Below are positions 1-64,000 of a DNA stretch of 64,000 bases, one piece after another (position 1 is the stretch's first letter; every line of letters starts with the position of its first letter). The notes below the pieces were generated by a model. That model worked only from the letters and a program-made list of their open reading frames with translations, was not told the origin of the DNA and searched no databases. The translations under genes were made by a program, and so were the position numbers. This DNA comes from Wenyingzhuangia marina (GTDB lineage: Bacteria > Bacteroidota > Bacteroidia > Flavobacteriales > Flavobacteriaceae). The stretch spans positions 372,001 through 436,000 of the forward strand of contig NZ_FQXQ01000003.1 in the NCBI RefSeq assembly GCF_900130035.1, written 5' to 3'.

Positions 1-711
1 AAATAGTTTGGATAAGTAGTTTTGGTAGTTTTTGCTGATTCCGTAAAGTGAAATATCTATTTCCATATCCTTTTCAAGTTCTTCGTCAATATAGGTAATA
101 ACGTCAAAATTGTTTTTTCCAGGTTCTTCGGTGAATTCTTCGTCATTACCAGATCCGTATTCAGAAATAATTCTAAAGGGAGGATCAATTTTAGTTAAAT
201 AATAATTATCAACTCCTATTTCATTATCAATATTTACATTAATTTGAATAATATCGTCTCCAAAAGAAATGGTTTGTTGTTTAATTTCATTGATGTCAAC
301 AATACTTGTATAACTATCTTGAGCAGTGTATGTTTCTCCATCAACGGTAATACTTAAATAATAGGTACTTCCTACTGTGGGTTTTGTAAAGTCTACAGCT
401 GTGTAAACCCCGTCTTCTTCATCATTAGGAATGGCAGGATTCACATCTAAAAAAGTTCCCATAGAATTTCCGTTTTCATCAGTAACGGAAATAATTGCTC
501 CCTTTACTTGAGGATAATTGTTGTTGTAATAGCCTGTAGTTTTAGATAGTTTAATGGTTTGTTTATTATAACTATTATTGTATTTATGAATGTCTAAACT
601 TGCTTCAATTACAAGTCTAGGGTTTACGTTGTCTAAATTGTCTATTATTACTTCTTTAGTACAAGAAATAAAGCTAAGTGTTATGGTTAGTATATAAATA
701 TATTTTTTCAT
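1..711 (-). CDS. DUF4249 family lipoprotein, C-terminus cut by window edge
   Basis: The minus-strand frame from an ATG at 711 runs off the left edge. The N-terminus MKKYIYILTITLSFISC is a lipoprotein signal with a lipobox cysteine at residue 17. It is followed by a segment that opens with the DUF4249-style run NPRLVIEASL and continues with beta-rich sequence. The TonB receptor gene upstream ends only 4 bases before this start, so the two are almost certainly one transcript. DUF4249 proteins are usually encoded next to TonB receptors in Bacteroidota and are presumed to be surface partners in substrate capture. The substrate is not known here. Confidence 0.8.
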   Translation of the reverse strand, partial: MKKYIYILTITLSFISCTKEVIIDNLDNVNPRLVIEASLDIHKYNNSYNKQTIKLSKTTGYYNNNYPQVKGAIISVTDENGNSMGTFLDVNPAIPNDEEDGVYTAVDFTKPTVGSTYYLSITVDGETYTAQDSYTSIVDINEIKQQTISFGDDIIQINVNIDNEIGVDNYYLTKIDPPFRIISEYGSGNDEEFTEEPGKNNFDVITYIDEELEKDMEIDISLYGISKNYQNYLSKLF

Positions 712-715
712 GATT

Positions 716-3079
716 TTAGAATTTGAAGTTAAAGGTAACCGATGGAATAATTCCAAAAATAGAAAGTCTTTCAGTTTTATTGATACCTATTTCTGAATCT
801 TGAGTAAATAATATAGATGACCAATTGTTTCGGTTATAGATATTATAGACACTAAAAACCCACTCTCCTTTAAATTTTTTGGTTTTGTATTTTTTAGGTT
901 TATAAGTAGCCGAAACATCTAATCTGTGATACATTGGTAAGCGAAAAGTATTTCTTAACCCATAATTAGGAATATTGCTGTTAAGATATTCATAACTTCC
1001 TGTTGGGTAGGTTATTGGTTGACCCGTTTGTAATGTGAAATTACTATTGAAACTCCAGCTTTTTGAAGCTTTATAACTTGTTAGTAAGCTTATGTCATGT
1101 GTTTTGTCATAGCCTGTAGCATACCATTTTCCATTATTAATTCCTATTTCTGATGGTGTTCTTCCTTTGGTTTGTTGTTCGGAACGAGATAAGGTATAAC
1201 TAATCCAACCAGTAATTTTTCCTGTTTCTTTTTTTAATAATAATTCTAGACCGTAAGCTCTTGATTTTCCCGATAAAACAACAGATTCTATAGCTTCTTG
1301 TGCAATTAAATCAGCCCCATCAATATAATCTAATCTATTCTTAACCGTTTTTCCAAAAACTTCTGCAGTTAAGGAATATTTGTTGTTAAAGTCTTTGTTG
1401 TATCCAAAAGCAATTTGATCTGACAATTGTGGTTTGATATGTTCACCACTAGGAGTCCAAATATCTAAAGGAGAAGGGGATTGTGTGTTGGAAATTAAGT
1501 GTAAATATTGAGCCATTCTCTGATAACTGGCTTTAATAGAGCTATTGTTGTTTAAGCTATAAGCAATAGAAAAACGAGGTTCAAGATTTATATAAGTTTT
1601 CATAAACTCACTAATACTGTAGTTTTTTTGACCAATAGGAGTTGATTGTTCATAGATTTTTAAATTTTCATCATAAGCAACAGGACTTCCGTCATAAATA
1701 TTTTTGTTTTTTTCTCCCATTCTAGAGAATCCAGTAAGACGAAGACCATAGCGTAAATCAATTTTATTGTTTAGTTTTTGATCAACATCAATATAAATTC
1801 CAGTTTCAATGGCATATTTTTTTGCAAGCTGATCTTCTTCTATTCCACTATCGTCTCTGTTAGGTTCTATTTTACCTGGATTGAACTCATGAAAAATAGT
1901 GTTTAGACCATATTCAATAGAAAGATTATCATTAAAATATTGTTTTAAATCGTACTTAAGATTTACGTTTTGTAAACCAGAGTTCCATTTAAATCCAACA
2001 AAATCTAACTCTAAACCATAATAGTATTTGCTGTAGATTAAAGATAAGTTGGAGAATAGCTGATTGTTAAAAACGTGATTCCAACGAATATTTCCAACAG
2101 CATTTCCATAATTGTTGATGAATGAATTTGATAAAGAAAAAACATCTTTTCCAAAATATCCTGATAAATACAACTTGTTCTTATCATCAACTTCCCAATT
2201 TACTTTGGTATTTAAGTCATAAAAATAAGCGGTATTATCATTGTCTGGCATCACGATAGGAAAAAATAAATCAGCATAAGATCTACGACCACTTAAAAAG
2301 AAAGAGACTTTATTTTTAACAATAGGACCTTCTAAAGTTAAACGAGACGAAATACTTCCAATTCCTCCATTTCCATGAAATGAATATTTGTTACCATCTT
2401 TTTGATGTATTTCTAAAACAGATGAAATTCTACCTCCATATTTGGCAGGAATTCCACCTTTATATAGTTTTAAACTTTTAATAGCATCTGCATTAATTAC
2501 AGAAAAGAAACCAAAAAGGTGAGAGGTGTTAAAAAGTGTGGCTTCATCTAATATAACTAAGTTTTGATCTGCAGCCCCACCGCGAACATTAAAACCTGAT
2601 TGTCCTTCACCGGCAGTGGTTACTCCTGGAAGTGTTGTGATAGATTTTAAAACATCTACTTCTCCTAAAATAGCTGGGATTTCTTTAATGGTTTGAACTT
2701 TCATTTTGTTCACACTCATTTCTGCTTTTTGAATGCTTACTTTTTCTGAAGTACTGGTTAAGACTACTTCCTCTAAGCTTTCTACATTTTCAGACAAAGA
2801 AAAATTTAAAGTTTTATTTTTATTTATGTCTATTTTCTTAGAGATGGTATTGTAACCTATATAAGAGATTTCAATATTGTGAGTTCCTTTGCTAAGGGTT
2901 AAAGAATAAAAACCGTATTCATTAGTTACTGTTCCTTGGTAATTGTCTTTGTCAATGATATTAACGCCAATTAAAGTTTCTCCTGAAGCACTGTCTTTAA
3001 TAGTTCCACCAATGGTAAACTTGTCTTGTGCAGACATATTTATAAAACAGAGAAGGAATACAAAAAGTATTTTTTTCAT
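716..3079 (-). CDS. TonB-dependent receptor with carboxypeptidase-like N-domain
   Basis: Outer-membrane TonB-dependent receptor of about 787 residues. A signal peptide (MKKILFVFLLCFINMSAQ) is followed by a CarboxypepD_reg-like beta-sandwich (about 20-110), a plug domain containing FNVRGGAADQNLVILDEA, and a 22-strand-type barrel that ends in aromatic FNFKF. A longer frame starts at 3109, but the ATG at 3079 puts the signal peptide at the N-terminus, and a TAnnTTTG element lies just upstream. It is paired with the downstream DUF4249 lipoprotein. The architecture is that of receptors placed next to DUF4249; the ligand cannot be read from the sequence. Confidence 0.88.
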   Translation of the reverse strand: MKKILFVFLLCFINMSAQDKFTIGGTIKDSASGETLIGVNIIDKDNYQGTVTNEYGFYSLTLSKGTHNIEISYIGYNTISKKIDINKNKTLNFSLSENVESLEEVVLTSTSEKVSIQKAEMSVNKMKVQTIKEIPAILGEVDVLKSITTLPGVTTAGEGQSGFNVRGGAADQNLVILDEATLFNTSHLFGFFSVINADAIKSLKLYKGGIPAKYGGRISSVLEIHQKDGNKYSFHGNGGIGSISSRLTLEGPIVKNKVSFFLSGRRSYADLFFPIVMPDNDNTAYFYDLNTKVNWEVDDKNKLYLSGYFGKDVFSLSNSFINNYGNAVGNIRWNHVFNNQLFSNLSLIYSKYYYGLELDFVGFKWNSGLQNVNLKYDLKQYFNDNLSIEYGLNTIFHEFNPGKIEPNRDDSGIEEDQLAKKYAIETGIYIDVDQKLNNKIDLRYGLRLTGFSRMGEKNKNIYDGSPVAYDENLKIYEQSTPIGQKNYSISEFMKTYINLEPRFSIAYSLNNNSSIKASYQRMAQYLHLISNTQSPSPLDIWTPSGEHIKPQLSDQIAFGYNKDFNNKYSLTAEVFGKTVKNRLDYIDGADLIAQEAIESVVLSGKSRAYGLELLLKKETGKITGWISYTLSRSEQQTKGRTPSEIGINNGKWYATGYDKTHDISLLTSYKASKSWSFNSNFTLQTGQPITYPTGSYEYLNSNIPNYGLRNTFRLPMYHRLDVSATYKPKKYKTKKFKGEWVFSVYNIYNRNNWSSILFTQDSEIGINKTERLSIFGIIPSVTFNFKF

Positions 3080-3106
3080 CAATTTTCTATTTGAATAATT
3101 TTTCGT

Positions 3107-3114
3107 CAAATATA
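3107..3114 (-). promoter_or_regulatory. Bacteroidota -7 element for the TonB receptor operon
   Basis: On the minus strand the bases read TATATTTG, an exact match to the TAnnTTTG -7 consensus. It sits 28 bases before the chosen ATG at 3079. No convincing -33 TTG was picked out. Confidence 0.45.
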
Positions 3115-3184
3115 AAGTTTAAAAAAGGCATTGGCACTTATCTTAAGTTAAGAAGGTGTGAACAGGTGGTTTTTGGGGTGAAAA

Positions 3185-3214
3185 AAAGCGCTAACCTTCT
3201 AAGATTAGCGCTTT
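3185..3214 (-). terminator. Rho-independent terminator after lysA
   Basis: Ten-base outer stem AAAGCGCTAA / TTAGCGCTTT, with further inner pairing. In the minus transcript it is followed by a run of seven U. One inner position pairs only as a G-U wobble in the minus-strand RNA, which supports that direction. It lies directly after the lysA stop. Confidence 0.85.
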
Positions 3215-3219
3215 GATTT

Positions 3220-4428
3220 TTATAAAGTATCAATCATTACTTGACCTTTTAAAATATCTTCAAAAGTTTCCCTTTCTCTAATTAAATAGTCTTGACCTTT
3301 TATGACCAAAACTTCAGCAGGTCTAAATCTTGAGTTGTAATTTGATGACATAGAAAAGCAATAAGCACCTGCATTGTCCATACAAATAATATCTCCTTCA
3401 GATACTTTTCCTAATTGTCTATCACTTGCAAAAGTGTCGGTTTCACAAATATATCCTACTACATTATAAGTTTCCTTTTCTCCATCAGGGTTAGAAATGT
3501 TGTGTACTCGATGATAAGCATCATACATCATAGGTCTCATCAAATGATTTAAACCACTATCAACCCCAACAAAATTAATGTTAGGTGTTTGTTTAATGAC
3601 ATTTACTTTGGCTAAGAATTTACCAGATTCAGACACTAAGAATTTACCTGGTTCAAAAATCAATTTTAATTCTTTTCCATATTCTTCACAAAAAGCATTA
3701 AAGCTAGCTCCTAAAACTTTTCCTAATTCTTCTAAGTTGGTAGCATGGTCACCATCTTTATAAGGTACTTTAAATCCACTTCCTAAATCGATGAATTCTA
3801 TGGTCTCAAACTGTCTAGCAATTCCTAGTAAAACTTCCATGGCTTCTACAAACGCACTTGGATCTTTAATATCAGAACCTGTATGCATGTGTACTCCGTT
3901 TACAGGTGTTCCATTAGCCGTAACTATTTTTTTGATTTCTTCTATTTGAGTATGAGAAATTCCAAATTTAGAATCTACGTGACCTACAGAAATTTTTGCG
4001 TTTCCACCTGCCATAATATGCGGGTTGATACGTAAAGAAACTGGAGCTTTAGGAAATGCTTTTCCAAACTTGTCTAAGCTAGATAAGTTGTCTAAAGTTA
4101 TTTTGACTCCTAAATTGTAAGCATCTGTAATTTCTTTAAAAGAAACTCCGTTTGGCGTGTAAGAAATATCTTTTACATCAAAACCAGCAGCCAAACATAA
4201 TTTTATTTCTTGCACAGAAACACAATCTCCTCCAGAACCTAAATTCTTTAAAAATTTAAGAACATTGATGTTGGTGTTAGATTTTACTGCGTAATTTAAT
4301 TTTACATTTTTTACAGATGAAAATGCATTCATCATTCGGTTGTACTGACGTTCAATTACATCAGCATTATATACATATAACGGAGCTCCGTATTTTTCTG
4401 TTAACGAAATTAAAAATTGATTATCCAT
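3220..4428 (-). CDS. lysA: Diaminopimelate decarboxylase
   Basis: 402 residues, normal length for LysA. This PLP enzyme of fold type III decarboxylates meso-diaminopimelate to L-lysine, the last step of lysine synthesis. YAVKSNTN carries the Schiff-base lysine (Lys49). HMHTGSDI and EPGKFLV line the PLP phosphate and substrate region, CETDTFASDR supplies the active-site cysteine of the second subunit, and GAYCFSMSSNYNSR is the C-terminal signature. The gene starts 3 bases after pepT ends, so pepT-lysA form one transcript, closed by the hairpin just downstream. Confidence 0.95.
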   Translation of the reverse strand: MDNQFLISLTEKYGAPLYVYNADVIERQYNRMMNAFSSVKNVKLNYAVKSNTNINVLKFLKNLGSGGDCVSVQEIKLCLAAGFDVKDISYTPNGVSFKEITDAYNLGVKITLDNLSSLDKFGKAFPKAPVSLRINPHIMAGGNAKISVGHVDSKFGISHTQIEEIKKIVTANGTPVNGVHMHTGSDIKDPSAFVEAMEVLLGIARQFETIEFIDLGSGFKVPYKDGDHATNLEELGKVLGASFNAFCEEYGKELKLIFEPGKFLVSESGKFLAKVNVIKQTPNINFVGVDSGLNHLMRPMMYDAYHRVHNISNPDGEKETYNVVGYICETDTFASDRQLGKVSEGDIICMDNAGAYCFSMSSNYNSRFRPAEVLVIKGQDYLIRERETFEDILKGQVMIDTL

Positions 4429-4431
4429 CTT

Positions 4432-5664
4432 TTATAGATACTTGTTTGCTGTAATTTCAGCAATGTTTATAATTACTTTTGTTGCTTTTTCTATAGATTC
4501 TAAAGGTACATATTCATATTTACCATGAAAATTATGTCCGCCAGCAAAAATGTTTGGACAAGGCAATCCCATATAGGATAATTGAGAACCATCTGTACCA
4601 CCACGAATGGCTTTGTAAATAGGTTTGATGTTCTCTTTTTTCATAGCTTCTGCAGCAATATCAATAATATGCATTACAGGAGCTATTTTTTCTTTCATGT
4701 TAAAATATTGGTCTTTAATTTCTATAGAAAAAATATCCTCTTCAAATTTTTGATTCAGCGAAGATACTAAAGACTTCATGGTTTCTTTACGCTGGTTGAA
4801 TTTTTCTAAATCGTGATCTCTCACAATGTATTCCAAAGTTGTTTTTTCTACATCACCAATAATGTCATGTAAGTGATAAAAACCTTGGTGACCTGTGGTT
4901 AATTCAGGAACCTCGTCAGCGGGTAATCCATTGATGAATTGCTGAGAAACCAAAATAGCATTCACCATTTTGTTTTTAGCATATCCTGGGTGTACACTTT
5001 TTCCTTGAACTGTAATAACAGCACGTGCTGCATTAAAGTTTTCGTACTCTAATTCTCCAATTTCACTTCCATCCATGGTGTAAGCCCATTCGGCACCAAA
5101 AGCTTCTACATCAAATTTATGAGCACCTTTACCAACTTCTTCATCTGGAGTAAAACAAATTCTTATTTTTCCATGTTTGATATCAGGATTTTTCACCAAA
5201 TATTCCATAGCCGATACAATTTCTGTCACTCCCGCTTTGTCATCTGCTCCTAAAAGTGTTGTTCCATCAGTAGTAATAATGGTTTGTCCTTTGTATTGCT
5301 GAATGTCATCAAAATAAGTAGCATTTAAAATGATGTTTTGTTCTGCATTTAATACAATATTTTCACCATTGTAATTTTTATGAATTTGTGGATTTACATT
5401 TTTTCCACTAAAATCGGGACTGGTATCAATATGTGCTACAAAACCAATAGTTGGTACGTGGTGTTCTACATTGCTTGGTAAAGTGGCTGTTAAGTAACAG
5501 TTTTCGTCCAACACAACTTCAGACAAACCAATATCTTTTAGTTCTTGTTCTAACATACGAGCTAAGTTCCATTGTTTTTCTGTACTTGGAAAAGCTGGGT
5601 TTGTAGGGTCAGACTGAGTGTCTACTGTGATATAACGAACAAATCTATCTAAAATGTATTGCAT
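4432..5664 (-). CDS. pepT: Peptidase T (tripeptide aminopeptidase)
   Basis: 410 residues, full length for the M20B metallopeptidase PepT, which removes N-terminal residues from tripeptides in the cytoplasm. Visible metal-site and catalytic motifs are FVAHIDTSPDF (His and Asp), LLGADDKAG (bridging Asp), FTPDEEVGKGA (general base Glu plus Glu ligand), YTMDGSEIGELE, and near the end IRGGTDGSQL and AGGHNFHGKYE with the last histidine ligand. First gene of a pepT-lysA operon with a recognisable promoter just upstream. Confidence 0.93.
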   Translation of the reverse strand: MQYILDRFVRYITVDTQSDPTNPAFPSTEKQWNLARMLEQELKDIGLSEVVLDENCYLTATLPSNVEHHVPTIGFVAHIDTSPDFSGKNVNPQIHKNYNGENIVLNAEQNIILNATYFDDIQQYKGQTIITTDGTTLLGADDKAGVTEIVSAMEYLVKNPDIKHGKIRICFTPDEEVGKGAHKFDVEAFGAEWAYTMDGSEIGELEYENFNAARAVITVQGKSVHPGYAKNKMVNAILVSQQFINGLPADEVPELTTGHQGFYHLHDIIGDVEKTTLEYIVRDHDLEKFNQRKETMKSLVSSLNQKFEEDIFSIEIKDQYFNMKEKIAPVMHIIDIAAEAMKKENIKPIYKAIRGGTDGSQLSYMGLPCPNIFAGGHNFHGKYEYVPLESIEKATKVIINIAEITANKYL

Positions 5665-5683
5665 GGTGTTTGTTAATTTTGGG

Positions 5684-5715
5684 CAAAAATAGCTAAGTGT
5701 TTATAACTGCCCCAA
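5684..5715 (-). promoter_or_regulatory. Promoter of pepT-lysA
   Basis: On the minus strand TATTTTTG (5691-5684) matches TAnnTTTG. A TTG lies 21 bases upstream (5715-5713). The -7 element ends 20 bases before the pepT ATG. Confidence 0.5.
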
Positions 5716-5751
5716 TGTTTTAATAAAATAAAACGTTTTGCTTTTTATTGT

Positions 5752-6318
5752 TTAAGGAATAATTTTTAAAGAATTAAAAATCTGTAAAATTTCGCAGTTG
5801 TTTTTGGTGAAGTTTTGACTCCCATTTATTTGTGCAGAAAGTAAATAGTAATGTTCTTGATCAGCTATATAGTATTGAATATTATAGGTTACTTGCTCCT
5901 CATTTTTATGAAAATAATAAATAGCATAAGCAGGTTGATCGTTAAATTTGATGATACTATTTTGAATGATATAAGTTTTTGTAGTGGCTAATACTTGTGT
6001 TGTTATTTTGTTTTTAAAAGCTTCTTCAATAATAATTTTTCCTTTAAATCGGGTTACATCAATAATAAAAGAAGAAGAGAAGTTTCGAGTCGTATCTGCC
6101 GCATAAATCCTAGATTGATAGTCATCAAAATACAATTCTCTTTTCCAATGCTTTCCAAGATTAATTTCAAAATTGTTTTTTGCATCTCTAATGATTTTTG
6201 AGTGATGAAAATCCACATCAGAAGTACAAGAAATAACATCATTAATACTCGGTTCATTTTTACATGAAAACAATAGAACCGTACTAAGACAGTATAAGAG
6301 GTAATGAAATTTTTTCAC
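5752..6318 (-). CDS. Putative lipoprotein, unknown function
   Basis: 188 residues. The N-terminus MKKFHYLLYCLSTVLLFSC is a lipoprotein signal with the lipobox cysteine at 19. The rest alternates charged and beta-rich stretches (for example HYYLLSAQINGSQNFTKNN) and resembles PsbP/PspC-like or other small exported beta proteins, but I recognise no family signature. It stands alone on the minus strand, divergent from the patatin gene. Its expression and localisation as an envelope lipoprotein are inferred from the signal only. Confidence 0.7.
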   Translation of the reverse strand: MKKFHYLLYCLSTVLLFSCKNEPSINDVISCTSDVDFHHSKIIRDAKNNFEINLGKHWKRELYFDDYQSRIYAADTTRNFSSSFIIDVTRFKGKIIIEEAFKNKITTQVLATTKTYIIQNSIIKFNDQPAYAIYYFHKNEEQVTYNIQYYIADQEHYYLLSAQINGSQNFTKNNCEILQIFNSLKIIP

Positions 6319-6386
6319 TCTATTTGGTAACTATTAAAAATGTATATTTAATGGACTAAATTAAGCCTAAATTTTTAAAAAGAGAT

Positions 6387-7304
6387 ATGCGTGCATTGGT
6401 AATTTCTGGAGGGGGTAGCAAAGGAGCTTTTGCTGGAGGTGTTGCTGAATACTTAATGAAAGAAGAAAAAAAGGAGTACGATATCTTAGTTGGTACTTCT
6501 ACAGGTAGTTTAATGATTTCTCATTTGGCTTTGGGCAGAATAGAAATGTTAAAAGACTTATATACCAATGTAGATCAGTCAACTATTTTTAGTGTAAATC
6601 CTTTTAAAATAAAAGGGAGAAGAGGTGCCAAAACAGTTTCTATTAATCACGTAAAAGTACTTTGGAATTTTATTAAAAAACGTAAAACATTTGGTGAAAG
6701 TTCAAATTTAAGGAAGTTACTTCACAATACGATTACAGAAGATTTCTATAATGAAATACGTGCTACGGAGAAAGATTTGGTCGTAACGGTTTCTAACTTA
6801 ACTTTAGGAAAAGTAGAGTATAAATCGATTAAAGATTGTGAAAGAAAACAATTTTGTGATTGGATTTGGGCCTCTTGTAATTATGTGCCTTTTATGAGTT
6901 TGTACGAAAAAGATAATTACCAATATGCCGATGGTGGCTTTGGAGCTTTGGTACCTATTAAAGAAGCGATTAACAGAGGAGCTACAGAAATTGATGTAAT
7001 TATTTTAGATACAGAAATGAAACTGGTAGCCAATGTTCATGCAAAAAATCCATTTGCTTTAATTTCTGATGTGATAGATTTTACTTTGGAACAAGTATCT
7101 AAGCATAATGTTTCTATAGGGAAGTTGGCTTCGCATTATAACAATGTTCAATTAAATTTATATTACACACCAACTATTTTAACTTCTAATTCATTAATTT
7201 TTGATAAAGAATTGATGACAGAATGGTGGGAAGATGGTTATGCTTATGCTAAGAACAAGCATAAAAACACTGAAATGAACGAGATTAAGTTTGCAGATAA
7301 ATAA
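6387..7304 (+). CDS. Patatin-like phospholipase
   Basis: 305 residues. Serine acyl hydrolase of the patatin family, expected to cleave acyl chains from glycerolipids with a Ser-Asp dyad. The glycine-rich oxyanion loop SGGGSKGAFAGG is at residues 7-18, the nucleophile elbow GTSTG at 36-40 (Ser38), and the catalytic Asp182 is in YADGGFG. There is no signal peptide, so it is probably cytoplasmic or peripheral. It is a single gene ending in a strong bidirectional terminator. Substrate is unknown. Confidence 0.88.
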   Translation: MRALVISGGGSKGAFAGGVAEYLMKEEKKEYDILVGTSTGSLMISHLALGRIEMLKDLYTNVDQSTIFSVNPFKIKGRRGAKTVSINHVKVLWNFIKKRKTFGESSNLRKLLHNTITEDFYNEIRATEKDLVVTVSNLTLGKVEYKSIKDCERKQFCDWIWASCNYVPFMSLYEKDNYQYADGGFGALVPIKEAINRGATEIDVIILDTEMKLVANVHAKNPFALISDVIDFTLEQVSKHNVSIGKLASHYNNVQLNLYYTPTILTSNSLIFDKELMTEWWEDGYAYAKNKHKNTEMNEIKFADK

Positions 7305-7336
7305 AAAATGCGATGCTGTTCAGCATCGCATTTTTT
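7303..7336. terminator. Bidirectional terminator between convergent genes
   Basis: Perfect 16-base stem (AAAAAATGCGATGCTG and its complement) around a 2-base centre, with A and T tracts on both sides. It lies between the patatin stop and the lactonase stop and can end both transcripts. Confidence 0.9.
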
Positions 7337-7355
7337 ATACGTGTTGTGTTTTTTA

Positions 7356-8480
7356 TTAAAATAAAATACAAACTGGTTTAGGAGCTTTAACATCACTCAC
7401 AAATGTTAATTTTCCTGTTTTGTGATTTCTTTTAAAAGAACAAATATTGTTGGTATCTCTATTGGCAACTAATAAAAATTTATTGTCAGGACTCAAGGCA
7501 AAGTTTCTAGGGTGTTTACCATGGGTGCTAATGGTTTGTATCAGCTCTAGTTTTCCAGAATCTAAAACTTTTAAAACGCCAACACTATCATGACCTCTAT
7601 TGGTGATGTAAACAAATTTACCATCGTTGGTAATTTCTATATGTGCTGAGGTGTTTCCTGGCTTATCTTCATTAGCCAAGGTTTCTACTGTTTGAACAAT
7701 TTTATAAGAGTTGTTTGTAACATTCTTTTTAATAAAAGTTACCGTTGCAGCCAACTCATTTACTACATAAATCCATGGTTTAGTAGGGTGAAATGTTAAA
7801 ATTCTTGGTCCAGCTTCAGCAGGCATTTCTAACTCACTAAATTCATTAGGGACTATTTTATTAAAATCACTGTCAATAGTACCAAATATTAATTTGTTAG
7901 CACCTAAATCAATACTGATAACGTTAGTAGAGTTTGGTTCAAAATAACAAGAATGTGTATGGGCTTTTTCTTGTCTAGGGTGTTTACTTGGAGCGTTCAT
8001 TTTATTTTGTTGAGTATCCAAAGTTTTTGTTAAAACACCATTTTCATCAATTTGATGTAGGTTGGTGGTTCCACTACCATAATTAGCCGTTAAAATATAA
8101 TTGTTTTTATTAATAGTTACATAACAAGGATCATTATCTACTTTGCTAACACTAATTTCTTTTAATCTATCTTTTTGAATTAAAAAACTAGTAATTGTAC
8201 CTTCTTTTTTAGAGTTTGAAGCAATGATATATTTTCCATCAAATGATTTTGTTAAAAATGTTGGGCTTTCGGTTTTGGCAACTAAACTTAAAGAATCTAT
8301 GGTTCCGTTTTTATTTAATTGATATTGATAGATTCCTTCACTATGAGAGTCGGCTGTTTTGTTAGTGTAGGTACCAACATAAAATTTTAATGATTTTGAA
8401 TCTGTAATATTGTTGTGAATGTTTTTACAACCAATGAAAGCAACGGCAGTAAAAATAAGGATAGTTTTTATAAATTTCAT
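7356..8480 (-). CDS. Lactonase family beta-propeller lipoprotein
   Basis: 374 residues. The signal MKFIKTILIFTAVAFIGC has a lipobox cysteine at 18. The mature part matches the lactonase family, a 7-bladed beta-propeller (family of 6-phosphogluconolactonase YbhE/Pgl): YVGTYTNKTADSHSEGIYQY near the start, then HTHSCYFEPN, GPRILTFHPTKPWIYVVNE, HIEITNDGKFVYITNRGHDS and GKHPRNFALSPDNKFLLVAN. The export signal argues against the cytoplasmic pentose-phosphate role, so a periplasmic or surface sugar-lactone hydrolase is more likely. Single gene. Confidence 0.85.
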   Translation of the reverse strand: MKFIKTILIFTAVAFIGCKNIHNNITDSKSLKFYVGTYTNKTADSHSEGIYQYQLNKNGTIDSLSLVAKTESPTFLTKSFDGKYIIASNSKKEGTITSFLIQKDRLKEISVSKVDNDPCYVTINKNNYILTANYGSGTTNLHQIDENGVLTKTLDTQQNKMNAPSKHPRQEKAHTHSCYFEPNSTNVISIDLGANKLIFGTIDSDFNKIVPNEFSELEMPAEAGPRILTFHPTKPWIYVVNELAATVTFIKKNVTNNSYKIVQTVETLANEDKPGNTSAHIEITNDGKFVYITNRGHDSVGVLKVLDSGKLELIQTISTHGKHPRNFALSPDNKFLLVANRDTNNICSFKRNHKTGKLTFVSDVKAPKPVCILF

Positions 8481-8555
8481 TTGATCTGTTTGAACTTTAA
8501 AGATACATAAGTTTTTATTTTAGTGCTTTAAATAGTTAATTTAAAAAAGAACAAG

Positions 8556-8586
8556 TGCAACATTGTTGCGCATTGTTGTATATTTG
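8556..8586 (+). promoter_or_regulatory. Promoter with overlapping Fur-family-type operator
   Basis: An exact -7 element TATATTTG lies at 8579-8586. Just upstream is the palindrome GCAACA-T-TGTTGC (8557-8569), or 7-1-7 TGCAACA T TGTTGCG if one mismatched pair is allowed. A second copy of the half-site ATTGTTG follows at 8572-8578 and touches the -7 element. The 7-1-7 layout is typical of Fur/Zur/PerR operators. The operon it drives ends with a Fur-family regulator, so autoregulated repression is the simplest reading. Confidence 0.6.
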
Positions 8587-8609
8587 CTTCAGAAATAAAA
8601 AACATACCC

Positions 8610-9170
8610 ATGAAATTAAAAAAAATAGTACTTACAATGTTAGTAGGATTAGCGTTAACCTCTTGTAAAAAAGATGATCCTATTATTCCTAATGAAGAAG
8701 AAGTGATAACAACTGTAATCTATACTTTAACGCCAGAAGAAGGTGCCGAAGAAACAGTGGTTTTAAAATATTATACAGACGGGAGCAATACTACTGATGG
8801 TATTTATACTCAAACAGGTGTTGTACAAAAGAATGCAACTTACATAGGAGCTTTAAAAGTTTTGAATGAAACAACTGATCCTGTTGATGATGTAACTTTA
8901 GAAATTGAAGAAGAAGCTGTTGATCATCAGTTTTTCTATATAAAACCCCAAGGAGTAAATGTTAATTATCTTGATAAAGATGCTAATAAACATCCAATTG
9001 GTTTAAGCACTAAATTTATAACAGATAATGATTTTGTTGGAGGAAATTTAACCATAATATTAAGACATGAACCAAATAAATTTGGAGAGAATGTATCAGA
9101 TGGAGATATTATGAATGCAGGAGGAGGATCAGATTTGGAAGTTGTATTTAACTTAAATGATGAGGATTAA
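8610..9170 (+). CDS. Lipoprotein partner of the TonB receptor
   Basis: 186 residues. The signal MKLKKIVLTMLVGLALTSC has its lipobox cysteine at 19, followed by acidic residues. The mature part starts VIYTLTPEEGAEETVVLKY and contains VDHQFFY. It resembles short flavobacterial lipoproteins that databases label type 1 periplasmic-binding-fold superfamily, which occur beside TonB receptors. It overlaps the receptor start by 14 bases, so the two are translated together. Likely a surface or periplasmic accessory for the receptor. The acidic, histidine-containing sequence would suit metal handling, but that is inference. Confidence 0.72.
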   Translation: MKLKKIVLTMLVGLALTSCKKDDPIIPNEEEVITTVIYTLTPEEGAEETVVLKYYTDGSNTTDGIYTQTGVVQKNATYIGALKVLNETTDPVDDVTLEIEEEAVDHQFFYIKPQGVNVNYLDKDANKHPIGLSTKFITDNDFVGGNLTIILRHEPNKFGENVSDGDIMNAGGGSDLEVVFNLNDED

Positions 9171-11475
9171 AAATTATACTTTGTTTGTTATTCTTTTAAT
9201 TATAAATATAATAACAACAAATGCTCAAAAATGTAATTATTCTTTATCAGGAGTTGTAATAGATAGTAGTAATGACAAACCTATTGTAGGAGCTAGTATT
9301 TATTTAGAAGGTTTAAACAAAGGAACCATTAGTGATTTTGATGGGAATTTTAAGATAGACTCCATTTGTGAAGGAAATTATCATTTAGATATTACCCATA
9401 TTGGTTGCGAAAACAATCAACAATTTTTAGAGATTCATGACAATACAAAACTTCGTATTGTCATGAATCATTTTGTGCAAATGCTAGATGGAGTTCATTT
9501 ATTAGGACATAAAGCAGAAAACACCACCCAAGCTGCTCAAAACATCAGCTCAACAAACATTCAAAATAACGCCAATGAAAACTTATCTAATTTATTAGGA
9601 AGTTTAACTGGCGTAAGTACTTTAAAAAATGGTAGTGGTATAGCCAAACCTGTGATACATGGAATGTATGGGAATAGGGTTACAATTTTAAACAACGGAA
9701 TTGTACAAAATGGTCAACAATGGGGAAATGATCATAGTCCGGAAATAGATCCTTTAATAGCCAATAACATCAAGGTTATTAAAGGAGTAGGGACTTTAGA
9801 ATATCAAGGTAGTACTTTAGGAGCTGTGGTTTTAGTTACTCCCAAAGACATTAGTAAAGATCCGCATTTACATGGTGCCACTAATTATTTTTTTGAATCT
9901 AATGGTTTAGGGAATGGATTAAATCTTACTTTGGAAAAAGGAGCTAAAAGTATTGCTTGGAAAATAAATGGGACTCTTAAAAAATATGGAGATAGAAAAA
10001 CAGCTAATTATTATTTAAATAATACAGGAAATAATGAAGCAAATTTAGCTGTCCAGTTAAGAAAGCAGTTCTCTGAAAATTGGGAAACTAAAATCTATGC
10101 CAGTACCTTTAATTCAGAATTAGGTGTTTTAAGAGGTTCTCATATTAGTAATTTAACCGATTTAACTGAGGCTTTGCAAAAAGAAGTTCCTTTTTTTACA
10201 GAAGATTCTTTTTCTTATAATATTGAATCCCCTAAACAAGAAGTACATCACCATTTGTTAAAATTGTTAAACACCAATAAAATTAGTGATGACGAGTTTT
10301 ATACTTTTACCTATGCAGGGCAACTAAATATTAGAAAAGAATTTGATATTCGCAGAGGTGGACGTTCTGATATTCCGGCGTTGGGTTTAAATCAACTAAC
10401 TCATTTTCTAGAAGTAAAACATCAAACTAAAATAGGAGATGATATTGAGTTTAAAAAAGGGATTCAATATACATTTACAGACAATACAAATGATTCTGAA
10501 ACAGGAGTTTTACCTTTAATTCCAGATTATTTATCTCATCAAGTTGGAGCTTTTGCTTTGTTAAATAAAAGGATTAATAGATGGATGTATGAAGCAGGAG
10601 CTAGGTATAATTTTACTTATCAAAATGTTGCAGCTATTTCTAAAACCACTCCAAGAACTATTATTAATTTTAACAATAGATTTCATAATGTAAATGTATC
10701 GGCAGGAGTTAGATATAGAACTTTAAAACAATTGCATTGGGCTTTTAATATTGGTTTGGCTTCTAGAAATCCAGCTATTAATGAATTGTATAGTAATGGT
10801 TTGCATCAAGGAGTAAGTGGAATAGAAGAAGGGAATGTAAATTTAAAACAAGAAAATGCTATAAAAACAACTTTAGGATTAGAAGGTAATATAGATCAGA
10901 AGTGGTTTTTTGAAACCTTGGTATATTATCAATATATTAAAGATTATATTTATTTAAATCCACAAGATGAATTGCGTTTAACCATTAGAGGAGCTTTTCC
11001 TGTTTTTACTTACGAGCAAACCAATGCTCAACTTTTTGGACTTGATGTAGGAACTAGTTATGCTTTTTCAGATGCTTTAAAAATGGGAGCAAAGTATAGT
11101 TTTTTACAAGGAGATAATTTATCAGAAAATATTCCTTTAATCAATATGGCAGCAAACAATGCTTTATTAACTTTAGATTATCATTTGCCAATTGAGAATA
11201 CTTTTAAAAACACTTCAGTTGGAATGGAATATCATTATGTTTGGAAACAAAATCATTTATTAACAAATCAAGATTATGCTCCTGCTCCGGATGCTTATCA
11301 ATTATTAGGATTTAAATTTAGTACAGAAAAACACTTTGATAAAACCAAATTGTATTTTTATGCAAAAGGGAATAATTTATTAAATGTAGCTTATAGAGAT
11401 TATTTAAATAGGTTAAGATATTTTGCCAATGATACAGGAAGAAGTATTACGGTTGGATTTAGAGTTTCATTTTAA
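9157..11475 (+). CDS. TonB-dependent receptor, probable metal (zinc) uptake
   Basis: 772 residues. Signal peptide, CarboxypepD_reg-like domain (about 25-110), plug with NLSNLLGSLTGVSTLK and KPVIHGMYGNRVTILNNG, then a barrel ending GRSITVGFRVSF. The plug stretch NGQQWGNDHSPEID and histidine clusters in the barrel (KQEVHHHLLKLLN) recall the ZnuD-like receptor group. The downstream Fur-family gene starts 6 bases after the stop, and the operon has a Fur-type palindrome at its promoter. Zinc is the best guess for the ligand; another metal or metallophore is possible. Confidence 0.85.
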   Translation: MMRIKNYTLFVILLIINIITTNAQKCNYSLSGVVIDSSNDKPIVGASIYLEGLNKGTISDFDGNFKIDSICEGNYHLDITHIGCENNQQFLEIHDNTKLRIVMNHFVQMLDGVHLLGHKAENTTQAAQNISSTNIQNNANENLSNLLGSLTGVSTLKNGSGIAKPVIHGMYGNRVTILNNGIVQNGQQWGNDHSPEIDPLIANNIKVIKGVGTLEYQGSTLGAVVLVTPKDISKDPHLHGATNYFFESNGLGNGLNLTLEKGAKSIAWKINGTLKKYGDRKTANYYLNNTGNNEANLAVQLRKQFSENWETKIYASTFNSELGVLRGSHISNLTDLTEALQKEVPFFTEDSFSYNIESPKQEVHHHLLKLLNTNKISDDEFYTFTYAGQLNIRKEFDIRRGGRSDIPALGLNQLTHFLEVKHQTKIGDDIEFKKGIQYTFTDNTNDSETGVLPLIPDYLSHQVGAFALLNKRINRWMYEAGARYNFTYQNVAAISKTTPRTIINFNNRFHNVNVSAGVRYRTLKQLHWAFNIGLASRNPAINELYSNGLHQGVSGIEEGNVNLKQENAIKTTLGLEGNIDQKWFFETLVYYQYIKDYIYLNPQDELRLTIRGAFPVFTYEQTNAQLFGLDVGTSYAFSDALKMGAKYSFLQGDNLSENIPLINMAANNALLTLDYHLPIENTFKNTSVGMEYHYVWKQNHLLTNQDYAPAPDAYQLLGFKFSTEKHFDKTKLYFYAKGNNLLNVAYRDYLNRLRYFANDTGRSITVGFRVSF

Positions 11476-11481
11476 ATTTTT

Positions 11482-11901
11482 ATGATGGATATGGAAACAA
11501 AATTTGCAGGATTACTAAGAGATAGAAATTTAAAAGCAACCCCAAAAAGATTAGAGTTGCTTTCTGTTGTGGCTAATTATCATACAGCAATTCCATATAG
11601 TGAATTACAAAAAGAATTACATCATTTTGATAGAGTTACTTTGTATAGAACTATTAACGCTTTGTTAGATAGTGGAATAATACATAAGGCCTCTGTAAGT
11701 AGTGATGAGGTATATTATGCGATGTGTAAGGAATATTGTACTTCAGAATGTCATAATCACAAACATGTACATTTTAAATGTTTAGAATGTTTAGAAGTGT
11801 CTTGTGTAGATGTAACAAATCCTATTCAAATCCAAATTCCTAACACTATTGTAAAACAAGTAGAAATTGAGGTGAGTGGTGTTTGTAGTAAGTGTATATA
11901 A
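11482..11901 (+). CDS. Fur-family transcriptional regulator (Zur-like)
   Basis: 139 residues. Winged helix at about 15-75 (LKATPKRLELLSVV, DRVTLYRTINALLDSG). The dimerisation and metal part contains HNHKHVHFKCLECLEVSC and ends GVCSKC, giving two CxxC pairs for the structural zinc site. Starts with ATG ATG GAT ATG, so the exact first codon is uncertain by a few residues. Last gene of the lipoprotein-TonB receptor operon, and divergently placed only with respect to the metal exporter genes downstream. Zur is favoured over Fur by context. Only metal-binding tests would settle the cofactor. Confidence 0.85.
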   Translation: MMDMETKFAGLLRDRNLKATPKRLELLSVVANYHTAIPYSELQKELHHFDRVTLYRTINALLDSGIIHKASVSSDEVYYAMCKEYCTSECHNHKHVHFKCLECLEVSCVDVTNPIQIQIPNTIVKQVEIEVSGVCSKCI

Positions 11902-11904
11902 GTA

Positions 11905-11948
11905 AAATTTCGATTTTATATCTATAACTAGATATAAAATCGAAATTT
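11905..11948. terminator. Bidirectional terminator hairpin
   Basis: 20-base perfect stem (AAATTTCGATTTTATATCTA and complement) with loop TAAC, between the convergent Fur-family gene and the NlpE-META gene. The stem is A+T-rich with T-rich ends both ways. Confidence 0.75.
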
Positions 11949-11980
11949 CTTAAAATATTTTTTTGAATTACTCTTTTGAT

Positions 11981-12751
11981 TTATTTCTGCACTCTAGCAA
12001 ATTTTGCCAAAGGTGCCATCCTAGCTTTGTTTAAAGAAAGTGTATCGTTTATAACAGTGTAGTTATCTGCTGTTTCTAAAACCTTTAGTAAGGTAGCTTC
12101 ATAAGGAGTGTTAAAACATAACTTTTGTGTAGATGCTAATTTTGTGAATGATACTCTGTTTCCATGTTTTATTATAAAGTTTCCATGGAAATTATTACAA
12201 CCGGCATTTCCTGTAATATCATCACTAGAACTGTTTAAAGTAAAATAAGGAATGGTGTTATTTTCTTTTTCAATTACTTCTCCTTCTAATTCTATTAATT
12301 CCCATTGAACATCAGTAAGCATTTTGTCTATAGCCATTTTACCAAGTACATATTGAGTTGCCAAGGCTCCTTTAATGTTTTCGTTTTGTTTGTTTAATTG
12401 AATCAAGGTGTTTTCTCCAACCATGTAAGTTTTGTTATCAAGAATAATATTACTTCCTATCTCATCCCAAGTAAAATTTCCTTTTTTGGTAATAAAGTCT
12501 TCACCTTTTCCTAGGTATTTAATTTGTTTGGTATAAGTTAAATCATCATTAATGCTTATTTTGGTAACAATACCACTACAATCAGCACAAGGAAGTGTAC
12601 CTGTATAGGTTCCTGCCCAGTCTAAAGAATTTTTACTACTGTGTTCATCAAGAAAAGCAGCATCAATATGATGTGAGTTGTGTTTTTCAGAGGTTTTGCA
12701 ACCAGTGATGAAAATGCTTAAAATTGCGAATACTAATAGGTTAGTTTTCAT
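11981..12751 (-). CDS. NlpE-like / META (HslJ) two-domain lipoprotein
   Basis: 256 residues. Signal MKTNLLVFAILSIFITGC with lipobox Cys18. An NlpE N-terminal domain follows (WAGTYTGTLPCADCSGI, with the CxxC typical of copper-resistance lipoproteins), then a META/HslJ domain (WELIELEGE, ITGNAGCNNFHGNF, CFNTPYEATLLKVL). NlpE senses envelope and metal stress in enterobacteria; here no Cpx system is visible. Its ATG shares a base with the stop codon of the CDF exporter (TAATG), so it is translationally coupled to it. This suggests an envelope role in metal stress. Confidence 0.85.
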   Translation of the reverse strand: MKTNLLVFAILSIFITGCKTSEKHNSHHIDAAFLDEHSSKNSLDWAGTYTGTLPCADCSGIVTKISINDDLTYTKQIKYLGKGEDFITKKGNFTWDEIGSNIILDNKTYMVGENTLIQLNKQNENIKGALATQYVLGKMAIDKMLTDVQWELIELEGEVIEKENNTIPYFTLNSSSDDITGNAGCNNFHGNFIIKHGNRVSFTKLASTQKLCFNTPYEATLLKVLETADNYTVINDTLSLNKARMAPLAKFARVQK

Positions 12752-13632
12752 TATAATGTATTTTGATGATATGGTTCTATATGTATTAAAATATGTCCTA
12801 AATTAGGAACTTTTTGTTTTAAAGTGTCTTTTAGTAAATGTGATATTTCATGTCCTTTTGTAACTGATATTTTTCCGTTTACTCTTGCATGTAAATCTAC
12901 ATGATGATGCATTCCTGCTTTTCTTATAAAACATTTTTCAGTCCCCATAATTCCTGGAACTGTTTCAGATACTTTTCTAATTTCATCAATTAAATCATCA
13001 TACCTATGTTCATCCATAATTTCTCCCAAAGCAGGTCTAAAAATATGATAAGCATTGTATATAATAATAACTGATGCAATTAACGCAGCCCAATCGTCGG
13101 CTGTTTCGTATCCGTCACCTAAAGTAACAGCAATTAATATACCAATAAATGCTGCAATTGATGTTAAGGCATCACTTCTATGATGCCAAGCATCTGCTTT
13201 TAAAGATGAACTGTTGGTTTTGTGACTATTATGGATCACTATTCTGTAAGAAATTTCTTTCCAAATAATTATAACACCTAATATATATAAAGTCCATGTG
13301 TGTGGTACTTTATGGGGAGTTTGTATGTTGATGATACTTTTATAAGCAATAATAATAGCAGAGGCTATTAAAAAGACTACCACGATAAATGTCATTAAAG
13401 GTTCAATTTTACCATGTCCATATGGATGGTTTTCATCAGCAGGTTTTTTAGCATATTTCAAACCAAGTAAAACCAATAAAGAAGAAAAAATATCAGAAGT
13501 AGATTCAATAGCATCTGCTACCAAAGCATAGGAATGTCCTACGATTCCTGTTACCCCTTTAATGATGGCTAAAAGAATATTTCCAATTAAACTAAAGTAG
13601 ATAGTTTTAATTGCTTTTTGTTGATTAATCAT
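12751..13632 (-). CDS. Cation diffusion facilitator metal exporter
   Basis: 293 residues. CDF-family antiporter that moves Zn2+ or similar divalent metal out of the cytoplasm in exchange for protons. Six TM segments occupy residues 10-200. Metal-site motifs are ADAIESTSDIFSS in TM2 and KADAWHHRSDALTS in TM5 (HxxxD), with the loop motif DENHPYGHGKIEP. The C-terminal cytoplasmic domain is histidine-rich (GMHHHVDLHARV). HxxxD in TM5 fits a zinc-preferring exporter. Coupled to the downstream NlpE-META lipoprotein; convergent with the probable zinc uptake operon. Confidence 0.92.
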   Translation of the reverse strand: MINQQKAIKTIYFSLIGNILLAIIKGVTGIVGHSYALVADAIESTSDIFSSLLVLLGLKYAKKPADENHPYGHGKIEPLMTFIVVVFLIASAIIIAYKSIINIQTPHKVPHTWTLYILGVIIIWKEISYRIVIHNSHKTNSSSLKADAWHHRSDALTSIAAFIGILIAVTLGDGYETADDWAALIASVIIIYNAYHIFRPALGEIMDEHRYDDLIDEIRKVSETVPGIMGTEKCFIRKAGMHHHVDLHARVNGKISVTKGHEISHLLKDTLKQKVPNLGHILIHIEPYHQNTL

Positions 13633-13729
13633 AATGATAATAAGATATTGACATCGATTTTATGATATGCTAAAGGTACAAAATAGTGATTGATAAGTAA
13701 TTTTACAAGAGTGTGCATAGATAAAAAAA

Positions 13730-13753
13730 CACCTTTTACTTTAGTAAAAGGTG
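13730..13753 (-). terminator. Terminator after the FKBP gene
   Basis: Ten-base stem CACCTTTTAC / GTAAAAGGTG with a 4-base loop. In the minus transcript it is followed by seven U. Sits 28 bases after the FKBP stop. Confidence 0.88.
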
Positions 13754-13781
13754 CTTTTAATATTTTAATAATGTTAAAGAA

Positions 13782-14210
13782 TTAGTTTACAGCAACTAAT
13801 TCAATATCAAAAATTAAGTCTTCACCAGCTAATGGGTGATTTGCATCTAGTACAACTTCTTCTTCTTCAACTCCAACAATTAATAAAGCTTGAGTTTGTC
13901 CGTCTTCACGGCTAGCTTGTAATTGCATTCCTACCTGTGGTTCTAAATCTTCAGGTAATTGAGTTTTAGGTAATTTAAAAACTGCTTCTTCATTTCTAGC
14001 ACCGTAAGCTTCATCTGCAGGAATGGTAACTTGTTTGCTATCACCAATAGTCATCCCATCAACAGCAGTATCAAAACCTGGTATCATTTGTCCGGCTCCA
14101 ACAGTAAACTCTAAAGGTTCTCTTTCTCTAGAACTGTCAAATACTTGCTCGTTTGTTAATTTTCCTGTGTAGTGTACTTTTACAGTACTTCCTTGTTTTG
14201 CTTGAGACAT
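13782..14210 (-). CDS. FKBP-type peptidyl-prolyl isomerase, SlyD-like
   Basis: 142 residues, no signal peptide, so cytoplasmic. The FKBP core VKVHYTGKL, VFDSSREREPLEFTVG, MIPGFDTAVDGM is interrupted by an insert-in-flap domain (about 70-125, AYGARNEEAVFKLPK to VLDANHPLAGE). That is the SlyD arrangement, which combines prolyl isomerase and chaperone activity. The histidine- and cysteine-rich metal-binding tail of E. coli SlyD is absent. Single gene with its own terminator. Confidence 0.92.
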   Translation of the reverse strand: MSQAKQGSTVKVHYTGKLTNEQVFDSSREREPLEFTVGAGQMIPGFDTAVDGMTIGDSKQVTIPADEAYGARNEEAVFKLPKTQLPEDLEPQVGMQLQASREDGQTQALLIVGVEEEEVVLDANHPLAGEDLIFDIELVAVN

Positions 14211-14301
14211 ATCTCTCTGTTTTTTAATTTGAACGAGTAAAGTTATGGTTTTCTATAGAGATGACTAAATGATTTAAGGTTTAATTATAAATGAATGTTA
14301 A

Positions 14302-16818
<2,517 letters not shown>

Positions 16819-16897
16819 AGTTTTTGTCTGGTTTACTTTTAGACTTGAAATAAGCTAAAATGTTTAATACGTACTTAGTAAAAAGGAATATTGTGAT

Positions 16898-19384
16898 TTA
16901 CTCCACATTAAACGTTTTAATGGCGTGTATTGGTTGTCCATTAGCTGAAATTCCTTCCACTTCTATAATATAATCACTTTTTAAATCACTGGTGAAAAAT
17001 GTAATCTCAGAACTTTTATCACTAGTTGTTTTAATTATTGGCTCCCAATGTAAAGTAGTTCTAACATCATTGTTATTCATTTCTTCAAAACCATTTATAT
17101 GGTCTGGAGCATAAAATTTTCTTGCAGTGTAAAAACCTACAGCATTAAAATTGATAACACCTGGCTCTCTTTTTATGGCTTTACTTCTTTCATTTCCAGA
17201 TAGGGAAAAAAGTGCAATAGCACCACCTCCTGAAGTTCCCAGTAAGTTTACATCAGCTCCAACAAGAACATCAACAAAAGAAATTTCAAAAGCGTTGATT
17301 GATTTAATGAAATCAGAATCTACTTCCATTCTATCTAAAAATATTTTAGCTGGTGCTTGAGTTCTCGTTAAGTATAATTTTCCATTGGAAACATAAACTC
17401 CTGATAATCTTGATGCCAATTGATATGCAGTTAAGGAAGATATTCCTTTTAAATCACCTACATCAACACGTTTACTCCCTCCTAAACCAACACCACCGTA
17501 GCCTGACTTCCTGTTCATTTCTGCTCTTCTTCTAGATTCTTCCGTTTTTCTTTTAGCTGTTAGTTCAACAGCTTTTAGTTTTTCAACTTTTTGGTTGTAC
17601 TCAAATTTTATTTGCTCTATGTATTGGGTAACTTTAAGAAAGTTAGCTTCTTTTTTTAGGTCATTACTATTATTAATACTATGTGTGTTGTGGTTTATTT
17701 CTGGACTAGCTTCGGGTTGATCAACAAGAATAACAACATTTCTTTCCTTATAATCATCACTAACAAAATTATGTACTCTAGCTTCAATTAAAACAGGTAT
17801 AGTATCCATAAACCCATAAGGACCAAATGTAAAACGACCTAATGAGTCAGATATTTTTGTAGGCTCTTGAGAGAAAATTTTTCCTAAAAAAGTTAATCTT
17901 ACTGGGCCTTTATTTTCTGTGTATGGCTTTTTTAATTTTTTAACAACTCCAGAAATAGAAATACTGTTTTCAGGTTCAAATTTTTGTTTCTTATCTTTAT
18001 TTGATAATAATTCCTGCCAAGTAAAACGTTTCCATCCATGAGTCATCATTACTAAATCTAAAATGTATCTTCTTTTAGGATCGTTTTCCTTTTCAAAAAA
18101 ATAACCAGGATCTTCTATTTTTCCTCTCAAGTCTGAAGTTAAAAGTAAATAGGTTTTAATATTGGGAGTACGTGTGTTATATGGAAAAGCTTTTAAATCT
18201 CTAACACTCATAGATAAAGTGCTAGGTTCTTTAGTACCACTTGTATTAGTTACATCTAGGTTTAAAGTTACTTTTTTACGTGAATTATAAGTTTGTTGAT
18301 TTGTATTGATTGTTGCTTTAAGATTATTTTTTGAATTATCTACAAATACTGATCTTTCTGCTACAGGATTTCCTTCATTATTAAATAAAGTAAAATTAAC
18401 TACTCCATCAGCTAAAGAAGTTGTAGGTATTTTTAAAGAACTAGATTTTTTATTTGTTTCTTGATAGTTCTTAAACAGAAGAGTTCCTCTTTCATGCGCA
18501 ACTAAATAAGTATTTTGTAAACCGTTATCTAAGGTGCTTTTGGCATTTATAATAATCGAGCTTCCTGCATTGGTTACATTAAGAGTGTATCCTTTGTCTA
18601 ATGCATTAGGTAAAGGATATTTTTCTTCTTTCCCGTTAATAAGCATGCTTAAATAATAAGTGTTATTAGGTTTAGGGTTAATCATAAAATTACCAAGACC
18701 AAATTCTAGAGTTTTAATTTCTGTAATTTCTTCCCCATTTTGATTTTTTAAAAAACCTTTAAGACTGATATTTTTATATTTATCATTTTTTACTTTAAAA
18801 GCAACTCTATTGGGTAAGTTATTTATTAAATATCCACCTTCAGGATAGAATGATACTATAGGTTTTAAGTTTAAAGTAGCGTCTGAGTTAATTTCATTTT
18901 CAATTTCTAAAATACTATCTTTTTGAGTAATACTATCTTTTTGGATAGTGTAAATAGGAATTTCTTTTTTAAAAAAACTTCCATACTTATCATTCTTCAT
19001 ATAATTGGTGTAGCCTCGTAAAATATAATTTCCAGCTTCCCAGTTATTATCTATTTTTATATCTCCAGCGACACTGATATCGTTAACATATAAAGTTCGT
19101 TGGGCTACAATACTATCTTTTGGGTTGATGAGTTCTACATGTAAAACTCTACTTTTATCAGTTCGTTGATGTGTAATTCCATTTACTAGATACCCTGTAA
19201 ACCATATATCTTCATCTAAAGTATAAATAGGTTTGTCTGTCTGAATGTATATTTTTTCGGGATAATGATTGTTACTGTAGTCTTCTAACTTTTCTTGTAG
19301 TATTTTTTGAAAATCAATTTGATTGTAGATTGTAAAGGATAGGATGCATAATGAAGTGCAAATTAGTAATAATGATTTTTTCAT
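16898..19384 (-). CDS. Large MG2-like/plug-like envelope protein, paralogue 2
   Basis: 828 residues, with the same order of parts as paralogue 1: signal peptide MKKSLLLICTSLCILSFTIY, KIYIQTDKPIYTLDEDIWF, SFYPEGGYLINNLPNRVAFK, VAERSVFVDNS, RRYILDLVMMTHGWKRFTW, a plug-like segment (SLTAYQLASRLSGVYVSNG, KIFLDRMEVDSDF), and the shared end GQPIHAIKTFNVE. The two are separated by 79 bases and are obvious tandem duplicates. In Bacteroidota such proteins are annotated as TonB-receptor-plug-domain or MG2-domain proteins, presumed outer-membrane or periplasmic. No ligand can be assigned. Confidence 0.8.
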   Translation of the reverse strand: MKKSLLLICTSLCILSFTIYNQIDFQKILQEKLEDYSNNHYPEKIYIQTDKPIYTLDEDIWFTGYLVNGITHQRTDKSRVLHVELINPKDSIVAQRTLYVNDISVAGDIKIDNNWEAGNYILRGYTNYMKNDKYGSFFKKEIPIYTIQKDSITQKDSILEIENEINSDATLNLKPIVSFYPEGGYLINNLPNRVAFKVKNDKYKNISLKGFLKNQNGEEITEIKTLEFGLGNFMINPKPNNTYYLSMLINGKEEKYPLPNALDKGYTLNVTNAGSSIIINAKSTLDNGLQNTYLVAHERGTLLFKNYQETNKKSSSLKIPTTSLADGVVNFTLFNNEGNPVAERSVFVDNSKNNLKATINTNQQTYNSRKKVTLNLDVTNTSGTKEPSTLSMSVRDLKAFPYNTRTPNIKTYLLLTSDLRGKIEDPGYFFEKENDPKRRYILDLVMMTHGWKRFTWQELLSNKDKKQKFEPENSISISGVVKKLKKPYTENKGPVRLTFLGKIFSQEPTKISDSLGRFTFGPYGFMDTIPVLIEARVHNFVSDDYKERNVVILVDQPEASPEINHNTHSINNSNDLKKEANFLKVTQYIEQIKFEYNQKVEKLKAVELTAKRKTEESRRRAEMNRKSGYGGVGLGGSKRVDVGDLKGISSLTAYQLASRLSGVYVSNGKLYLTRTQAPAKIFLDRMEVDSDFIKSINAFEISFVDVLVGADVNLLGTSGGGAIALFSLSGNERSKAIKREPGVINFNAVGFYTARKFYAPDHINGFEEMNNNDVRTTLHWEPIIKTTSDKSSEITFFTSDLKSDYIIEVEGISANGQPIHAIKTFNVE

Positions 19385-19506
19385 AATTTTTCTGTATAGC
19401 TTTTTTTAGGCCTAAAATAAAAATAAATGTTTTATTTACACTTATGTAAATGACTTTATTTTAGCTTTTTATTAAATGTTTAAAAATATGTATTGGTTAT
19501 CAAAAA

Positions 19507-22197
19507 TTAATTTACAGTATAGGTAAATTCTTGATAACCAATTTCACCTTTGTCATTAATGGCTTCAATAACAATAATCATTTCACCAGGTTTATCTGCA
19601 TTGTAAAAAGAAGATGATACTTCTCCTAATTCATTTGTGTTTAATACGGGTTGCCAATGTATTAGACTTCTTAAGTCTGGCTTTTGCCAATCATTTTCAT
19701 TTATAGAATCATATTTAGGGGAGTAAAATTTAATGGGTTCTGAAAAAACAGAAATAGTGTTTTTAGTGACTCCTTTAGGTTTGACAGCTCCATAGATTCC
19801 TTTTTTAGCATGGGTGTAAATAGCAATAACATTTCCCCATGGTGGGGGATAAGGTGATTTGGTTAAATCATAGTATAGGAGGTTAAAGCCATTTGCATAT
19901 TCAATAATTTCAAAACTACTTACTTCACTTGGGGGGATGTTTGGAATAAGGTGGTAGTCATGAATAGCAACAGGAATTCCATCAATAACAACAAGTGTTG
20001 GCATATTATTTACTGTAGCATGCAAGTATTGATCAGGATGTCGTTGTATTCTAACTTTATCAGGAAAGTTGAATAATAAAACACTATACAGACCATAAGA
20101 CCATTCTTTTTCTTTAGCTAAAATTTCTTTTCCATCAATTACAGTATTAGGTTTACCATATCTATCTGCAACTTTTTTTCTATTAGGTGTCATTTTATAA
20201 GCTGTAATATCAACTTCTTCTAAAAGAACACTTCCGTATTGCATTTCAAATTTCTTTTGTGTTTCTTTTTTTTCTATACTTTTTTCTACAAATACTTCTA
20301 TAATACTATCTATTGATTTGATAGGTTTTTCGTGTAAGAAGGAAATAAGAGGTGTCTCTTTTATATCTAATTCAAGAGGATAATTTTTATTCTTTAACTT
20401 TTTTGAGGTTTGAAGAAGTATTTCCATATCATCACCATATTCATCATTTAAATGAAACTTAAATTGACCTAAACTGTCAGTTAATTGTTTGTAAAGAGAT
20501 TTTTCTTTCCCAGACGTCATCATTGTTACTTCAATATCTTTTATTCCTTTTTTTGATGAAAAAATATGATTTACTTTTCCTGACAACGTTAGTGATGGCT
20601 CTGGTTGTATTTTAACACTTTTATATGGTTTAGAATAGTTGTATTTACTCCATCCTTGAGTTAACATAAGAGCTTCCAAGTGATAGTGCATACTTTTGTT
20701 TTCACTAAAATAAAACCCTGGATTTTCTATATGTCCCTTTAATTCAGAATCGAGTAAGAAATAGGAAAGTATATTTTGACGGATGCTTTGTATAGTTCCT
20801 AATTCTTTTTTATTAATGACAAGTACGGATAGATTTGTTTTTACAGGTTCTTCTTTTGCATTGGTGGTTTGTATTTTTAAATTGGTTAATTCTCGTTTGT
20901 GATACTTTTTTTGATTTTTAGTTAAATTAATTTTTATTCGTTTATCATGTTTTTCATTAAAAAAAAGTCTTCTAGCAACGGGTTGATCTAAATGATCGGA
21001 CATGGTAAATGAAATAATTCCTTCTGGGAGTCCATTGTGTGGAATTAGTAATTTGGCTTTGCCTTTATTCAGTTTAACTCTTTTTTTATAGAGATTTATT
21101 CCTCTAAAAGAAAAACTAATAAAAATACTATCATTTAGTATATAATTAGAAGAGGCGTTTATGAATATATTTTTTCCTATTCTATTTATGGCTAAATTAT
21201 TCCCTAAAGAAGCAACTTTAGGGAGTGGATATAATAATTTTTCATTTTGTAAATGATGGTGTTTTAATCTAGCGAAATAATTTTGAGTACTATCTGTTTT
21301 ACGAATTATAAAACTCCCCATACCAAGTTCGTTACTTGTAAAAGAAGTAATTATAGAATCTTTATCGTTAAGAATAAAACCTTCAGTAAATTTGCCTTTT
21401 CCATTGGCATCAGTTGCTTTAAATCCAATTTTGCTATCTAAGCTATGTACCATTTCTCCACTTTCAGGAAAAAATTGTAGATCTATATAGTTTTTATCGA
21501 GTGCAAAGGTTTTGATGTATTTTTTATTGTTTTTTGTTAGTATTTTAAAAGTTGCAAATTGATTTTTGTCTGTTATATTGTAATTTAAATGGTATTTGTT
21601 ACTGCTATCTTTTTTAATAAATAAAGTATCTGTTTTATCATCTACATTAATGTATACAGTGAGCTTTTTTTTGTGTAAAGTATCTATAACTGTAGGGTTA
21701 AAAGTTACTTGTAAATAATTTTTTTTAGACTGTTCTTTGATTAATTTAATGTTGCTAATTGGCTCTTCTTGATAATCATTAGTAAATACCTGAATATATT
21801 CTTTAAATAGAAAATCCTTTTCAAAATTTTCATTCCATTTTGTGTAAGCTCTAATAAGATATGTACCTCCTTTTATGTTTTTATCTAAATCAAAATAGTT
21901 ATGACCAATTCCGTTTTTTATTTTAACTAATTTTTGTTGCCGAATCATCTCATTGGGTCCAATTAATTCAACATATAATACACCACTTAAATGAGAAGGG
22001 ATGTGGTCAAATGCATTGGATAGAATACACTTAAACCAAATAGTATCTTCGTTGGTATATGTTTTTCTGTCTAATTGAAGATATATTTTTTCAGCCAACG
22101 CTGCATTAGATAGAATTGTATCATTATTCTGTGACCATGAATTAAAATGAATAAAAAATGCTAAAAAGAAAAAAATGACATTCTTAATTTTAGGCAT
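19507..22197 (-). CDS. Large MG2-like/plug-like envelope protein, divergent paralogue 3
   Basis: About 896 residues from the ATG at 22197, which gives a clean signal peptide (KIKNVIFFFLAFFIHFNSWSQ). In-frame ATGs at 22242 and 22254 are alternatives. It shares the layout of the two downstream genes (KIYLQLDRKTYTNEDTIWF, LQFFPESGEMVHSLDSKIGF, EALMLTQGWSKYNY, a late plug-like part with MPTLVVIDGIPVAIHDY) but is much more diverged and lacks their common C-terminal end. The 122-base gap to paralogue 2 leaves room for separate promoters. Role unknown. Confidence 0.75.
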   Translation of the reverse strand: MPKIKNVIFFFLAFFIHFNSWSQNNDTILSNAALAEKIYLQLDRKTYTNEDTIWFKCILSNAFDHIPSHLSGVLYVELIGPNEMIRQQKLVKIKNGIGHNYFDLDKNIKGGTYLIRAYTKWNENFEKDFLFKEYIQVFTNDYQEEPISNIKLIKEQSKKNYLQVTFNPTVIDTLHKKKLTVYINVDDKTDTLFIKKDSSNKYHLNYNITDKNQFATFKILTKNNKKYIKTFALDKNYIDLQFFPESGEMVHSLDSKIGFKATDANGKGKFTEGFILNDKDSIITSFTSNELGMGSFIIRKTDSTQNYFARLKHHHLQNEKLLYPLPKVASLGNNLAINRIGKNIFINASSNYILNDSIFISFSFRGINLYKKRVKLNKGKAKLLIPHNGLPEGIISFTMSDHLDQPVARRLFFNEKHDKRIKINLTKNQKKYHKRELTNLKIQTTNAKEEPVKTNLSVLVINKKELGTIQSIRQNILSYFLLDSELKGHIENPGFYFSENKSMHYHLEALMLTQGWSKYNYSKPYKSVKIQPEPSLTLSGKVNHIFSSKKGIKDIEVTMMTSGKEKSLYKQLTDSLGQFKFHLNDEYGDDMEILLQTSKKLKNKNYPLELDIKETPLISFLHEKPIKSIDSIIEVFVEKSIEKKETQKKFEMQYGSVLLEEVDITAYKMTPNRKKVADRYGKPNTVIDGKEILAKEKEWSYGLYSVLLFNFPDKVRIQRHPDQYLHATVNNMPTLVVIDGIPVAIHDYHLIPNIPPSEVSSFEIIEYANGFNLLYYDLTKSPYPPPWGNVIAIYTHAKKGIYGAVKPKGVTKNTISVFSEPIKFYSPKYDSINENDWQKPDLRSLIHWQPVLNTNELGEVSSSFYNADKPGEMIIVIEAINDKGEIGYQEFTYTVN

Positions 22198-22307
22198 AGA
22201 AACCGAATAAAAAGAATGAGAAATAAGTAGTTTTTTTTTCATAGAGCTGAGCAATTTTCTTTCTTTTATGACTAAAATAAGTTAAAAAAATTAGAAAATT
22301 CTCAAAA

Positions 22308-22339
22308 AAAAAGGAGAAAGCTTAAACTTTCTCCTTTTT
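22308..22339 (-). terminator. Terminator after lpd
   Basis: 13-base stem (AAAAAGGAGAAAG and complement) with a 6-base loop, followed in the minus transcript by a U run. It lies 21 bases after the lpd stop. Confidence 0.88.
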
Positions 22340-22360
22340 AATATATTTTATTTGTAATTT

Positions 22361-23749
22361 TTACAAGTGAATCACTTCATCATAAGCAGCAGCAACCGCT
22401 TCCATTACAGCCTCAGACATGGTAGGGTGGGGGTGAACTGTTTTTAATACTTCGTGACCAGTAGTTTCTAACTTACGACCTAAAACAGCTTCAGCAATCA
22501 TATCGGTAACTCCTGCACCAATCATATGACATCCTAACCATTCTCCGTATTTAGCATCAAAAATTACTTTTACAAATCCTTCTTTGTTTCCTGCAGCAGA
22601 AGCTTTTCCAGAAGCAGAGAATGGGAATTTTCCAATTTTTAATTCGTAACCAGCTTCTTTAGCTGCTTTTTCAGTCAATCCAACAGAAGCAATTTCTGGA
22701 GAGGCATAAGTACATCCAGGAATGTTTCCGTAATCGATAGGTTCTGTGTGTAAACCTGCAATTTTCTCAACACAAGTAATTCCTTCAGCAGATGCTACGT
22801 GAGCCAAAGCTTGACCAGGAACTACATCACCAATAGCATAATAACCTGGGATGTTTGTTTGGTAAAAATCGTTTACAATAATTTTATCTCTATCAACTAC
22901 AATTCCAACATCTTCTAATCCAATGTTCTCAATGTTTGTTTTAATTCCAACCGCAGATAATAAAATATCAGCTTCTAATTTTTCTTCTCCTTTTGCAGTT
23001 TTAACAGTAGCAACTACTCCTTTACCAGAAGTATCTACAGATTCTACAGCAGAGTTTAACATTACTTTAATTCCAGATTTTTTTAAAGAATTTAAAAATG
23101 CTTTAGAAACATCTTCATCTTCTACAGGAACCACGTTAGGCATAAATTCTACAATGGTTACATCAGTACCCATAGAGTTGTAAAAGTGAGCAAATTCAAC
23201 ACCAATAGCTCCAGAACCTACTACAATCATTTTCTTTGGTTGCTCTGGTAAACTCATTGCCTGACGGTATCCTATAACTTTTTTACCATCTTGTGGTAAG
23301 TTTGGTAATTCTCTAGAACGAGCACCTGTTGCGATAATAATATGATCTGCATCGTATTCTGTTACTTTACCATCAGCATCAGTAACATCAACTTTTTTAC
23401 CAGGCTTTACTTTACCTGTACCCATAATTACATCAATCTTGTTCTTTTTCATTAAGAACTCAATTCCTTTACTCATTCCTTGAGCAACACCACGAGAACG
23501 TTTTATTACTGCCTCAAAATCTTTATCAATAGCTTCAGCTTTTAAACCATAGTCATCAACATGTTTTAAGTAATCATATACTTGAGCACTTTTTAATAAA
23601 GCTTTGGTTGGAATACATCCCCAGTTTAAACAGATACCTCCTAAAGATTCTTTTTCTATAACAGCAGTTTTAAATCCTAACTGTGAAGCTCTAATTGCGG
23701 TAACATATCCTCCAGGTCCACTTCCAATAACAATAACGTCGTATTTCAT
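22361..23749 (-). CDS. lpdA: Dihydrolipoyl dehydrogenase (E3)
   Basis: 462 residues, normal length. FAD flavoprotein that reoxidises dihydrolipoamide in the pyruvate, 2-oxoglutarate and branched-chain dehydrogenase complexes and in glycine cleavage. FAD-binding GSGPGGYVTAIRASQLG is at the start, the redox disulfide in GGICLNWGCIPTKALLKS (about 39-56), NAD-binding VVGSGAIGVEFA in the middle, YAIGDVVPG before the interface, and the catalytic His-Glu in HPHPTMSEAVMEA near the end. Monocistronic: own -7 element and own terminator. The genes for the E1 and E2 partners are not in this window. Confidence 0.96.
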   Translation of the reverse strand: MKYDVIVIGSGPGGYVTAIRASQLGFKTAVIEKESLGGICLNWGCIPTKALLKSAQVYDYLKHVDDYGLKAEAIDKDFEAVIKRSRGVAQGMSKGIEFLMKKNKIDVIMGTGKVKPGKKVDVTDADGKVTEYDADHIIIATGARSRELPNLPQDGKKVIGYRQAMSLPEQPKKMIVVGSGAIGVEFAHFYNSMGTDVTIVEFMPNVVPVEDEDVSKAFLNSLKKSGIKVMLNSAVESVDTSGKGVVATVKTAKGEEKLEADILLSAVGIKTNIENIGLEDVGIVVDRDKIIVNDFYQTNIPGYYAIGDVVPGQALAHVASAEGITCVEKIAGLHTEPIDYGNIPGCTYASPEIASVGLTEKAAKEAGYELKIGKFPFSASGKASAAGNKEGFVKVIFDAKYGEWLGCHMIGAGVTDMIAEAVLGRKLETTGHEVLKTVHPHPTMSEAVMEAVAAAYDEVIHL

Positions 23750-23791
23750 GTGTATATATTTTAATCTAGTGATTGAATTTTATAATGTATG

Positions 23792-23799
23792 CAAATGTA
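23792..23799 (-). promoter_or_regulatory. -7 element for lpd
   Basis: Minus-strand TACATTTG matches TAnnTTTG, 42 bases upstream of the lpd ATG. No clear -33 TTG at the usual distance. Confidence 0.4.
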
Positions 23800-23881
23800 A
23801 GAATTACAAACTATATTACATAAGTTAAGAAGATAGAAATTCTAAGTATACCTCCCCATAAAACGATATTATTTTATCTGT

Positions 23882-24763
23882 TTATTTTACTGATGAATCC
23901 TTTTTTAAAGATGTTCTAAATTTACTAGGAGTTAATTGTGTGTGTTTTTTAAAAAGTCTTGAAAAGTAAGAGTAGTCTTCATAACCCAATGTTTGTGCAA
24001 TTTCATTGATAGATGCTGAATCAAAAGTTAACATTCTTTTACTTTCTATAATAATTTTTTCAGCAATTAAACTGGTTACTGTTTTGTTTAACAGTTCTTT
24101 ACATATTCTGTTTAAATGTTTTAGACTGATGTTCATCTTACTTGCATAAAAAGAAGGTGATTTTTCTGATGTATAATATTGTTCTAACAATTTGTTGAAA
24201 ACCTGAATTTTATGATGGTAAGTTTGAAAAGAATAATTGTTTTCAGATAAAAATTTTCTAGAAATTTCTATGTGAATGATATCTATAATGTTTAGTAATT
24301 TATCTGTTTTTCTAGATTTTTTTTGTTGATTTTCTTGAATCAATAATTTAAAATAATATTCAATATCAACTATTTCCTTTTCATTTAAGATAATTTCAGA
24401 GATGTTTTTCTCAGATTGATAAAAAGGATATTCTTCAATTTTTTTATGACCAAAATATAGATTGTAAATTTCACTTGAGTAAAAAATAATATACCCCTCT
24501 ATATCATTAGACAACTCCCAACCATGAGCTTGCCCTGGTTTTATCATATATAAACTCCCTTTTTTTATATGATAGTTTTCTAAGTCAATTTGATGTGTCC
24601 CTGTTCCATGGGTAAATAACACCAAAAGATAAAAATTATGTCGATGAGATTTTTCTATAAAACTATGTTCAATTAAATGATTTTTAAAGGTATTGATGTA
24701 CAAATGATTCTTGTGAATATTAGTATTAAAATTCTGAATAGTATATACAGGTACTTTTTTCAT
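23882..24763 (-). CDS. AraC-family transcriptional regulator
   Basis: 293 residues. N-terminal cupin-like ligand domain (HNFYLLVLFTHGTGTHQID, KKGSLYMIKPGQAHGWEL at about 42-85). C-terminal double helix-turn-helix of the AraC type at about 190-290, with SLKHLNRICKELLNKTVTSL in the first HTH and INEIAQTLGYEDYSYFSR LFKKH in the second. Divergent from the DUF983 gene across 112 bases. No neighbouring catabolic genes give away the inducer or target. Confidence 0.88.
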   Translation of the reverse strand: MKKVPVYTIQNFNTNIHKNHLYINTFKNHLIEHSFIEKSHRHNFYLLVLFTHGTGTHQIDLENYHIKKGSLYMIKPGQAHGWELSNDIEGYIIFYSSEIYNLYFGHKKIEEYPFYQSEKNISEIILNEKEIVDIEYYFKLLIQENQQKKSRKTDKLLNIIDIIHIEISRKFLSENNYSFQTYHHKIQVFNKLLEQYYTSEKSPSFYASKMNISLKHLNRICKELLNKTVTSLIAEKIIIESKRMLTFDSASINEIAQTLGYEDYSYFSRLFKKHTQLTPSKFRTSLKKDSSVK

Positions 24764-24875
24764 AATGTCTTTTTTGTGCTATAAATGGAGAAGATAAGAA
24801 TTATTTACATATCTACATGTATTTAGTTTTGTGGCATAGTTATGATAATAGTGTTTCACTACAAAACAAAGTAAA

Positions 24876-25235
24876 ATGTTAAAAGCAATAAAATCTGTAT
24901 TTGGTAATAGATGTCCTAAATGTGGTAAAGGAAAAGTGTATAAAGACAAAAATATTTTATTTAGTCTTAAAACTCCAAAAATGAATGATGAGTGTAGTGC
25001 TTGTCACAATAAGTTCATCAAAGAACCAGGTTTTTTTATTGGTGCAATGTATGTTAGCTATGGATTAGGAGTTGCAGAAGCATTGATAACTTACTTTATA
25101 GCAAGTCAATTTTTTGATAAATCTTTAGATTTAAGAATCATTCCCGTTATTGTAATTGTCATGATTCTTTTAACTTTTTTTAATATCAAGCTTTCTAGAC
25201 TGATATGGATTTATATGTTTAGAAGTATAAAGTAA
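24876..25235 (+). CDS. DUF983 small membrane protein
   Basis: 119 residues. An N-terminal zinc-ribbon-like half (CPKCGKGKVY at residues 12-21 and CSACHNKF at about 45-52, i.e. two CxxC pairs) is followed by two TM helices (FFIGAMYVSYGLGVAEALIT and IIPVIVIVMILLTFFNI). This is the usual DUF983 form. Members are often near cytochrome-oxidase or heme genes, but not here. Function unknown. Confidence 0.85.
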   Translation: MLKAIKSVFGNRCPKCGKGKVYKDKNILFSLKTPKMNDECSACHNKFIKEPGFFIGAMYVSYGLGVAEALITYFIASQFFDKSLDLRIIPVIVIVMILLTFFNIKLSRLIWIYMFRSIK

Positions 25236-25349
25236 TAAAAAAGATAATTTTACTTATTGATATAATTATCTTAATGATAAGGTAATTACTCTTCTTCTTT
25301 TTTTTAGTTTTTATAGCTGAAATTTACATTTTATATTACTCTTAGTATA

Positions 25350-25895
25350 ATGATGAATGTAGATAAGGATACTGAAAATCTGATAAAAAAACTTATTAAA
25401 GGTAATGAGAAAGCATACATGTATTTAATTAAGACTTACTACAAAAAACTATTTCTTTATGCTTATAATCTTTCTAAAAATCAAGTATTAGCAGAAGACA
25501 TTGTTCAAAATGTTTTTATGCGAATCTGGGAAAATAGAAAACAGCTTAACATAAAAGAATCTTTCAAAAGCTTTTTATACAAATCTGTCTATAATGAATT
25601 TATTAATAATTATAGAAAGCAGCAATCCTCATTAGCTTTAGACACTATTTTCTTTGATACTATTAATACTTCATCAGATGATCTAAGTATTGATAATCAA
25701 AGATTGGCCTTGGTTTATAATGAAATTGAAAATTTACCAACTAAGTGTAAGCAAGTTTTTTTACTTAGTAAAAAAGAGGGGTTAACCAATCAAGAAATTT
25801 CAGAGCATTTAAATATAACGATAAAGGCTGTAGAAAATCATATTACCAATGCATTTAGTATTATTAGAAACAATTTAAAAGAAGATAAAGCATAA
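25350..25895 (+). CDS. ECF RNA polymerase sigma factor (FecI-like)
   Basis: 181 residues. Sigma region 2 at about 25-90 (YYKKLFLYAYNLSKNQ, AEDIVQNVFMRIWEN, FKSFLYKSVYNEFINNYR). Region 4 at about 125-175 (LPTKCKQVFLLSKKEGL, NQEISEHLNITIKAVENHI). This is the Bacteroidota RpoE/FecI type that is held by a FecR anti-sigma factor. It is convergent with, and at the far end of, a cluster whose minus-strand order is fecR, susC with an STN domain, susD and phosphatase; it is likely the sigma factor for that system although unusually separated from fecR. ATG ATG start, so either codon is possible. Confidence 0.9.
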   Translation: MMNVDKDTENLIKKLIKGNEKAYMYLIKTYYKKLFLYAYNLSKNQVLAEDIVQNVFMRIWENRKQLNIKESFKSFLYKSVYNEFINNYRKQQSSLALDTIFFDTINTSSDDLSIDNQRLALVYNEIENLPTKCKQVFLLSKKEGLTNQEISEHLNITIKAVENHITNAFSIIRNNLKEDKA

Positions 25896-25897
25896 AA

Positions 25898-25922
25898 AAA
25901 CCGTCTAAATTTTAGACGGTTT
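25898..25922. terminator. Bidirectional terminator, sigma gene / phosphatase gene
   Basis: CCGTCTAAA-T-TTTAGACGG flanked by A and T runs, directly after the sigma-factor stop and 55 bases from the stop of the convergent phosphatase. Confidence 0.8.
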
Positions 25923-25976
25923 TCCGCCGAAATTTACTGCTATAAATAACGGCTGCTTTAAACAAAGTAACAAAAC

Positions 25977-27398
25977 TTATCTTCCTTTTTTAAAATCTTT
26001 TTTTAGTCTAATATTTACTTCAGATGCATTGTTAATTAATTCTTTATTACCATTTTCGTCTTTTATCAAACTAAAACTATCATATACATTTCCTTTGGTA
26101 GTGTATGAGTTGTAGTGAATCGTATCATTTTCAACAGTAATGATTTGAAAAAGTTGTACATATTCTCCTCTTTTTACCATCCAATCTTGGTCTTGAGATT
26201 CATACATTTTTGGTCCACTAACCGATACTGCATAAACAGCTCCAGCATCTTTCACAATTGTTTTTCCTAAACCTTCATTAGAAGCATAACCTCTTGCATA
26301 AGTATGGTCATGTCCTTGTAATACTAAATCCACATTGTATTTATCAATCAAAGGTTTTAAAGACTCTCTTAATTCTTTATTATCTCTTCCTTTGGCAGTA
26401 GAAAATATTGGGTAGTGCATGGTAAGTGTAATCCATTTTTTATGATTGTTTGCTAATACAGAGTCTAACCATTTTGTTTGTGCTTTTCTAGAACGCTCAC
26501 TGTTGTTAAAACTTTGTGCATCTATAGATATTAATTTCATGTTTTGATAATCTAAAGTATAGCAAGTTTCTTTGAGCTCATCTAAAGGACCATTTTCTGG
26601 CAATGTAAATTGGGGTCTCCATAAAGAGGATAACTTTGTTCTGTTTACACTTTTGTCATATTCATGGTTTCCTGGAGTCATAATACTTGGAACTGTTGCG
26701 TGAATAAAACTACCCGCATAAAACCATTCTCCCCATTCTCTGTCAGATTCGCTGTGGTTAATTAAATCTCCTGCGTGTAACATAAAATCCACTTCGGGCA
26801 TCATTTTGTATGATTTTCGAATCACTCTAGACCACATTGACTTTACATCGTTTTGTGCATCACCAAAGTAAATAAAACTAAAAGGTTCATTTTGGTTTGT
26901 TGATGGGGTTGTAAGTTGAAACCATTCACTCCAAGTATCATCATTTTTACCTCCATCACCAACGCGATAAACATAAGTAGTATTTGGTATTAAATTTTTA
27001 ACAATTGCAGAATGATAGGCTGCATTTACTAGTGGTTCATGATCTCTAATGTTTTCAACTTGGATAAATTCTGTAGTAGCAATAATTTGTTGCATACTGT
27101 TATCTAATAAAAAATCAGGACCATGAGTTTCTTTAGCAATTTGAACATAGGCAGTATCTATTTCTTGACTAGTTCTCCAATTGATAGCAAAACTGTGATT
27201 TGGATCTTCGGTTAAACTGACAATAATCCTATCGGGTGTTTTAGAAGGGAAAATAAGTTTATGTGCGGGTATGTTAGATTCAGAAGCATAGTGAACATGT
27301 TGGTGTGAGTTGTGGTTATGATGATGTGTTGCTTTAATTTTTTTACTACACCCAGAAAGGATGATGAAACCTAAAAGAATACCTCCAATTTTTTTCAT
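25977..27398 (-). CDS. Purple-acid-phosphatase-like metallophosphoesterase lipoprotein
   Basis: 473 residues from the ATG at 27398, chosen because it gives the lipoprotein signal MKKIGGILLGFIILSGC (Cys17). A histidine-rich linker follows, then an Fn3-like N-domain (PDRIIVSLTEDPNHSFAINW, about 50-150), then the calcineurin-like phosphoesterase core with metal ligands in FIYFGDAQND, MLHAGDLINHS, TPGNHEYD, LTMHYPIFS and LQGHDHTYARG. Expected to release phosphate from phosphomonoesters outside the cytoplasm. Last gene after susC-susD, so it probably supplies or processes what that pair takes up. Confidence 0.88.
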   Translation of the reverse strand: MKKIGGILLGFIILSGCSKKIKATHHHNHNSHQHVHYASESNIPAHKLIFPSKTPDRIIVSLTEDPNHSFAINWRTSQEIDTAYVQIAKETHGPDFLLDNSMQQIIATTEFIQVENIRDHEPLVNAAYHSAIVKNLIPNTTYVYRVGDGGKNDDTWSEWFQLTTPSTNQNEPFSFIYFGDAQNDVKSMWSRVIRKSYKMMPEVDFMLHAGDLINHSESDREWGEWFYAGSFIHATVPSIMTPGNHEYDKSVNRTKLSSLWRPQFTLPENGPLDELKETCYTLDYQNMKLISIDAQSFNNSERSRKAQTKWLDSVLANNHKKWITLTMHYPIFSTAKGRDNKELRESLKPLIDKYNVDLVLQGHDHTYARGYASNEGLGKTIVKDAGAVYAVSVSGPKMYESQDQDWMVKRGEYVQLFQIITVENDTIHYNSYTTKGNVYDSFSLIKDENGNKELINNASEVNIRLKKDFKKGR

Positions 27399-27462
27399 TT
27401 TTATTGACTTTTGTTTTGTGAAAATAGAGCAGGTACTTTGCATAGCACCTGCTCTAATGAAT

Positions 27463-29190
27463 TTATTGTAACAACCACATATTAGACCATTGGTCATTTG
27501 TTGTTGGTTGTAAATTTTGAATAGCTTTTAGCATATTGTTTTCATTATAAGGATCGGTGTAAAAAAATCTGATAGGAGTTTTTTTACCTTTTGTTCCAGA
27601 AATGATGTTCTTATTTAAATCTGGATATCCAGTTCTTCTAAAATCAAACCAAGACTCTGTAGTTAACCATAGAGCAATCCATTTTTGATGCATAATAGGA
27701 ACTAGTTTATTCCCTGCATTGTCAAAAATTTGTTTAGCGTTTGCGATGTATTCATTTTGGTTAAATGCAACTAAAGTGTTATTTGCTTTATCATAAACGG
27801 CATTTACATCTCCATCATTAATTTGGTATTGGTTGAATGATAATTCAATTCCAGCTTTGTAATATTCATATGCATTATTATTGATATATCCACGAGTACT
27901 GGCTTCTGCTAATAAAAATTTTACTTCTGCTGATGTCATAAAAATAGACTTCACTAATTCATGACTATTTTCGGAGTACATATCTGCTAAATAAGAAGTA
28001 TGTGGGTTTGCAGCAGCATTTAAGTAAATGTTTTGATTTAGGTTAGAGATATCATTTTTAACATCACTAAGCGTTCCTCCCATATTAAAATCATTTGGAG
28101 CACTTAAAGCAATCGGTAAACCAACAAATAAATTAGTATTAATATCATTTTCTAAATTGTCATCATTGTTTAGAGCATTGATATCTATATCAACATAACG
28201 TTTTATTCTGTTACTTTCTAATTCAACTTTGTTAGTAGTTCCTTGCGCAAGTTGAGCATCAACAGGTTTTATCCATTTGGTTAAACGAGGATCTTTTAAG
28301 TCAGTTAAATCATTAACAATAGTAGCTGATGGTTTTCTACGATAAAATTCAGATCTATTACTCCAGTTTAAAGCACCACCAGGCCAGCTATTTTTACTAT
28401 CTGTACCAATATAGGCTACTTCTGCATTGTCATTATTGTTTTCTAAAATAGGATATTCATTGGCATTGTTAACAATATTTGCTATTTCTGATGATATGTT
28501 GATGTCTGAATTATTTTTCTCAGACAATCTCATTAAAAATCTTAAACGCAAAGAGTTAGCAAGTTTTCTCCATTTTTGTCCGTCACCGTGGTACATCACA
28601 TCACTATCTATGGCCTCTTTACAAATAGTGGTGTTTTTTAAAAGAGTGTTTGCTTGTTTTAAATTATTAAGAATGTTTGTGAATACTTCTTCTTGCGTAT
28701 CATATTGAGGTTTAAAAAACTCATCTCCTCCTTTTTCAGCATTTAAAGCTTTGCTATATGGAACATCTCCAAAAGCAGAAGTAATAAATCCATAATGATA
28801 AGATTTTATGATGATTGCAACAGCTTGATAGTAGTTTTTTACTTCACCCTGTTTTTCTGTTTCTGCTCTTTTATAAATGTATTCACTGTCTTTTAAAGGC
28901 TCATAAAAGTTACCAAAATCAACAGCTCCCCATTGATAATTATTTTCTTCATAACTTGTAAAATCTCTTTGTAAATATTGACAAGCTGCAGAAAGTTCTC
29001 CCCAATCATAAGACATTTTACTGTTTAATTTTGCAGATTCTGATAGAATACCTGTAAGAACAAATTTAATATCAACCTCAGTGTCAGGTAGTGCGTTTGG
29101 ACTGGTATTGATATCGTCTAAAGATTCACTACAAGAGCTTGCCAAAAGCGTAATAATTGAAAGTGAAAATGTGATTATATATTTTTTCAT
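27463..29190 (-). CDS. SusD/RagB family nutrient-binding lipoprotein
   Basis: 575 residues. Signal MKKYIITFSLSIITLLASSC with lipobox Cys20. The opening DINTSPNALPDTEVD is typical of the SusD-like group that is annotated as nutrient-binding outer-membrane lipoprotein. Helical TPR-like parts hold the AEVKFLLAEASTRGYI and MHQKWIALWLTTESWFDFRR motifs near the C-terminus. It forms the lid over the SusC channel encoded 19 bases upstream. The ligand is unknown; the neighbouring phosphatase suggests a phosphorylated compound. Confidence 0.92.
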   Translation of the reverse strand: MKKYIITFSLSIITLLASSCSESLDDINTSPNALPDTEVDIKFVLTGILSESAKLNSKMSYDWGELSAACQYLQRDFTSYEENNYQWGAVDFGNFYEPLKDSEYIYKRAETEKQGEVKNYYQAVAIIIKSYHYGFITSAFGDVPYSKALNAEKGGDEFFKPQYDTQEEVFTNILNNLKQANTLLKNTTICKEAIDSDVMYHGDGQKWRKLANSLRLRFLMRLSEKNNSDINISSEIANIVNNANEYPILENNNDNAEVAYIGTDSKNSWPGGALNWSNRSEFYRRKPSATIVNDLTDLKDPRLTKWIKPVDAQLAQGTTNKVELESNRIKRYVDIDINALNNDDNLENDINTNLFVGLPIALSAPNDFNMGGTLSDVKNDISNLNQNIYLNAAANPHTSYLADMYSENSHELVKSIFMTSAEVKFLLAEASTRGYINNNAYEYYKAGIELSFNQYQINDGDVNAVYDKANNTLVAFNQNEYIANAKQIFDNAGNKLVPIMHQKWIALWLTTESWFDFRRTGYPDLNKNIISGTKGKKTPIRFFYTDPYNENNMLKAIQNLQPTTNDQWSNMWLLQ

Positions 29191-29209
29191 TTTTTTCTGT
29201 ATTTATTAA

Positions 29210-32200
29210 TTAAAAACTAACATTAAGTCTAAATCCAATAGGGGCAGACCATGGGGCAAGGTTCCATTTTTCAAAACCTTGATTTCCATCGTTAAAAGCC
29301 AATTCAGGATCTATACCTATGTCTGCTTTTGTCCATAACATGATGTTTTTTGCGTATATAGAAAGCGAAATGTTTTGTGCAGAAATAAACTTTGCAATGT
29401 TTTCGGAAAACTGATAAGTAAGGGTGATGTCTCTTAATTTTATAAAGGAAGCATCATACATAAAAGTATCTCCTGTTCTCCAGAAACTCCCACTAGATTC
29501 CACAACTCTATAAGCATCAAAGAATTTAGTACCTGGTGCTCCAAAGTTTTCGGTATAAGTACCATCTCCATTATCTATTACCCCAGGAAAAAAGGCACCG
29601 TTGTAGTTTCCGTTATATTCAAATCCTCCAAGATCTTTATTTCTACCACCAACCCAAACATTGTTATCTCTGTAAATTGGGTTAGATTTAATTTCATTTG
29701 CTAATGCAGTTCTATCTCCACCATAGGAATTAGCGTTTAAGACTCCTGTAAAAGTACTGGTACTAATTCCATTGTTCCAGCTTTCAATTTTACCAGAACG
29801 TGCCATTCTTTTCATAGATTCTGAAAAGAAATCACCACCTTGTCTCCAATCAATACTAGCAGAAAGCGTAAGGTTTTTATATGAAACAGAAGTGTTAAAT
29901 CCGATGGTAAAATCATTGTTAAAGTTTCCAACTTTTGGTTGATTTTCTTGAGCTCTATCTACGTCCCATCTACCATTAGCATCTAATAAGTTCCATCCTT
30001 TATATTTTCCTTCTTGTACTTTTTTAACATAAGGAGCGTATAAATCTCCAATAATACCACCAACTTTGGTAAAAGCCCCCATATCTCTTCCTCCACCAAA
30101 AGAAACACGATCAATACCATCTACTAAGGCGACTAATTTACTTTGTTGCTTGGTAAAGTTAAAATTCATATCCCATAAGAAATCTTTTGTTTTGATTGGG
30201 ATGATATTTAAACCTAATTCAATTCCATAATTTTCAACATTACCTGCGTTAATAGTGGTGCTAGTATAACCAGTTAGAGGAGAAACCGCAACGTTTAAAA
30301 TTTGGTTTTTGTTTTGAGTTTTGTAATAAGTTGCATCTAATCCTAAACGTCCATGGAATAATTTAATATCTGTTCCTATTTCATAAGAAGTTGCAATTTC
30401 TGGTTTTAAATTGGTGTTAGGCATACTGCTTGGGAGCGAGTAAGTAAAATCGTTACCCCAATATCCTTGTGAAAGCGTAGGATTAATTAAGTATGGAGAA
30501 GTATCTTTACCTACTTGAGCCCAACTAGATCTTAATTTAAGTAAAGAAATCCATGTAGGCATATTTACAAATTGTGAAACCAAAACACTAGTAGATACTG
30601 ATGGATAAAAGTAAGATCTATTTTCTTTAGGCAGCGTACTAGACCAATCATTACGAGCTGTTACATCAACAAATGCGTAGTCTTTATAACCTAAAGATAA
30701 CATTCCGTAAGCACTGTAAATTGCTTTTTTGTAACGACTACTGTTGTACGATAATCCTCCTCTTTCTACATTAGATAAAGTATATAGGCCCGGGAGTACT
30801 AAATTATCACCTCCGGCACTGATAGCATTATTATCACTATTCATGATATTTCCTCCAAGAGAAGGATCTATACGAAAATCTCCCAGTTGTTGTTTGTAAG
30901 AAAATAATACATCAATGTTTGTTTCGCTAGCACTGTTTTTGGCAATATTGTAAGACCCGTAAGGTTTACTACTTCCAAAACCATCAAAAGACCAAGGTCT
31001 AATAATTTCTGTTTTGTTGCTATTGCTACTATTAGAAAATCTAGCCATTGCATTAAAACTAGAAGTAATTTCCCAGTCTAATTTAATGTTTCCAAAAGCT
31101 CTTATTTTATCAAAAGTATTTCTTCTTTCGTTTGCAGAAAACCAAGGGTTATTATAACCTTCGGTTATTTTACGTTGTTGTGCATTTTGTACTTCCCAGT
31201 AATTATCTTTTAAATCGTTGATATTGATATGAGGAGCAATGTTATAGATATCAAAATATTGATCATTTCCTCCTAAAGATTGAATAGGATAGTTGTCTGA
31301 ATTTGGATTAGAAAGGTTGATGTTGGTAGATAACGTTACTTTATCTGTTATTTTATAACTAGTGGTTAAATTAACACCAATTTTTTTTAGTTCTGTACCT
31401 GGTGTAAAACCTTCTCCTTTTAAGTGAGATAATGATAAACGAAAGTTCCCTTTATCATACGCTCCAGAAACACTTACATCATTTATAGTAGTAACTCCAG
31501 TCTTAAAAAAATCTTTTAAACTATTGTCATAAAATTTTAAAGGAGTTTCTTGACCATTGCTATTCCATTGCACAGCTGATGTCCCTTCTTCAGCTCCATA
31601 CCAATGTTGCCAAGTAGCTTCATCAAATTGTCCTTTTTGACCATTGGTAAATCTGTTTTGTAAGTCAATATATTTGTATGGAGTGTTAAAAGTAGTGGTG
31701 GTGTTAAAAGTAACTCCAATTCCTTTTTTAGTGTTTTTACCAGATTTTGTAGTAATTAAAATGACCCCATTTCCAGCTCTAGAACCATAAAGAGCTGCAG
31801 CACTAGCACCTTTTAGTACAGATATGTTTTCAATATCCATAGAACTAATATCAGCCATAACATTGGTGTCTCCTATAGGAGAACCATCAATAACTACCAA
31901 TGGTTGGTCATTACCTGTTAAAGATGTTTTCCCTCTAATAGTAACATAAGTTTCATTGTTTAAATCATTTCCTCCTCTTCTAATATCTAAACCAGAAATT
32001 TTACCAGACAAACCTCCTAAAACATTTTCTTGAGGAACAAGGTTAACTTTTTCAGAATTTATTTCACCTACAGAATAACCAAGAGCTTTTTTTTCTCTTT
32101 TCATTCCTAATGCAGTTACTACTACTTCATCCATTTTTTCTATAGATGTTTCTAGTGTTACTGTTAAATAGGTATTGTTATTAACAGGAACTTCTTGAGT

Positions 32201-32761
32201 AGTCATTCCAGCAAATGAAAAGATAAGAACACTTTCTTTGTTTGGAACTAATATGCTAAAGTCACCATCAAAATTAGATAATACACCTTTGTTAGTTCCC
32301 TTCACAACTATGTTAACGCCAGGTAAAAGAATTCCATCGGCATCTTTTACAATTCCTTTAATTTCAATAGGAGTAGTTTGAGATATTTTTTGAGATTTTT
32401 TAGGCTTAACTTTTATAATTATATGTTTCTCTACTATTTCGTAAGTTTTGTTTGTATTTTTAAAAAGTTGATTTAAAACATTTTCAACATTTTCATTTTT
32501 AACATGAATACTTACAACTTTCTTGATATCAACATCTTTAATGTTATATAAGAATTTATATTCGGTACGAGCTTCAATTTCATCAAGTACTTTTTCAATG
32601 GTTACTTTTTGAAGATTTAATGTGATTTTTATGTTTTGACCATAGTTATTTGCAAAAGAGCTAAATAAACTAATAAACAAGAAAATGGTTGTTAACTTAG
32701 TTTTTAAGTTAAATTTTAAAGAGTGTAAAATGTTACTCTTGATTTGTTTAAATTTTTTCAT
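29210..32761 (-). CDS. SusC/RagA-type TonB receptor with STN signalling domain
   Basis: 1183 residues. Signal region (about 1-42), an STN domain (about 45-120: KITLNLQKVTIEKVLDEIEA, YKFLYNIKDVDI) that contacts FecR-type anti-sigma factors, CarboxypepD_reg-like domain (IKGIVKDADGILLPGVNIV), plug (GGLSGKISGLDIRRGG, GNDQPLVVIDGSPIGDTN, LKGASAAALYGSRAGNGVI) and a long barrel ending GFRLNVSF. The STN domain means that ligand binding is expected to be signalled to the FecR protein encoded just upstream. Pairs with SusD downstream. Confidence 0.93.
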   Translation of the reverse strand: MKKFKQIKSNILHSLKFNLKTKLTTIFLFISLFSSFANNYGQNIKITLNLQKVTIEKVLDEIEARTEYKFLYNIKDVDIKKVVSIHVKNENVENVLNQLFKNTNKTYEIVEKHIIIKVKPKKSQKISQTTPIEIKGIVKDADGILLPGVNIVVKGTNKGVLSNFDGDFSILVPNKESVLIFSFAGMTTQEVPVNNNTYLTVTLETSIEKMDEVVVTALGMKREKKALGYSVGEINSEKVNLVPQENVLGGLSGKISGLDIRRGGNDLNNETYVTIRGKTSLTGNDQPLVVIDGSPIGDTNVMADISSMDIENISVLKGASAAALYGSRAGNGVILITTKSGKNTKKGIGVTFNTTTTFNTPYKYIDLQNRFTNGQKGQFDEATWQHWYGAEEGTSAVQWNSNGQETPLKFYDNSLKDFFKTGVTTINDVSVSGAYDKGNFRLSLSHLKGEGFTPGTELKKIGVNLTTSYKITDKVTLSTNINLSNPNSDNYPIQSLGGNDQYFDIYNIAPHININDLKDNYWEVQNAQQRKITEGYNNPWFSANERRNTFDKIRAFGNIKLDWEITSSFNAMARFSNSSNSNKTEIIRPWSFDGFGSSKPYGSYNIAKNSASETNIDVLFSYKQQLGDFRIDPSLGGNIMNSDNNAISAGGDNLVLPGLYTLSNVERGGLSYNSSRYKKAIYSAYGMLSLGYKDYAFVDVTARNDWSSTLPKENRSYFYPSVSTSVLVSQFVNMPTWISLLKLRSSWAQVGKDTSPYLINPTLSQGYWGNDFTYSLPSSMPNTNLKPEIATSYEIGTDIKLFHGRLGLDATYYKTQNKNQILNVAVSPLTGYTSTTINAGNVENYGIELGLNIIPIKTKDFLWDMNFNFTKQQSKLVALVDGIDRVSFGGGRDMGAFTKVGGIIGDLYAPYVKKVQEGKYKGWNLLDANGRWDVDRAQENQPKVGNFNNDFTIGFNTSVSYKNLTLSASIDWRQGGDFFSESMKRMARSGKIESWNNGISTSTFTGVLNANSYGGDRTALANEIKSNPIYRDNNVWVGGRNKDLGGFEYNGNYNGAFFPGVIDNGDGTYTENFGAPGTKFFDAYRVVESSGSFWRTGDTFMYDASFIKLRDITLTYQFSENIAKFISAQNISLSIYAKNIMLWTKADIGIDPELAFNDGNQGFEKWNLAPWSAPIGFRLNVSF

Positions 32762-32811
32762 ATTTTTGATAAGATTATTATAGTGGTAATTTTTATATCA
32801 CTTTTTTCTAT

Positions 32812-32835
32812 AAGAAGATGTTCCCGCATCTTCTT
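32812..32835. other. Hairpin in the fecR-susC intergenic leader
   Basis: Stem AAGAAGATG / CATCTTCTT with loop TTCCCG. Followed by about eight T on the plus strand, so it reads as a terminator for antisense transcription. On the coding (minus) strand the T run is replaced by an A tract in front of the hairpin. It lies 51 bases upstream of the susC ATG. Confidence 0.55.
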
Positions 32836-32886
32836 TTTTTTTTGATATATGCCTAGACTTTACTTCATGTTCATGTGATTTCTATT

Positions 32887-34035
32887 TTAATTAATAATTA
32901 TTTTTTGGTTGATTGTTTCATAATTAAAAGGATAGCTTTTACTAAAAGTGCTTAATATTTCCTCAACACTTTCTTTTGCATTAAAACTGGCGTTAAAATA
33001 TTGTTGATCTAGTTTTTTGTTATTATTAACAATGGAAATGTTGTAGTTACGCTCTAACCTTTTGATAATATTTTTAAAAGAAATATCTCTAAAAATTAAA
33101 GTTCCTGTTCTCCAGCTAGTATAAATTTTAGTATCTACTTTTTTAGTAGAAAAGGTTTGTTTGTCTGTATTGTAAACACCTTTAACTCCTGGTTTTAATA
33201 ATGTTGTTGAATTGATATTGTAAACATCATTGTTATACAAGCCTACCAATCCTTCAACTAAAACAGTAGATATGTTTTTTTCTTCGGGGTATGCAGAAAC
33301 ATTAAATTGCGTTCCTAGTACACGAACTTTTAGTTGATTTGCATTTACAACAAATGGATGCAATGTGTCTTTAGCTACATTAAAAAAAGCTTCTCCATTA
33401 AGAGATACTTCTCTTTTTTTATTGTTAGAAAATTGACTAGGATATTCTATTGAAGTTCCAGAATTTAAAGTAATTATGGTCCCGTCAGACAATACCAGTT
33501 CAAAATGTTTTCCATAAGGAACTGTCAATTTATTGATGATTTCTTTTTCAGATATTTTATTAGAAGTAGTATATACAATTCTATTTGCTTGTTGAAAACC
33601 AATGACATTTCCATTGATATCTACAATTTTTTTAGAACCATTTTCTTGAATAATTTCTGTTTTTCCATTTCCTAAATCAAGAATAATTTGGTCTGTATTA
33701 GCAATATAATTTTCTTTTCTAGTTAAATTTTGATATACTAAATAAGTAGAACAAATTGCTATTAATAATATAGAAGCATATTTTAGTAATTTAAATGGAA
33801 GTAGTTTTCTAACTTTTGTTTTATCCTTAGTTTTAAAGATTTCTTTATTTATAAAATCAGATTTATGATTTTTAACAAGAGCAACACTAGTAATGTAATC
33901 TAGTTTTATGTATTCTTTAAAAAGCTCTTTATTGTTAGCTAATTTTATCCAATCTTCTAATTGACGTAGTTCTTTAGTAGAAGCAGTTCCTTTTAGGTAA
34001 TTAATAATACACTTTTCTATTTCAGATGTAATCAT
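32887..34035 (-). CDS. FecR-family anti-sigma factor
   Basis: 382 residues. Cytoplasmic N-terminal part that binds the ECF sigma factor (EKCIINYLKGTASTKELRQL), one TM helix (LLKYASILLIAICSTYLVYQ, about 83-102), a periplasmic FecR domain (VPYGKHFELVLSDGTIITLN, GEAFFNVAKDTLHPFVV, LGTQFNVSAYPE), and a C-terminal DUF4974 STN-like domain (FRDISFKNIIKRLERNY to the end). First gene of the fecR-susC-susD-phosphatase run. It transmits receptor occupancy across the inner membrane; the cognate sigma factor is probably the one 7 kb away on the plus strand. Confidence 0.92.
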   Translation of the reverse strand: MITSEIEKCIINYLKGTASTKELRQLEDWIKLANNKELFKEYIKLDYITSVALVKNHKSDFINKEIFKTKDKTKVRKLLPFKLLKYASILLIAICSTYLVYQNLTRKENYIANTDQIILDLGNGKTEIIQENGSKKIVDINGNVIGFQQANRIVYTTSNKISEKEIINKLTVPYGKHFELVLSDGTIITLNSGTSIEYPSQFSNNKKREVSLNGEAFFNVAKDTLHPFVVNANQLKVRVLGTQFNVSAYPEEKNISTVLVEGLVGLYNNDVYNINSTTLLKPGVKGVYNTDKQTFSTKKVDTKIYTSWRTGTLIFRDISFKNIIKRLERNYNISIVNNNKKLDQQYFNASFNAKESVEEILSTFSKSYPFNYETINQKIIIN

Positions 34036-34180
34036 ACTTTTCTTTTATATAGCTAAGACATAGCTAAAAGTAAATACCCTAGAAAACGTATGTTATGAGT
34101 GTGTTATCAATATGTTAGGTAGTTGTGTTGTTTAATTTAAAAGTGCTTTTTGTTTGGTTAATGTTTTGCTTTACAGTTGG

Positions 34181-35113
34181 TTATATCCATTGTCTTTTTT
34201 TAAATATAAATACACCTATTACAGATAAGATGATTGATATTAAAATCACAAATGGCAAAGCCATGGGAATATTTTCTAGTCCATTAGGAATGTTCATTCC
34301 AAAAATACTAGCAATTAAGGTTGGAATCATTAAAATAATAGAAATCAACGTTAGTTTTTTCATCACCACATTTAGGTTGTTAGAAATTACGGAGGTAAAA
34401 GTGGCCATCATACCGCTTTGTATGTTGGCATAAATTTTAGACATTTCTAAAGCTTGTCTGTTTTCAATGTAGGCATCATCTATTAGTTCTTTGTTGATGT
34501 CTTTTGTGAAATTTTTGTTTTTTCTTAATCTATTTAACACTATTTCATTGGCTTTTAGAGCCGTGATAAAATACACTAAACACTTTTCTAATTTTAACAA
34601 CTTATTTAACTCTTTGTTTTTGATAGATTTTTCTAAATCTTGTTCAATCAAATTGGTCATTTTGTTGATTTGCTTTAAATGTCTTAAATACAGTTTTCCT
34701 GAATTTAAAAACAAATGAAGTACAAAATTAACACTGTCCGAAATTTGATGTGTATATCCTTTAAAGATAGCTGGATGATCCATGGGTAAAACTTCATTAT
34801 CTTCTAAACAAATTGACACCGTAAAGTTTTCGGTGATAAAAACACCCAAGGGAACTGTGTAAAAAGGCAGGTTATTATTGTTAAGAGATGCTGCAGAAAT
34901 TCTTAGAATGATTAAAGTCCAATCTTCATCAAATTCAACTCTAGATCTTTCATCAATATCTAAAATGTCATTGACTAAATCTCCAGGAAGATTGTATTTA
35001 GTGGTGAGTGTTTTTATTTCGTAGGAATTAGGATTGGTTACATTGATCCAACATCCTTTTTCTGCTTTTTCAATTTCTGTGGACTCTCCAAAGGTTTTAA
35101 ATATTTTAATCAT
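34181..35113 (-). CDS. CorA-family magnesium/divalent cation channel
   Basis: 310 residues. Large N-terminal cytoplasmic domain with a long helix (about 115-245), then two C-terminal TM helices. TM1 ends in the family signature FGMN (in IASIFGMNIPNG); TM2 is MALPFVILISIILSVIGVFIF, with a basic tail. The GMN motif defines the pore of the CorA/Mrs2 family, which assembles as a pentamer. Single gene on the minus strand. Magnesium is the default substrate; cobalt or other cations are possible. Confidence 0.9.
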   Translation of the reverse strand: MIKIFKTFGESTEIEKAEKGCWINVTNPNSYEIKTLTTKYNLPGDLVNDILDIDERSRVEFDEDWTLIILRISAASLNNNNLPFYTVPLGVFITENFTVSICLEDNEVLPMDHPAIFKGYTHQISDSVNFVLHLFLNSGKLYLRHLKQINKMTNLIEQDLEKSIKNKELNKLLKLEKCLVYFITALKANEIVLNRLRKNKNFTKDINKELIDDAYIENRQALEMSKIYANIQSGMMATFTSVISNNLNVVMKKLTLISIILMIPTLIASIFGMNIPNGLENIPMALPFVILISIILSVIGVFIFKKRQWI

Positions 35114-35174
35114 AACAATAAGGTGTGCTTAGTTCACTTTGTTAAGTTACTTAAATTCTAAAATGAAGTCCTAA

Positions 35175-35208
35175 AAAAAGCCCATCAATTTAAATTGATG
35201 GGCTTTTT
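35175..35208 (-). terminator. Terminator after argS
   Basis: Perfect 17-base inverted repeat (AAAAAGCCCATCAATTT and complement) with T runs both ways, 18 bases after the argS stop. Could also serve plus-strand transcription. Confidence 0.88.
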
Positions 35209-35226
35209 AAATAATATGATAAATCT

Positions 35227-36999
35227 TTACATTCTCTCTGGAACTTCAATTCCTAAAAGTTTAAAGGCAGATTTAATAGTATCTCCAACTTGTGCTGATA
35301 ATTGTGTTCTAAAAACTTTTAAAGCTTCCTCTTCACAACCTAAAATATATGAACTTTGGTAGAATGAGTTGTATTCTTTAACCAAGTCGTAAGTATAGTT
35401 AGCAATTAATGCCGGACTGTGATTTTTTGCAGCCAATTGAACTGTTTCTGGATACAATTGTAAGGTTTTTATTACGGCTAATTCTTTGTCAGAAATTTCA
35501 ACATTTTGTTTTGCTGTATAATCAAAATCAGCTTTTCTTAAAATAGATTGAATTCTAGCGTAAGTATATTGTATAAAAGGCCCTGTATTTCCGTTAAAAT
35601 CTATAGATTCTTTAGGATCAAACAAAATACGTTTTTTAGGATCTACTTTTAAAATGTAATATTTTAAAGCACCCATTCCTATAATTTTATACAATTCCTC
35701 TTTTTTCTCTTCTGAATATCCTTCTAACTTTCCTAATTCTTGAGAAATTTCACGAGCCGTATTGACCATTTCTTCCATCAAATCATCAGCATCTACAACT
35801 GTTCCTTCTCTAGATTTCATTTTACCAGTTGGTAAATCTACCATTCCGTAAGAAAGGTGATACATGTTTTCAGCCCAAGAAAATCCTAATTTCTTTAAAA
35901 TTAAGAACAACACTTTAAAATGATAATCTTGTTCGTTTCCAACAGTATAAGTTAACGCATTAATATCAAATTCTTGAAAACGTTGAATAGCAGTTCCTAA
36001 ATCTTGTGTAATGTAAACCGAAGTTCCATCACCACGTAACACTAGTTTTTCATCTAAACCTTCGTCGGTTAAGTCAATCCAAACCGAACCGTCTTCTTTT
36101 TTATAAAAAACACCTTTTTCTAAACCGTCTTGTACACAGTCTTTTCCTAAAAGATAGGTTTCACTTTCGTAGTAATTTTTATCAAACTCAACTCCCAGGT
36201 TTTTGTAAGAAACAGCAAAACCATCATAGACCCATTGGTTCATAGTTTTCCATAGGTTTACCACTTCTTCATCACCTGCTTCCCATTTACGCAACATTTC
36301 TTGAGCTTCTAATAAAATAGGGGCTTGTTTTTTAGCTTCTTCTTCGGTTCTTCCTTGGGCAATTAAGTTGTTTATTTCTTCTTTATAAGCCTTGTCAAAC
36401 GCTACATAGTAGTTTCCTACTAATTTATCACCTTTTAAACCTGTGTTTTCTGGAGTTTCTCCGTTTCCAAATTTTTGCCATGCCAACATACTTTTACAAA
36501 TATGAATTCCACGATCGTTGATAATTTGGGTTTTGTAAACTTTTTTACCACTTGCGGCAATAATTTCTGCTACAGAAAAACCTAATAAATTGTTACGTAC
36601 GTGACCTAAGTGCAAAGGTTTGTTGGTGTTTGGAGAAGAGTATTCTACCATTACCGCTTTTTCAGTTGGAGCAGGGGGAAGGGTTCCGTAATTTTCTGTT
36701 TCGTAGATTCCGTAAAAACTATCTACAAAAAAACTAGGGTTGATAGAAATGTTTAAGAATCCTTTTACGACATTAAAATCGGTAACCAAATCAACATTGG
36801 TTTTTAGGTATTCTCCAATTTGAGTTCCAATTTGAACAGGATTTCCTTTTACAAATCTTAAAAAAGCAAAAACTACAATGGTAATATCTCCATCAAATTC
36901 TTTACGAGTTGCTTGGAATTCTACAGCTGGAATTTCAGTTTCAAAAATTTCTACAAATGCTTTTTTAACAGCAATTTCTAAATGGTTTTGGATACTCAT
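35227..36999 (-). CDS. argS: Arginyl-tRNA synthetase
   Basis: 590 residues, class I aminoacyl-tRNA synthetase that charges tRNA-Arg. N-terminal Arg-tRNA-synthetase domain, then the HIGH-type motif HLGHVRNNLLG (in NTNKPLHLGHVRNN, about 122-135). The second signature is the KMSKS-equivalent GKMKSREGTVV at about 390. The C-terminal DALR anticodon-binding domain (FIQYTYARIQSILRK) ends with LLGIEVPERM. Full length, single gene, own terminator. Confidence 0.96.
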   Translation of the reverse strand: MSIQNHLEIAVKKAFVEIFETEIPAVEFQATRKEFDGDITIVVFAFLRFVKGNPVQIGTQIGEYLKTNVDLVTDFNVVKGFLNISINPSFFVDSFYGIYETENYGTLPPAPTEKAVMVEYSSPNTNKPLHLGHVRNNLLGFSVAEIIAASGKKVYKTQIINDRGIHICKSMLAWQKFGNGETPENTGLKGDKLVGNYYVAFDKAYKEEINNLIAQGRTEEEAKKQAPILLEAQEMLRKWEAGDEEVVNLWKTMNQWVYDGFAVSYKNLGVEFDKNYYESETYLLGKDCVQDGLEKGVFYKKEDGSVWIDLTDEGLDEKLVLRGDGTSVYITQDLGTAIQRFQEFDINALTYTVGNEQDYHFKVLFLILKKLGFSWAENMYHLSYGMVDLPTGKMKSREGTVVDADDLMEEMVNTAREISQELGKLEGYSEEKKEELYKIIGMGALKYYILKVDPKKRILFDPKESIDFNGNTGPFIQYTYARIQSILRKADFDYTAKQNVEISDKELAVIKTLQLYPETVQLAAKNHSPALIANYTYDLVKEYNSFYQSSYILGCEEEALKVFRTQLSAQVGDTIKSAFKLLGIEVPERM

Positions 37000-37122
37000 T
37001 TTTGTTTATTTCTAATGAACTGCGAAAGTACGGAAATAATTAATTTTTGACTACTTGTTAAATTTAAAATTATTAGGGCTTTATTTAGGTGCGGTTTAAC
37101 CTAAATATATAGAAGTATAAAA

Positions 37123-37160
37123 GAATCTTTTTTTTATTATCATCTATAATAAAAAGATTC
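37123..37160 (-). terminator. Possible terminator of the T9SS-tail gene
   Basis: Inverted repeat GAATC-T(8)-ATTAT / ATAAT-A(5)-GATTC with loop CATCT and a three-base bulge, 31 bases after the stop of the frameshifted gene. It has no clear trailing U run, so the call is weak. Confidence 0.35.
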
Positions 37161-37190
37161 ATGATTATAGATCTCACTTCTATATATAAA

Positions 37191-38109
37191 CTAATTTTTA
37201 ATAAATTTTTTAGTGATGATTCCTTTGTTGGAGGTAAGTTTAAGCCAATATATTCCTGTAGATAAGTTGTTGGTGTTGATGGTATTTTGTGAGTTGGTTA
37301 TTGTTTTTTGAATTAATAGTTGTCCATTCTCATTAAAAACTTCAATAGTAGCTTCCTTTGAGTCGTTCAACTCTACAAATAAATTATTTTCTACAGGGTT
37401 TGGAGAGATAGGCATGTTGTTTTGTTTATAAATTTGACGTATCCACTGTTTCAGTAGCAATTATTGTTTTAAAACTTTTCCAGACGTTAGCTTTTTGGTA
37501 TGCTTCTATACTTTTTACAGGAACTTCTAACTTGCATAAGTTAGTATTTGTTTCAAAAAAAACATTTGAATGAATTGCTAAGGGAGATTCAATAGTACAA
37601 ACTAGATTGGTTAATTGTAAACACCAACTAAAAGAATACTCTTTTATAGTTGTAATGGTATTGGGAATTATAATAGTAATTAATTTTTTACAACCCAGAA
37701 ATAAATAATTTTCAATTGTGGTAACGGCACTAGGGAAAGTAAAACTAGTTAGTCCAGAAGCACTAAAAGCAGATTCTCCAATGGAGCAAACAGAATTTGG
37801 TATAGTTACAGAAGTTAAATTTTTACAATAACTAAATGTAAATGCTTTGATAGTTTTAATATTATCACCTATACTAATTGAATTGATGTTTTCGTTGCCT
37901 TTAAAAGCAGTTTCACTAATTTCAGTAACAATATATTTTGTTTTATTGTAAACAATAGCTGCAGGAATTGTTATAGATCCAACATAGTTGTTATCTAAAT
38001 TTTTAATGACCCTAACTGTTGCTTCCGATGTTTTTTCATAAGCTATTCCCTCGGTATTAAAACGTATAGGTTTTTTAGAGGTTATTGGTGAAGCAGTATT
38101 TGTATTCAT
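37191..38109 (-). pseudogene. BspA-like leucine-rich-repeat protein with T9SS sorting tail, frameshifted
   Basis: Two overlapping minus-strand frames make one protein. 38109-37426 encodes BspA-type (LRR_5) repeats of the form NLTSVTIPNSVCSIGESAFS. 37460-37191 encodes a type IX secretion C-terminal sorting domain (ISPNPVENNLFVEL, NENGQLLIQKT, GIYWLKLTSNKGIITKKFI). The first frame stops right after TETVDTSNL and the tail continues in another frame at about 37415-37440, so one extra base or two missing bases near an A-rich stretch separate them. The N-terminus also lacks any signal peptide, which a T9SS cargo needs. Likely a decayed surface adhesin-like gene; a sequencing error could explain the frameshift but not the missing signal. 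Confidence 0.75.
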
Positions 38110-38367
38110 AAAAATGATTTTTATAAATAACCTAATTTGATAAGCTGCTTTTGTCTTTTAGGAAAAAAAAATAAATGATACATTTTTGTTTCAGAACCAA
38201 TTCTAAAAACGGATGTATTTTATTTTCATAAACTGAACTACTTATCTATAGTTATTTTTTTATAACAAATCTATTCCACTAATAAATGATTATATAGCCA
38301 ATTAAGACAAATCAATAGCCCAATAGGACAATTTTGTGTTTTTTATGAAGAAAAATAGAAGAGGTTG

Positions 38368-39444
38368 CTAATCTAAAGTGTTGTTTATACGTATTTCAGA
38401 CGGGAGTTTTCCGTGTTTGTTTTTAAAGGCAGCACTAAATTTACTTTGGCTTTCATAACCAACTTCCTGAGCTATGTACTTAATTTGTAAATTGGTGTTA
38501 AGTATTAATTGCATAGCTAATTCCATTTTCTTTTGAATGTGATATTGCAATATCGAAGTTCCGTAAACAGACTTAAAATCAGTTTTTAATTTTGAAGGAG
38601 ATATGTTTAGTTTTTTAGCAATGATATCAATACCGATAAAAGGTAGTCCTAGGTTTGTTGATATTAGACGTTCGCATTCAGAAATTTTTTTATAATCAGC
38701 TTTTCCTTTTTCAAGATAGTTTTCTTTTCTTACATCTCTAAAAACATTTTTGAAAAAAGAAGATATCAAACTAAAAGCTTGAGATTTTAAAAGAGTTTCG
38801 TTAAAAACATCATCATTAAACGTTTTAACGGTATGTAAAATTTCATTAGAAAATCCTTCTGCATAGGGAACTATATCTTGAAAGGAAATAAAACCTTTAT
38901 CAGAATTTAGAAATTTTTTAAAAGGAATGCTATCATCTAATTTATCTAAAGGCACATTTTTTTTAATCCAATCTGGACTAATATAATAAATAAAGAATTT
39001 TGACTTGGTTCCTTTATAAAAACAAGCACCTACATCTGTACCAGGTTTTTTAAAACCCCAAAATTTATTTTGGAAAGGTATTTTGTCTATAAAAGTATTT
39101 TGAAGTTTTACTTCACTTTCAAAAAGAGTAAAAGTGATTGTATAATGATTACTTGGAATATTTTCATCATAAACAGATTTAATAATTGTATTTTGTTTAA
39201 ACTGTATATCTGTAATTGTTAACCATAAGCCATCTTCAATTTTTCGATAATGAAATGATCCTTTTGTAAAAGGATTGTTTCTATAAACAGCCTGCTCTCT
39301 TTTAATATGTTTGCTTCCAGGAGTTTTTATGGTGCTTTCTATCATAAGCTCAGGGCTATTTGCTAGAAAAGGAAATTCAAAAAAACCACTTTGATAAAAT
39401 TTAATATTAGGTCTTATAAATTGAAACCATCTGGATAAGTTCAT
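38368..39444 (-). CDS. AraC-family transcriptional regulator (long N-domain)
   Basis: 358 residues. The first 240 or so residues form an effector or dimerisation domain with no recognised family. The C-terminal AraC double HTH is at about 255-350: FIGIDIIAKKLNISPSKLKTDF, YGTSILQYHIQKKMELAM, LQIKYIAQEVGYESQSKFSAAF KNKHG. Upstream 265 bases to the next AraC gene contain no other gene. Target unknown; the layout resembles the PchR/YbtA-like solitary regulators. Confidence 0.85.
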   Translation of the reverse strand: MNLSRWFQFIRPNIKFYQSGFFEFPFLANSPELMIESTIKTPGSKHIKREQAVYRNNPFTKGSFHYRKIEDGLWLTITDIQFKQNTIIKSVYDENIPSNHYTITFTLFESEVKLQNTFIDKIPFQNKFWGFKKPGTDVGACFYKGTKSKFFIYYISPDWIKKNVPLDKLDDSIPFKKFLNSDKGFISFQDIVPYAEGFSNEILHTVKTFNDDVFNETLLKSQAFSLISSFFKNVFRDVRKENYLEKGKADYKKISECERLISTNLGLPFIGIDIIAKKLNISPSKLKTDFKSVYGTSILQYHIQKKMELAMQLILNTNLQIKYIAQEVGYESQSKFSAAFKNKHGKLPSEIRINNTLD

Positions 39445-39709
39445 TATAGGTTGTTTAATTGTATAGCAATTATTGAATGGTATTGATAAAAATAGGTCTT
39501 TAATAATAAATGATATAACCTATAATTATTAGATATAAAAATACCAAAAACTTTAATGAATTCTAGAATTTATTATCTATTTAAAAATAACGGTTGGTAT
39601 ATGAAAAATTAGACGGTTACCAAGTTTTTTTCTACTACTAAAATTAAGAGCATTTACATAGCGATAATTCCTATTGCCAATATAAAATATGATGTTTTGT
39701 TTTTTTAAC

Positions 39710-40498
39710 TTATTTTGTTAGGTAATTTGTGGGTGTTTTTCCAAAATGTTTTTTAAAAGTAGTAATGAATGAACTAACATTTTCATAACCTAAATCAAAG
39801 GCAATTTGTTTTACACTTTTATTTTCTCCTAGCTGCTTTACTGCTTCCATTAATTTTAAACGCATTTTCCAATCTCCAAAGCTCATGCCTAATTCCTTGT
39901 TAAATAATCTAGAAAGTGTTCTCGGACTCACAGATGATTTATTGGCGTAATAATCAATGTTTTTTTTGCTTGAGAAATTATGCATTAAATCATCTACTAC
40001 TATTTTTACTCTTTTTTCTTGGCTTGTTGGTAAAAAGGTTGTGCTTGCTTTTAAGATAGAAATTTCATCTAAGAATACCTCAATTACTCTACTTTGTGGT
40101 ATAGTTAATTTGTTGGGATTACCAAAAGAGACTATTTTTTTTAGAAGACTGTTTAAAAAACTTGAATTGTCAAATGCAAAGCTATCTTTTGGAAGATTAT
40201 TTAATTTTGATTTGTCAATAAATGCTGTAATTACCCTTACATTCTTTGGGAAAAAAACTTGGTGTTCCTCGTTACTGGCAATCCAAACACTTTGTAAAGG
40301 ATTAATTATCCATATATTGCTTTTTGTTACAACTTTCATTACACCTGAATTACATGATATAATTTGTGCTCTTGGATGCGCGTGTGAATTTGCACATTTG
40401 GCATTTTGAATATTTTCAGAATAGGTGCTTACTGGACGGAATTCGTTTATTTCGTATCCTGAATCTATTTTAATATTTGTCTTGTAATCAATATTCAT
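39710..40498 (-). CDS. AraC-family transcriptional regulator (cupin N-domain)
   Basis: 262 residues. N-terminal cupin half (SHAHPRAQIISCNSGVMKVV at about 40-60, PLQSVWIASNEEHQVFF), C-terminal AraC HTH pair (INYYANKSSVSPRTLSR-like stretch, then VKQIAFDLGYENVSSFITTF KKHFG). It is divergent from the methyltransferase gene across 68 bases and may control it. The domain order is that of the one-component regulators whose cupin pocket binds a small ligand. Confidence 0.87.
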   Translation of the reverse strand: MNIDYKTNIKIDSGYEINEFRPVSTYSENIQNAKCANSHAHPRAQIISCNSGVMKVVTKSNIWIINPLQSVWIASNEEHQVFFPKNVRVITAFIDKSKLNNLPKDSFAFDNSSFLNSLLKKIVSFGNPNKLTIPQSRVIEVFLDEISILKASTTFLPTSQEKRVKIVVDDLMHNFSSKKNIDYYANKSSVSPRTLSRLFNKELGMSFGDWKMRLKLMEAVKQLGENKSVKQIAFDLGYENVSSFITTFKKHFGKTPTNYLTK

Positions 40499-40566
40499 TG
40501 TCTAAATATAGTAATAAAGACATTGTTTCTATTCCTGAACTTTGTAAAAATTTAAAATAATAGATT

Positions 40567-41322
40567 ATGGATGTTAAAAATCATAACAAAAACATTGTAA
40601 AACAATTTTCAAAGCAGGCTAGTGGATACACTGCAATTACTTCGCATAGTGAGGCTTTAGATAAGTTAATTTCCTTATCATCAGCTTCAAAGAGTGATTC
40701 AGTTTTAGATATTGCTTGTGGCTCTGGTATTGTATCATGTGAATTTGCCAAACATACCCATGATGTAACAGGGATTGATATAACACAAGGAATGCTTGAT
40801 GAGGCACAAAAGTTGCAAACTAAGTGCGATCTTACTAATATGACTTGGCAAATTGGAGATGTTGACAATTTACCTTATGAAGATGATAGCTTTTCAATTG
40901 TAATTTCAAGATTTGGTTTTCATCATTTCTTAAACCCATTTAAAGTTTTGTCTGAAATGAAAAGAGTTTGTAAACCAGGAGGAAAGGTTTTAGTGGTTGA
41001 TGTTTCTTTACCAGATTCTAAAATTAAAAAATATAATGAAATGGAAAAAAACAGGGATGATTCTCATGTTGCAGCACTTTCATTAACTGAATTTTCTAAT
41101 TTATTTAAAAAGGTCGGTTTTAAAAGTTTAAATACAGATTTTTATTCAATGCAGATTTCATTAAAAGAACAGCTTAAAGCATCTTTTCCAAGAGACAAAA
41201 ATACTTTAAAAAACATGATTATTACTGATGTGGGAGTAAATGATTTAGGAATAAATGTGTTAAAATTAAATGAAGAATATTTTTTGCAGTATCCAATTCA
41301 TATTTTTTCATTAAAAAAATAA
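40567..41322 (+). CDS. Class I SAM-dependent methyltransferase
   Basis: 251 residues. UbiE/BioC-like Rossmann methyltransferase. SAM-binding motif I VLDIACGSGIVSCEFA (about 47-62), acidic residue after strand 2 in VTGIDITQGMLDEAQ, motif with DVDNLPYEDDSFSIVISRF (about 98-116), and KPGGKVLVVDVSLP after motif III. The substrate cannot be read from the sequence. Divergent from an AraC regulator, ends in a strong terminator. Confidence 0.88.
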   Translation: MDVKNHNKNIVKQFSKQASGYTAITSHSEALDKLISLSSASKSDSVLDIACGSGIVSCEFAKHTHDVTGIDITQGMLDEAQKLQTKCDLTNMTWQIGDVDNLPYEDDSFSIVISRFGFHHFLNPFKVLSEMKRVCKPGGKVLVVDVSLPDSKIKKYNEMEKNRDDSHVAALSLTEFSNLFKKVGFKSLNTDFYSMQISLKEQLKASFPRDKNTLKNMIITDVGVNDLGINVLKLNEEYFLQYPIHIFSLKK

Positions 41323-41349
41323 AAAAGCCCTCTTCATCGGGGGCTTTTT
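41322..41349 (+). terminator. Terminator after the methyltransferase gene
   Basis: Stem AAAAAGCCCTC / GGGGGCTTTTT with loop TTCATC, followed by T. It overlaps the last base of the stop codon. Confidence 0.88.
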
Positions 41350-41521
41350 ATGTATGGAATGTAATGGTTAGTATATTAAAAATAGGGGGATTTTATCCAT
41401 ATATAATTTTCAGAATTAGAGTATTTTGTACAGGATTTTCTACGAAGAGGTTTTTAATTAATTCAGTATATTTTTAGATCCCATATTTCATATTTATTAT
41501 TAAATGTTTTTTTTCAAAAAT

Positions 41522-41776
41522 TCAGTGATTATATAAATATATTTCATAGCCTAATAATTCACATTCAATTCCTTTACTTTTTAGTTGTTGAGCTATTGAA
41601 TTTATATCAATTACTTTAACTTCAATTCTTAAAATAGAGTGACCGTAAGGGTATGGTTTATTAAAATCTTCCAAGTCAAAATTGAATTCTACCTGTGGAT
41701 AATTCTTTTCCAAAAATTGTAAAATTTCTATTGATAGAATTTCTGATTTTACATTGGTTATAAACACTTCTACCAT
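41522..41776 (-). CDS. Small protein, ferredoxin-like (HMA-fold-like) pattern, no CxxC
   Basis: 84 residues. Predicted order beta (VEVFITNV), alpha (ILSIEILQFLEKNY), beta (VEFNFDLED), beta (SILRIEVKVID), alpha (INSIAQQLKSKGIE), beta (CELLGYEIY). This resembles a heavy-metal-associated domain but lacks the metal-binding CxxC of that family. Its ATG follows the flavoprotein stop by one base (TAATATG), so it is translationally coupled to it. I do not recognise a named family. Confidence 0.65.
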   Translation of the reverse strand: MVEVFITNVKSEILSIEILQFLEKNYPQVEFNFDLEDFNKPYPYGHSILRIEVKVIDINSIAQQLKSKGIECELLGYEIYLYNH

Positions 41777-41777
41777 A

Positions 41778-42680
41778 TTAAAAATTTTCTTGAGTGAGTT
41801 CTTGATTTATCATTGTACCCGTTATGTTTCCACTGTTAACAGCCATTGATACAGAACGCATCATTGTACTATTGTCTCCACAGGCAAATATGCCTTCTTC
41901 TGTGGTTTTTTGCATAAAATTTACTTCAATGTATCCCTCTTCCGTAAATTCACAACCCAATTCTTTGGGAATATTAGAGTTTTGTTCAAACGGAACAGGA
42001 GCATATGCACATTCAAAATTTTCCTTACTTCCATCTTTAAATACAATACTTTTTAATTGCCCATTAGTATGATTGATTGAAGAAACTTCTTTTTCGATGA
42101 TTTGAATATTATGTTGTTTTAATTTTTCGAGCTGTTTTTCTTCAAACGCTTCTATTTTTGAAGTGATAATTGTTATTTCTTTTGTTAAATTGTTTACTAA
42201 AGATGCAAGATGAAGCACTCTTTCTCCATTATAAATTATAGTGGTTTTTTTATTTCGTATTTCGTAACCATGGCAATAAGGACAGTGTACTACGGAAATT
42301 CCCCAACATTCCATAAAACCACTTATATCTGGTATTATGTCTTTAATTCCAGTGGCAAAAACCAATTTTTTTGCTGTAAAAACATCTCCATTTGAGGTAG
42401 TGATTTGAAAACCTTTTTTAATTTTCTTTCCACCTACAGCAAATCCGTTATAAAATTTTACACTGTCATATTTTGCTACTTGATTCTTTGCAATTTCAGA
42501 AATTTCTTTTGGTGTACTTCCATCTTGAGTTAAAAAATTATGTGAATGTGGCGTTTGTCGATTACACGGTTTTCCAGCATCAATTACCAATGTTTTGCGA
42601 AGGGAACGACCTAAAGTCATTGCTGCTGAAAGTCCTGCATAACTTCCACCAATTATAATTACTTCAAAGACCTTGTTCAT
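41778..42680 (-). CDS. Thioredoxin-reductase-like NAD(P)/FAD oxidoreductase
   Basis: 300 residues. FAD-binding IIIGGSYAGLSAAMTLGRS at residues 9-27, redox-active-type CPYC in VVHCPYCHGYE (about 132-142), a second nucleotide-binding half, and the FAD C-terminal motif FACGDNSTMM with VNSGNITGTM after it. This is the TrxB-like group of stand-alone flavoproteins; whether it reduces thioredoxin or another disulfide partner is open. Divergent from a Fur-family gene with two palindromes in between, so it is probably regulated by that protein. First gene of a two-gene operon with the small protein downstream. Confidence 0.87.
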   Translation of the reverse strand: MNKVFEVIIIGGSYAGLSAAMTLGRSLRKTLVIDAGKPCNRQTPHSHNFLTQDGSTPKEISEIAKNQVAKYDSVKFYNGFAVGGKKIKKGFQITTSNGDVFTAKKLVFATGIKDIIPDISGFMECWGISVVHCPYCHGYEIRNKKTTIIYNGERVLHLASLVNNLTKEITIITSKIEAFEEKQLEKLKQHNIQIIEKEVSSINHTNGQLKSIVFKDGSKENFECAYAPVPFEQNSNIPKELGCEFTEEGYIEVNFMQKTTEEGIFACGDNSTMMRSVSMAVNSGNITGTMINQELTQENF

Positions 42681-42699
42681 ATTATTGATTTATGTTTTA

Positions 42700-42718
42700 A
42701 ATGCGAAAATGTCGCATT
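42700..42718. promoter_or_regulatory. Operator-like palindrome 1 (19 bp)
   Basis: AATGCGA-AAATG-TCGCATT, a perfect 7-base inverted repeat with a 5-base centre. It lies just downstream of the likely transcription start of the flavoprotein gene, a position suited to repression. 13 of 19 bases match palindrome 2. Confidence 0.6.
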
Positions 42719-42729
42719 AGTTTTTTAGA

Positions 42730-42759
42730 CAAAAATACATTTTTTTTGTATTATTGCAA
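42730..42759 (-). promoter_or_regulatory. Promoter of the flavoprotein operon
   Basis: Minus-strand TATTTTTG at 42737-42730 matches TAnnTTTG. A TTG at 42759-42757 is separated from it by exactly 19 bases, the standard Bacteroidota -33/-7 distance. The -33 TTG lies inside operator-like palindrome 2. Confidence 0.6.
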
Positions 42760-42771
42760 TAAAATCGCAAT
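42753..42771. promoter_or_regulatory. Operator-like palindrome 2 (19 bp)
   Basis: ATTGC-A-AT-AAA-AT-C-GCAAT, and one more T/A pair outside. It overlaps the -33 TTG of the flavoprotein promoter and ends 4 bases before the start codon of the Fur-family gene, so binding here could control both genes. Confidence 0.6.
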
Positions 42772-42775
42772 AAAC

Positions 42776-43153
42776 ATGATTAGAAGGAATACGCCCACAA
42801 AAGAGGCAGTACTGAATTTACTACTAAATTCAAGAAAAGCATTAAGTCATGACGCTATTGAAAAGCAGTTAAATATTGAAATCAATAGAGCTACAATTTA
42901 TAGAGTATTAAACAGATTTTGTGAAGATGGGATAGTACACAAAATAGTTGCTGAAGACGGAAAACAGTATTTTGCTATTTGTAAAAAATGTGAAAATCCA
43001 CAAGAAGTTATTCAACATCATTTCCATTTTCGGTGTTTGTCGTGTGATACGATTGAATGTTTGCAAGTTCCTGTTGAATATTCAGTTCCCAATGGTTATG
43101 AAGTTCAAAATACAAATTGTGTTCTGACCGGGGTTTGTAATGACTGTTCGTAG
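42776..43153 (+). CDS. Fur-family transcriptional regulator
   Basis: 125 residues from the ATG at 42776. An earlier in-frame ATG at 42701 lies inside palindrome 1 and would add a non-family extension, so 42776 is preferred. Winged helix at about 8-70 (TPTKEAVLNLLLNSRKALS, RATIYRVLNRFCEDGIVHK). The metal part has CKKC, HHFHFRCLSCDTIECLQVP and the C-terminal CNDC, i.e. paired CxxC motifs. Paralogue of the Fur-like gene at 11.5 kb. Divergent from the flavoprotein operon. The cofactor and sensed signal are unknown (zinc, iron or peroxide are all family options). Confidence 0.85.
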   Translation: MIRRNTPTKEAVLNLLLNSRKALSHDAIEKQLNIEINRATIYRVLNRFCEDGIVHKIVAEDGKQYFAICKKCENPQEVIQHHFHFRCLSCDTIECLQVPVEYSVPNGYEVQNTNCVLTGVCNDCS

Positions 43154-43197
43154 GTTTGTTTACATTGCCCACAGGTTCCCAATAACCCAACCATATT

Positions 43198-43284
43198 AAA
43201 GAGCGATCAAAATAATTGATAACTCTTTAATATAGTTGTCTCTTGTATGTTTGTTATTTAAATACCTTCTGCAAGGTGTTTTAA
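43198..43284. repeat. Direct repeat copy A (fnr 3'-end copy), left edge of island
   Basis: 87 bp that align to 48113-48196 with three mismatches and one 3-base gap. On the minus strand it reads the last codons of the crp/fnr gene (LKHLAEGI, stop) and its terminator stem, although no such gene lies upstream here. The homology ends abruptly on both sides. Confidence 0.85.
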
Positions 43285-43310
43285 GTTTCTGTTTTTTTTA
43301 TTTAAAACAG

Positions 43311-44756
43311 CTATTTATTAATAAATTGGGTATAGTGAGCATAGCGTTCAAAAATCTGATTGACGTAATTATAGGGCTCAATTCCTCTAACATAACCGTA
43401 CTTTATGATAGGATTGTTGTAGTTTTTGGGATGGCTCAAAGCCAAGATCATATTTTCAACATTGTCATCCCAAACAAAGGCATCCAAACCTTTTTTGGTA
43501 GCTAACTTTTGAGCATCTTTAACATGATACAATCCACAATTATAAGAGGCCATCGTAAATTTAGTTCGCTGTATAGAGTCTTTAATTTTGTCGAAATTAT
43601 TCCAAATCTGTCTAAGATATTTGATTCCCCCACTAATACTTTGTTTTGGGTTACTGCGATCTTGGACTCCCAGTTCTTCGGCAGTTTTAGGCATCAATTG
43701 CATCAGACCTTTCGCATTGGCCCAAGAACTATTGTTTGGATCAAATCTTGATTCTTGATAAATTAGGGAAGCTACTAAACGCCAATCCCAATTAATTTTT
43801 TCGGCATGTTTTTGAATAAGTGCATCGTAAGGGCTAATTTCCTCTTTGTTTAAACTATAGAAGTCACTTTTTACACGTCGTCTAAAGTTCTTTTTATTTT
43901 TAAAGTACTTATTATAAATAACATTATAATCAACCTCTTTTCTGAAATCTTCTAGCCATAAATTTATAGCATTTAGTAATTTGGGTGAGTTTATACGTGT
44001 GGCCCATCCAATTCTTTGTGAAAAACTAACAGGTACCTCAATGTCTAAAATAGGATAATAAGAAGCCATAATTTTGGCGATATTATTATCTGAAATCGTG
44101 TATTTAATATTCCCTTTGGCTACTTGTTTAATGATTTCATCTGTAGCCATTTCACCTGATAATTTATTAATATAAATGTTACCACCAAGCTCATCGCTAA
44201 GATTCTCAATACGCTCGCTGTAAGATGAACCTTCACGAATGGATACTGTGTCTTGTAGTAATTCTATGGCATCCTGTATCAACGCATTTTCCAATTTGTG
44301 CCAATGCATGGTACGCCAATTGTCTGGTTTTTTTTGAACTAATACCTGTTTGGTTAGGTACAAATAGTTTGTAAATGATACAGATGCTTTACGGTCTCCT
44401 GTAATCGCGAGTCCGTGTGCCAAAATATCACCTTCACCTTGATTGAGTTTGATAATAAGTTCATCAAGATCTTTAACCACAACCATTTCAAGTTCAAGAT
44501 TTAGATGTTTGGCTAATCTTTTAAGTAATTCATACTCGTAGCCCATGGGTTGTCCCTTGTATAAAAAATAGCTTGTTCCGCTATAGACTGTAAGCGCTTT
44601 AAGTATGCCATCTTTTTTAATGGACTCTAAATCACGTTTCAAAATAGGCTGTTTGTTAATTGCATCCTTTTTTTTTGGTTGCTCACAATTAATTAAAAAC
44701 AGACATAATATTAATGCCAAATAGTGCTTTTTAAACAAGGAAGATTGCAGCTGCAT
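43311..44756 (-). CDS. MltF-like lytic transglycosylase lipoprotein
   Basis: 481 residues. N-terminal signal MQLQSSLFKKHYLALILCLFLINC with lipobox Cys. An SBP_bac_3-type domain (about 50-290: LTVYSGTSYFLYKGQPMGYEYELLKRLAKH) precedes a C-terminal SLT/lysozyme-like domain (WRLVASLIYQESRFDPNNSS with the catalytic Glu, GLMQLMPKTAEELGV, YLRQIWNNFD, MASYNCGLYHVKDA). This is the MltF arrangement, cleaving peptidoglycan glycan strands to 1,6-anhydro ends. It lies 27 bases from repeat copy A, at the edge of the island. Confidence 0.9.
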   Translation of the reverse strand: MQLQSSLFKKHYLALILCLFLINCEQPKKKDAINKQPILKRDLESIKKDGILKALTVYSGTSYFLYKGQPMGYEYELLKRLAKHLNLELEMVVVKDLDELIIKLNQGEGDILAHGLAITGDRKASVSFTNYLYLTKQVLVQKKPDNWRTMHWHKLENALIQDAIELLQDTVSIREGSSYSERIENLSDELGGNIYINKLSGEMATDEIIKQVAKGNIKYTISDNNIAKIMASYYPILDIEVPVSFSQRIGWATRINSPKLLNAINLWLEDFRKEVDYNVIYNKYFKNKKNFRRRVKSDFYSLNKEEISPYDALIQKHAEKINWDWRLVASLIYQESRFDPNNSSWANAKGLMQLMPKTAEELGVQDRSNPKQSISGGIKYLRQIWNNFDKIKDSIQRTKFTMASYNCGLYHVKDAQKLATKKGLDAFVWDDNVENMILALSHPKNYNNPIIKYGYVRGIEPYNYVNQIFERYAHYTQFINK

Positions 44757-44933
44757 ACGGAATGTATCTTTAAGGTTTCCTTGTAAAATACAAAAAATAT
44801 ATCGGACAGAATTTAACTCTTACTTAGCTTAAAGAAATATTAGGTTACTCAAAATTATCATTCAAACAAATATCAAATGAATTTATTATCAGTGTTTTAG
44901 ATTTTATATATCGTTATTAGGTATGTAAGAAAA

Positions 44934-45455
44934 CTATTCTAATGCTTTCCATTCTTCTTTGGTAGCTTCAGATTTTTGATTTTCCATTAACGCATACCAC
45001 TTGTCATTACGTTTTACAAGCAGCATTTCAAAATGTATATAATCTTCAGTAGGGTTACCGTGGCTATCTGTTGAGGTAAAATAGAAAATTCCTGTTTCAA
45101 ACGCAGTAGTTTTACTCCCAATTCTTTTTGATAAACGAAATTCTACCTTATCATTTTTCTTTCCCAACTTGGTGTCAATAAACCCTTGTTTCCAGTTGTC
45201 TAGCGCTTCTGTAATTGATATTGACTTATTTTGTTTAATAACAAGAACAGCATCAGGATGGTAAGCAGCTTGGTAACCCTCAAAATCACCTTCTCGAACG
45301 GTGCGAGATAGTTCTGTCCAGAATTTATCAAGTTCTGACAATCTTGCAGAATCTTTTTGAATTTCTTGGTAAATATTGTTGTTAAAAGAATTTGCTTTGG
45401 TTGTTCCAATACTTACAATGATGATGATTGCGGTAAGAAAAAGATTTTTTTTCAT
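44934..45455 (-). CDS. Exported NTF2/SnoaL-like (DUF4440-type) protein
   Basis: 173 residues from the ATG at 45455, which gives the signal peptide KKNLFLTAIIIIVSIGTTKANS. The mature part is an NTF2-like cone fold: FWTELSRTVREGDFEGYQAAY HPDAVLVI, GFIDTKLGKK, ETGIFYFTSTD, FEMLLVKRNDKWYALMENQ. Such proteins bind small ligands or are enzymes; residues for a specific role are not evident. It starts 4 bases after the stop of the tail-tube gene (stop at 45460), so both are in one transcript. It has no link to the cbb3 genes. Confidence 0.8.
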   Translation of the reverse strand: MKKNLFLTAIIIIVSIGTTKANSFNNNIYQEIQKDSARLSELDKFWTELSRTVREGDFEGYQAAYHPDAVLVIKQNKSISITEALDNWKQGFIDTKLGKKNDKVEFRLSKRIGSKTTAFETGIFYFTSTDSHGNPTEDYIHFEMLLVKRNDKWYALMENQKSEATKEEWKALE

Positions 45456-45459
45456 GTTG

Positions 45460-45921
45460 TTATCCATTTGTAATTATTAATTCTTCATGTGCTATTTCTA
45501 AGATATCTACAGCCACCTCATTCTCATCAGACTCAAGATTGGTACTTGTTATTTTTGTTGGCCAGGCATTGTTTAATTGCCATTGTATGGTTACCTCATT
45601 GTTCTCATTTAGCAATTGAATAATAATTGTTCGGCGTTCGATGGTATTCATGGCTATTTGTGAATGAAAATCCCAAAAAGCATTGTTGTTTAAAAACACG
45701 CCTCTTTTCATCACAACATTTCCGTTTTTTACTATTCCTGGTGTTTTAATGGTAGAAAAAAGCTTGCTGTTACTTTTTCGATATTCAATTATTTGACTTT
45801 CAACGTCCATTCCTGATACTTCTTGAAAGGAAATTTTTTTAAGTTCAATACCAAGGTCTACTTTAAACCTAAACTTAGGCATAGGCCAATTTGATCCTTC
45901 TTTACTTCCGTCGTCTGCCAT
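45460..45921 (-). CDS. Phage-tail gp19/contractile injection tube protein (orphan)
   Basis: 153 residues. Matches the T4 gp19-like tail-tube family used in contractile injection systems: PMPKFRFKVDLG near the start, FQEVSGMDVESQIIEYRKS, FSTIKTPGIVKNGNVVMKRG, and the end LNNAWPTKITSTNLESDENE followed by VDILEIAHEEL. Tube proteins polymerise into the inner tube of a contractile tail. No sheath, baseplate, spike or AAA+ gene is present in the window, so it stands alone. First gene of a two-gene unit with the exported NTF2-like protein. Confidence 0.85.
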   Translation of the reverse strand: MADDGSKEGSNWPMPKFRFKVDLGIELKKISFQEVSGMDVESQIIEYRKSNSKLFSTIKTPGIVKNGNVVMKRGVFLNNNAFWDFHSQIAMNTIERRTIIIQLLNENNEVTIQWQLNNAWPTKITSTNLESDENEVAVDILEIAHEELIITNG

Positions 45922-46141
45922 AATATTTTTTTAGTGTTATTTGTTGTCTATGGTTAGTATATGGCAAGTAGAATAGTAGAAAGCGAAAAACTTTCGGATT
46001 TGCACTGAGCCAAAGCGTTGTATTTTGTTTTTATCTTATTCATTTTAAAAGCCAAATCAACGATTTGGTGGAGTTTGTAAATAGCACTAATTTTATTAAA
46101 TCACTTAACGCCCTATTTGATATATACCGTGTTAGCAGAGG
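45922..46141. other. Gene-free gap between tail-tube gene and CBASS-like effector
   Basis: 220 bases with no supported gene. It contains a 7-base inverted repeat CCAAATC-AAC-GATTTGG (46052-46068) that has no U run, so it is not a typical terminator. No promoter element was recognised with confidence. Confidence 0.5.
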
Positions 46142-46918
46142 TTATTTTAGGGTGTACTGTTCTTTCAATTTCTCCCATTGCTCTGATAAGTATGGGTTGA
46201 ATTTTTTATACAGTGATTCACTAATCAATAAGTTAAATGTCGAAAGTGTTGTTTCGTAATTTAAAACTGTCAGGATAATTTCAGGCTCTTTTTTAGAAGT
46301 AATCTCTTCTTCTTTCAAATCATTATAAAGTCGGCAAAAGCTGTCGAGAATATTTTTTACTCTTAGACAAAAAACGGAATGGTTAACAGCATCTGAAATT
46401 AGGTAAATTGGCAAAGTCAGTTGTAGAACCATAGTTAACACAGTATTATAACCTTGAACAGCAAGAGTTAAAATTATTACTGCAACAATTAGATTTATTA
46501 TCCATTTCTCCTTTAGACACTTAATTGCCAAATTATAGGTGAAATAACAACTCTCAAAACTGTTAGCTCCCATTCTTAAAATACCATTTTCAATAGTATC
46601 ATTATTATAATATTTGTTTGATTTATTTGAAGAATAGTTTGTGCCAAATGAATTATCTACAAAGTCTGAGCGTTTGTCAAACGAAGTATGGAAAATTATG
46701 TAATTAACTACAAACTTTAGAAGAGTAAATAAAACAATTACAACAGTGTTTACATTGCTTAGAATTTCCGCCCACTCTTTGAGGTTATCAATATATTTAC
46801 TAAATATAAAATTGAGTAGAGTTAAGCCTGCTGACAAAATCAGAATTTTGAATGCTATAGAATCAATTTTCTTTGCAAGATTAAATGATTCTCTTAATGG
46901 GTTGTAGTATTCATTCAT
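46142..46918 (-). CDS. Multi-TM effector of CBASS-like module (S-4TM-like)
   Basis: About 258 residues from the ATG at 46918 (a start at 46939 inside the upstream gene is possible). Four hydrophobic segments: IAFKILILSAGLTLLNFIF, NVNTVVIVLFTLLKFVVNYI, WIINLIVAVIILTLAVQ and VLTMVLQLTLPIYLISDAV. After TM2 comes a soluble stretch with DNSFGTNY, and a soluble tail follows TM4. This arrangement is close to S-4TM effectors (SMODS-associated 4TM), which are thought to damage the membrane once a cyclic nucleotide binds. Overlaps the CD-NTase gene by 8 bases (ATGAATGA). Assigned mainly by architecture and partner. Confidence 0.68.
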   Translation of the reverse strand: MNEYYNPLRESFNLAKKIDSIAFKILILSAGLTLLNFIFSKYIDNLKEWAEILSNVNTVVIVLFTLLKFVVNYIIFHTSFDKRSDFVDNSFGTNYSSNKSNKYYNNDTIENGILRMGANSFESCYFTYNLAIKCLKEKWIINLIVAVIILTLAVQGYNTVLTMVLQLTLPIYLISDAVNHSVFCLRVKNILDSFCRLYNDLKEEEITSKKEPEIILTVLNYETTLSTFNLLISESLYKKFNPYLSEQWEKLKEQYTLK

Positions 46919-47903
46919 AGGAAGGATATTTATCTCCAAAAATTATTTGCCAATTTTCAATAGCCTTTTCTTGATTCTTTTTTTCAATTTCAAAATCAAG
47001 AGCAATATTAGCAGTGTCATAACAAGACTTGGCTTTGCTTGAAATTCTATCCTTTTGTTCGCTAGTGAGATTGTTTATATTGCCTTGTATTCCTTTTGGG
47101 TCTTGAACATCATAACGAATGTTAGAATACAAATAGTAAAAAAAGTTTTTGATATTAATGTCATTAAAATCATTCTGACTCCCCGTTGATTTAACGAAGT
47201 TCAAAACAAGGACTTCAAATAAGTATGAGCCAATTTTAGGACTTGTAAAATTTGCATTCCAATATTTTAAAGTCCTTACTAGTTGATATACTTTCCCGCC
47301 GTAATTCTGATTTGTATTTTTAATATTGTCTTGGTCTGTGGTTGGATTTGAAGCCTTCCAATTTCCACTTCCGTCTGGAATAAGATAAAAGTTATTTACT
47401 GTGTAGAAGCAAGGTACAATGTCATAACTCCAAGTATATGAAACCAAATTGAGTACAGTCGCTTCTTGATTTCTTTTGATGTCTGCGTTTGAATATTGAG
47501 GAACGGTTTCTAACGCTTTTACTAACTTATTAACTACTTTTATTGAATTAAGAGTATAATCGTCATTTGAAAGTTTCTTTAAGCTGTCAATTGCGTTCTC
47601 TGTATGAATGTAATATTTTTTATTGTCATAAGTGTCAATTTGATAATAAGCATTTCCTGCTCCAATACAGTACATAAGGTCAATGTCGTCAAGGGGTTTT
47701 ATTTTGGTGTTTCTAGCGAATGAACCAAATTTTATATGCTTTTCGGGGTAGTCATTTGGGAAGTCTTCAACATTTTCAGGAAAAGCCAATAATTGTGTAA
47801 TTAACCAATCTCGACTGCTTCTTGCATTGTCAGTGTTATCCTTGATAAGGTTTACCACATCTTTATTAAATTCTTCGAATGCTTGATTTACACTTTTTGC
47901 CAT
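46911..47903 (-). CDS. CD-NTase (cGAS/DncV-like nucleotidyltransferase), CBASS-type
   Basis: 330 residues, usual length for a bacterial CD-NTase. Helical start, then the nucleotidyltransferase motif FGSFARNTKIKPLDDIDLM (Gly60-Ser61, metal aspartates Asp73 and Asp75), and a third carboxylate Asp161 in SYDIVPCFY. The C-terminal helical half includes YQLVRTLKYWNA. Such enzymes make cyclic oligonucleotide alarms upon phage infection. The overlapping downstream membrane protein is the expected effector. No Cap2/Cap3 or HORMA/TRIP13 genes are seen, so a type I two-gene CBASS is most likely. Confidence 0.85.
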   Translation of the reverse strand: MAKSVNQAFEEFNKDVVNLIKDNTDNARSSRDWLITQLLAFPENVEDFPNDYPEKHIKFGSFARNTKIKPLDDIDLMYCIGAGNAYYQIDTYDNKKYYIHTENAIDSLKKLSNDDYTLNSIKVVNKLVKALETVPQYSNADIKRNQEATVLNLVSYTWSYDIVPCFYTVNNFYLIPDGSGNWKASNPTTDQDNIKNTNQNYGGKVYQLVRTLKYWNANFTSPKIGSYLFEVLVLNFVKSTGSQNDFNDINIKNFFYYLYSNIRYDVQDPKGIQGNINNLTSEQKDRISSKAKSCYDTANIALDFEIEKKNQEKAIENWQIIFGDKYPSYE

Positions 47904-48112
47904 ATTGTTCTTATGTGTGTTAGTTTTTCAAAAATCTCTGCCAACCCCAAATAACCAAACTTTCTTTAGGAATTGGCTTTTTCGAGAAGTCAATCTTTTT
48001 TATAAAGTTAGCTATAAAAATCAGTGAGTTACAGAAATACTTTTGCACAAAACTTAAAAGTTCTTAACAAATAACAATATTTATAGTATTTTTATAAAGT
48101 CACTAAATAAAA

Positions 48113-48196
48113 AAAGAGCTATCAAAATAATTGATAACTCTTAAATATAGTTGTCTCTATGTTTATTATTTAAATACCTTCTGCAAGGTGTTTTAA
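48113..48196. repeat. Direct repeat copy B (native fnr 3' end), right edge of island
   Basis: 84 bp, aligned with 43198-43284 (three mismatches, one 3-base gap). It comprises the last codons of crp/fnr, the stop, and the terminator stem. This copy is in its natural place. Confidence 0.85.
48114..48142 (-). terminator. Terminator of crp/fnr
   Basis: Stem AAGAGCTATCAA / TTGATAACTCTT with loop AATAA. One pair is a G-U wobble only in the minus-strand RNA, and seven U follow in that direction. The corresponding stem in copy A (43199-43227) lacks the U run. Confidence 0.8.
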
Positions 48197-48883
48197 TTCC
48201 TCTTCATCTAGAATTACAATGGCTTTTCCATCTAAATCTATCAAACCATCTTTTTTAAATCCAGATAATATTCTAATAGCCGATTCTGTTGCCGTTCCCA
48301 CAGAACTTGCAATCTCTTTTCTACTTAGCTGAATATTAATAGTGTTGTTATTGTCTACACCATAAGTTTCCTTTAAAAACAAAATCAAATCAGCCATACG
48401 TTGGTGTACCGTATTGGTAGAAATATTGGTTATTGCGTTGTTAGCTTCTTTTAAATCGCTACAAACGGTTTTAAACATGGCCCCAGCAAACTTTGGGTTT
48501 TCTTCTAAAGGTTTCTTAATTAAGTCTTGCGGAATGTAACAAGCAGCTACATCATTTAAAGCGGTAACCTTAATGGTACTAGGTTCATGAGTAATGGCAG
48601 AGTGGTAGCCAATTAAATCTCCTTTTTTACTAAATTTTACAATTTGTTCTTTTCCATTTGCATTTAATTGAGAGAGTTTACAAACCCCATCTTTAATACA
48701 GTATACACCAGAAGAAAATTTACCTTCATCAAAAATAACTTCTCCTTTTTTAAAGATATGTACATCTTTAGAGTCAGAAATTCGTGATAATTCTTCCTTA
48801 CTTAAAGCATTTAAGTTGTTAAATTGTTTAATTAAACATTGTTCACATCTACCCACAGTAAAAGATTTTTTTGTTCTTTTCAA
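48170..48883 (-). CDS. Crp/Fnr-family transcriptional regulator
   Basis: 237 residues. N-terminal CEQC in RCEQCLIKQF, then a cNMP-type beta-roll (GEVIFDEGKFSSGVYCIKDG, KFSKKGDLIGYHSAITHEP) and a long dimer helix. C-terminal winged helix (QLSRKEIASSVGTATESAIR, SGFKKDGLIDLDGKAIVIL). Divergent from the cbb3 oxidase cluster and likely its regulator, as Fnr-type factors are in other bacteria. Only the two N-terminal cysteines are obvious, so an oxygen-sensing [4Fe-4S] cluster of the E. coli type is not proven. Its 3' end is the direct-repeat sequence that bounds the island. Confidence 0.9.
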   Translation of the reverse strand: MKRTKKSFTVGRCEQCLIKQFNNLNALSKEELSRISDSKDVHIFKKGEVIFDEGKFSSGVYCIKDGVCKLSQLNANGKEQIVKFSKKGDLIGYHSAITHEPSTIKVTALNDVAACYIPQDLIKKPLEENPKFAGAMFKTVCSDLKEANNAITNISTNTVHQRMADLILFLKETYGVDNNNTINIQLSRKEIASSVGTATESAIRILSGFKKDGLIDLDGKAIVILDEEELKHLAEGI

Positions 48884-48916
48884 AAATACGGAAAGTTTGT
48901 ATGATATTAGTCATTG

Positions 48917-48932
48917 TATAAGATTTCTTATA
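48917..48932. promoter_or_regulatory. Possible Crp/Fnr operator between fnr and ccoI
   Basis: Perfect palindrome TATAAGA-TT-TCTTATA in the 86-base divergent spacer. Position and symmetry suit a Crp/Fnr dimer site, but it is not the classical TTGAT-N4-ATCAA motif. Confidence 0.4.
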
Positions 48933-48969
48933 TCATCAATTTTACATTTTATAAATATTTACGTTTAAA

Positions 48970-51327
48970 ATGGAAGAAAAATCCTGTTATCATTGTGGAG
49001 ATGTGGCTGATCAAGATATTGTTGTATTTGATGAGAAAATTTTCTGTTGCCATGGTTGTAAAACTGTATATGAAATATTTAAGGATAATGATTTAACTGC
49101 ATATTATGATTTTGAAAAAAATCCTGGGTTAACGCCTGATGGAATTAAAGGAAAATATGCTTTTTTAAATAATGCTACGGTTGTAAGTAAGTTGTTAGAT
49201 TTTCAGGAAGATGGAATTGAAATTGTAACTCTTTACATTCCTAAAATACATTGTAGCTCATGTGTTTGGGTGTTAGAACACTTACAGAAGTTAAATGATG
49301 GAATTGTAAATTCAAGAGTTCATTTTTCTAAAAAAACAGTACAAGTAACCTATAATAATAAGATTACTTTACAACAATTGGTAGAATTACTAGCCATGAT
49401 TGGTTACGATCCTTATATCAGTTTAGAGGATGGAGAAAAAACTAAAAACAAAAGTAAAAGCAGTACTTATAAACTAGCCATTGCAGGATTTGCTTTTGGT
49501 AATAGTATGTTTTTATCTTTTCCAGATTATTTTGGAAAACCAGATGTTTGGTTGGCTCATTACCAACCTTTATTTGTGTTGTTGATGTTTTTATTTTCTT
49601 TACCAGTGGTTTTTTATGCTGCTAACGATTATTTTATTTCTGCTTATAAAGGTCTAAGAAAAAGAATTTTAAATATCGATGTTCCTATTAGTATTGGGGT
49701 ATTGGTCTTGTTTTTAAGAAGTAGTTACGAATTTTTTTCAGGAACTGGACAAGGTTATTTTGATAGCTTAACAGGTTTGATTTTCTTTTTGTTATTAGGA
49801 AAATTGTTTCAACAAAAAACCTATGATTTTTTATCGTTCGAAAGAGATTTTAAATCTTATTTCCCCATAGCTATTTCTACTTTGGTTAAAGGAAAAGAAG
49901 TGGTTGTTCCTGTTAATGAAATTCAAATAAACGATGTTATTGTTATCAGAAATGAAGAAGTTATTCCTACCGATGGAGTAGTGGTGAGTGGGCATCCAAC
50001 GTTAGATTATAGTTTTGTAACTGGAGAAGCCAATTTAATTGAAAAGCAAATAGGAGATAAGGTTTTTGCAGGTGGAAAACAACAAGGAGAATCTATTAGC
50101 CTTAAAGTAACAAAAACTGTAGATCAAAGTTATTTGACTAAATTATGGAGTCAGAATTCTTATGAAAAACCTTCAAAATTAACCAATCTTACCGATGCCG
50201 TTAGTCAATATTTTACTTGGGGATTATTATTAATTACGCTGGTTTCTGCTGTTTATTGGTTTCAGGTTGATAAAAGTCAAATTGTGAATGTGGTGACTTC
50301 TATTTTAATAGTGGCTTGTCCTTGTGCTTTGGCTTTATCAGCTCCTTTTGCATTTGGGAATGTACTGCGTATTTTAGGAAAAAAAGGGTTTTATTTAAAA
50401 GACAGTACTGTTATAGAAAAGATTGCTCATGTTCAAACCATTTTTTTTGACAAAACAGGAACTTTAACCACTAGAAATAAGCAAGAGTTTACTTATGAAG
50501 GAGAGGTTATGTCAGATGAAGAATTGTCTATGGTTAAATCATTGGTTAGAAATTCTAATCATCCTTTAAGTAGAACTTTATTTAAAAAAATTAAAGCAAA
50601 CTTACTAGAAGTTCTTGATTTTAATGAAGTTGAAGGAAATGGAATTAGAGGAATTTTTAATCAAAAAATGGTTAAAGTAGGTTCTGCCAACTTTATAGGG
50701 ATTTCTAAAAATGAAATAGAAACCGAAAGTAGGGTATATGTAAGTATTGATGGTTATTTAAAAGGTTATTTTAAGTTTGGTAATCAATACAGGGAAGATG
50801 TTTTTAATACTTTAAAGGAATTGTCAAAACATCATCAAATCAATGTTTTATCGGGAGATAATGATGCTTCAAAAAACTATTTAGAAAATCAGCTGCCTAG
50901 TACAACTCAGTTTTATTTCAATCAATCACCACAAGATAAGTTAGAGCAAGTAAAAGCGTGTCAGCAAAAAAATCAATCCGTAATGATGGTTGGAGATGGT
51001 TTAAATGATGCTGGAGCTTTATTACAATCAGAAGTAGGAATAGCGGTAGCAGAAGATGTAAATGTTTTTTCTCCTGCTAGCGATGCTATTATTGATGCTA
51101 GTAAAATAAATATCATACCAGCTTATTTTAAATTTTGTAAGGCAAGTTTAAACGTTGTAAAAGTTAGTTTTTTACTCTCTATTTTATACAATGTTATAGG
51201 TTTGTATTTTGCAACATCAGGAGCTTTAACTCCTTTAATTGCAGCTATTTTAATGCCTCTAAGTTCTATTACTATTGTGGTGTTTGTAACTGTAGTAACA
51301 AATCTTTTAGCTAAAAACATCAAATAA
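48970..51327 (+). CDS. ccoI: CcoI/FixI-type copper P-type ATPase
   Basis: 785 residues. N-terminal zinc-finger-like metal region (CYHCGDV, CCHGCKTVYEIF), an HMA-like domain with HCSSCVWVLEHL (about 96-107), and eight TM helices. P-type motifs: VACPCALALSAPF (CPC metal site, about 452), FFDKTGTLTT (phosphorylated Asp), VGDGLNDAGALLQS. This is the P1B-3 CcoI/FixI form that supplies copper for cbb3 oxidase assembly. Divergent from fnr. First gene of the plus-strand cco region; the next plus-strand gene is ccoS. Confidence 0.93.
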   Translation: MEEKSCYHCGDVADQDIVVFDEKIFCCHGCKTVYEIFKDNDLTAYYDFEKNPGLTPDGIKGKYAFLNNATVVSKLLDFQEDGIEIVTLYIPKIHCSSCVWVLEHLQKLNDGIVNSRVHFSKKTVQVTYNNKITLQQLVELLAMIGYDPYISLEDGEKTKNKSKSSTYKLAIAGFAFGNSMFLSFPDYFGKPDVWLAHYQPLFVLLMFLFSLPVVFYAANDYFISAYKGLRKRILNIDVPISIGVLVLFLRSSYEFFSGTGQGYFDSLTGLIFFLLLGKLFQQKTYDFLSFERDFKSYFPIAISTLVKGKEVVVPVNEIQINDVIVIRNEEVIPTDGVVVSGHPTLDYSFVTGEANLIEKQIGDKVFAGGKQQGESISLKVTKTVDQSYLTKLWSQNSYEKPSKLTNLTDAVSQYFTWGLLLITLVSAVYWFQVDKSQIVNVVTSILIVACPCALALSAPFAFGNVLRILGKKGFYLKDSTVIEKIAHVQTIFFDKTGTLTTRNKQEFTYEGEVMSDEELSMVKSLVRNSNHPLSRTLFKKIKANLLEVLDFNEVEGNGIRGIFNQKMVKVGSANFIGISKNEIETESRVYVSIDGYLKGYFKFGNQYREDVFNTLKELSKHHQINVLSGDNDASKNYLENQLPSTTQFYFNQSPQDKLEQVKACQQKNQSVMMVGDGLNDAGALLQSEVGIAVAEDVNVFSPASDAIIDASKINIIPAYFKFCKASLNVVKVSFLLSILYNVIGLYFATSGALTPLIAAILMPLSSITIVVFVTVVTNLLAKNIK

Positions 51328-51381
51328 AATAGAGGATAGCTATAAGTTAATATTTGTTATAAATGTTTACCAAACCGGTTT

Positions 51382-51984
51382 TTATTTTTTACTTTTTTTA
51401 GGATCGTAAAAAATAATTACCTGTATAATAATAGCCATCATAATTAAGAATATAATTTCTACTTGTGTAAATAAATCAATAGCTTTTATTGCTTTATTAC
51501 TCATAAACATTTGCTGTTTACCTTCGTCAAGTTGAATTTTTGATAAACTTTGTAAGGTGTGAGTAATGTTATCAATGCTTTTTAATAATTCAGCTTTATT
51601 ATCTCTGTTAGAATCAACATAACGTTCTTCTAGTTTATTTAGATGATTAAATTCGTTCTTAAAGTTGTTAAAAAGTGTTTGTTCTTTAAGAGTTAGTTTT
51701 GTTTGCTCATAAGTTTCTATGTAGTTTTTTATTTGCTGATTGGTTTGTTCATTTCTTTTTTGATAAAAAATAGAATCTGAAGAGACCAATGCCATTTCTT
51801 TTTCATGAATTAATAATAATGATTCAAATAATAAATCACTAGCAACAATTCTATCTTTATAAATAGTGGTTACTGATTTTTTAAGTCTATTAAAGTTTTT
51901 ATTGTCCACTATGTTGGTACTTAGTACAATAAGGAAAATTAATAAGATGCTTGCTACTTTTTTAATTTTAGGAATATTAATCAT
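51382..51984 (-). CDS. MCP four-helix-bundle sensor-like membrane protein
   Basis: 200 residues. TM helix at 12-29 (SILLIFLIVLSTNIV), a periplasmic helical bundle rich in heptads (about 30-165: RLKKSVTTIYKDRIVASDLL, KLNKLEERYVDS-like stretches), then a second TM (VEIIFLIMMAIIIQVIIFY) and a very short basic tail. It resembles the four-helix-bundle ligand domain of chemoreceptors but has no HAMP, kinase or MCP signalling domain, so how it signals is unclear. It lies antiparallel between ccoI and ccoS. Confidence 0.72.
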   Translation of the reverse strand: MINIPKIKKVASILLIFLIVLSTNIVDNKNFNRLKKSVTTIYKDRIVASDLLFESLLLIHEKEMALVSSDSIFYQKRNEQTNQQIKNYIETYEQTKLTLKEQTLFNNFKNEFNHLNKLEERYVDSNRDNKAELLKSIDNITHTLQSLSKIQLDEGKQQMFMSNKAIKAIDLFTQVEIIFLIMMAIIIQVIIFYDPKKSKK

Positions 51985-52166
51985 GTCTCTTTAATTTATA
52001 GTACAGAAATTAACTTTCAATATATGTAAATTTTTATTTATTAAAAATGAATAAGCCTTTATTTTACTCACAAATTCAGTTCTCATTATAAAATTATCTA
52101 AACCATGATAATAATCATTTTTTGCCATCTATGATGCCAATACTTTTGTTACAAATAAAAGTAAAC

Positions 52167-52325
52167 ATGAGTGTTATTTACATTTTAATTATCGTGAGTC
52201 TTTGCGTAGCTGTGGTTTTCTTGGCAGTATTCTTTTTAGCTGTTAGAAATGGTCAGTTTGAAGATGATGAAACACCAGCTATTAGAATGCTTTTTAATGA
52301 TAATGTAAAGAATAAAGAAGAATAA
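52167..52325 (+). CDS. ccoS: cbb3 oxidase assembly protein CcoS
   Basis: 52 residues from the ATG at 52167, giving MSVIYILIIVSLCVAVVFLA. One TM helix, then the conserved NGQFEDDETPAIRML, which is the CcoS/FixS signature. An earlier in-frame ATG at 52122 would prepend an unrelated stretch, so 52167 is chosen. CcoS is needed for insertion of heme and copper into the cbb3 oxidase. It precedes ccoNO by 35 bases. Confidence 0.92.
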   Translation: MSVIYILIIVSLCVAVVFLAVFFLAVRNGQFEDDETPAIRMLFNDNVKNKEE

Positions 52326-52360
52326 ATAAAAACCAAAACAATTAATCGAATTACTATTTT

Positions 52361-54532
52361 ATGGAAAAAGAACAATTTTATTATGACAACAAAGTCGTAA
52401 AGAAATTTATTTACGCAACTATGTTTTGGGGACTCATAGGAATGTCAGTAGGTTTACTGTTGGCATTAATGTTTGTGTTTCCAAACATCACCAAAGGAGT
52501 TTCATGGCTAAGTTTTGGTAGATTAAGACCTTTACATACCAATGCAGTTATTTTTGCCTTCATTGGAAATGCAATGTTTGCAGGTGTTTATTATTCATTG
52601 CAAAGACTTTTAAAGGCTAGAATGTTTAGTGATTTACTTAGTAAAATTAATTTTTGGGGATGGCAAGCAATTATTGTAGCAGCAGCCATTACTTTACCAT
52701 TGGGTATTACTTCAAGTAAAGAATATGCAGAACTAGAGTGGCCAATTGATATTGCCATAGCTCTTATTTGGGTGGTATTTGGTATCAACATGATTGGAAC
52801 TATCTTAAAAAGAAGAGAACGTCATTTATATGTTGCTATTTGGTTTTATTTAGGAACGTTTGTTACTGTAGCAGTTCTACATATTTTTAACAGTTTGGCA
52901 TTGCCAGTTTCTTTCTTAAAGAGTTATTCAGTGTACGCAGGGGTACAAGATGCCTTAGTACAATGGTGGTATGGACACAATGCAGTGGCTTTTTTCTTAA
53001 CCACACCATTTTTAGGGTTGATGTACTATTTTGTGCCTAAAGCAGCTAACAGACCTGTGTATTCGTACCGATTGTCTATTGTGCACTTTTGGTCATTAAT
53101 ATTTATCTACATTTGGGCTGGACCTCACCACTTATTATATACAGCTTTGCCAGATTGGGCACAAAATTTAGGGGTTGCATTTTCTGTAATGTTAATTGCT
53201 CCATCTTGGGGAGGAATGATCAACGGATTGTTAACCTTAAGAGGAGCTTGGGATAAAGTGAGAGTTGATCCTGTTTTAAAGTTTATGGTTGTAGCTATTA
53301 CAGGATACGGTATGGCAACCTTTGAAGGACCTATGTTGTCTTTAAAAAATGTAAATGCCATTGCACACTTTTCAGATTGGATTATAGCCCATGTACATGT
53401 TGGAGCATTAGCTTGGAATGGATTTTTAACTTTTGGGATGATCTATTGGTTGGTTCCAGTATTGTTTAAAACCAAATTACAGTCTATTAAATTAGCAAAT
53501 ATTCACTTTTGGTTAGGTACTTTAGGAATTATTATTTATGCTTTCCCAATGTATATTGCAGGGTTTGTGCAAGCTTCTATGTGGAAACAATTTAATCCTG
53601 ATGGAACTTTAGTTTATGGTAACTTTTTAGAAACAGTTACTCAAATTATTCCAATGTATTGGATGCGTGCAGTAGGAGGAACTATGTATATTGTTGGGGC
53701 GGTAGTTATGTTGTTTAACATTTCTGCAACTATTAAAAGAGGTTCAGAAGTAGAAGATGATTTAAGCGAAGCAGCTCCTTTACAAAGATTGAAAAAAGGA
53801 AGAATATTAGGAGAATCTTGGCATCAACAATTAGAAAGAAGACCAGTTCAATTAACCATTTTTGCAACAATTGCTATATTAATAGGTGGGATTGTTCAAA
53901 TTATTCCAACCATTATGGTGGAGTCTAACATTCCAACGATTAGTAGTGTAAAGCCTTATACTCCTTTAGAATTAGAAGGTAGAGATTTATATATACGAGA
54001 AGGTTGTGTGGGTTGTCACTCTCAAATGATTCGTCCTTTCCGTTCAGAAGTAGAGCGTTATGGTGAATATTCTAAAGCTGGAGAATTTGTGTACGACCAT
54101 CCTTTCTTATGGGGATCAAAACGTACAGGACCAGATTTGCATAGAGTTGGACAAAAATACTCTGATAGCTGGCACTTTAATCATATGATTGATCCACAAA
54201 GTACTTCACCAGGTTCTATCATGCCTTCTTATTCTTGGTTGTTAAAGAATACTTTAGATACTAGTAATACTAAAGGAAAAATGGAAGTAATGGTAACTTT
54301 AGGAGTTCCATATTCTGCAGAAGAAATTAAGAATGCTGAGGAAAATATGAAAGCTCAAGCAGATGTGATTGCAGAGAATTTAACCCAAGATCCATCTTTT
54401 GTAGATAGTTATGAAGCAGCTCAAGCAGAAGCAAAAGCAAAAGGAGAAGCATTTGTGCCAATTCAACAAAGAGAAATTGTAGCCTTGATTGCTTATTTAC
54501 AAAGATTAGGAACTGATATAAAAACAAAATAA
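52361..54532 (+). CDS. ccoNO: cbb3 cytochrome oxidase, fused subunits CcoN-CcoO
   Basis: 723 residues. Residues 1-470 are the heme-copper oxidase subunit CcoN (LRPLHTNAVIFAFIGNAMFA, WWYGHNAVAFFL, WAGPHHLLYTALP, HFSDWIIAHVHVGALAWNG carry heme and CuB histidines). From about 500 on comes CcoO, a membrane-anchored cytochrome c with REGCVGCHSQMIRPF (CxxCH near 548). The fusion of N and O is a Bacteroidota feature. Reduces oxygen to water with high affinity and pumps protons. Core of a ccoS-NO-Q-P-G-H operon. Confidence 0.95.
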   Translation: MEKEQFYYDNKVVKKFIYATMFWGLIGMSVGLLLALMFVFPNITKGVSWLSFGRLRPLHTNAVIFAFIGNAMFAGVYYSLQRLLKARMFSDLLSKINFWGWQAIIVAAAITLPLGITSSKEYAELEWPIDIAIALIWVVFGINMIGTILKRRERHLYVAIWFYLGTFVTVAVLHIFNSLALPVSFLKSYSVYAGVQDALVQWWYGHNAVAFFLTTPFLGLMYYFVPKAANRPVYSYRLSIVHFWSLIFIYIWAGPHHLLYTALPDWAQNLGVAFSVMLIAPSWGGMINGLLTLRGAWDKVRVDPVLKFMVVAITGYGMATFEGPMLSLKNVNAIAHFSDWIIAHVHVGALAWNGFLTFGMIYWLVPVLFKTKLQSIKLANIHFWLGTLGIIIYAFPMYIAGFVQASMWKQFNPDGTLVYGNFLETVTQIIPMYWMRAVGGTMYIVGAVVMLFNISATIKRGSEVEDDLSEAAPLQRLKKGRILGESWHQQLERRPVQLTIFATIAILIGGIVQIIPTIMVESNIPTISSVKPYTPLELEGRDLYIREGCVGCHSQMIRPFRSEVERYGEYSKAGEFVYDHPFLWGSKRTGPDLHRVGQKYSDSWHFNHMIDPQSTSPGSIMPSYSWLLKNTLDTSNTKGKMEVMVTLGVPYSAEEIKNAEENMKAQADVIAENLTQDPSFVDSYEAAQAEAKAKGEAFVPIQQREIVALIAYLQRLGTDIKTK

Positions 54533-54533
54533 G

Positions 54534-54698
54534 ATGTTAAAGTTTGTAAAAAATTATATGACAAGCATTGAGGGAATAGAAATTTACCCAATGATCTCTT
54601 TATCTATCTTCTTTGTCTTTTTTGCCCTTTTGTTTTTCTGGGTAATTAAAGCGAAAAAAGAATATATAGAAAAAGTGAGTAATCTTCCTTTTGAATAA
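54534..54698 (+). CDS. ccoQ: cbb3 oxidase small subunit CcoQ-like
   Basis: 54 residues: MLKFVKNYMTSIEGIEIYP, a TM helix (ISLSIFFVFFALLFFWVI), then a short polar tail KAKKEYIEKVSNLPFE. It begins one base after the ccoNO stop codon and ends 14 bases before ccoP. Position, size and single TM helix identify it as the CcoQ-type subunit that stabilises the complex. Too short for most gene-length cut-offs. Confidence 0.85.
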   Translation: MLKFVKNYMTSIEGIEIYPMISLSIFFVFFALLFFWVIKAKKEYIEKVSNLPFE

Positions 54699-54712
54699 AA
54701 AAAGACTGAACT

Positions 54713-55579
54713 ATGAGTGTTAAAAAACAAAATAAACAAATTGTAGGCTTTGTAATCATCAGTGTATTGGTAGGCCTATTGTTAGAATGGATGTTGCCAT
54801 CAGAAAATGGATATTCATCTTTAATAGCTTTAAAAATTACCTTGTACTTAATTTTGATGGCAGCCATATTTAGTGCCCGTTTTGTGGTTACTAAAATGAA
54901 TAATCTTTATTTGTCTTTATCTTCTGAAGAAGAGAAAAAAGCATTTAAGGAAGCACAAGAGGCTAAAAAAATAGATTGGTCAGACTGGCGTGCTATTATG
55001 AAACGTATGACTGCTGCAAAACCAATTGAGGAAGAAGGTGAGATTATCTTAAATCATGATTTTGATGGAATTAGGGAGTTAGATAATAATTTACCACCAT
55101 GGTGGATTTATGGATTTTATATGACAATTGTATTTGCTGTTAGTTACATGGTTTATTATGAAGTTTTAGATGGAAAAGATCAAAAACAAGAATATTTAGC
55201 AGAAGTTGCACTAGCCAAAAAACAAATTGCAGCTTATGAAGCTACTCAAGAAAAAGTAGATATGAGTGCTTTGGCAGAAGGAGATAATGCTCAAGGTAAA
55301 AAACTATTTAAACGTAATTGTGCTGTTTGTCATGCTATTGATGGAGGAGGTAAAATAGGACCTAACTTAACTGATGACTACTGGATTTTAGGAGGTAGTA
55401 TGGAAGATATTTACAATACTATTTCAGAAGGAGGTAGAGCAGGAAAAGGAATGATTGCTTGGAAAAACAGTTTTAGTTCTCAAGATCGCCAAATGTTAGC
55501 GGCTTATGTAAAAAGTTTAAAAGGAACAACTCCAGCGGAACCAAAAGAACCACAAGGAGATTTATACAAAGAAGAATAA
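54713..55579 (+). CDS. ccoP: cbb3 oxidase subunit CcoP (single-heme cytochrome c)
   Basis: 288 residues. Two N-terminal TM helices, a polar linker, a further TM (WWIYGFYMTIVFAVSYMVYY, preceded by the CcoP-type HDFDGIRELDNNLPPW), and one cytochrome c domain with CAVCH at about 203 and a Met ligand likely in AGKGMIAWKNSF. Proteobacterial CcoP has two CxxCH; here only one is seen, which is common in Bacteroidota. It passes electrons from soluble donors to CcoO. Confidence 0.93.
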   Translation: MSVKKQNKQIVGFVIISVLVGLLLEWMLPSENGYSSLIALKITLYLILMAAIFSARFVVTKMNNLYLSLSSEEEKKAFKEAQEAKKIDWSDWRAIMKRMTAAKPIEEEGEIILNHDFDGIRELDNNLPPWWIYGFYMTIVFAVSYMVYYEVLDGKDQKQEYLAEVALAKKQIAAYEATQEKVDMSALAEGDNAQGKKLFKRNCAVCHAIDGGGKIGPNLTDDYWILGGSMEDIYNTISEGGRAGKGMIAWKNSFSSQDRQMLAAYVKSLKGTTPAEPKEPQGDLYKEE

Positions 55580-55591
55580 GTTTATTAAAAA

Positions 55592-57013
55592 ATGGAAACA
55601 GATAACAAGGAAGTTTTTAGAGATTCTATTGCCACGATTGATAATGAGGGTAAGAGATCGTGGATTTATCCAAAAAAACCAAAAGGGAAATATTATTCCT
55701 TAAGGACATGGGTTAGTGTCTTTTTACTAACTACCTTGTTATCTTCACCATTTATAAAAATAAATGGAAACCAATTATTTCTGTTTAATGTAATAGATAG
55801 AAAGTTTAATATTTTAGGGTTTCCTTTTTGGCCACAAGATTTTTATTTATTGGTTATTTCCATGCTAATAGGTGTGGTATTTATTATTCTTTTTACGGTT
55901 ATTTATGGACGTGTTTTTTGTGGATGGATTTGTCCACAAACCATTTTTTTAGAAATGGTATTCCGTAAAATAGAATACTGGATAGATGGTGATAAAGGTG
56001 CCCAAAAAAGATTGGCTAAACAAGAGTGGAATGCTGAAAAAATAAGAAAGAGAGTTTTAAAACATAGTATTTACATACTTATTTCTTTTGTAATATCTAA
56101 TGTGTTTTTAGCTTATATTATTAGTAGTGATCAGCTTATTAAAATCATCACTTCTCCAGTATCAGAACACGTAGGAGGGTTTATAAGTATTTGGATTTTT
56201 ACTGGAGTTTTTTATTTTGTTTTTTCATGGTTTAGAGAGCAAGTATGTATTATTGCTTGTCCTTATGGAAGATTACAAGGCGTTTTATTAGATAACAAAT
56301 CTATTATTGTTGCTTATGATTATATCAGAGGAGAAAGAACCCAAGGAAGATCTAAATTTAAAAAGAATGAGAATAGAAAAGAGTTAGGAAAGGGAGCTTG
56401 TATAGATTGTGATCAATGTGTAGAAGTTTGTCCAACAGGAATTGATATCAGAAATGGAACGCAGTTAGAATGTGTAAACTGTACTGCCTGTATGGATGCT
56501 TGTGATTTTATAATGGAAAAAACAAATCAACCTAAAGGATTGATTAGGTATGCTTCCGAAGAAAATATAGAAAAAAACAAACCCTTTGAATTTACACTAA
56601 GAATAAAAGCCTATACCATTATTTTAGGAGTACTAATGGTGGTGTTAATAGCTCTTTTGTCTGTAAGAAGTAATGTACAAGCAAACTTTTTTAGAGTACC
56701 AGGGGAGTTATATCAAGTAAAAGAAGGTAGAGTTATAAGTAATGTTTATACCTATAAATTGGTAAATAAAACTACGCAAGATATAGATTCTTTATCTTTT
56801 AAAATGATATCCCACAAAGGAAGTATTCAAATAGTTGGAACCACACATTTGTTACTTAAAAAGCAAGGCATTTATGAAGGAACTGTTTTTATTGAAATTC
56901 CTGAGGGAGCATTAGAAGATAGTAATGAGAAGATTAAGATTGGGGTTTATAAAGGAGGGAAGGAAATTACCACAACTTCTACTAATTTTTTAAGTCCTCA
57001 AAATAAATGGTAA
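55592..57013 (+). CDS. ccoG: cbb3 oxidase accessory protein CcoG (polyferredoxin)
   Basis: 473 residues. N-terminal TM segments and CGWICPQTIFLE, REQVCIIACPYGRLQ, then a double [4Fe-4S] ferredoxin part (CIDCDQCVEVCPTGI and CVNCTACMDACD, about 270-310), further TM, and an Ig-like C-terminal domain (VQIVGTTHLLLKKQGIYEG-like stretch). CcoG/RdxA/FixG reduces Cu(II) for cbb3 assembly in other bacteria. It follows ccoP by 12 bases. Confidence 0.93.
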   Translation: METDNKEVFRDSIATIDNEGKRSWIYPKKPKGKYYSLRTWVSVFLLTTLLSSPFIKINGNQLFLFNVIDRKFNILGFPFWPQDFYLLVISMLIGVVFIILFTVIYGRVFCGWICPQTIFLEMVFRKIEYWIDGDKGAQKRLAKQEWNAEKIRKRVLKHSIYILISFVISNVFLAYIISSDQLIKIITSPVSEHVGGFISIWIFTGVFYFVFSWFREQVCIIACPYGRLQGVLLDNKSIIVAYDYIRGERTQGRSKFKKNENRKELGKGACIDCDQCVEVCPTGIDIRNGTQLECVNCTACMDACDFIMEKTNQPKGLIRYASEENIEKNKPFEFTLRIKAYTIILGVLMVVLIALLSVRSNVQANFFRVPGELYQVKEGRVISNVYTYKLVNKTTQDIDSLSFKMISHKGSIQIVGTTHLLLKKQGIYEGTVFIEIPEGALEDSNEKIKIGVYKGGKEITTTSTNFLSPQNKW

Positions 57014-57030
57014 ACATAAAAAAATAAATA

Positions 57031-57486
57031 ATGAAAATTAATTGGGGTACAAGTATTGTGTTGGCATTTGGTTGTTTTATTGTGTTCATTTTGTTTTTTG
57101 TGATTAAAACATTTACACAAAAAGAATACGAATATGATTTAGTGTCTAGTCACTATTATGAAGATGAATTGGCTTTTCAAAAAACGATTAACAATGCTGA
57201 AAATAGGGATAAATTAATAGATAAAGTTTTGTTTGAAAACGCTTCAAATCAGTTAAAAATAATCATTCCTAATCCAGAGAAAGATATGATTGTTGGACAA
57301 ATACAATTTTATAGACCTTCTAATGATAAGTTAGATTTTACAGAGAGTATCAATTCCAACGAACACGAGTTTATTTACAAAGATGATAAATTGGTAAAAG
57401 GAAGATGGAATGTTGCCGTTACTTGGCATTATAAAAAAGATAAGACAAAAGTTTTTTACAAAAAACAAGAATTATATTTCGAATGA
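57031..57486 (+). CDS. ccoH: FixH/CcoH-family assembly protein
   Basis: 151 residues. One N-terminal TM helix (SIVLAFGCFIVFILFFVIKTF) followed by a periplasmic beta domain typical of FixH (DLVSSHYYEDELAFQKTINN, IQFYRPSNDKLDFT, KGRWNVAVTWHYKKD). The name is supported by family pattern and by position after ccoG. Its last codons overlap the next gene (ATGA), so they are coupled. Confidence 0.88.
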   Translation: MKINWGTSIVLAFGCFIVFILFFVIKTFTQKEYEYDLVSSHYYEDELAFQKTINNAENRDKLIDKVLFENASNQLKIIIPNPEKDMIVGQIQFYRPSNDKLDFTESINSNEHEFIYKDDKLVKGRWNVAVTWHYKKDKTKVFYKKQELYFE

Positions 57487-58184
57487 TTTTTTCTGCTTTT
57501 ATTTTTGGTTTATTAAGTAGTTTTCACTGTGTAGGAATGTGTGGGCCTATTGCTTTTGCATTACCTGTTCACAAGGGATCTGCCATAGAAAAATGGTCAA
57601 AAATATTAGGATATCATTTTGGAAGGTTAATTACTTATGCAAGTATAGGAGCTGTTTTTGGAGTGTTTGGTAAAGCTTTTGAATTGGCAGGTTTACAACA
57701 AATACTTTCTATTGTTGCTGGAGTTGTGTTGATAACCATTGCGTTGTTTCAGAAAAAAATATTGAATTATATAGAAAAAAAATCATCTTCTAAAATTATA
57801 GGGTTGATTAAAAATACCTATCAAAACATCGCAAAATCTAACTCAGTTCTTAATTTTATGAGTTTAGGAATGCTAAACGGATTGTTGCCTTGTGGAACCG
57901 TTTACATTGCTTTAATAGGAGCCATTGCCATTGGGAACGTGGCTTATAGTAGTTTTTATATGTTTGTTTTTGGTTTGGGTACTTTGCCATTAATGTTTTT
58001 GTTAATGGGAGCAAAGTTATTAAGTACTCAACGTTTTAGAACTGTGTTTAGAAAAGCTGTCCCGGTAATGTTATTAGTAGTTGGTGCTTTATTTGTGTTA
58101 AGAGGTTTGGGCTTAGGAATTGCTTTTGTGTCTCCAACAGGTATGAGTTTACAAGTACAGTTAATGCCTGTAGGTTGTCATTAG
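57483..58184 (+). CDS. SafE/UreH-like membrane protein linked to cbb3 assembly
   Basis: 233 residues. Six TM helices. Signature near the start SSFHCVGMCGPIAFALP and a related GLLPCGTVYIALIGA in the second half, i.e. two CG/CP-type repeats in the sulfite exporter TauE/SafE (UreH/CcoA-neighbour) family. Members encoded at the end of cco operons are thought to help metal handling for the oxidase. Overlaps fixH by 4 bases. No terminator recognised after it. Confidence 0.85.
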   Translation: MIFSAFIFGLLSSFHCVGMCGPIAFALPVHKGSAIEKWSKILGYHFGRLITYASIGAVFGVFGKAFELAGLQQILSIVAGVVLITIALFQKKILNYIEKKSSSKIIGLIKNTYQNIAKSNSVLNFMSLGMLNGLLPCGTVYIALIGAIAIGNVAYSSFYMFVFGLGTLPLMFLLMGAKLLSTQRFRTVFRKAVPVMLLVVGALFVLRGLGLGIAFVSPTGMSLQVQLMPVGCH

Positions 58185-58306
58185 AATTTTTAGGTTTTCT
58201 TCTTTCCTATTATTTTATCTGTTAATTAATCTTTTCTAATTAACATGATTTAGTTTACTTTGTTGGTGGTATATTTTTGATGTTTATATGCAAGTATATC
58301 AAAACA

Positions 58307-59095
58307 ATGAGTAATATTAATAAGATGGATATTGTTATTATAGAAGATGAAGACTTAGCAGCAGAATCTTTAGAGAAGTTGTTGTTAAAAAGTGAACATA
58401 AAATCAATATTAAAAAAAGACTAGAAAGCGTAGCTCAATCTATCGCTTGGTTTAAAGAAAATACTTGTGATTTAATTTTTAGTGATATTCATTTAGGGGA
58501 TGGGGAAAGTTTTGAAATATTTGAAACTTTAAAAATTACTACACCCATTATTTTTACAACAGCATTCGATCAGTATGCGATACAATCCTTTCAATTTTTT
58601 GCCATAGATTATTTACTAAAGCCCTATGATAAGGTTAAGCTAAATAATGCTATTGAAAAGTACGTAAAATCCTCTTCAAACGCTGTAAATGATTTTAGTC
58701 AGTTAGAGGATTTAATTTCTAAATTGAATACTTCAAGTGAACAAAAAACAGAACAAGAAAGATTTTTAGTAACAAGAGGAGAAAAGTTAATTTCTATAAC
58801 TAGTAATGAAATTGCTTACTTTATGGCAGAAAATAAAACACTTTTTTTATTTACTACCAATGGTGATAGTTACTTGTACGATGATACCATTTCTAATTTA
58901 GAACATAAATTATCAAAAAAGGATTTTTTTAAAATCAATAGAAAATATATTGTTAGGCATAATGCTATAAAAAACATCATAAAATATAGTCAAAATAGAC
59001 TTAAAGTAGAATTACAGCCCTCACCAAGTACAAATGATTTTATTTTAATTAGTTCTAAAAACATCAATACTTTTAAAGATTGGTTAAATAATTAA
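58307..59095 (+). CDS. LytTR-family response regulator
   Basis: 262 residues from the ATG at 58307; in-frame ATGs at 58277 and 58325 are alternatives. Receiver domain (DIVIIEDEDLAAESLEKLL with the acidic pocket, phosphoacceptor Asp in LIFSDIHLGDG, TTAFDQYAIQSFQFFAIDYL LKP), then a linker and LytTR DNA-binding domain (FFKINRKYIVRHNAIKNII, near the end). A cytosolic transcription regulator. One base separates its stop from the kinase gene, so they are a two-component pair. Target unknown. Confidence 0.9.
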   Translation: MSNINKMDIVIIEDEDLAAESLEKLLLKSEHKINIKKRLESVAQSIAWFKENTCDLIFSDIHLGDGESFEIFETLKITTPIIFTTAFDQYAIQSFQFFAIDYLLKPYDKVKLNNAIEKYVKSSSNAVNDFSQLEDLISKLNTSSEQKTEQERFLVTRGEKLISITSNEIAYFMAENKTLFLFTTNGDSYLYDDTISNLEHKLSKKDFFKINRKYIVRHNAIKNIIKYSQNRLKVELQPSPSTNDFILISSKNINTFKDWLNN

Positions 59096-59096
59096 T

Positions 59097-60740
59097 ATGC
59101 AATCAAATAAGTTTATCCTTAGATTTAAAAAACATCAGCAATACTTATATATAAGTGTTTTGTTGATTGCATTGTTCTTTATGGGAAGTGCTTTAATCAA
59201 TCCCAAAATAACCTCTGTTACCAAAGATTTGGTAGAAGATAATATTCAAGGAAATTTAAAGTCTAAAGAGAATATTGTAATGTTTGAGTTTAATCAACTT
59301 AATAGTTATATCCTAGGTTTTAAAAGAATTATTAATAACTCTTTAGAGTTATCTACTCAACAGGTAAATGATAGATTACTTTTTAATTCAGATTTGGCAA
59401 TGTCAAATCAAGTTATCAGTAATAGTTTTGTGGGGTTTAAAAACGAGGGGAATAGCCAAATAAATTTCTCAAATAAAAAAGACTCACTGTATATTATAGA
59501 CATTAATAATACTATTAAAAATATTGCTAATAATTACAAGGAGGAGTTTTTATTAGACACTATTATTAAAAAAGAGAATAAAGTATTTAACAGAAAAATA
59601 TACACAAAAAAAAGAAGTGATAATACTATTTTTGTTGTAGGTTATGATGTGGATTTATTGGCTTTTTGGGAATATTTTTCTGAAATGTATAGAGGAGATG
59701 GTGGTTATACAGTAGTAACCAATAAAGATGGTATTTGTATTTTACATCCAGAACCTAACTATATTGGAACTAAATTAACCAGGTATTTTAAAAATATTTC
59801 TATAGATAAAGTTTTACAAAGTTCCATTAAAATAAATGGCTATTATGTACTTGATAATACAAATTCACTAAAAACAAAAGCAACTTCTGAATTTTTAGGA
59901 TTAGAGGTTTTGCGATATTTTGATACGGTTAAGGTTGGAGAAAATTCGTTAATTGTAATTGTAAGTTTTCCTTTAGACATTCATTTAGATAAAATTTCAA
60001 AAGACCTTCATCGTTATTTTTCATGGATTAGCTTTTTAGCTTTTATTACGTTTATGTTAATATTGGCAGTATCTAGATTTCAATTAAAAAAAGAATATTT
60101 TGATAATTTAAAAGTAGTAGAGGAGAAAGAGCATTTGGTAAATACGAATGAAAAATATCAAAAAGAAAACGCCTTACTTCAATTAAATCAATTAAAGAAA
60201 AAAATGAATCCTCATTTTTTATTCAATAGCTTAAATTCATTACACGTTTTAATTGATTTAAATCCAGATTTATCACAGCAGTTTGTGTTAAAATTAGCTG
60301 AGGTTTACAGGTATCTTTTAGAAGAAAGACAAGGGAATTTAATTTCGGTAAAAAAAGAAATTACCTTTTTAGAACAATATGTTTTTTTACAAGAAATAAG
60401 ATTTAATAATAGTTTAAGAGTTTCTATTGTAAATAATTATGATGATATAATTTTACACGAAAAAATTCCGTTTTTATCTTTAGAAACTTTGGTAGAAAAT
60501 GCTGTAAAGCACAACGAAATAACCAAAGAAAACCCTTTAACTATAGAGGTAATTGTAAATAAAGAAAACATTACCGTTATTAATAATTATACTCCTAGAA
60601 AAAAGAAAGATAAAAATAGTCATCACATTGGATTGAGTTATTTAGAGAATACCTATAAATTTTATCAAATAAACACCTTTAAAACGGCAGTGATAGATGA
60701 TAAATACATCTGTATACTTCCATATATTACTTTAAAATAA
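59097..60740 (+). CDS. LytS-type sensor histidine kinase with Cache-like domain
   Basis: 547 residues. TM1 at about 17-36 (LYISVLLIALFFMGSALI), a periplasmic Cache-like sensor region (about 40-300, containing GYTVVTNKDGICILHPEPNY), TM2 (FLAFITFMLILAVSRF), then the His_kinase family phosphoacceptor region KMNPHFLFNSLNSLHVLIDL and an ATPase half with ETLVENAVKHNEIT (N-box). The G2 box is less clear (HHIGLSYLENTYKFY). Cognate partner is the LytTR regulator one base upstream. Confidence 0.88.
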   Translation: MQSNKFILRFKKHQQYLYISVLLIALFFMGSALINPKITSVTKDLVEDNIQGNLKSKENIVMFEFNQLNSYILGFKRIINNSLELSTQQVNDRLLFNSDLAMSNQVISNSFVGFKNEGNSQINFSNKKDSLYIIDINNTIKNIANNYKEEFLLDTIIKKENKVFNRKIYTKKRSDNTIFVVGYDVDLLAFWEYFSEMYRGDGGYTVVTNKDGICILHPEPNYIGTKLTRYFKNISIDKVLQSSIKINGYYVLDNTNSLKTKATSEFLGLEVLRYFDTVKVGENSLIVIVSFPLDIHLDKISKDLHRYFSWISFLAFITFMLILAVSRFQLKKEYFDNLKVVEEKEHLVNTNEKYQKENALLQLNQLKKKMNPHFLFNSLNSLHVLIDLNPDLSQQFVLKLAEVYRYLLEERQGNLISVKKEITFLEQYVFLQEIRFNNSLRVSIVNNYDDIILHEKIPFLSLETLVENAVKHNEITKENPLTIEVIVNKENITVINNYTPRKKKDKNSHHIGLSYLENTYKFYQINTFKTAVIDDKYICILPYITLK

Positions 60741-60830
60741 GATTTCACTCCTTGTTTTGATGAGTTCACTCTATTTGGTTTTGCTAAACAATTGATTTCA
60801 TGCAAATTTGATGTTTTAATAATATCATTT

Positions 60831-63386
60831 ATGAAAATCTCCTCTTTAATAGGTAATTTTAGAAATCAAGTTTTAATCATTTTTATATTAATGATGACCA
60901 GCACTGTTGGTTTTTCTCAGGATAATAAAGAAGATAAAGACAAGGATACTAAGGTTGAAAAAGATTCTGTAAAACCTGTTGATGATAAAAAACTTACTTA
61001 TCAAAAGTTTTTAAAAGAAGGAAACGTTAAAAAAGGATTGTTTAATGTATATAATCTTAAAGAAGATTATTATTTTGAAGTGCCAGATTCTTTACTTTCA
61101 AGAGATTTATTAATTGTAAATAAAGTGTCTAGTGTTCCTTATGCATTAAACGGTCATGGCTTAAACAAAGGAATGACTTTTGAAACCAAACTGGTTAGGT
61201 TTTATAAAGACACTATTTTAGGTAAAGTTTGGGTTAAAACTGTCAACCCAAGAGTCCAGTCTCCAAAAGGAGATGCTATTACATTGTCTGTAAAAGATAA
61301 TTTTGGAGAATCTATTATAGAAGAATTTAAAATAGAAGCAAAAAATACAGATTCTACTTCTGTATTTATCAAGGTTAATAAAATATTTAATGGTAAAGAA
61401 AAAAGTTTTAGTGATTTACTAACCAATATAGGTTTGGGAGGAAGTGTAAGAACCAATTTGTCTATTTTAGAAGCTATTAAATCATTTCCTAAAAATATTG
61501 TAGTAAAATCATTATTAACAACTTCTGTAAGTGAAGGGAATGGTCCTGCCTTACCATTGTCTATTGGAGTGACAACCAATATAGTTTTATTACCAACTGA
61601 TGTAATGCAACCTCGTTTTTCAGACAAAAGAATAGGATATTTTACAAAACCCATGGATTATTTCTCAGATGCTCAGCATGAAGTTGAATCTAGAGAAATG
61701 ATTACCAGATGGAGATTAGAACCTAAAGAAGAAGATATAGAAAAATACAATCAAGGAGAATTAGTAGAACCTAAGGAACAAATTGTTTATTATTTAGATC
61801 CTGCTACACCAAAACAATGGAGACCATATATTGAACAAGGAGTGTATGATTGGAATGTTGCTTTTGAAGCTGCTGGATTTAAAAACGTGTTAAAAGTTAA
61901 ATTTCCATCAGAAGAGGATAAAGATTTTGATGCAGATGATGTTAGATATTCAGTAATTACTTATGCTGCATCAGAAAAACAAAATGCTATGGGGCCTTCT
62001 ATTGTAGATCCTAGAAGTGGACAAATATTAGAGTCTGATATTGTTTGGTGGCATAATTTAATGAAAGGCTTGCATTCTTGGATTCGTGTACAAACAGGAC
62101 CAATAGATCCTAAAGCTAGAGCTAATAAGTTTTCGGATGAACATATGGGAGAAGCCATACGTTTTGTGTCTTCTCACGAAGTAGGTCACACTTTTGGGTT
62201 AAAGCACAATATGGGGGCATCATTTAGTTATCCGGTTGATTCTTTAAGATCAAAAACTTTTACGGCTACTATGGGTGGAACCGCTCCATCTATTATGGAT
62301 TATGCTCGTTTTAATTACGTAGCACAACCAGAAGATAGTGTTACAGAAATTACACCTAAAATTGGAGTATATGATAAATATGCCATTAATTGGGGATATA
62401 GATGGATACAAAAGAAATCTGCTCATGAAGAAATTTCAGTATTAAATAACTGGATTAGGAAACATGAAAATGATCCTTTATATTTTTATGGTCCTCAACA
62501 AAGTGATGTGATAGATCCAAGATCTCAAAGTGAAGATTTGGGAGATAATGCAGTTAAGGCAAGCGAATATGGTCTTAAAAATTTAAAAAGAATTATTCCT
62601 AATATTTTAGATTGGACAGAAGAAGAAGGACAAGATTATTACAAAGCATCAAAATTATATAAAGCAGTTATAGATCAATGGGAGACATATAACAATCATG
62701 TAATGGCAAATATTGGTGGTGTTTATGTAAATAATACTGTTTATGGAGATGGAAAAAACACTTTTGATCCTGTGTCTAATAAAATGCAAAAAGAAGCATT
62801 AGATTATTTAATCAACAATGCTATTTTACCACAAAAATGGTTGTTTACTCCAGAAATTATAAACAAAGTTTTTGCTGTAAGAGATGCTCCAGATGGAGAA
62901 CGTTATTACTCGCCAGTTTCTATGTTACGTATTTATCAAACCAACGTTATTTATGCTCTGTTAAAAACAGATAGATTGATGAGGATTACAGAAAATGAAG
63001 TGTTGGTAAAAGATGGAGAAGATGCTTTTACAGAAGAATATTTATTTGATGAGTTGTTTGATGCCATTTTTAAGAAAACCAAGAGAGGGAAATCGTTAGA
63101 TATGTTTGACCGTATTACTCAAAAAAACTATATAGATGTTTTAACAGTTGATAGAAACAAATTGTTAGAAAAAACCAAGGATAAAAAATTATCAGGTAAT
63201 TTTAACAACTTTAAAAACATCCACTTTTCTTACTTGCCAAGAGTAGCAGATATTGGAACTAATAAAAGAGCTGCTTTAGAAAATGCGTTGGTGCTTTTAA
63301 AGAAAAAGCAAAATAAAGGAGACAGAGCTACAAAGGCACATTATAGAGACTTGATTGCTAGAATAGAATATAATTTGAAAAATTAA
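60831..63386 (+). CDS. Secreted zinc metalloprotease (DUF5117/DUF5118 type)
   Basis: 851 residues from the ATG at 60831, which gives the signal peptide MKISSLIGNFRNQVLIIFIL. Family of large zinc-dependent proteases with DUF5118/DUF5117 parts (about 60-310; VPDSLLSRDLLIVNKVSSVP) and a metzincin-type active site HEVGHTFGLKHNM (about residue 448). Neighbouring signature GTAPSIMDYARFNYVAQ holds the Met-turn. Likely periplasmic or secreted. It precedes a SusC-type receptor by 3 bases, so peptide release and uptake could be coupled. Confidence 0.88.
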   Translation: MKISSLIGNFRNQVLIIFILMMTSTVGFSQDNKEDKDKDTKVEKDSVKPVDDKKLTYQKFLKEGNVKKGLFNVYNLKEDYYFEVPDSLLSRDLLIVNKVSSVPYALNGHGLNKGMTFETKLVRFYKDTILGKVWVKTVNPRVQSPKGDAITLSVKDNFGESIIEEFKIEAKNTDSTSVFIKVNKIFNGKEKSFSDLLTNIGLGGSVRTNLSILEAIKSFPKNIVVKSLLTTSVSEGNGPALPLSIGVTTNIVLLPTDVMQPRFSDKRIGYFTKPMDYFSDAQHEVESREMITRWRLEPKEEDIEKYNQGELVEPKEQIVYYLDPATPKQWRPYIEQGVYDWNVAFEAAGFKNVLKVKFPSEEDKDFDADDVRYSVITYAASEKQNAMGPSIVDPRSGQILESDIVWWHNLMKGLHSWIRVQTGPIDPKARANKFSDEHMGEAIRFVSSHEVGHTFGLKHNMGASFSYPVDSLRSKTFTATMGGTAPSIMDYARFNYVAQPEDSVTEITPKIGVYDKYAINWGYRWIQKKSAHEEISVLNNWIRKHENDPLYFYGPQQSDVIDPRSQSEDLGDNAVKASEYGLKNLKRIIPNILDWTEEEGQDYYKASKLYKAVIDQWETYNNHVMANIGGVYVNNTVYGDGKNTFDPVSNKMQKEALDYLINNAILPQKWLFTPEIINKVFAVRDAPDGERYYSPVSMLRIYQTNVIYALLKTDRLMRITENEVLVKDGEDAFTEEYLFDELFDAIFKKTKRGKSLDMFDRITQKNYIDVLTVDRNKLLEKTKDKKLSGNFNNFKNIHFSYLPRVADIGTNKRAALENALVLLKKKQNKGDRATKAHYRDLIARIEYNLKN

Positions 63387-63389
63387 ATC

Positions 63390-64000
63390 ATGAAAAAATT
63401 AATATACATATTAATTTTTATTCCAACATTGTTACTTGCTCAAAAGCAAAAGGTAATTACCGGAAATGTTACGGATAAAACAAAAATGCCAATAATTGGT
63501 GCTTCTGTTTATGTTTCCTCTGCAATGATTGGAAATGAAACAAAAACAGAGGGAGTTATAGAAAGTTCTATGTTAGGAACTACTACAGATTTTGATGGAA
63601 ATTTTACTTTAAAAGTCTCAGACAACATCAAATCTATCCTGATTTCTTATATAGGTTACGAAACTGAAAAAGTTGATATTTCAACAAAAACTAAAAATAT
63701 ATTCATTGTATTAAAGCAAAGCTCACAAGCTTTAGAAGAAGTAGTGTTGACTGGGTATCAAAAAATTGAGAAACGGAAAATGACCTCTGCTTACGCAAAA
63801 GTAGAAATGTCAGACATCAATCAAGCAGGAGTCGCTAATGTTGATCAAATGTTGGCAGGTCAAATATCTGGAGTACTTGTTCAACCAACCAATGGAGCTC
63901 CAGGTGCACCATCAAAAATTTCTATCAGAGGAACAGCTACGTTAAATGGATCGTCAGACCCTTTATGGGTGCTAGATGGAATTCCCTTAGAAGGAAACGA
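63390..64000 (+). CDS. SusC/RagA-type TonB receptor, C-terminus cut by window edge
   Basis: The frame opens at 63390 and runs off the right edge. Signal peptide MKKLIYILIFIPTLLLAQ, CarboxypepD_reg-like domain (VITGNVTDKTKMPIIGASVY, DFDGNFTLKVSDNIKSILIS), then the plug start (LEEVVLTGYQKIEKRK, MLAGQISGVLVQPTNGAPG, DPLWVLDGIPL). The insert between strand pairs of the first domain (about 48-65) is longer than usual. Follows the metalloprotease by 3 bases. Confidence 0.88.
   Translation, partial: MKKLIYILIFIPTLLLAQKQKVITGNVTDKTKMPIIGASVYVSSAMIGNETKTEGVIESSMLGTTTDFDGNFTLKVSDNIKSILISYIGYETEKVDISTKTKNIFIVLKQSSQALEEVVLTGYQKIEKRKMTSAYAKVEMSDINQAGVANVDQMLAGQISGVLVQPTNGAPGAPSKISIRGTATLNGSSDPLWVLDGIPLEGN

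Follow-up and report, generated by a model that had tools for sequence, protein, structure and literature searches.

The segment behind the crp/fnr-family gene in the window (the whole 64,000-nucleotide stretch of Wenyingzhuangia marina DNA analysed here) is probably a mosaic at a recombination hotspot, in which a landing pad with an integron-type gene cassette, a separately moved block of genes and a duplicated end of fnr stand together, the recombination itself being read from their arrangement. As listed in the table below, the segment is bounded by an imperfect direct repeat whose copies are identical at 81 of 84 aligned bases with a 3-base gap (without gaps, 46 nt align at 96% and a further 39 nt at 97%). 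An earlier note on this DNA had described this repeat, taking the right copy for the genuine end of crp/fnr with its terminator and the left copy for a gene end with no gene in front, and all of this was borne out. Homologues of the crp/fnr gene are 95% and 87% identical in the two closest congeners and 82-83% in three others (the congener G006, whose genome is 85% complete, gave no fnr match), and the right copy agrees at 68 of 84 bases with the fnr end of W. gilva, the closest relative among the genomes compared. A search of the window's genome found good matches to the repeat at two places only, the remaining two matches being a weak 50-nt AT-rich one and the left site on the opposite strand, which appears because this site is palindromic; a common dispersed sequence was thus ruled out, as was a tRNA-type insertion site, the window having no tRNA. 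The five genes counted between the copies in the earlier note, a CBASS pair and a phage-tail gene among them, were confirmed as those for an MltF-like lytic transglycosylase, a DUF4440 protein, a T4 gp19-like tail-tube protein, a CBASS 4TM effector and a CBASS CD-NTase. The CD-NTase adjoins the effector, as in Type I CBASS, both PADLOC matches span nearly the whole protein length, and the cyclase has a GS...DDID stretch, which we take to be its active site. In agreement with the earlier note, none of the five proteins is a recombinase and the integron/tyrosine recombinase model had no match inside the window (a search that covered tyrosine-type enzymes only), so that no integrase gene of the kind expected at one end of an island was found.

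Table. Features of the segment behind crp/fnr and of its flanks (positions of the window)
Feature	Position	Strand	Remarks
Strain-specific left flank including a Fur-like gene	39591..43172	none	no DNA counterpart here in W. gilva
Landing-pad motif GGTTGGGTTATTGGGAA, then CCT in place of GTT	43173..43192	minus	pattern search, 3 mismatches
Left repeat copy	43198..43284	minus	fnr end and terminator duplicated without the gene
11-nt junction TTAAAACACCT	43274..43284	minus	common to the fnr end and the block end of W. gilva
Block common with W. gilva (MltF/DUF4440/gp19)	43274..45951	minus	96%, 2556/2662
MltF-like lytic transglycosylase	43311..44756	minus	PF01464, PF00497; PRK10859 318 bits, below cut-off 354
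DUF4440 / NTF2-like protein	44934..45467	minus	PF14534 barely above its cut-off
Orphan T4 gp19-like tail-tube protein	45460..45921	minus	PF06841 E=1e-36; TIGR02241 above cut-off
attC-like site of the CBASS cassette	45943..46141	minus	covariance model R1; right-hand (R') GTT missing
Putative integron-type gene cassette with CBASS pair	45952..47944	minus	begins TTGGCAGAG after G
CBASS 4TM effector	46142..46939	minus	PADLOC PDLC00726 E=5e-107
CD-NTase (CBASS oligonucleotide cyclase)	46911..47903	minus	PADLOC PDLC00802 E=4e-129; PF18144
Landing pad between fnr terminator and cassette	47945..48112	minus	leader and motif ending G|TT
Right repeat copy	48113..48196	minus	last fnr codons (L-K-H-L-A-E-G-I-stop), stop, terminator-like stem
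crp/fnr-family gene	48170..48883	minus	PF00027 and PF13545; 3' end forms the right repeat copy

As judged from its borders, the CBASS pair resembles a mobile cassette that belongs to an integron-like system for gene capture. The start box GTTGGCAGAG is the reverse complement of the end box CTCTGCTAAC at 9 of 10 positions, and in the variable box positions start and end match at 5 of 6 in this cassette and at 6 of 6 in the fnr-locus cassette of W. gilva. A covariance model of attC (R1), built from 36 of the 43 eligible sites in eight genera with the window's genus excluded, matched the attC-like site at 29.6 bits (E=8.6e-4 in 217 kb), the lowest score among the cassettes of the window's genus on which we rely. 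This was the sole match in the window, and at E<=1 the model found the fnr-locus cassettes of the window and of the W. gilva stretch (L011) and nothing further in either stretch. The site resembles the array repeats described below at the DNA level, and its plus strand is predicted to fold into a hairpin at -45 kcal/mol (RNA parameters, no shuffle control). At the same spot W. gilva has a 0.7-kb acetyltransferase cassette, and the CBASS cassette is absent there. Cassettes outside an array at G|TT, as in attG insertions, were seen at the W. gilva fnr locus and at other sites; the window's cassette shows G|TT at its 5' border but has lost the 3' GTT. Because this R' GTT is gone, the 3' border was placed by comparison with W. 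gilva, the CBASS cassette fails a strict box test (on the minus strand of the window, 1012 GTT positions were tried and none passed), and it is predicted to be immobile. Counting against the cassette reading, neither of the CBASS homologues inspected in two other genomes showed start and end boxes, one of these loci being cut short by a contig end ~1 kb behind the cyclase; beside one of the two stands a weak attC-model match (16.4 bits, E=0.48).

On the chromosome of the window's genome (G000), a cassette array (G000:C3:217-243 kb) stands beside a gene for a XerA-like recombinase and holds 19 attC-like sites of 194-199 bp. Since automatic border finding fuses some sites (leaving 3 of 20 adjacent pairs in this array at 6/6), the array was recounted from its 19 sites; a match in at least 5 of 6 box positions was then seen for 14 of 18 pairs of neighbours and for 16 of 343 pairs of non-neighbours, and three of the four non-matching adjacent pairs have a further model match in between (150 attC candidates were scored per genome, so that match totals are lower bounds). 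When arrays with six or more repeat regions were subjected to a permutation test, adjacent boxes beat permuted ones in 12 of 12 (p 0.0002-0.018), a start box complementary to the unit's own end box being found in these arrays as in the fnr-locus cassettes. Paired R and L boxes were seen in the alignment, in the covariation of the L stem (7 of 9 pairs changed on both sides) and in the model matches in the window and L011. The XerA-like recombinase is present in 122 of 299 Flavobacteriaceae genomes searched (~40%). Its IntI-specific domain is absent, with 23 residues where IntI4 has 65; the G000 protein reached 188 bits against TIGR02249 in two stretches (cut-off 265). The spacing from Arg to His is 89-90 at 29 of 30 loci (one was unreadable) and in all 20 genes of a second set, which overlaps the first by four genomes. 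Parts of PMC9668308 describe the missing domain as needed by IntI for attC recombination, which favours the reading that the arrays and cassettes are real and recombined by another enzyme (XerC/XerD, a lost IntI or a mobile-element enzyme), the XerA-like gene being a bystander; so does the lack of a clear array at 10 of 20 inspected recombinase loci, which were hand-picked from few-contig genomes (19 single-contig genomes, and G211 with four contigs) as 14 better-scoring and 6 weaker matches. However, at the other ten loci, all in different genera, and in G000 and G002, the recombinase stands directly before the array, and an attI-like ATATAACnA|GTT directly behind the recombinase gene lies between the two at 7 of 12 array loci (9 of 12 with two near variants included; absent from three). 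None of seven genomes of the genus has a stretch above the IntI cut-off, stretches being scored apart, and all 20 genes examined, which had been picked by their H-x-L-R-H, retain the five catalytic residues looked at (Arg, His, Arg, His and Tyr). We consider a bystander gene unlikely, and a recombinase acting in trans, which the earlier note had offered, is plausible in the shape of the putative role of the XerA-like recombinase.

The remaining three genes differ in history from the cassette. The MltF/DUF4440/gp19 block is 96% identical to its W. gilva counterpart, against 68-95% for the other DNA common to the two, and therefore appears to have moved separately; on this comparison, it was evidently exchanged between species later than the divergence of the backbone. 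The relatives do not all carry these genes at this place, the block standing behind fnr in one of the five other congeners with this fnr (G003) and being absent there in G001, G002, G004 and G005. Of nine foreign loci with DUF4440 homologues, eight were inspected, and none of the eight has a gp19 or MltF gene within ~1.5 kb on each side. In W. gilva, TTAAAACACCT stands at the block's end and has no fnr end attached to it, an arrangement for which an att core and recombination of the short-homology or Campbell type are equally good accounts. The left fnr end of the window would have arisen by a recent duplication, with this 11-bp stretch as its joint to the block; in favour of this, the two copies agree at 81 of 84 bases, against 68 of 84 between species. 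The earlier note had proposed a single element inserted at the 3' end of the gene and restoring it: a tyrosine integrase would have inserted the whole 4.9 kb at a core TTAAAACACCTTGCAGAAGG, the element supplying the gene end and the integrase being lost later. The repeat does reproduce the gene end and terminator, as in genomic islands at gene 3' ends, and the 19-mer core, by eye an imperfect inverted repeat, occurs with no mismatch twice in G000 and twice in G003 only (397 family genomes sampled, three from the genus), each time at an fnr end or beyond the MltF block. A second copy of the core in W. gilva (19/20, L011:11318-11337, ~80 bp past the block end) is unexplained by the short-homology account, and the att-core account would explain it. 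That distal copy, however, has no terminator and lies away from the block's end; the segment, unlike such islands, has no integrase and holds mosaic contents of different ages, with the CBASS cassette and the MltF block as separate units; and the left copy, with fnr end and terminator, runs into a landing-pad remnant, which is more than gene restoration requires. No empty site was found among the five congeners with this fnr, and in none of them is the fnr end joined directly to the window's left flank. A single integrase-driven insertion is quite improbable, and of the earlier proposal the variable, foreign-looking region stood while the single unit bounded by repeats did not. That the hairpins, which lie behind genes, fold strongly (no shuffle control) and recur within genomes, are terminator- or REP-like, with the CBASS/acetyltransferase swap an ordinary homologous replacement, is very hard to credit, being already contradicted by start boxes that are the reverse complement of each unit's own end box and vary between units, a complementarity not expected of such elements.

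The mosaic behind fnr that we prefer also draws on the landing pads. The window's pad has the motif GTTTGGTTATTTGGG and is 79% identical to the W. gilva pad at the same locus over 273 bp, a stretch that takes in the fnr end; it is the most divergent member, matching pads elsewhere over 33 bp (E=0.002, to one G002 pad). The motif followed by GTT was found at eight sites in three species, besides the left copy in the window, and a cassette with matching boxes follows six of these; a matching end box was absent at the other two and at one further looser pad in G001. In a control, the backward pattern still gave 4 matches versus 9 for the motif. The pad motif differs from what stands beside the recombinase, and was ruled out as the attI of the integron itself. 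The left copy of the motif, missed in the earlier note, stands directly beyond the left terminator with the pad leader missing, and no cassette was recognised after it; a decayed end box CTGTGGGCAA beyond it was too short to claim. The strain-specificity of the left flank had likewise been overlooked. Besides the Fur-like gene, this flank presumably holds AraC, methyltransferase and TrxB-like genes, and a cassette origin for it (39.6-43.2 kb), to which attC-like letters seen by eye near 39620 had pointed, was rejected as no model match was found.

We propose that single cassettes of the integron type entered the pad that follows the fnr terminator at G|TT, the CBASS cassette here and the acetyltransferase cassette in W. 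gilva; their anatomy is as described above, and the movement is what we infer from it. Movement of a cassette would go through a circular form, in which the cassette's own attC-like hairpin closes the ring, and an emptied pad would read GGTTGGGTTATTCGGAA|GTT. The enzyme acting in trans would be the XerA-like tyrosine recombinase beside the G000 array, in role an integron integrase. The MltF-DUF4440-gp19 block was, on the comparison above, swapped between species as a separate event. In the lineage of the window, the fnr end, terminator and pad would have been duplicated and joined at TTAAAACACCT, most simply when a circle with pad and block entered the fnr end by homologous recombination, alternatively by unequal recombination, and the left copy would afterwards have lost its pad leader.

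Like sedentary chromosomal integrons of the IntI type, the arrays described here have a recombinase gene, a candidate attI-like site adjoining it at most of the array loci, a long array of one- or two-gene cassettes with toxin-antitoxin and defence genes in the cargo, and attC hairpins of the form R''-L''...L'-R' with the exchange point in G|TT. They differ in the XerA-like recombinase, whose N-terminus is extended by ~100 residues, in boxes of about ten bases, in sites of mostly 136-142 or 190-205 bp and in their host family, the Flavobacteriaceae. The difference from Type I CBASS would lie in the carriage of the pair here on a cassette that has a recombination site of its own. For attG sites, a minimal sequence reportedly suffices. 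The attG (non-classical) insertions of Loot et al. (2024) are likewise single cassettes outside an array at G|TT, but the targets here share a ~130-bp pad that recurs in the genus. Delta-attI cassettes, as parts of PMC12901181 present them, also involve attI pieces away from the integrase and adjoining cassettes; the attI piece there replaces the attC behind the gene, whereas the pads here precede cassettes at other chromosomal sites. Parts of the IntegronFinder 2.0 report name one complete integron in Bacteroidetes (Salinibacter), plus earlier In0 elements. Integron surveys, as described in parts of PMC2426708 and PMC9668308, pick integrases by the IntI-specific domain, and a system that lacks this domain would therefore be missed.

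Overall, we lean towards the view that Flavobacteriaceae harbor a second kind of integron, in which a Xer-like recombinase with no IntI domain works on folded attC, scattered single-cassette pads (one of them behind fnr) receive cassettes besides the main array, and anti-phage systems such as CBASS are moved. Should folded attC prove to be a substrate of the XerA-like recombinase, the textbook tie between the IntI domain and attC recombination would need revision. Chromosomal pads would account for a lone defence cassette that follows an ordinary gene where no mobile element is close by, and, if the view is true, a large bacterial family would have a gene-capture platform so far unrecognised, its cargo including a defence system.

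The direct repeat was found as first described: its two copies are identical at 81 of 84 aligned bases with one 3-base gap, the right copy being the end of the crp/fnr gene with a terminator-like stem and the left copy having no gene attached. The repeat is not widely scattered, as a search of the 3.24-Mb genome located it at just these two places. The five genes between the copies, which code for an MltF-like lytic transglycosylase, a DUF4440 protein, an orphan T4 gp19-like tail-tube protein, a CBASS 4TM effector and a CBASS CD-NTase, were present as well, and a tyrosine recombinase search of the whole genome gave no match within the window, in agreement with the earlier note, which had found no integrase. 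The observation of repeat and genes therefore stands; the reading of the segment as a single island that restored a gene end is replaced by that of a mosaic.

Coordinates of the features (window positions unless a locus is named; G000, genome of the window; G001, W. aestuarii; G002, another Wenyingzhuangia genome; G003, W. gilva; G004, W. heitensis; G005, W. sp. 2_MG-2023; G006, the sixth congener; L011, W. gilva fnr locus; L071, recombinase/array locus of G000; L126 and L193, further loci; C3 and C23, contigs)
Feature	Location	Strand	Remarks
Left fnr-end copy	43198-43284		
Right fnr-end copy	48113-48196		
MltF/DUF4440/gp19 block	43274-45951	minus	
Variable stretch	39591 to ~47931		longer than the island first described
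Genes beside left repeat	39591-43172		strain-specific AraC, methyltransferase, TrxB-like and Fur-like genes; DNA like the first two sits together elsewhere in G002 (80%)
attC-model match	45943-46141		29.6 bits, E=8.6e-4
Three large adjoining genes	14302-22254		838, 828 and 915 residues; by eye similar to tandem paralogues
Second fnr-end core copy, W. gilva	L011:11318-11337		in frame for L-K-H-L-A-E-G, without terminator
Tyrosine recombinase	L071:7163-8386		407 residues, in front of the G000 array
G000 array	C3:221.3-242.5 kb		19 sites, each 194-199 bp long; among the cassette genes are those for a ParD/ParE pair, a zeta-like kinase and a Fur-like protein
Repeated array cassette	L071:10470-11270 and 13292-14092		identical 266-residue protein
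W. gilva cassettes	L126 (G003:C23:45000-62000) positions 32, 1274, 2468, 7990		each behind an attI-like copy, TTAGTTTTGATATCACTT|GTT or close variant, resembling sequence beside the G002 recombinase; a fifth directly follows another cassette
Unit outside the array	L193 (G000:C3:428500-435500), attC 3462-3598	minus	cassette-like, start and end match 6/6; weaker attC-like match 2.3 kb away

We compared the locus with six other genomes of the genus, five of which have a matching fnr. The MltF-DUF4440-gp19 block lies behind fnr in only one of these five congeners, W. gilva, so that the island genes are not carried at this place by all relatives. Behind fnr we take the start of a Dps-like protein to stand in W. 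aestuarii, W. heitensis and W. sp. 2_MG-2023, and a lipoprotein-like gene in G002. The order in W. gilva is fnr, acetyltransferase, gp19, DUF4440, MltF, AraC-type gene, BspA-like gene and ArgS, whereas that in the window is fnr, CBASS, gp19, DUF4440, MltF, fnr-end copy, Fur, TrxB-like and others, AraC, BspA-like and ArgS; the Fur, TrxB-like and other genes past the fnr-end copy are missing at the corresponding place in W. gilva, and the AraC, BspA-like and ArgS genes beyond are common to both. The variable stretch thus exceeds the island first described and is composed of several pieces.

These pieces differ in their similarity to W. gilva. The block showed 96.0% identity overall (2556/2662), with 94-98% in every 300-column step, compared to 90.7% (647/713) for the fnr gene and 68-95% for the other shared DNA, one short end piece excepted, which shows that the block moved between the two lineages after their split. 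The fnr ends of the window match each other at 81/84 positions and that of W. gilva at 68/84 and 68/85, suggesting that the duplication is younger than the species split, unless gene conversion homogenised the copies.

At its left junction the block ends in ...GAAACTTAAAACACCTAATACC in W. gilva and in ...GAAACTTAAAACACCTTGCAGAAGG, which is the fnr end, in the window. The 11 bases common to both are the natural block end in W. gilva, so that recombination within this short homology could account for the join. Two findings speak against this: W. gilva has a second copy of the 20-base fnr-end core (19/20) ~80 bp outward of the block end, and the exact 19-mer was found only in these two species, twice in each, among 397 sampled Flavobacteriaceae genomes (three from the genus). 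Alternatively, this core may have undergone a site-specific event in the common ancestor of the two species, with rearrangement later on.

Several features identify the CBASS pair as a cassette. Its 5' border is G|TTGGCAGAG, and CTCTGCTAAC, just behind the effector gene, is the reverse complement of TTGGCAGAG at 9/10 positions; the acetyltransferase unit of W. gilva starts with G|TTGGCTGTA and ends with TACAGCCAAC, complementary at 10/10, and long hairpins are predicted at the 3' ends of both units. A DNA search found repeats related to the window 3' end in 7/7 genus genomes, mostly clustered, with one match only in G006. A covariance model of attC, the integron cassette site, for which 36 sites from eight other genera were used, gave a single match in the window and a single match in L011 (58.2 bits, E=9.9e-10), the latter falling at the acetyltransferase, and at E<=0.1, with 150 candidates scored per genome, at least 25, 54, 15, 140, 27, 50 and 5 matches in G000 to G006, respectively. 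Compared with W. gilva, the window site lacks its final bases including the GTT of the R' box, so the CBASS cassette is probably frozen in place.

The cassette is separated from the fnr terminator by a pad of ~160 bp, which in W. gilva ends in GGTTGGGTTATTCGGAA|GTT. Allowing up to 3 mismatches, a pattern search located the pad motif nine times across four species, compared to four matches for a backward-pattern control. Eight of them (G001, G002 and G003) continue into GTT, and behind six of these eight stands a cassette whose start and end boxes match; no matching boxes were found behind the other two or behind one looser G001 copy. The pads are alike over up to ~130 bp, with ...GTAGTTTTATAAA... 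upstream, while the right pad of the window clearly resembles the W. gilva pad at the fnr locus and the other pads weakly. The ninth place is the left fnr copy of the window, in which fnr end and terminator are followed at once by the final 17 bases of the pad. The duplicated stretch thus once extended at least to there, a trace that mere restoration of a gene end would not produce.

In the G000 array, 14 of 18 adjacent pairs of boxes matched in 5 or 6 of 6 variable positions, compared to 16 of 343 non-adjacent pairs, and three of the four failing pairs have another model match between them. Complementarity of adjacent boxes exceeded that of permuted ones in all 12 array loci (the 10 with downstream repeat regions given below, plus G000 and G002; p 0.0002 to 0.018), and the attC stem pairs covary (7/9 with changes on both sides). 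The recombinase in front of the G000 array best matches XerA-type enzymes (NF040815, 212 bits, cut-off 220), with 188 bits in two stretches to the integron integrase TIGR02249 (cut-off 265), and against the PDB it scored 136 bits to XerA and 118 bits, in two stretches, to IntI4. It has 23 residues where IntI4 has 65, a gap at the site of the integron-specific domain. The first catalytic Arg and the His-x-Leu-Arg motif are spaced by 89-90 in 29/30 loci (one unreadable) and in 20/20 genes from retrieved genomes; four genomes contributed to both counts. No stretch exceeded the IntI cut-off in the 7 genus genomes or in 14 control genomes. The recombinase gene was present in 122/299 sampled Flavobacteriaceae genomes (E<=1e-60), and among 20 loci inspected from different genera (19 single-contig genomes), 10 had at least 6 repeat regions directly downstream and 10 did not. 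ATATAACnA|GTT follows the gene in 7/12 array loci, near variants in 2 and neither in 3 (G181, G067 and G046); in 8/12 an early end box is complementary to the sequence at this GTT. The most likely mechanism is movement of the cassettes by this XerA-like recombinase acting in trans, action in trans being among the options of the earlier note.

Bacteroidota appear in lists of integron-bearing phyla (PMC8618304, PMC9668308), intI genes are reported from the Bacteroidetes/Chlorobi group (PMC2426708), and IntegronFinder 2.0 refers for Bacteroidetes proper to earlier In0 elements and one complete integron, in Salinibacter (PMC9024848). Integron integrases are recognised via an additional domain (PMC2426708, PMC9668308), and in PMC8138268 the insertion is incompletely conserved in its integron-like subgroup, yet essential for function. 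Insertion at attG is already known (Loot et al. 2024), and Vibrio chromosomal integrons store anti-phage systems (Darracq et al. 2025, cited in PMC12409362). None of the titles and abstracts listed on Flavobacteriaceae/Bacteroidota integrons, attG or defence cassettes, in a collection with no preprints and few subscription journals, describes this system, which is weak evidence that it is new to the literature. Overall, the best understood part of the mosaic is the CBASS pair, an integron-type cassette seated on a landing pad in the chromosome.
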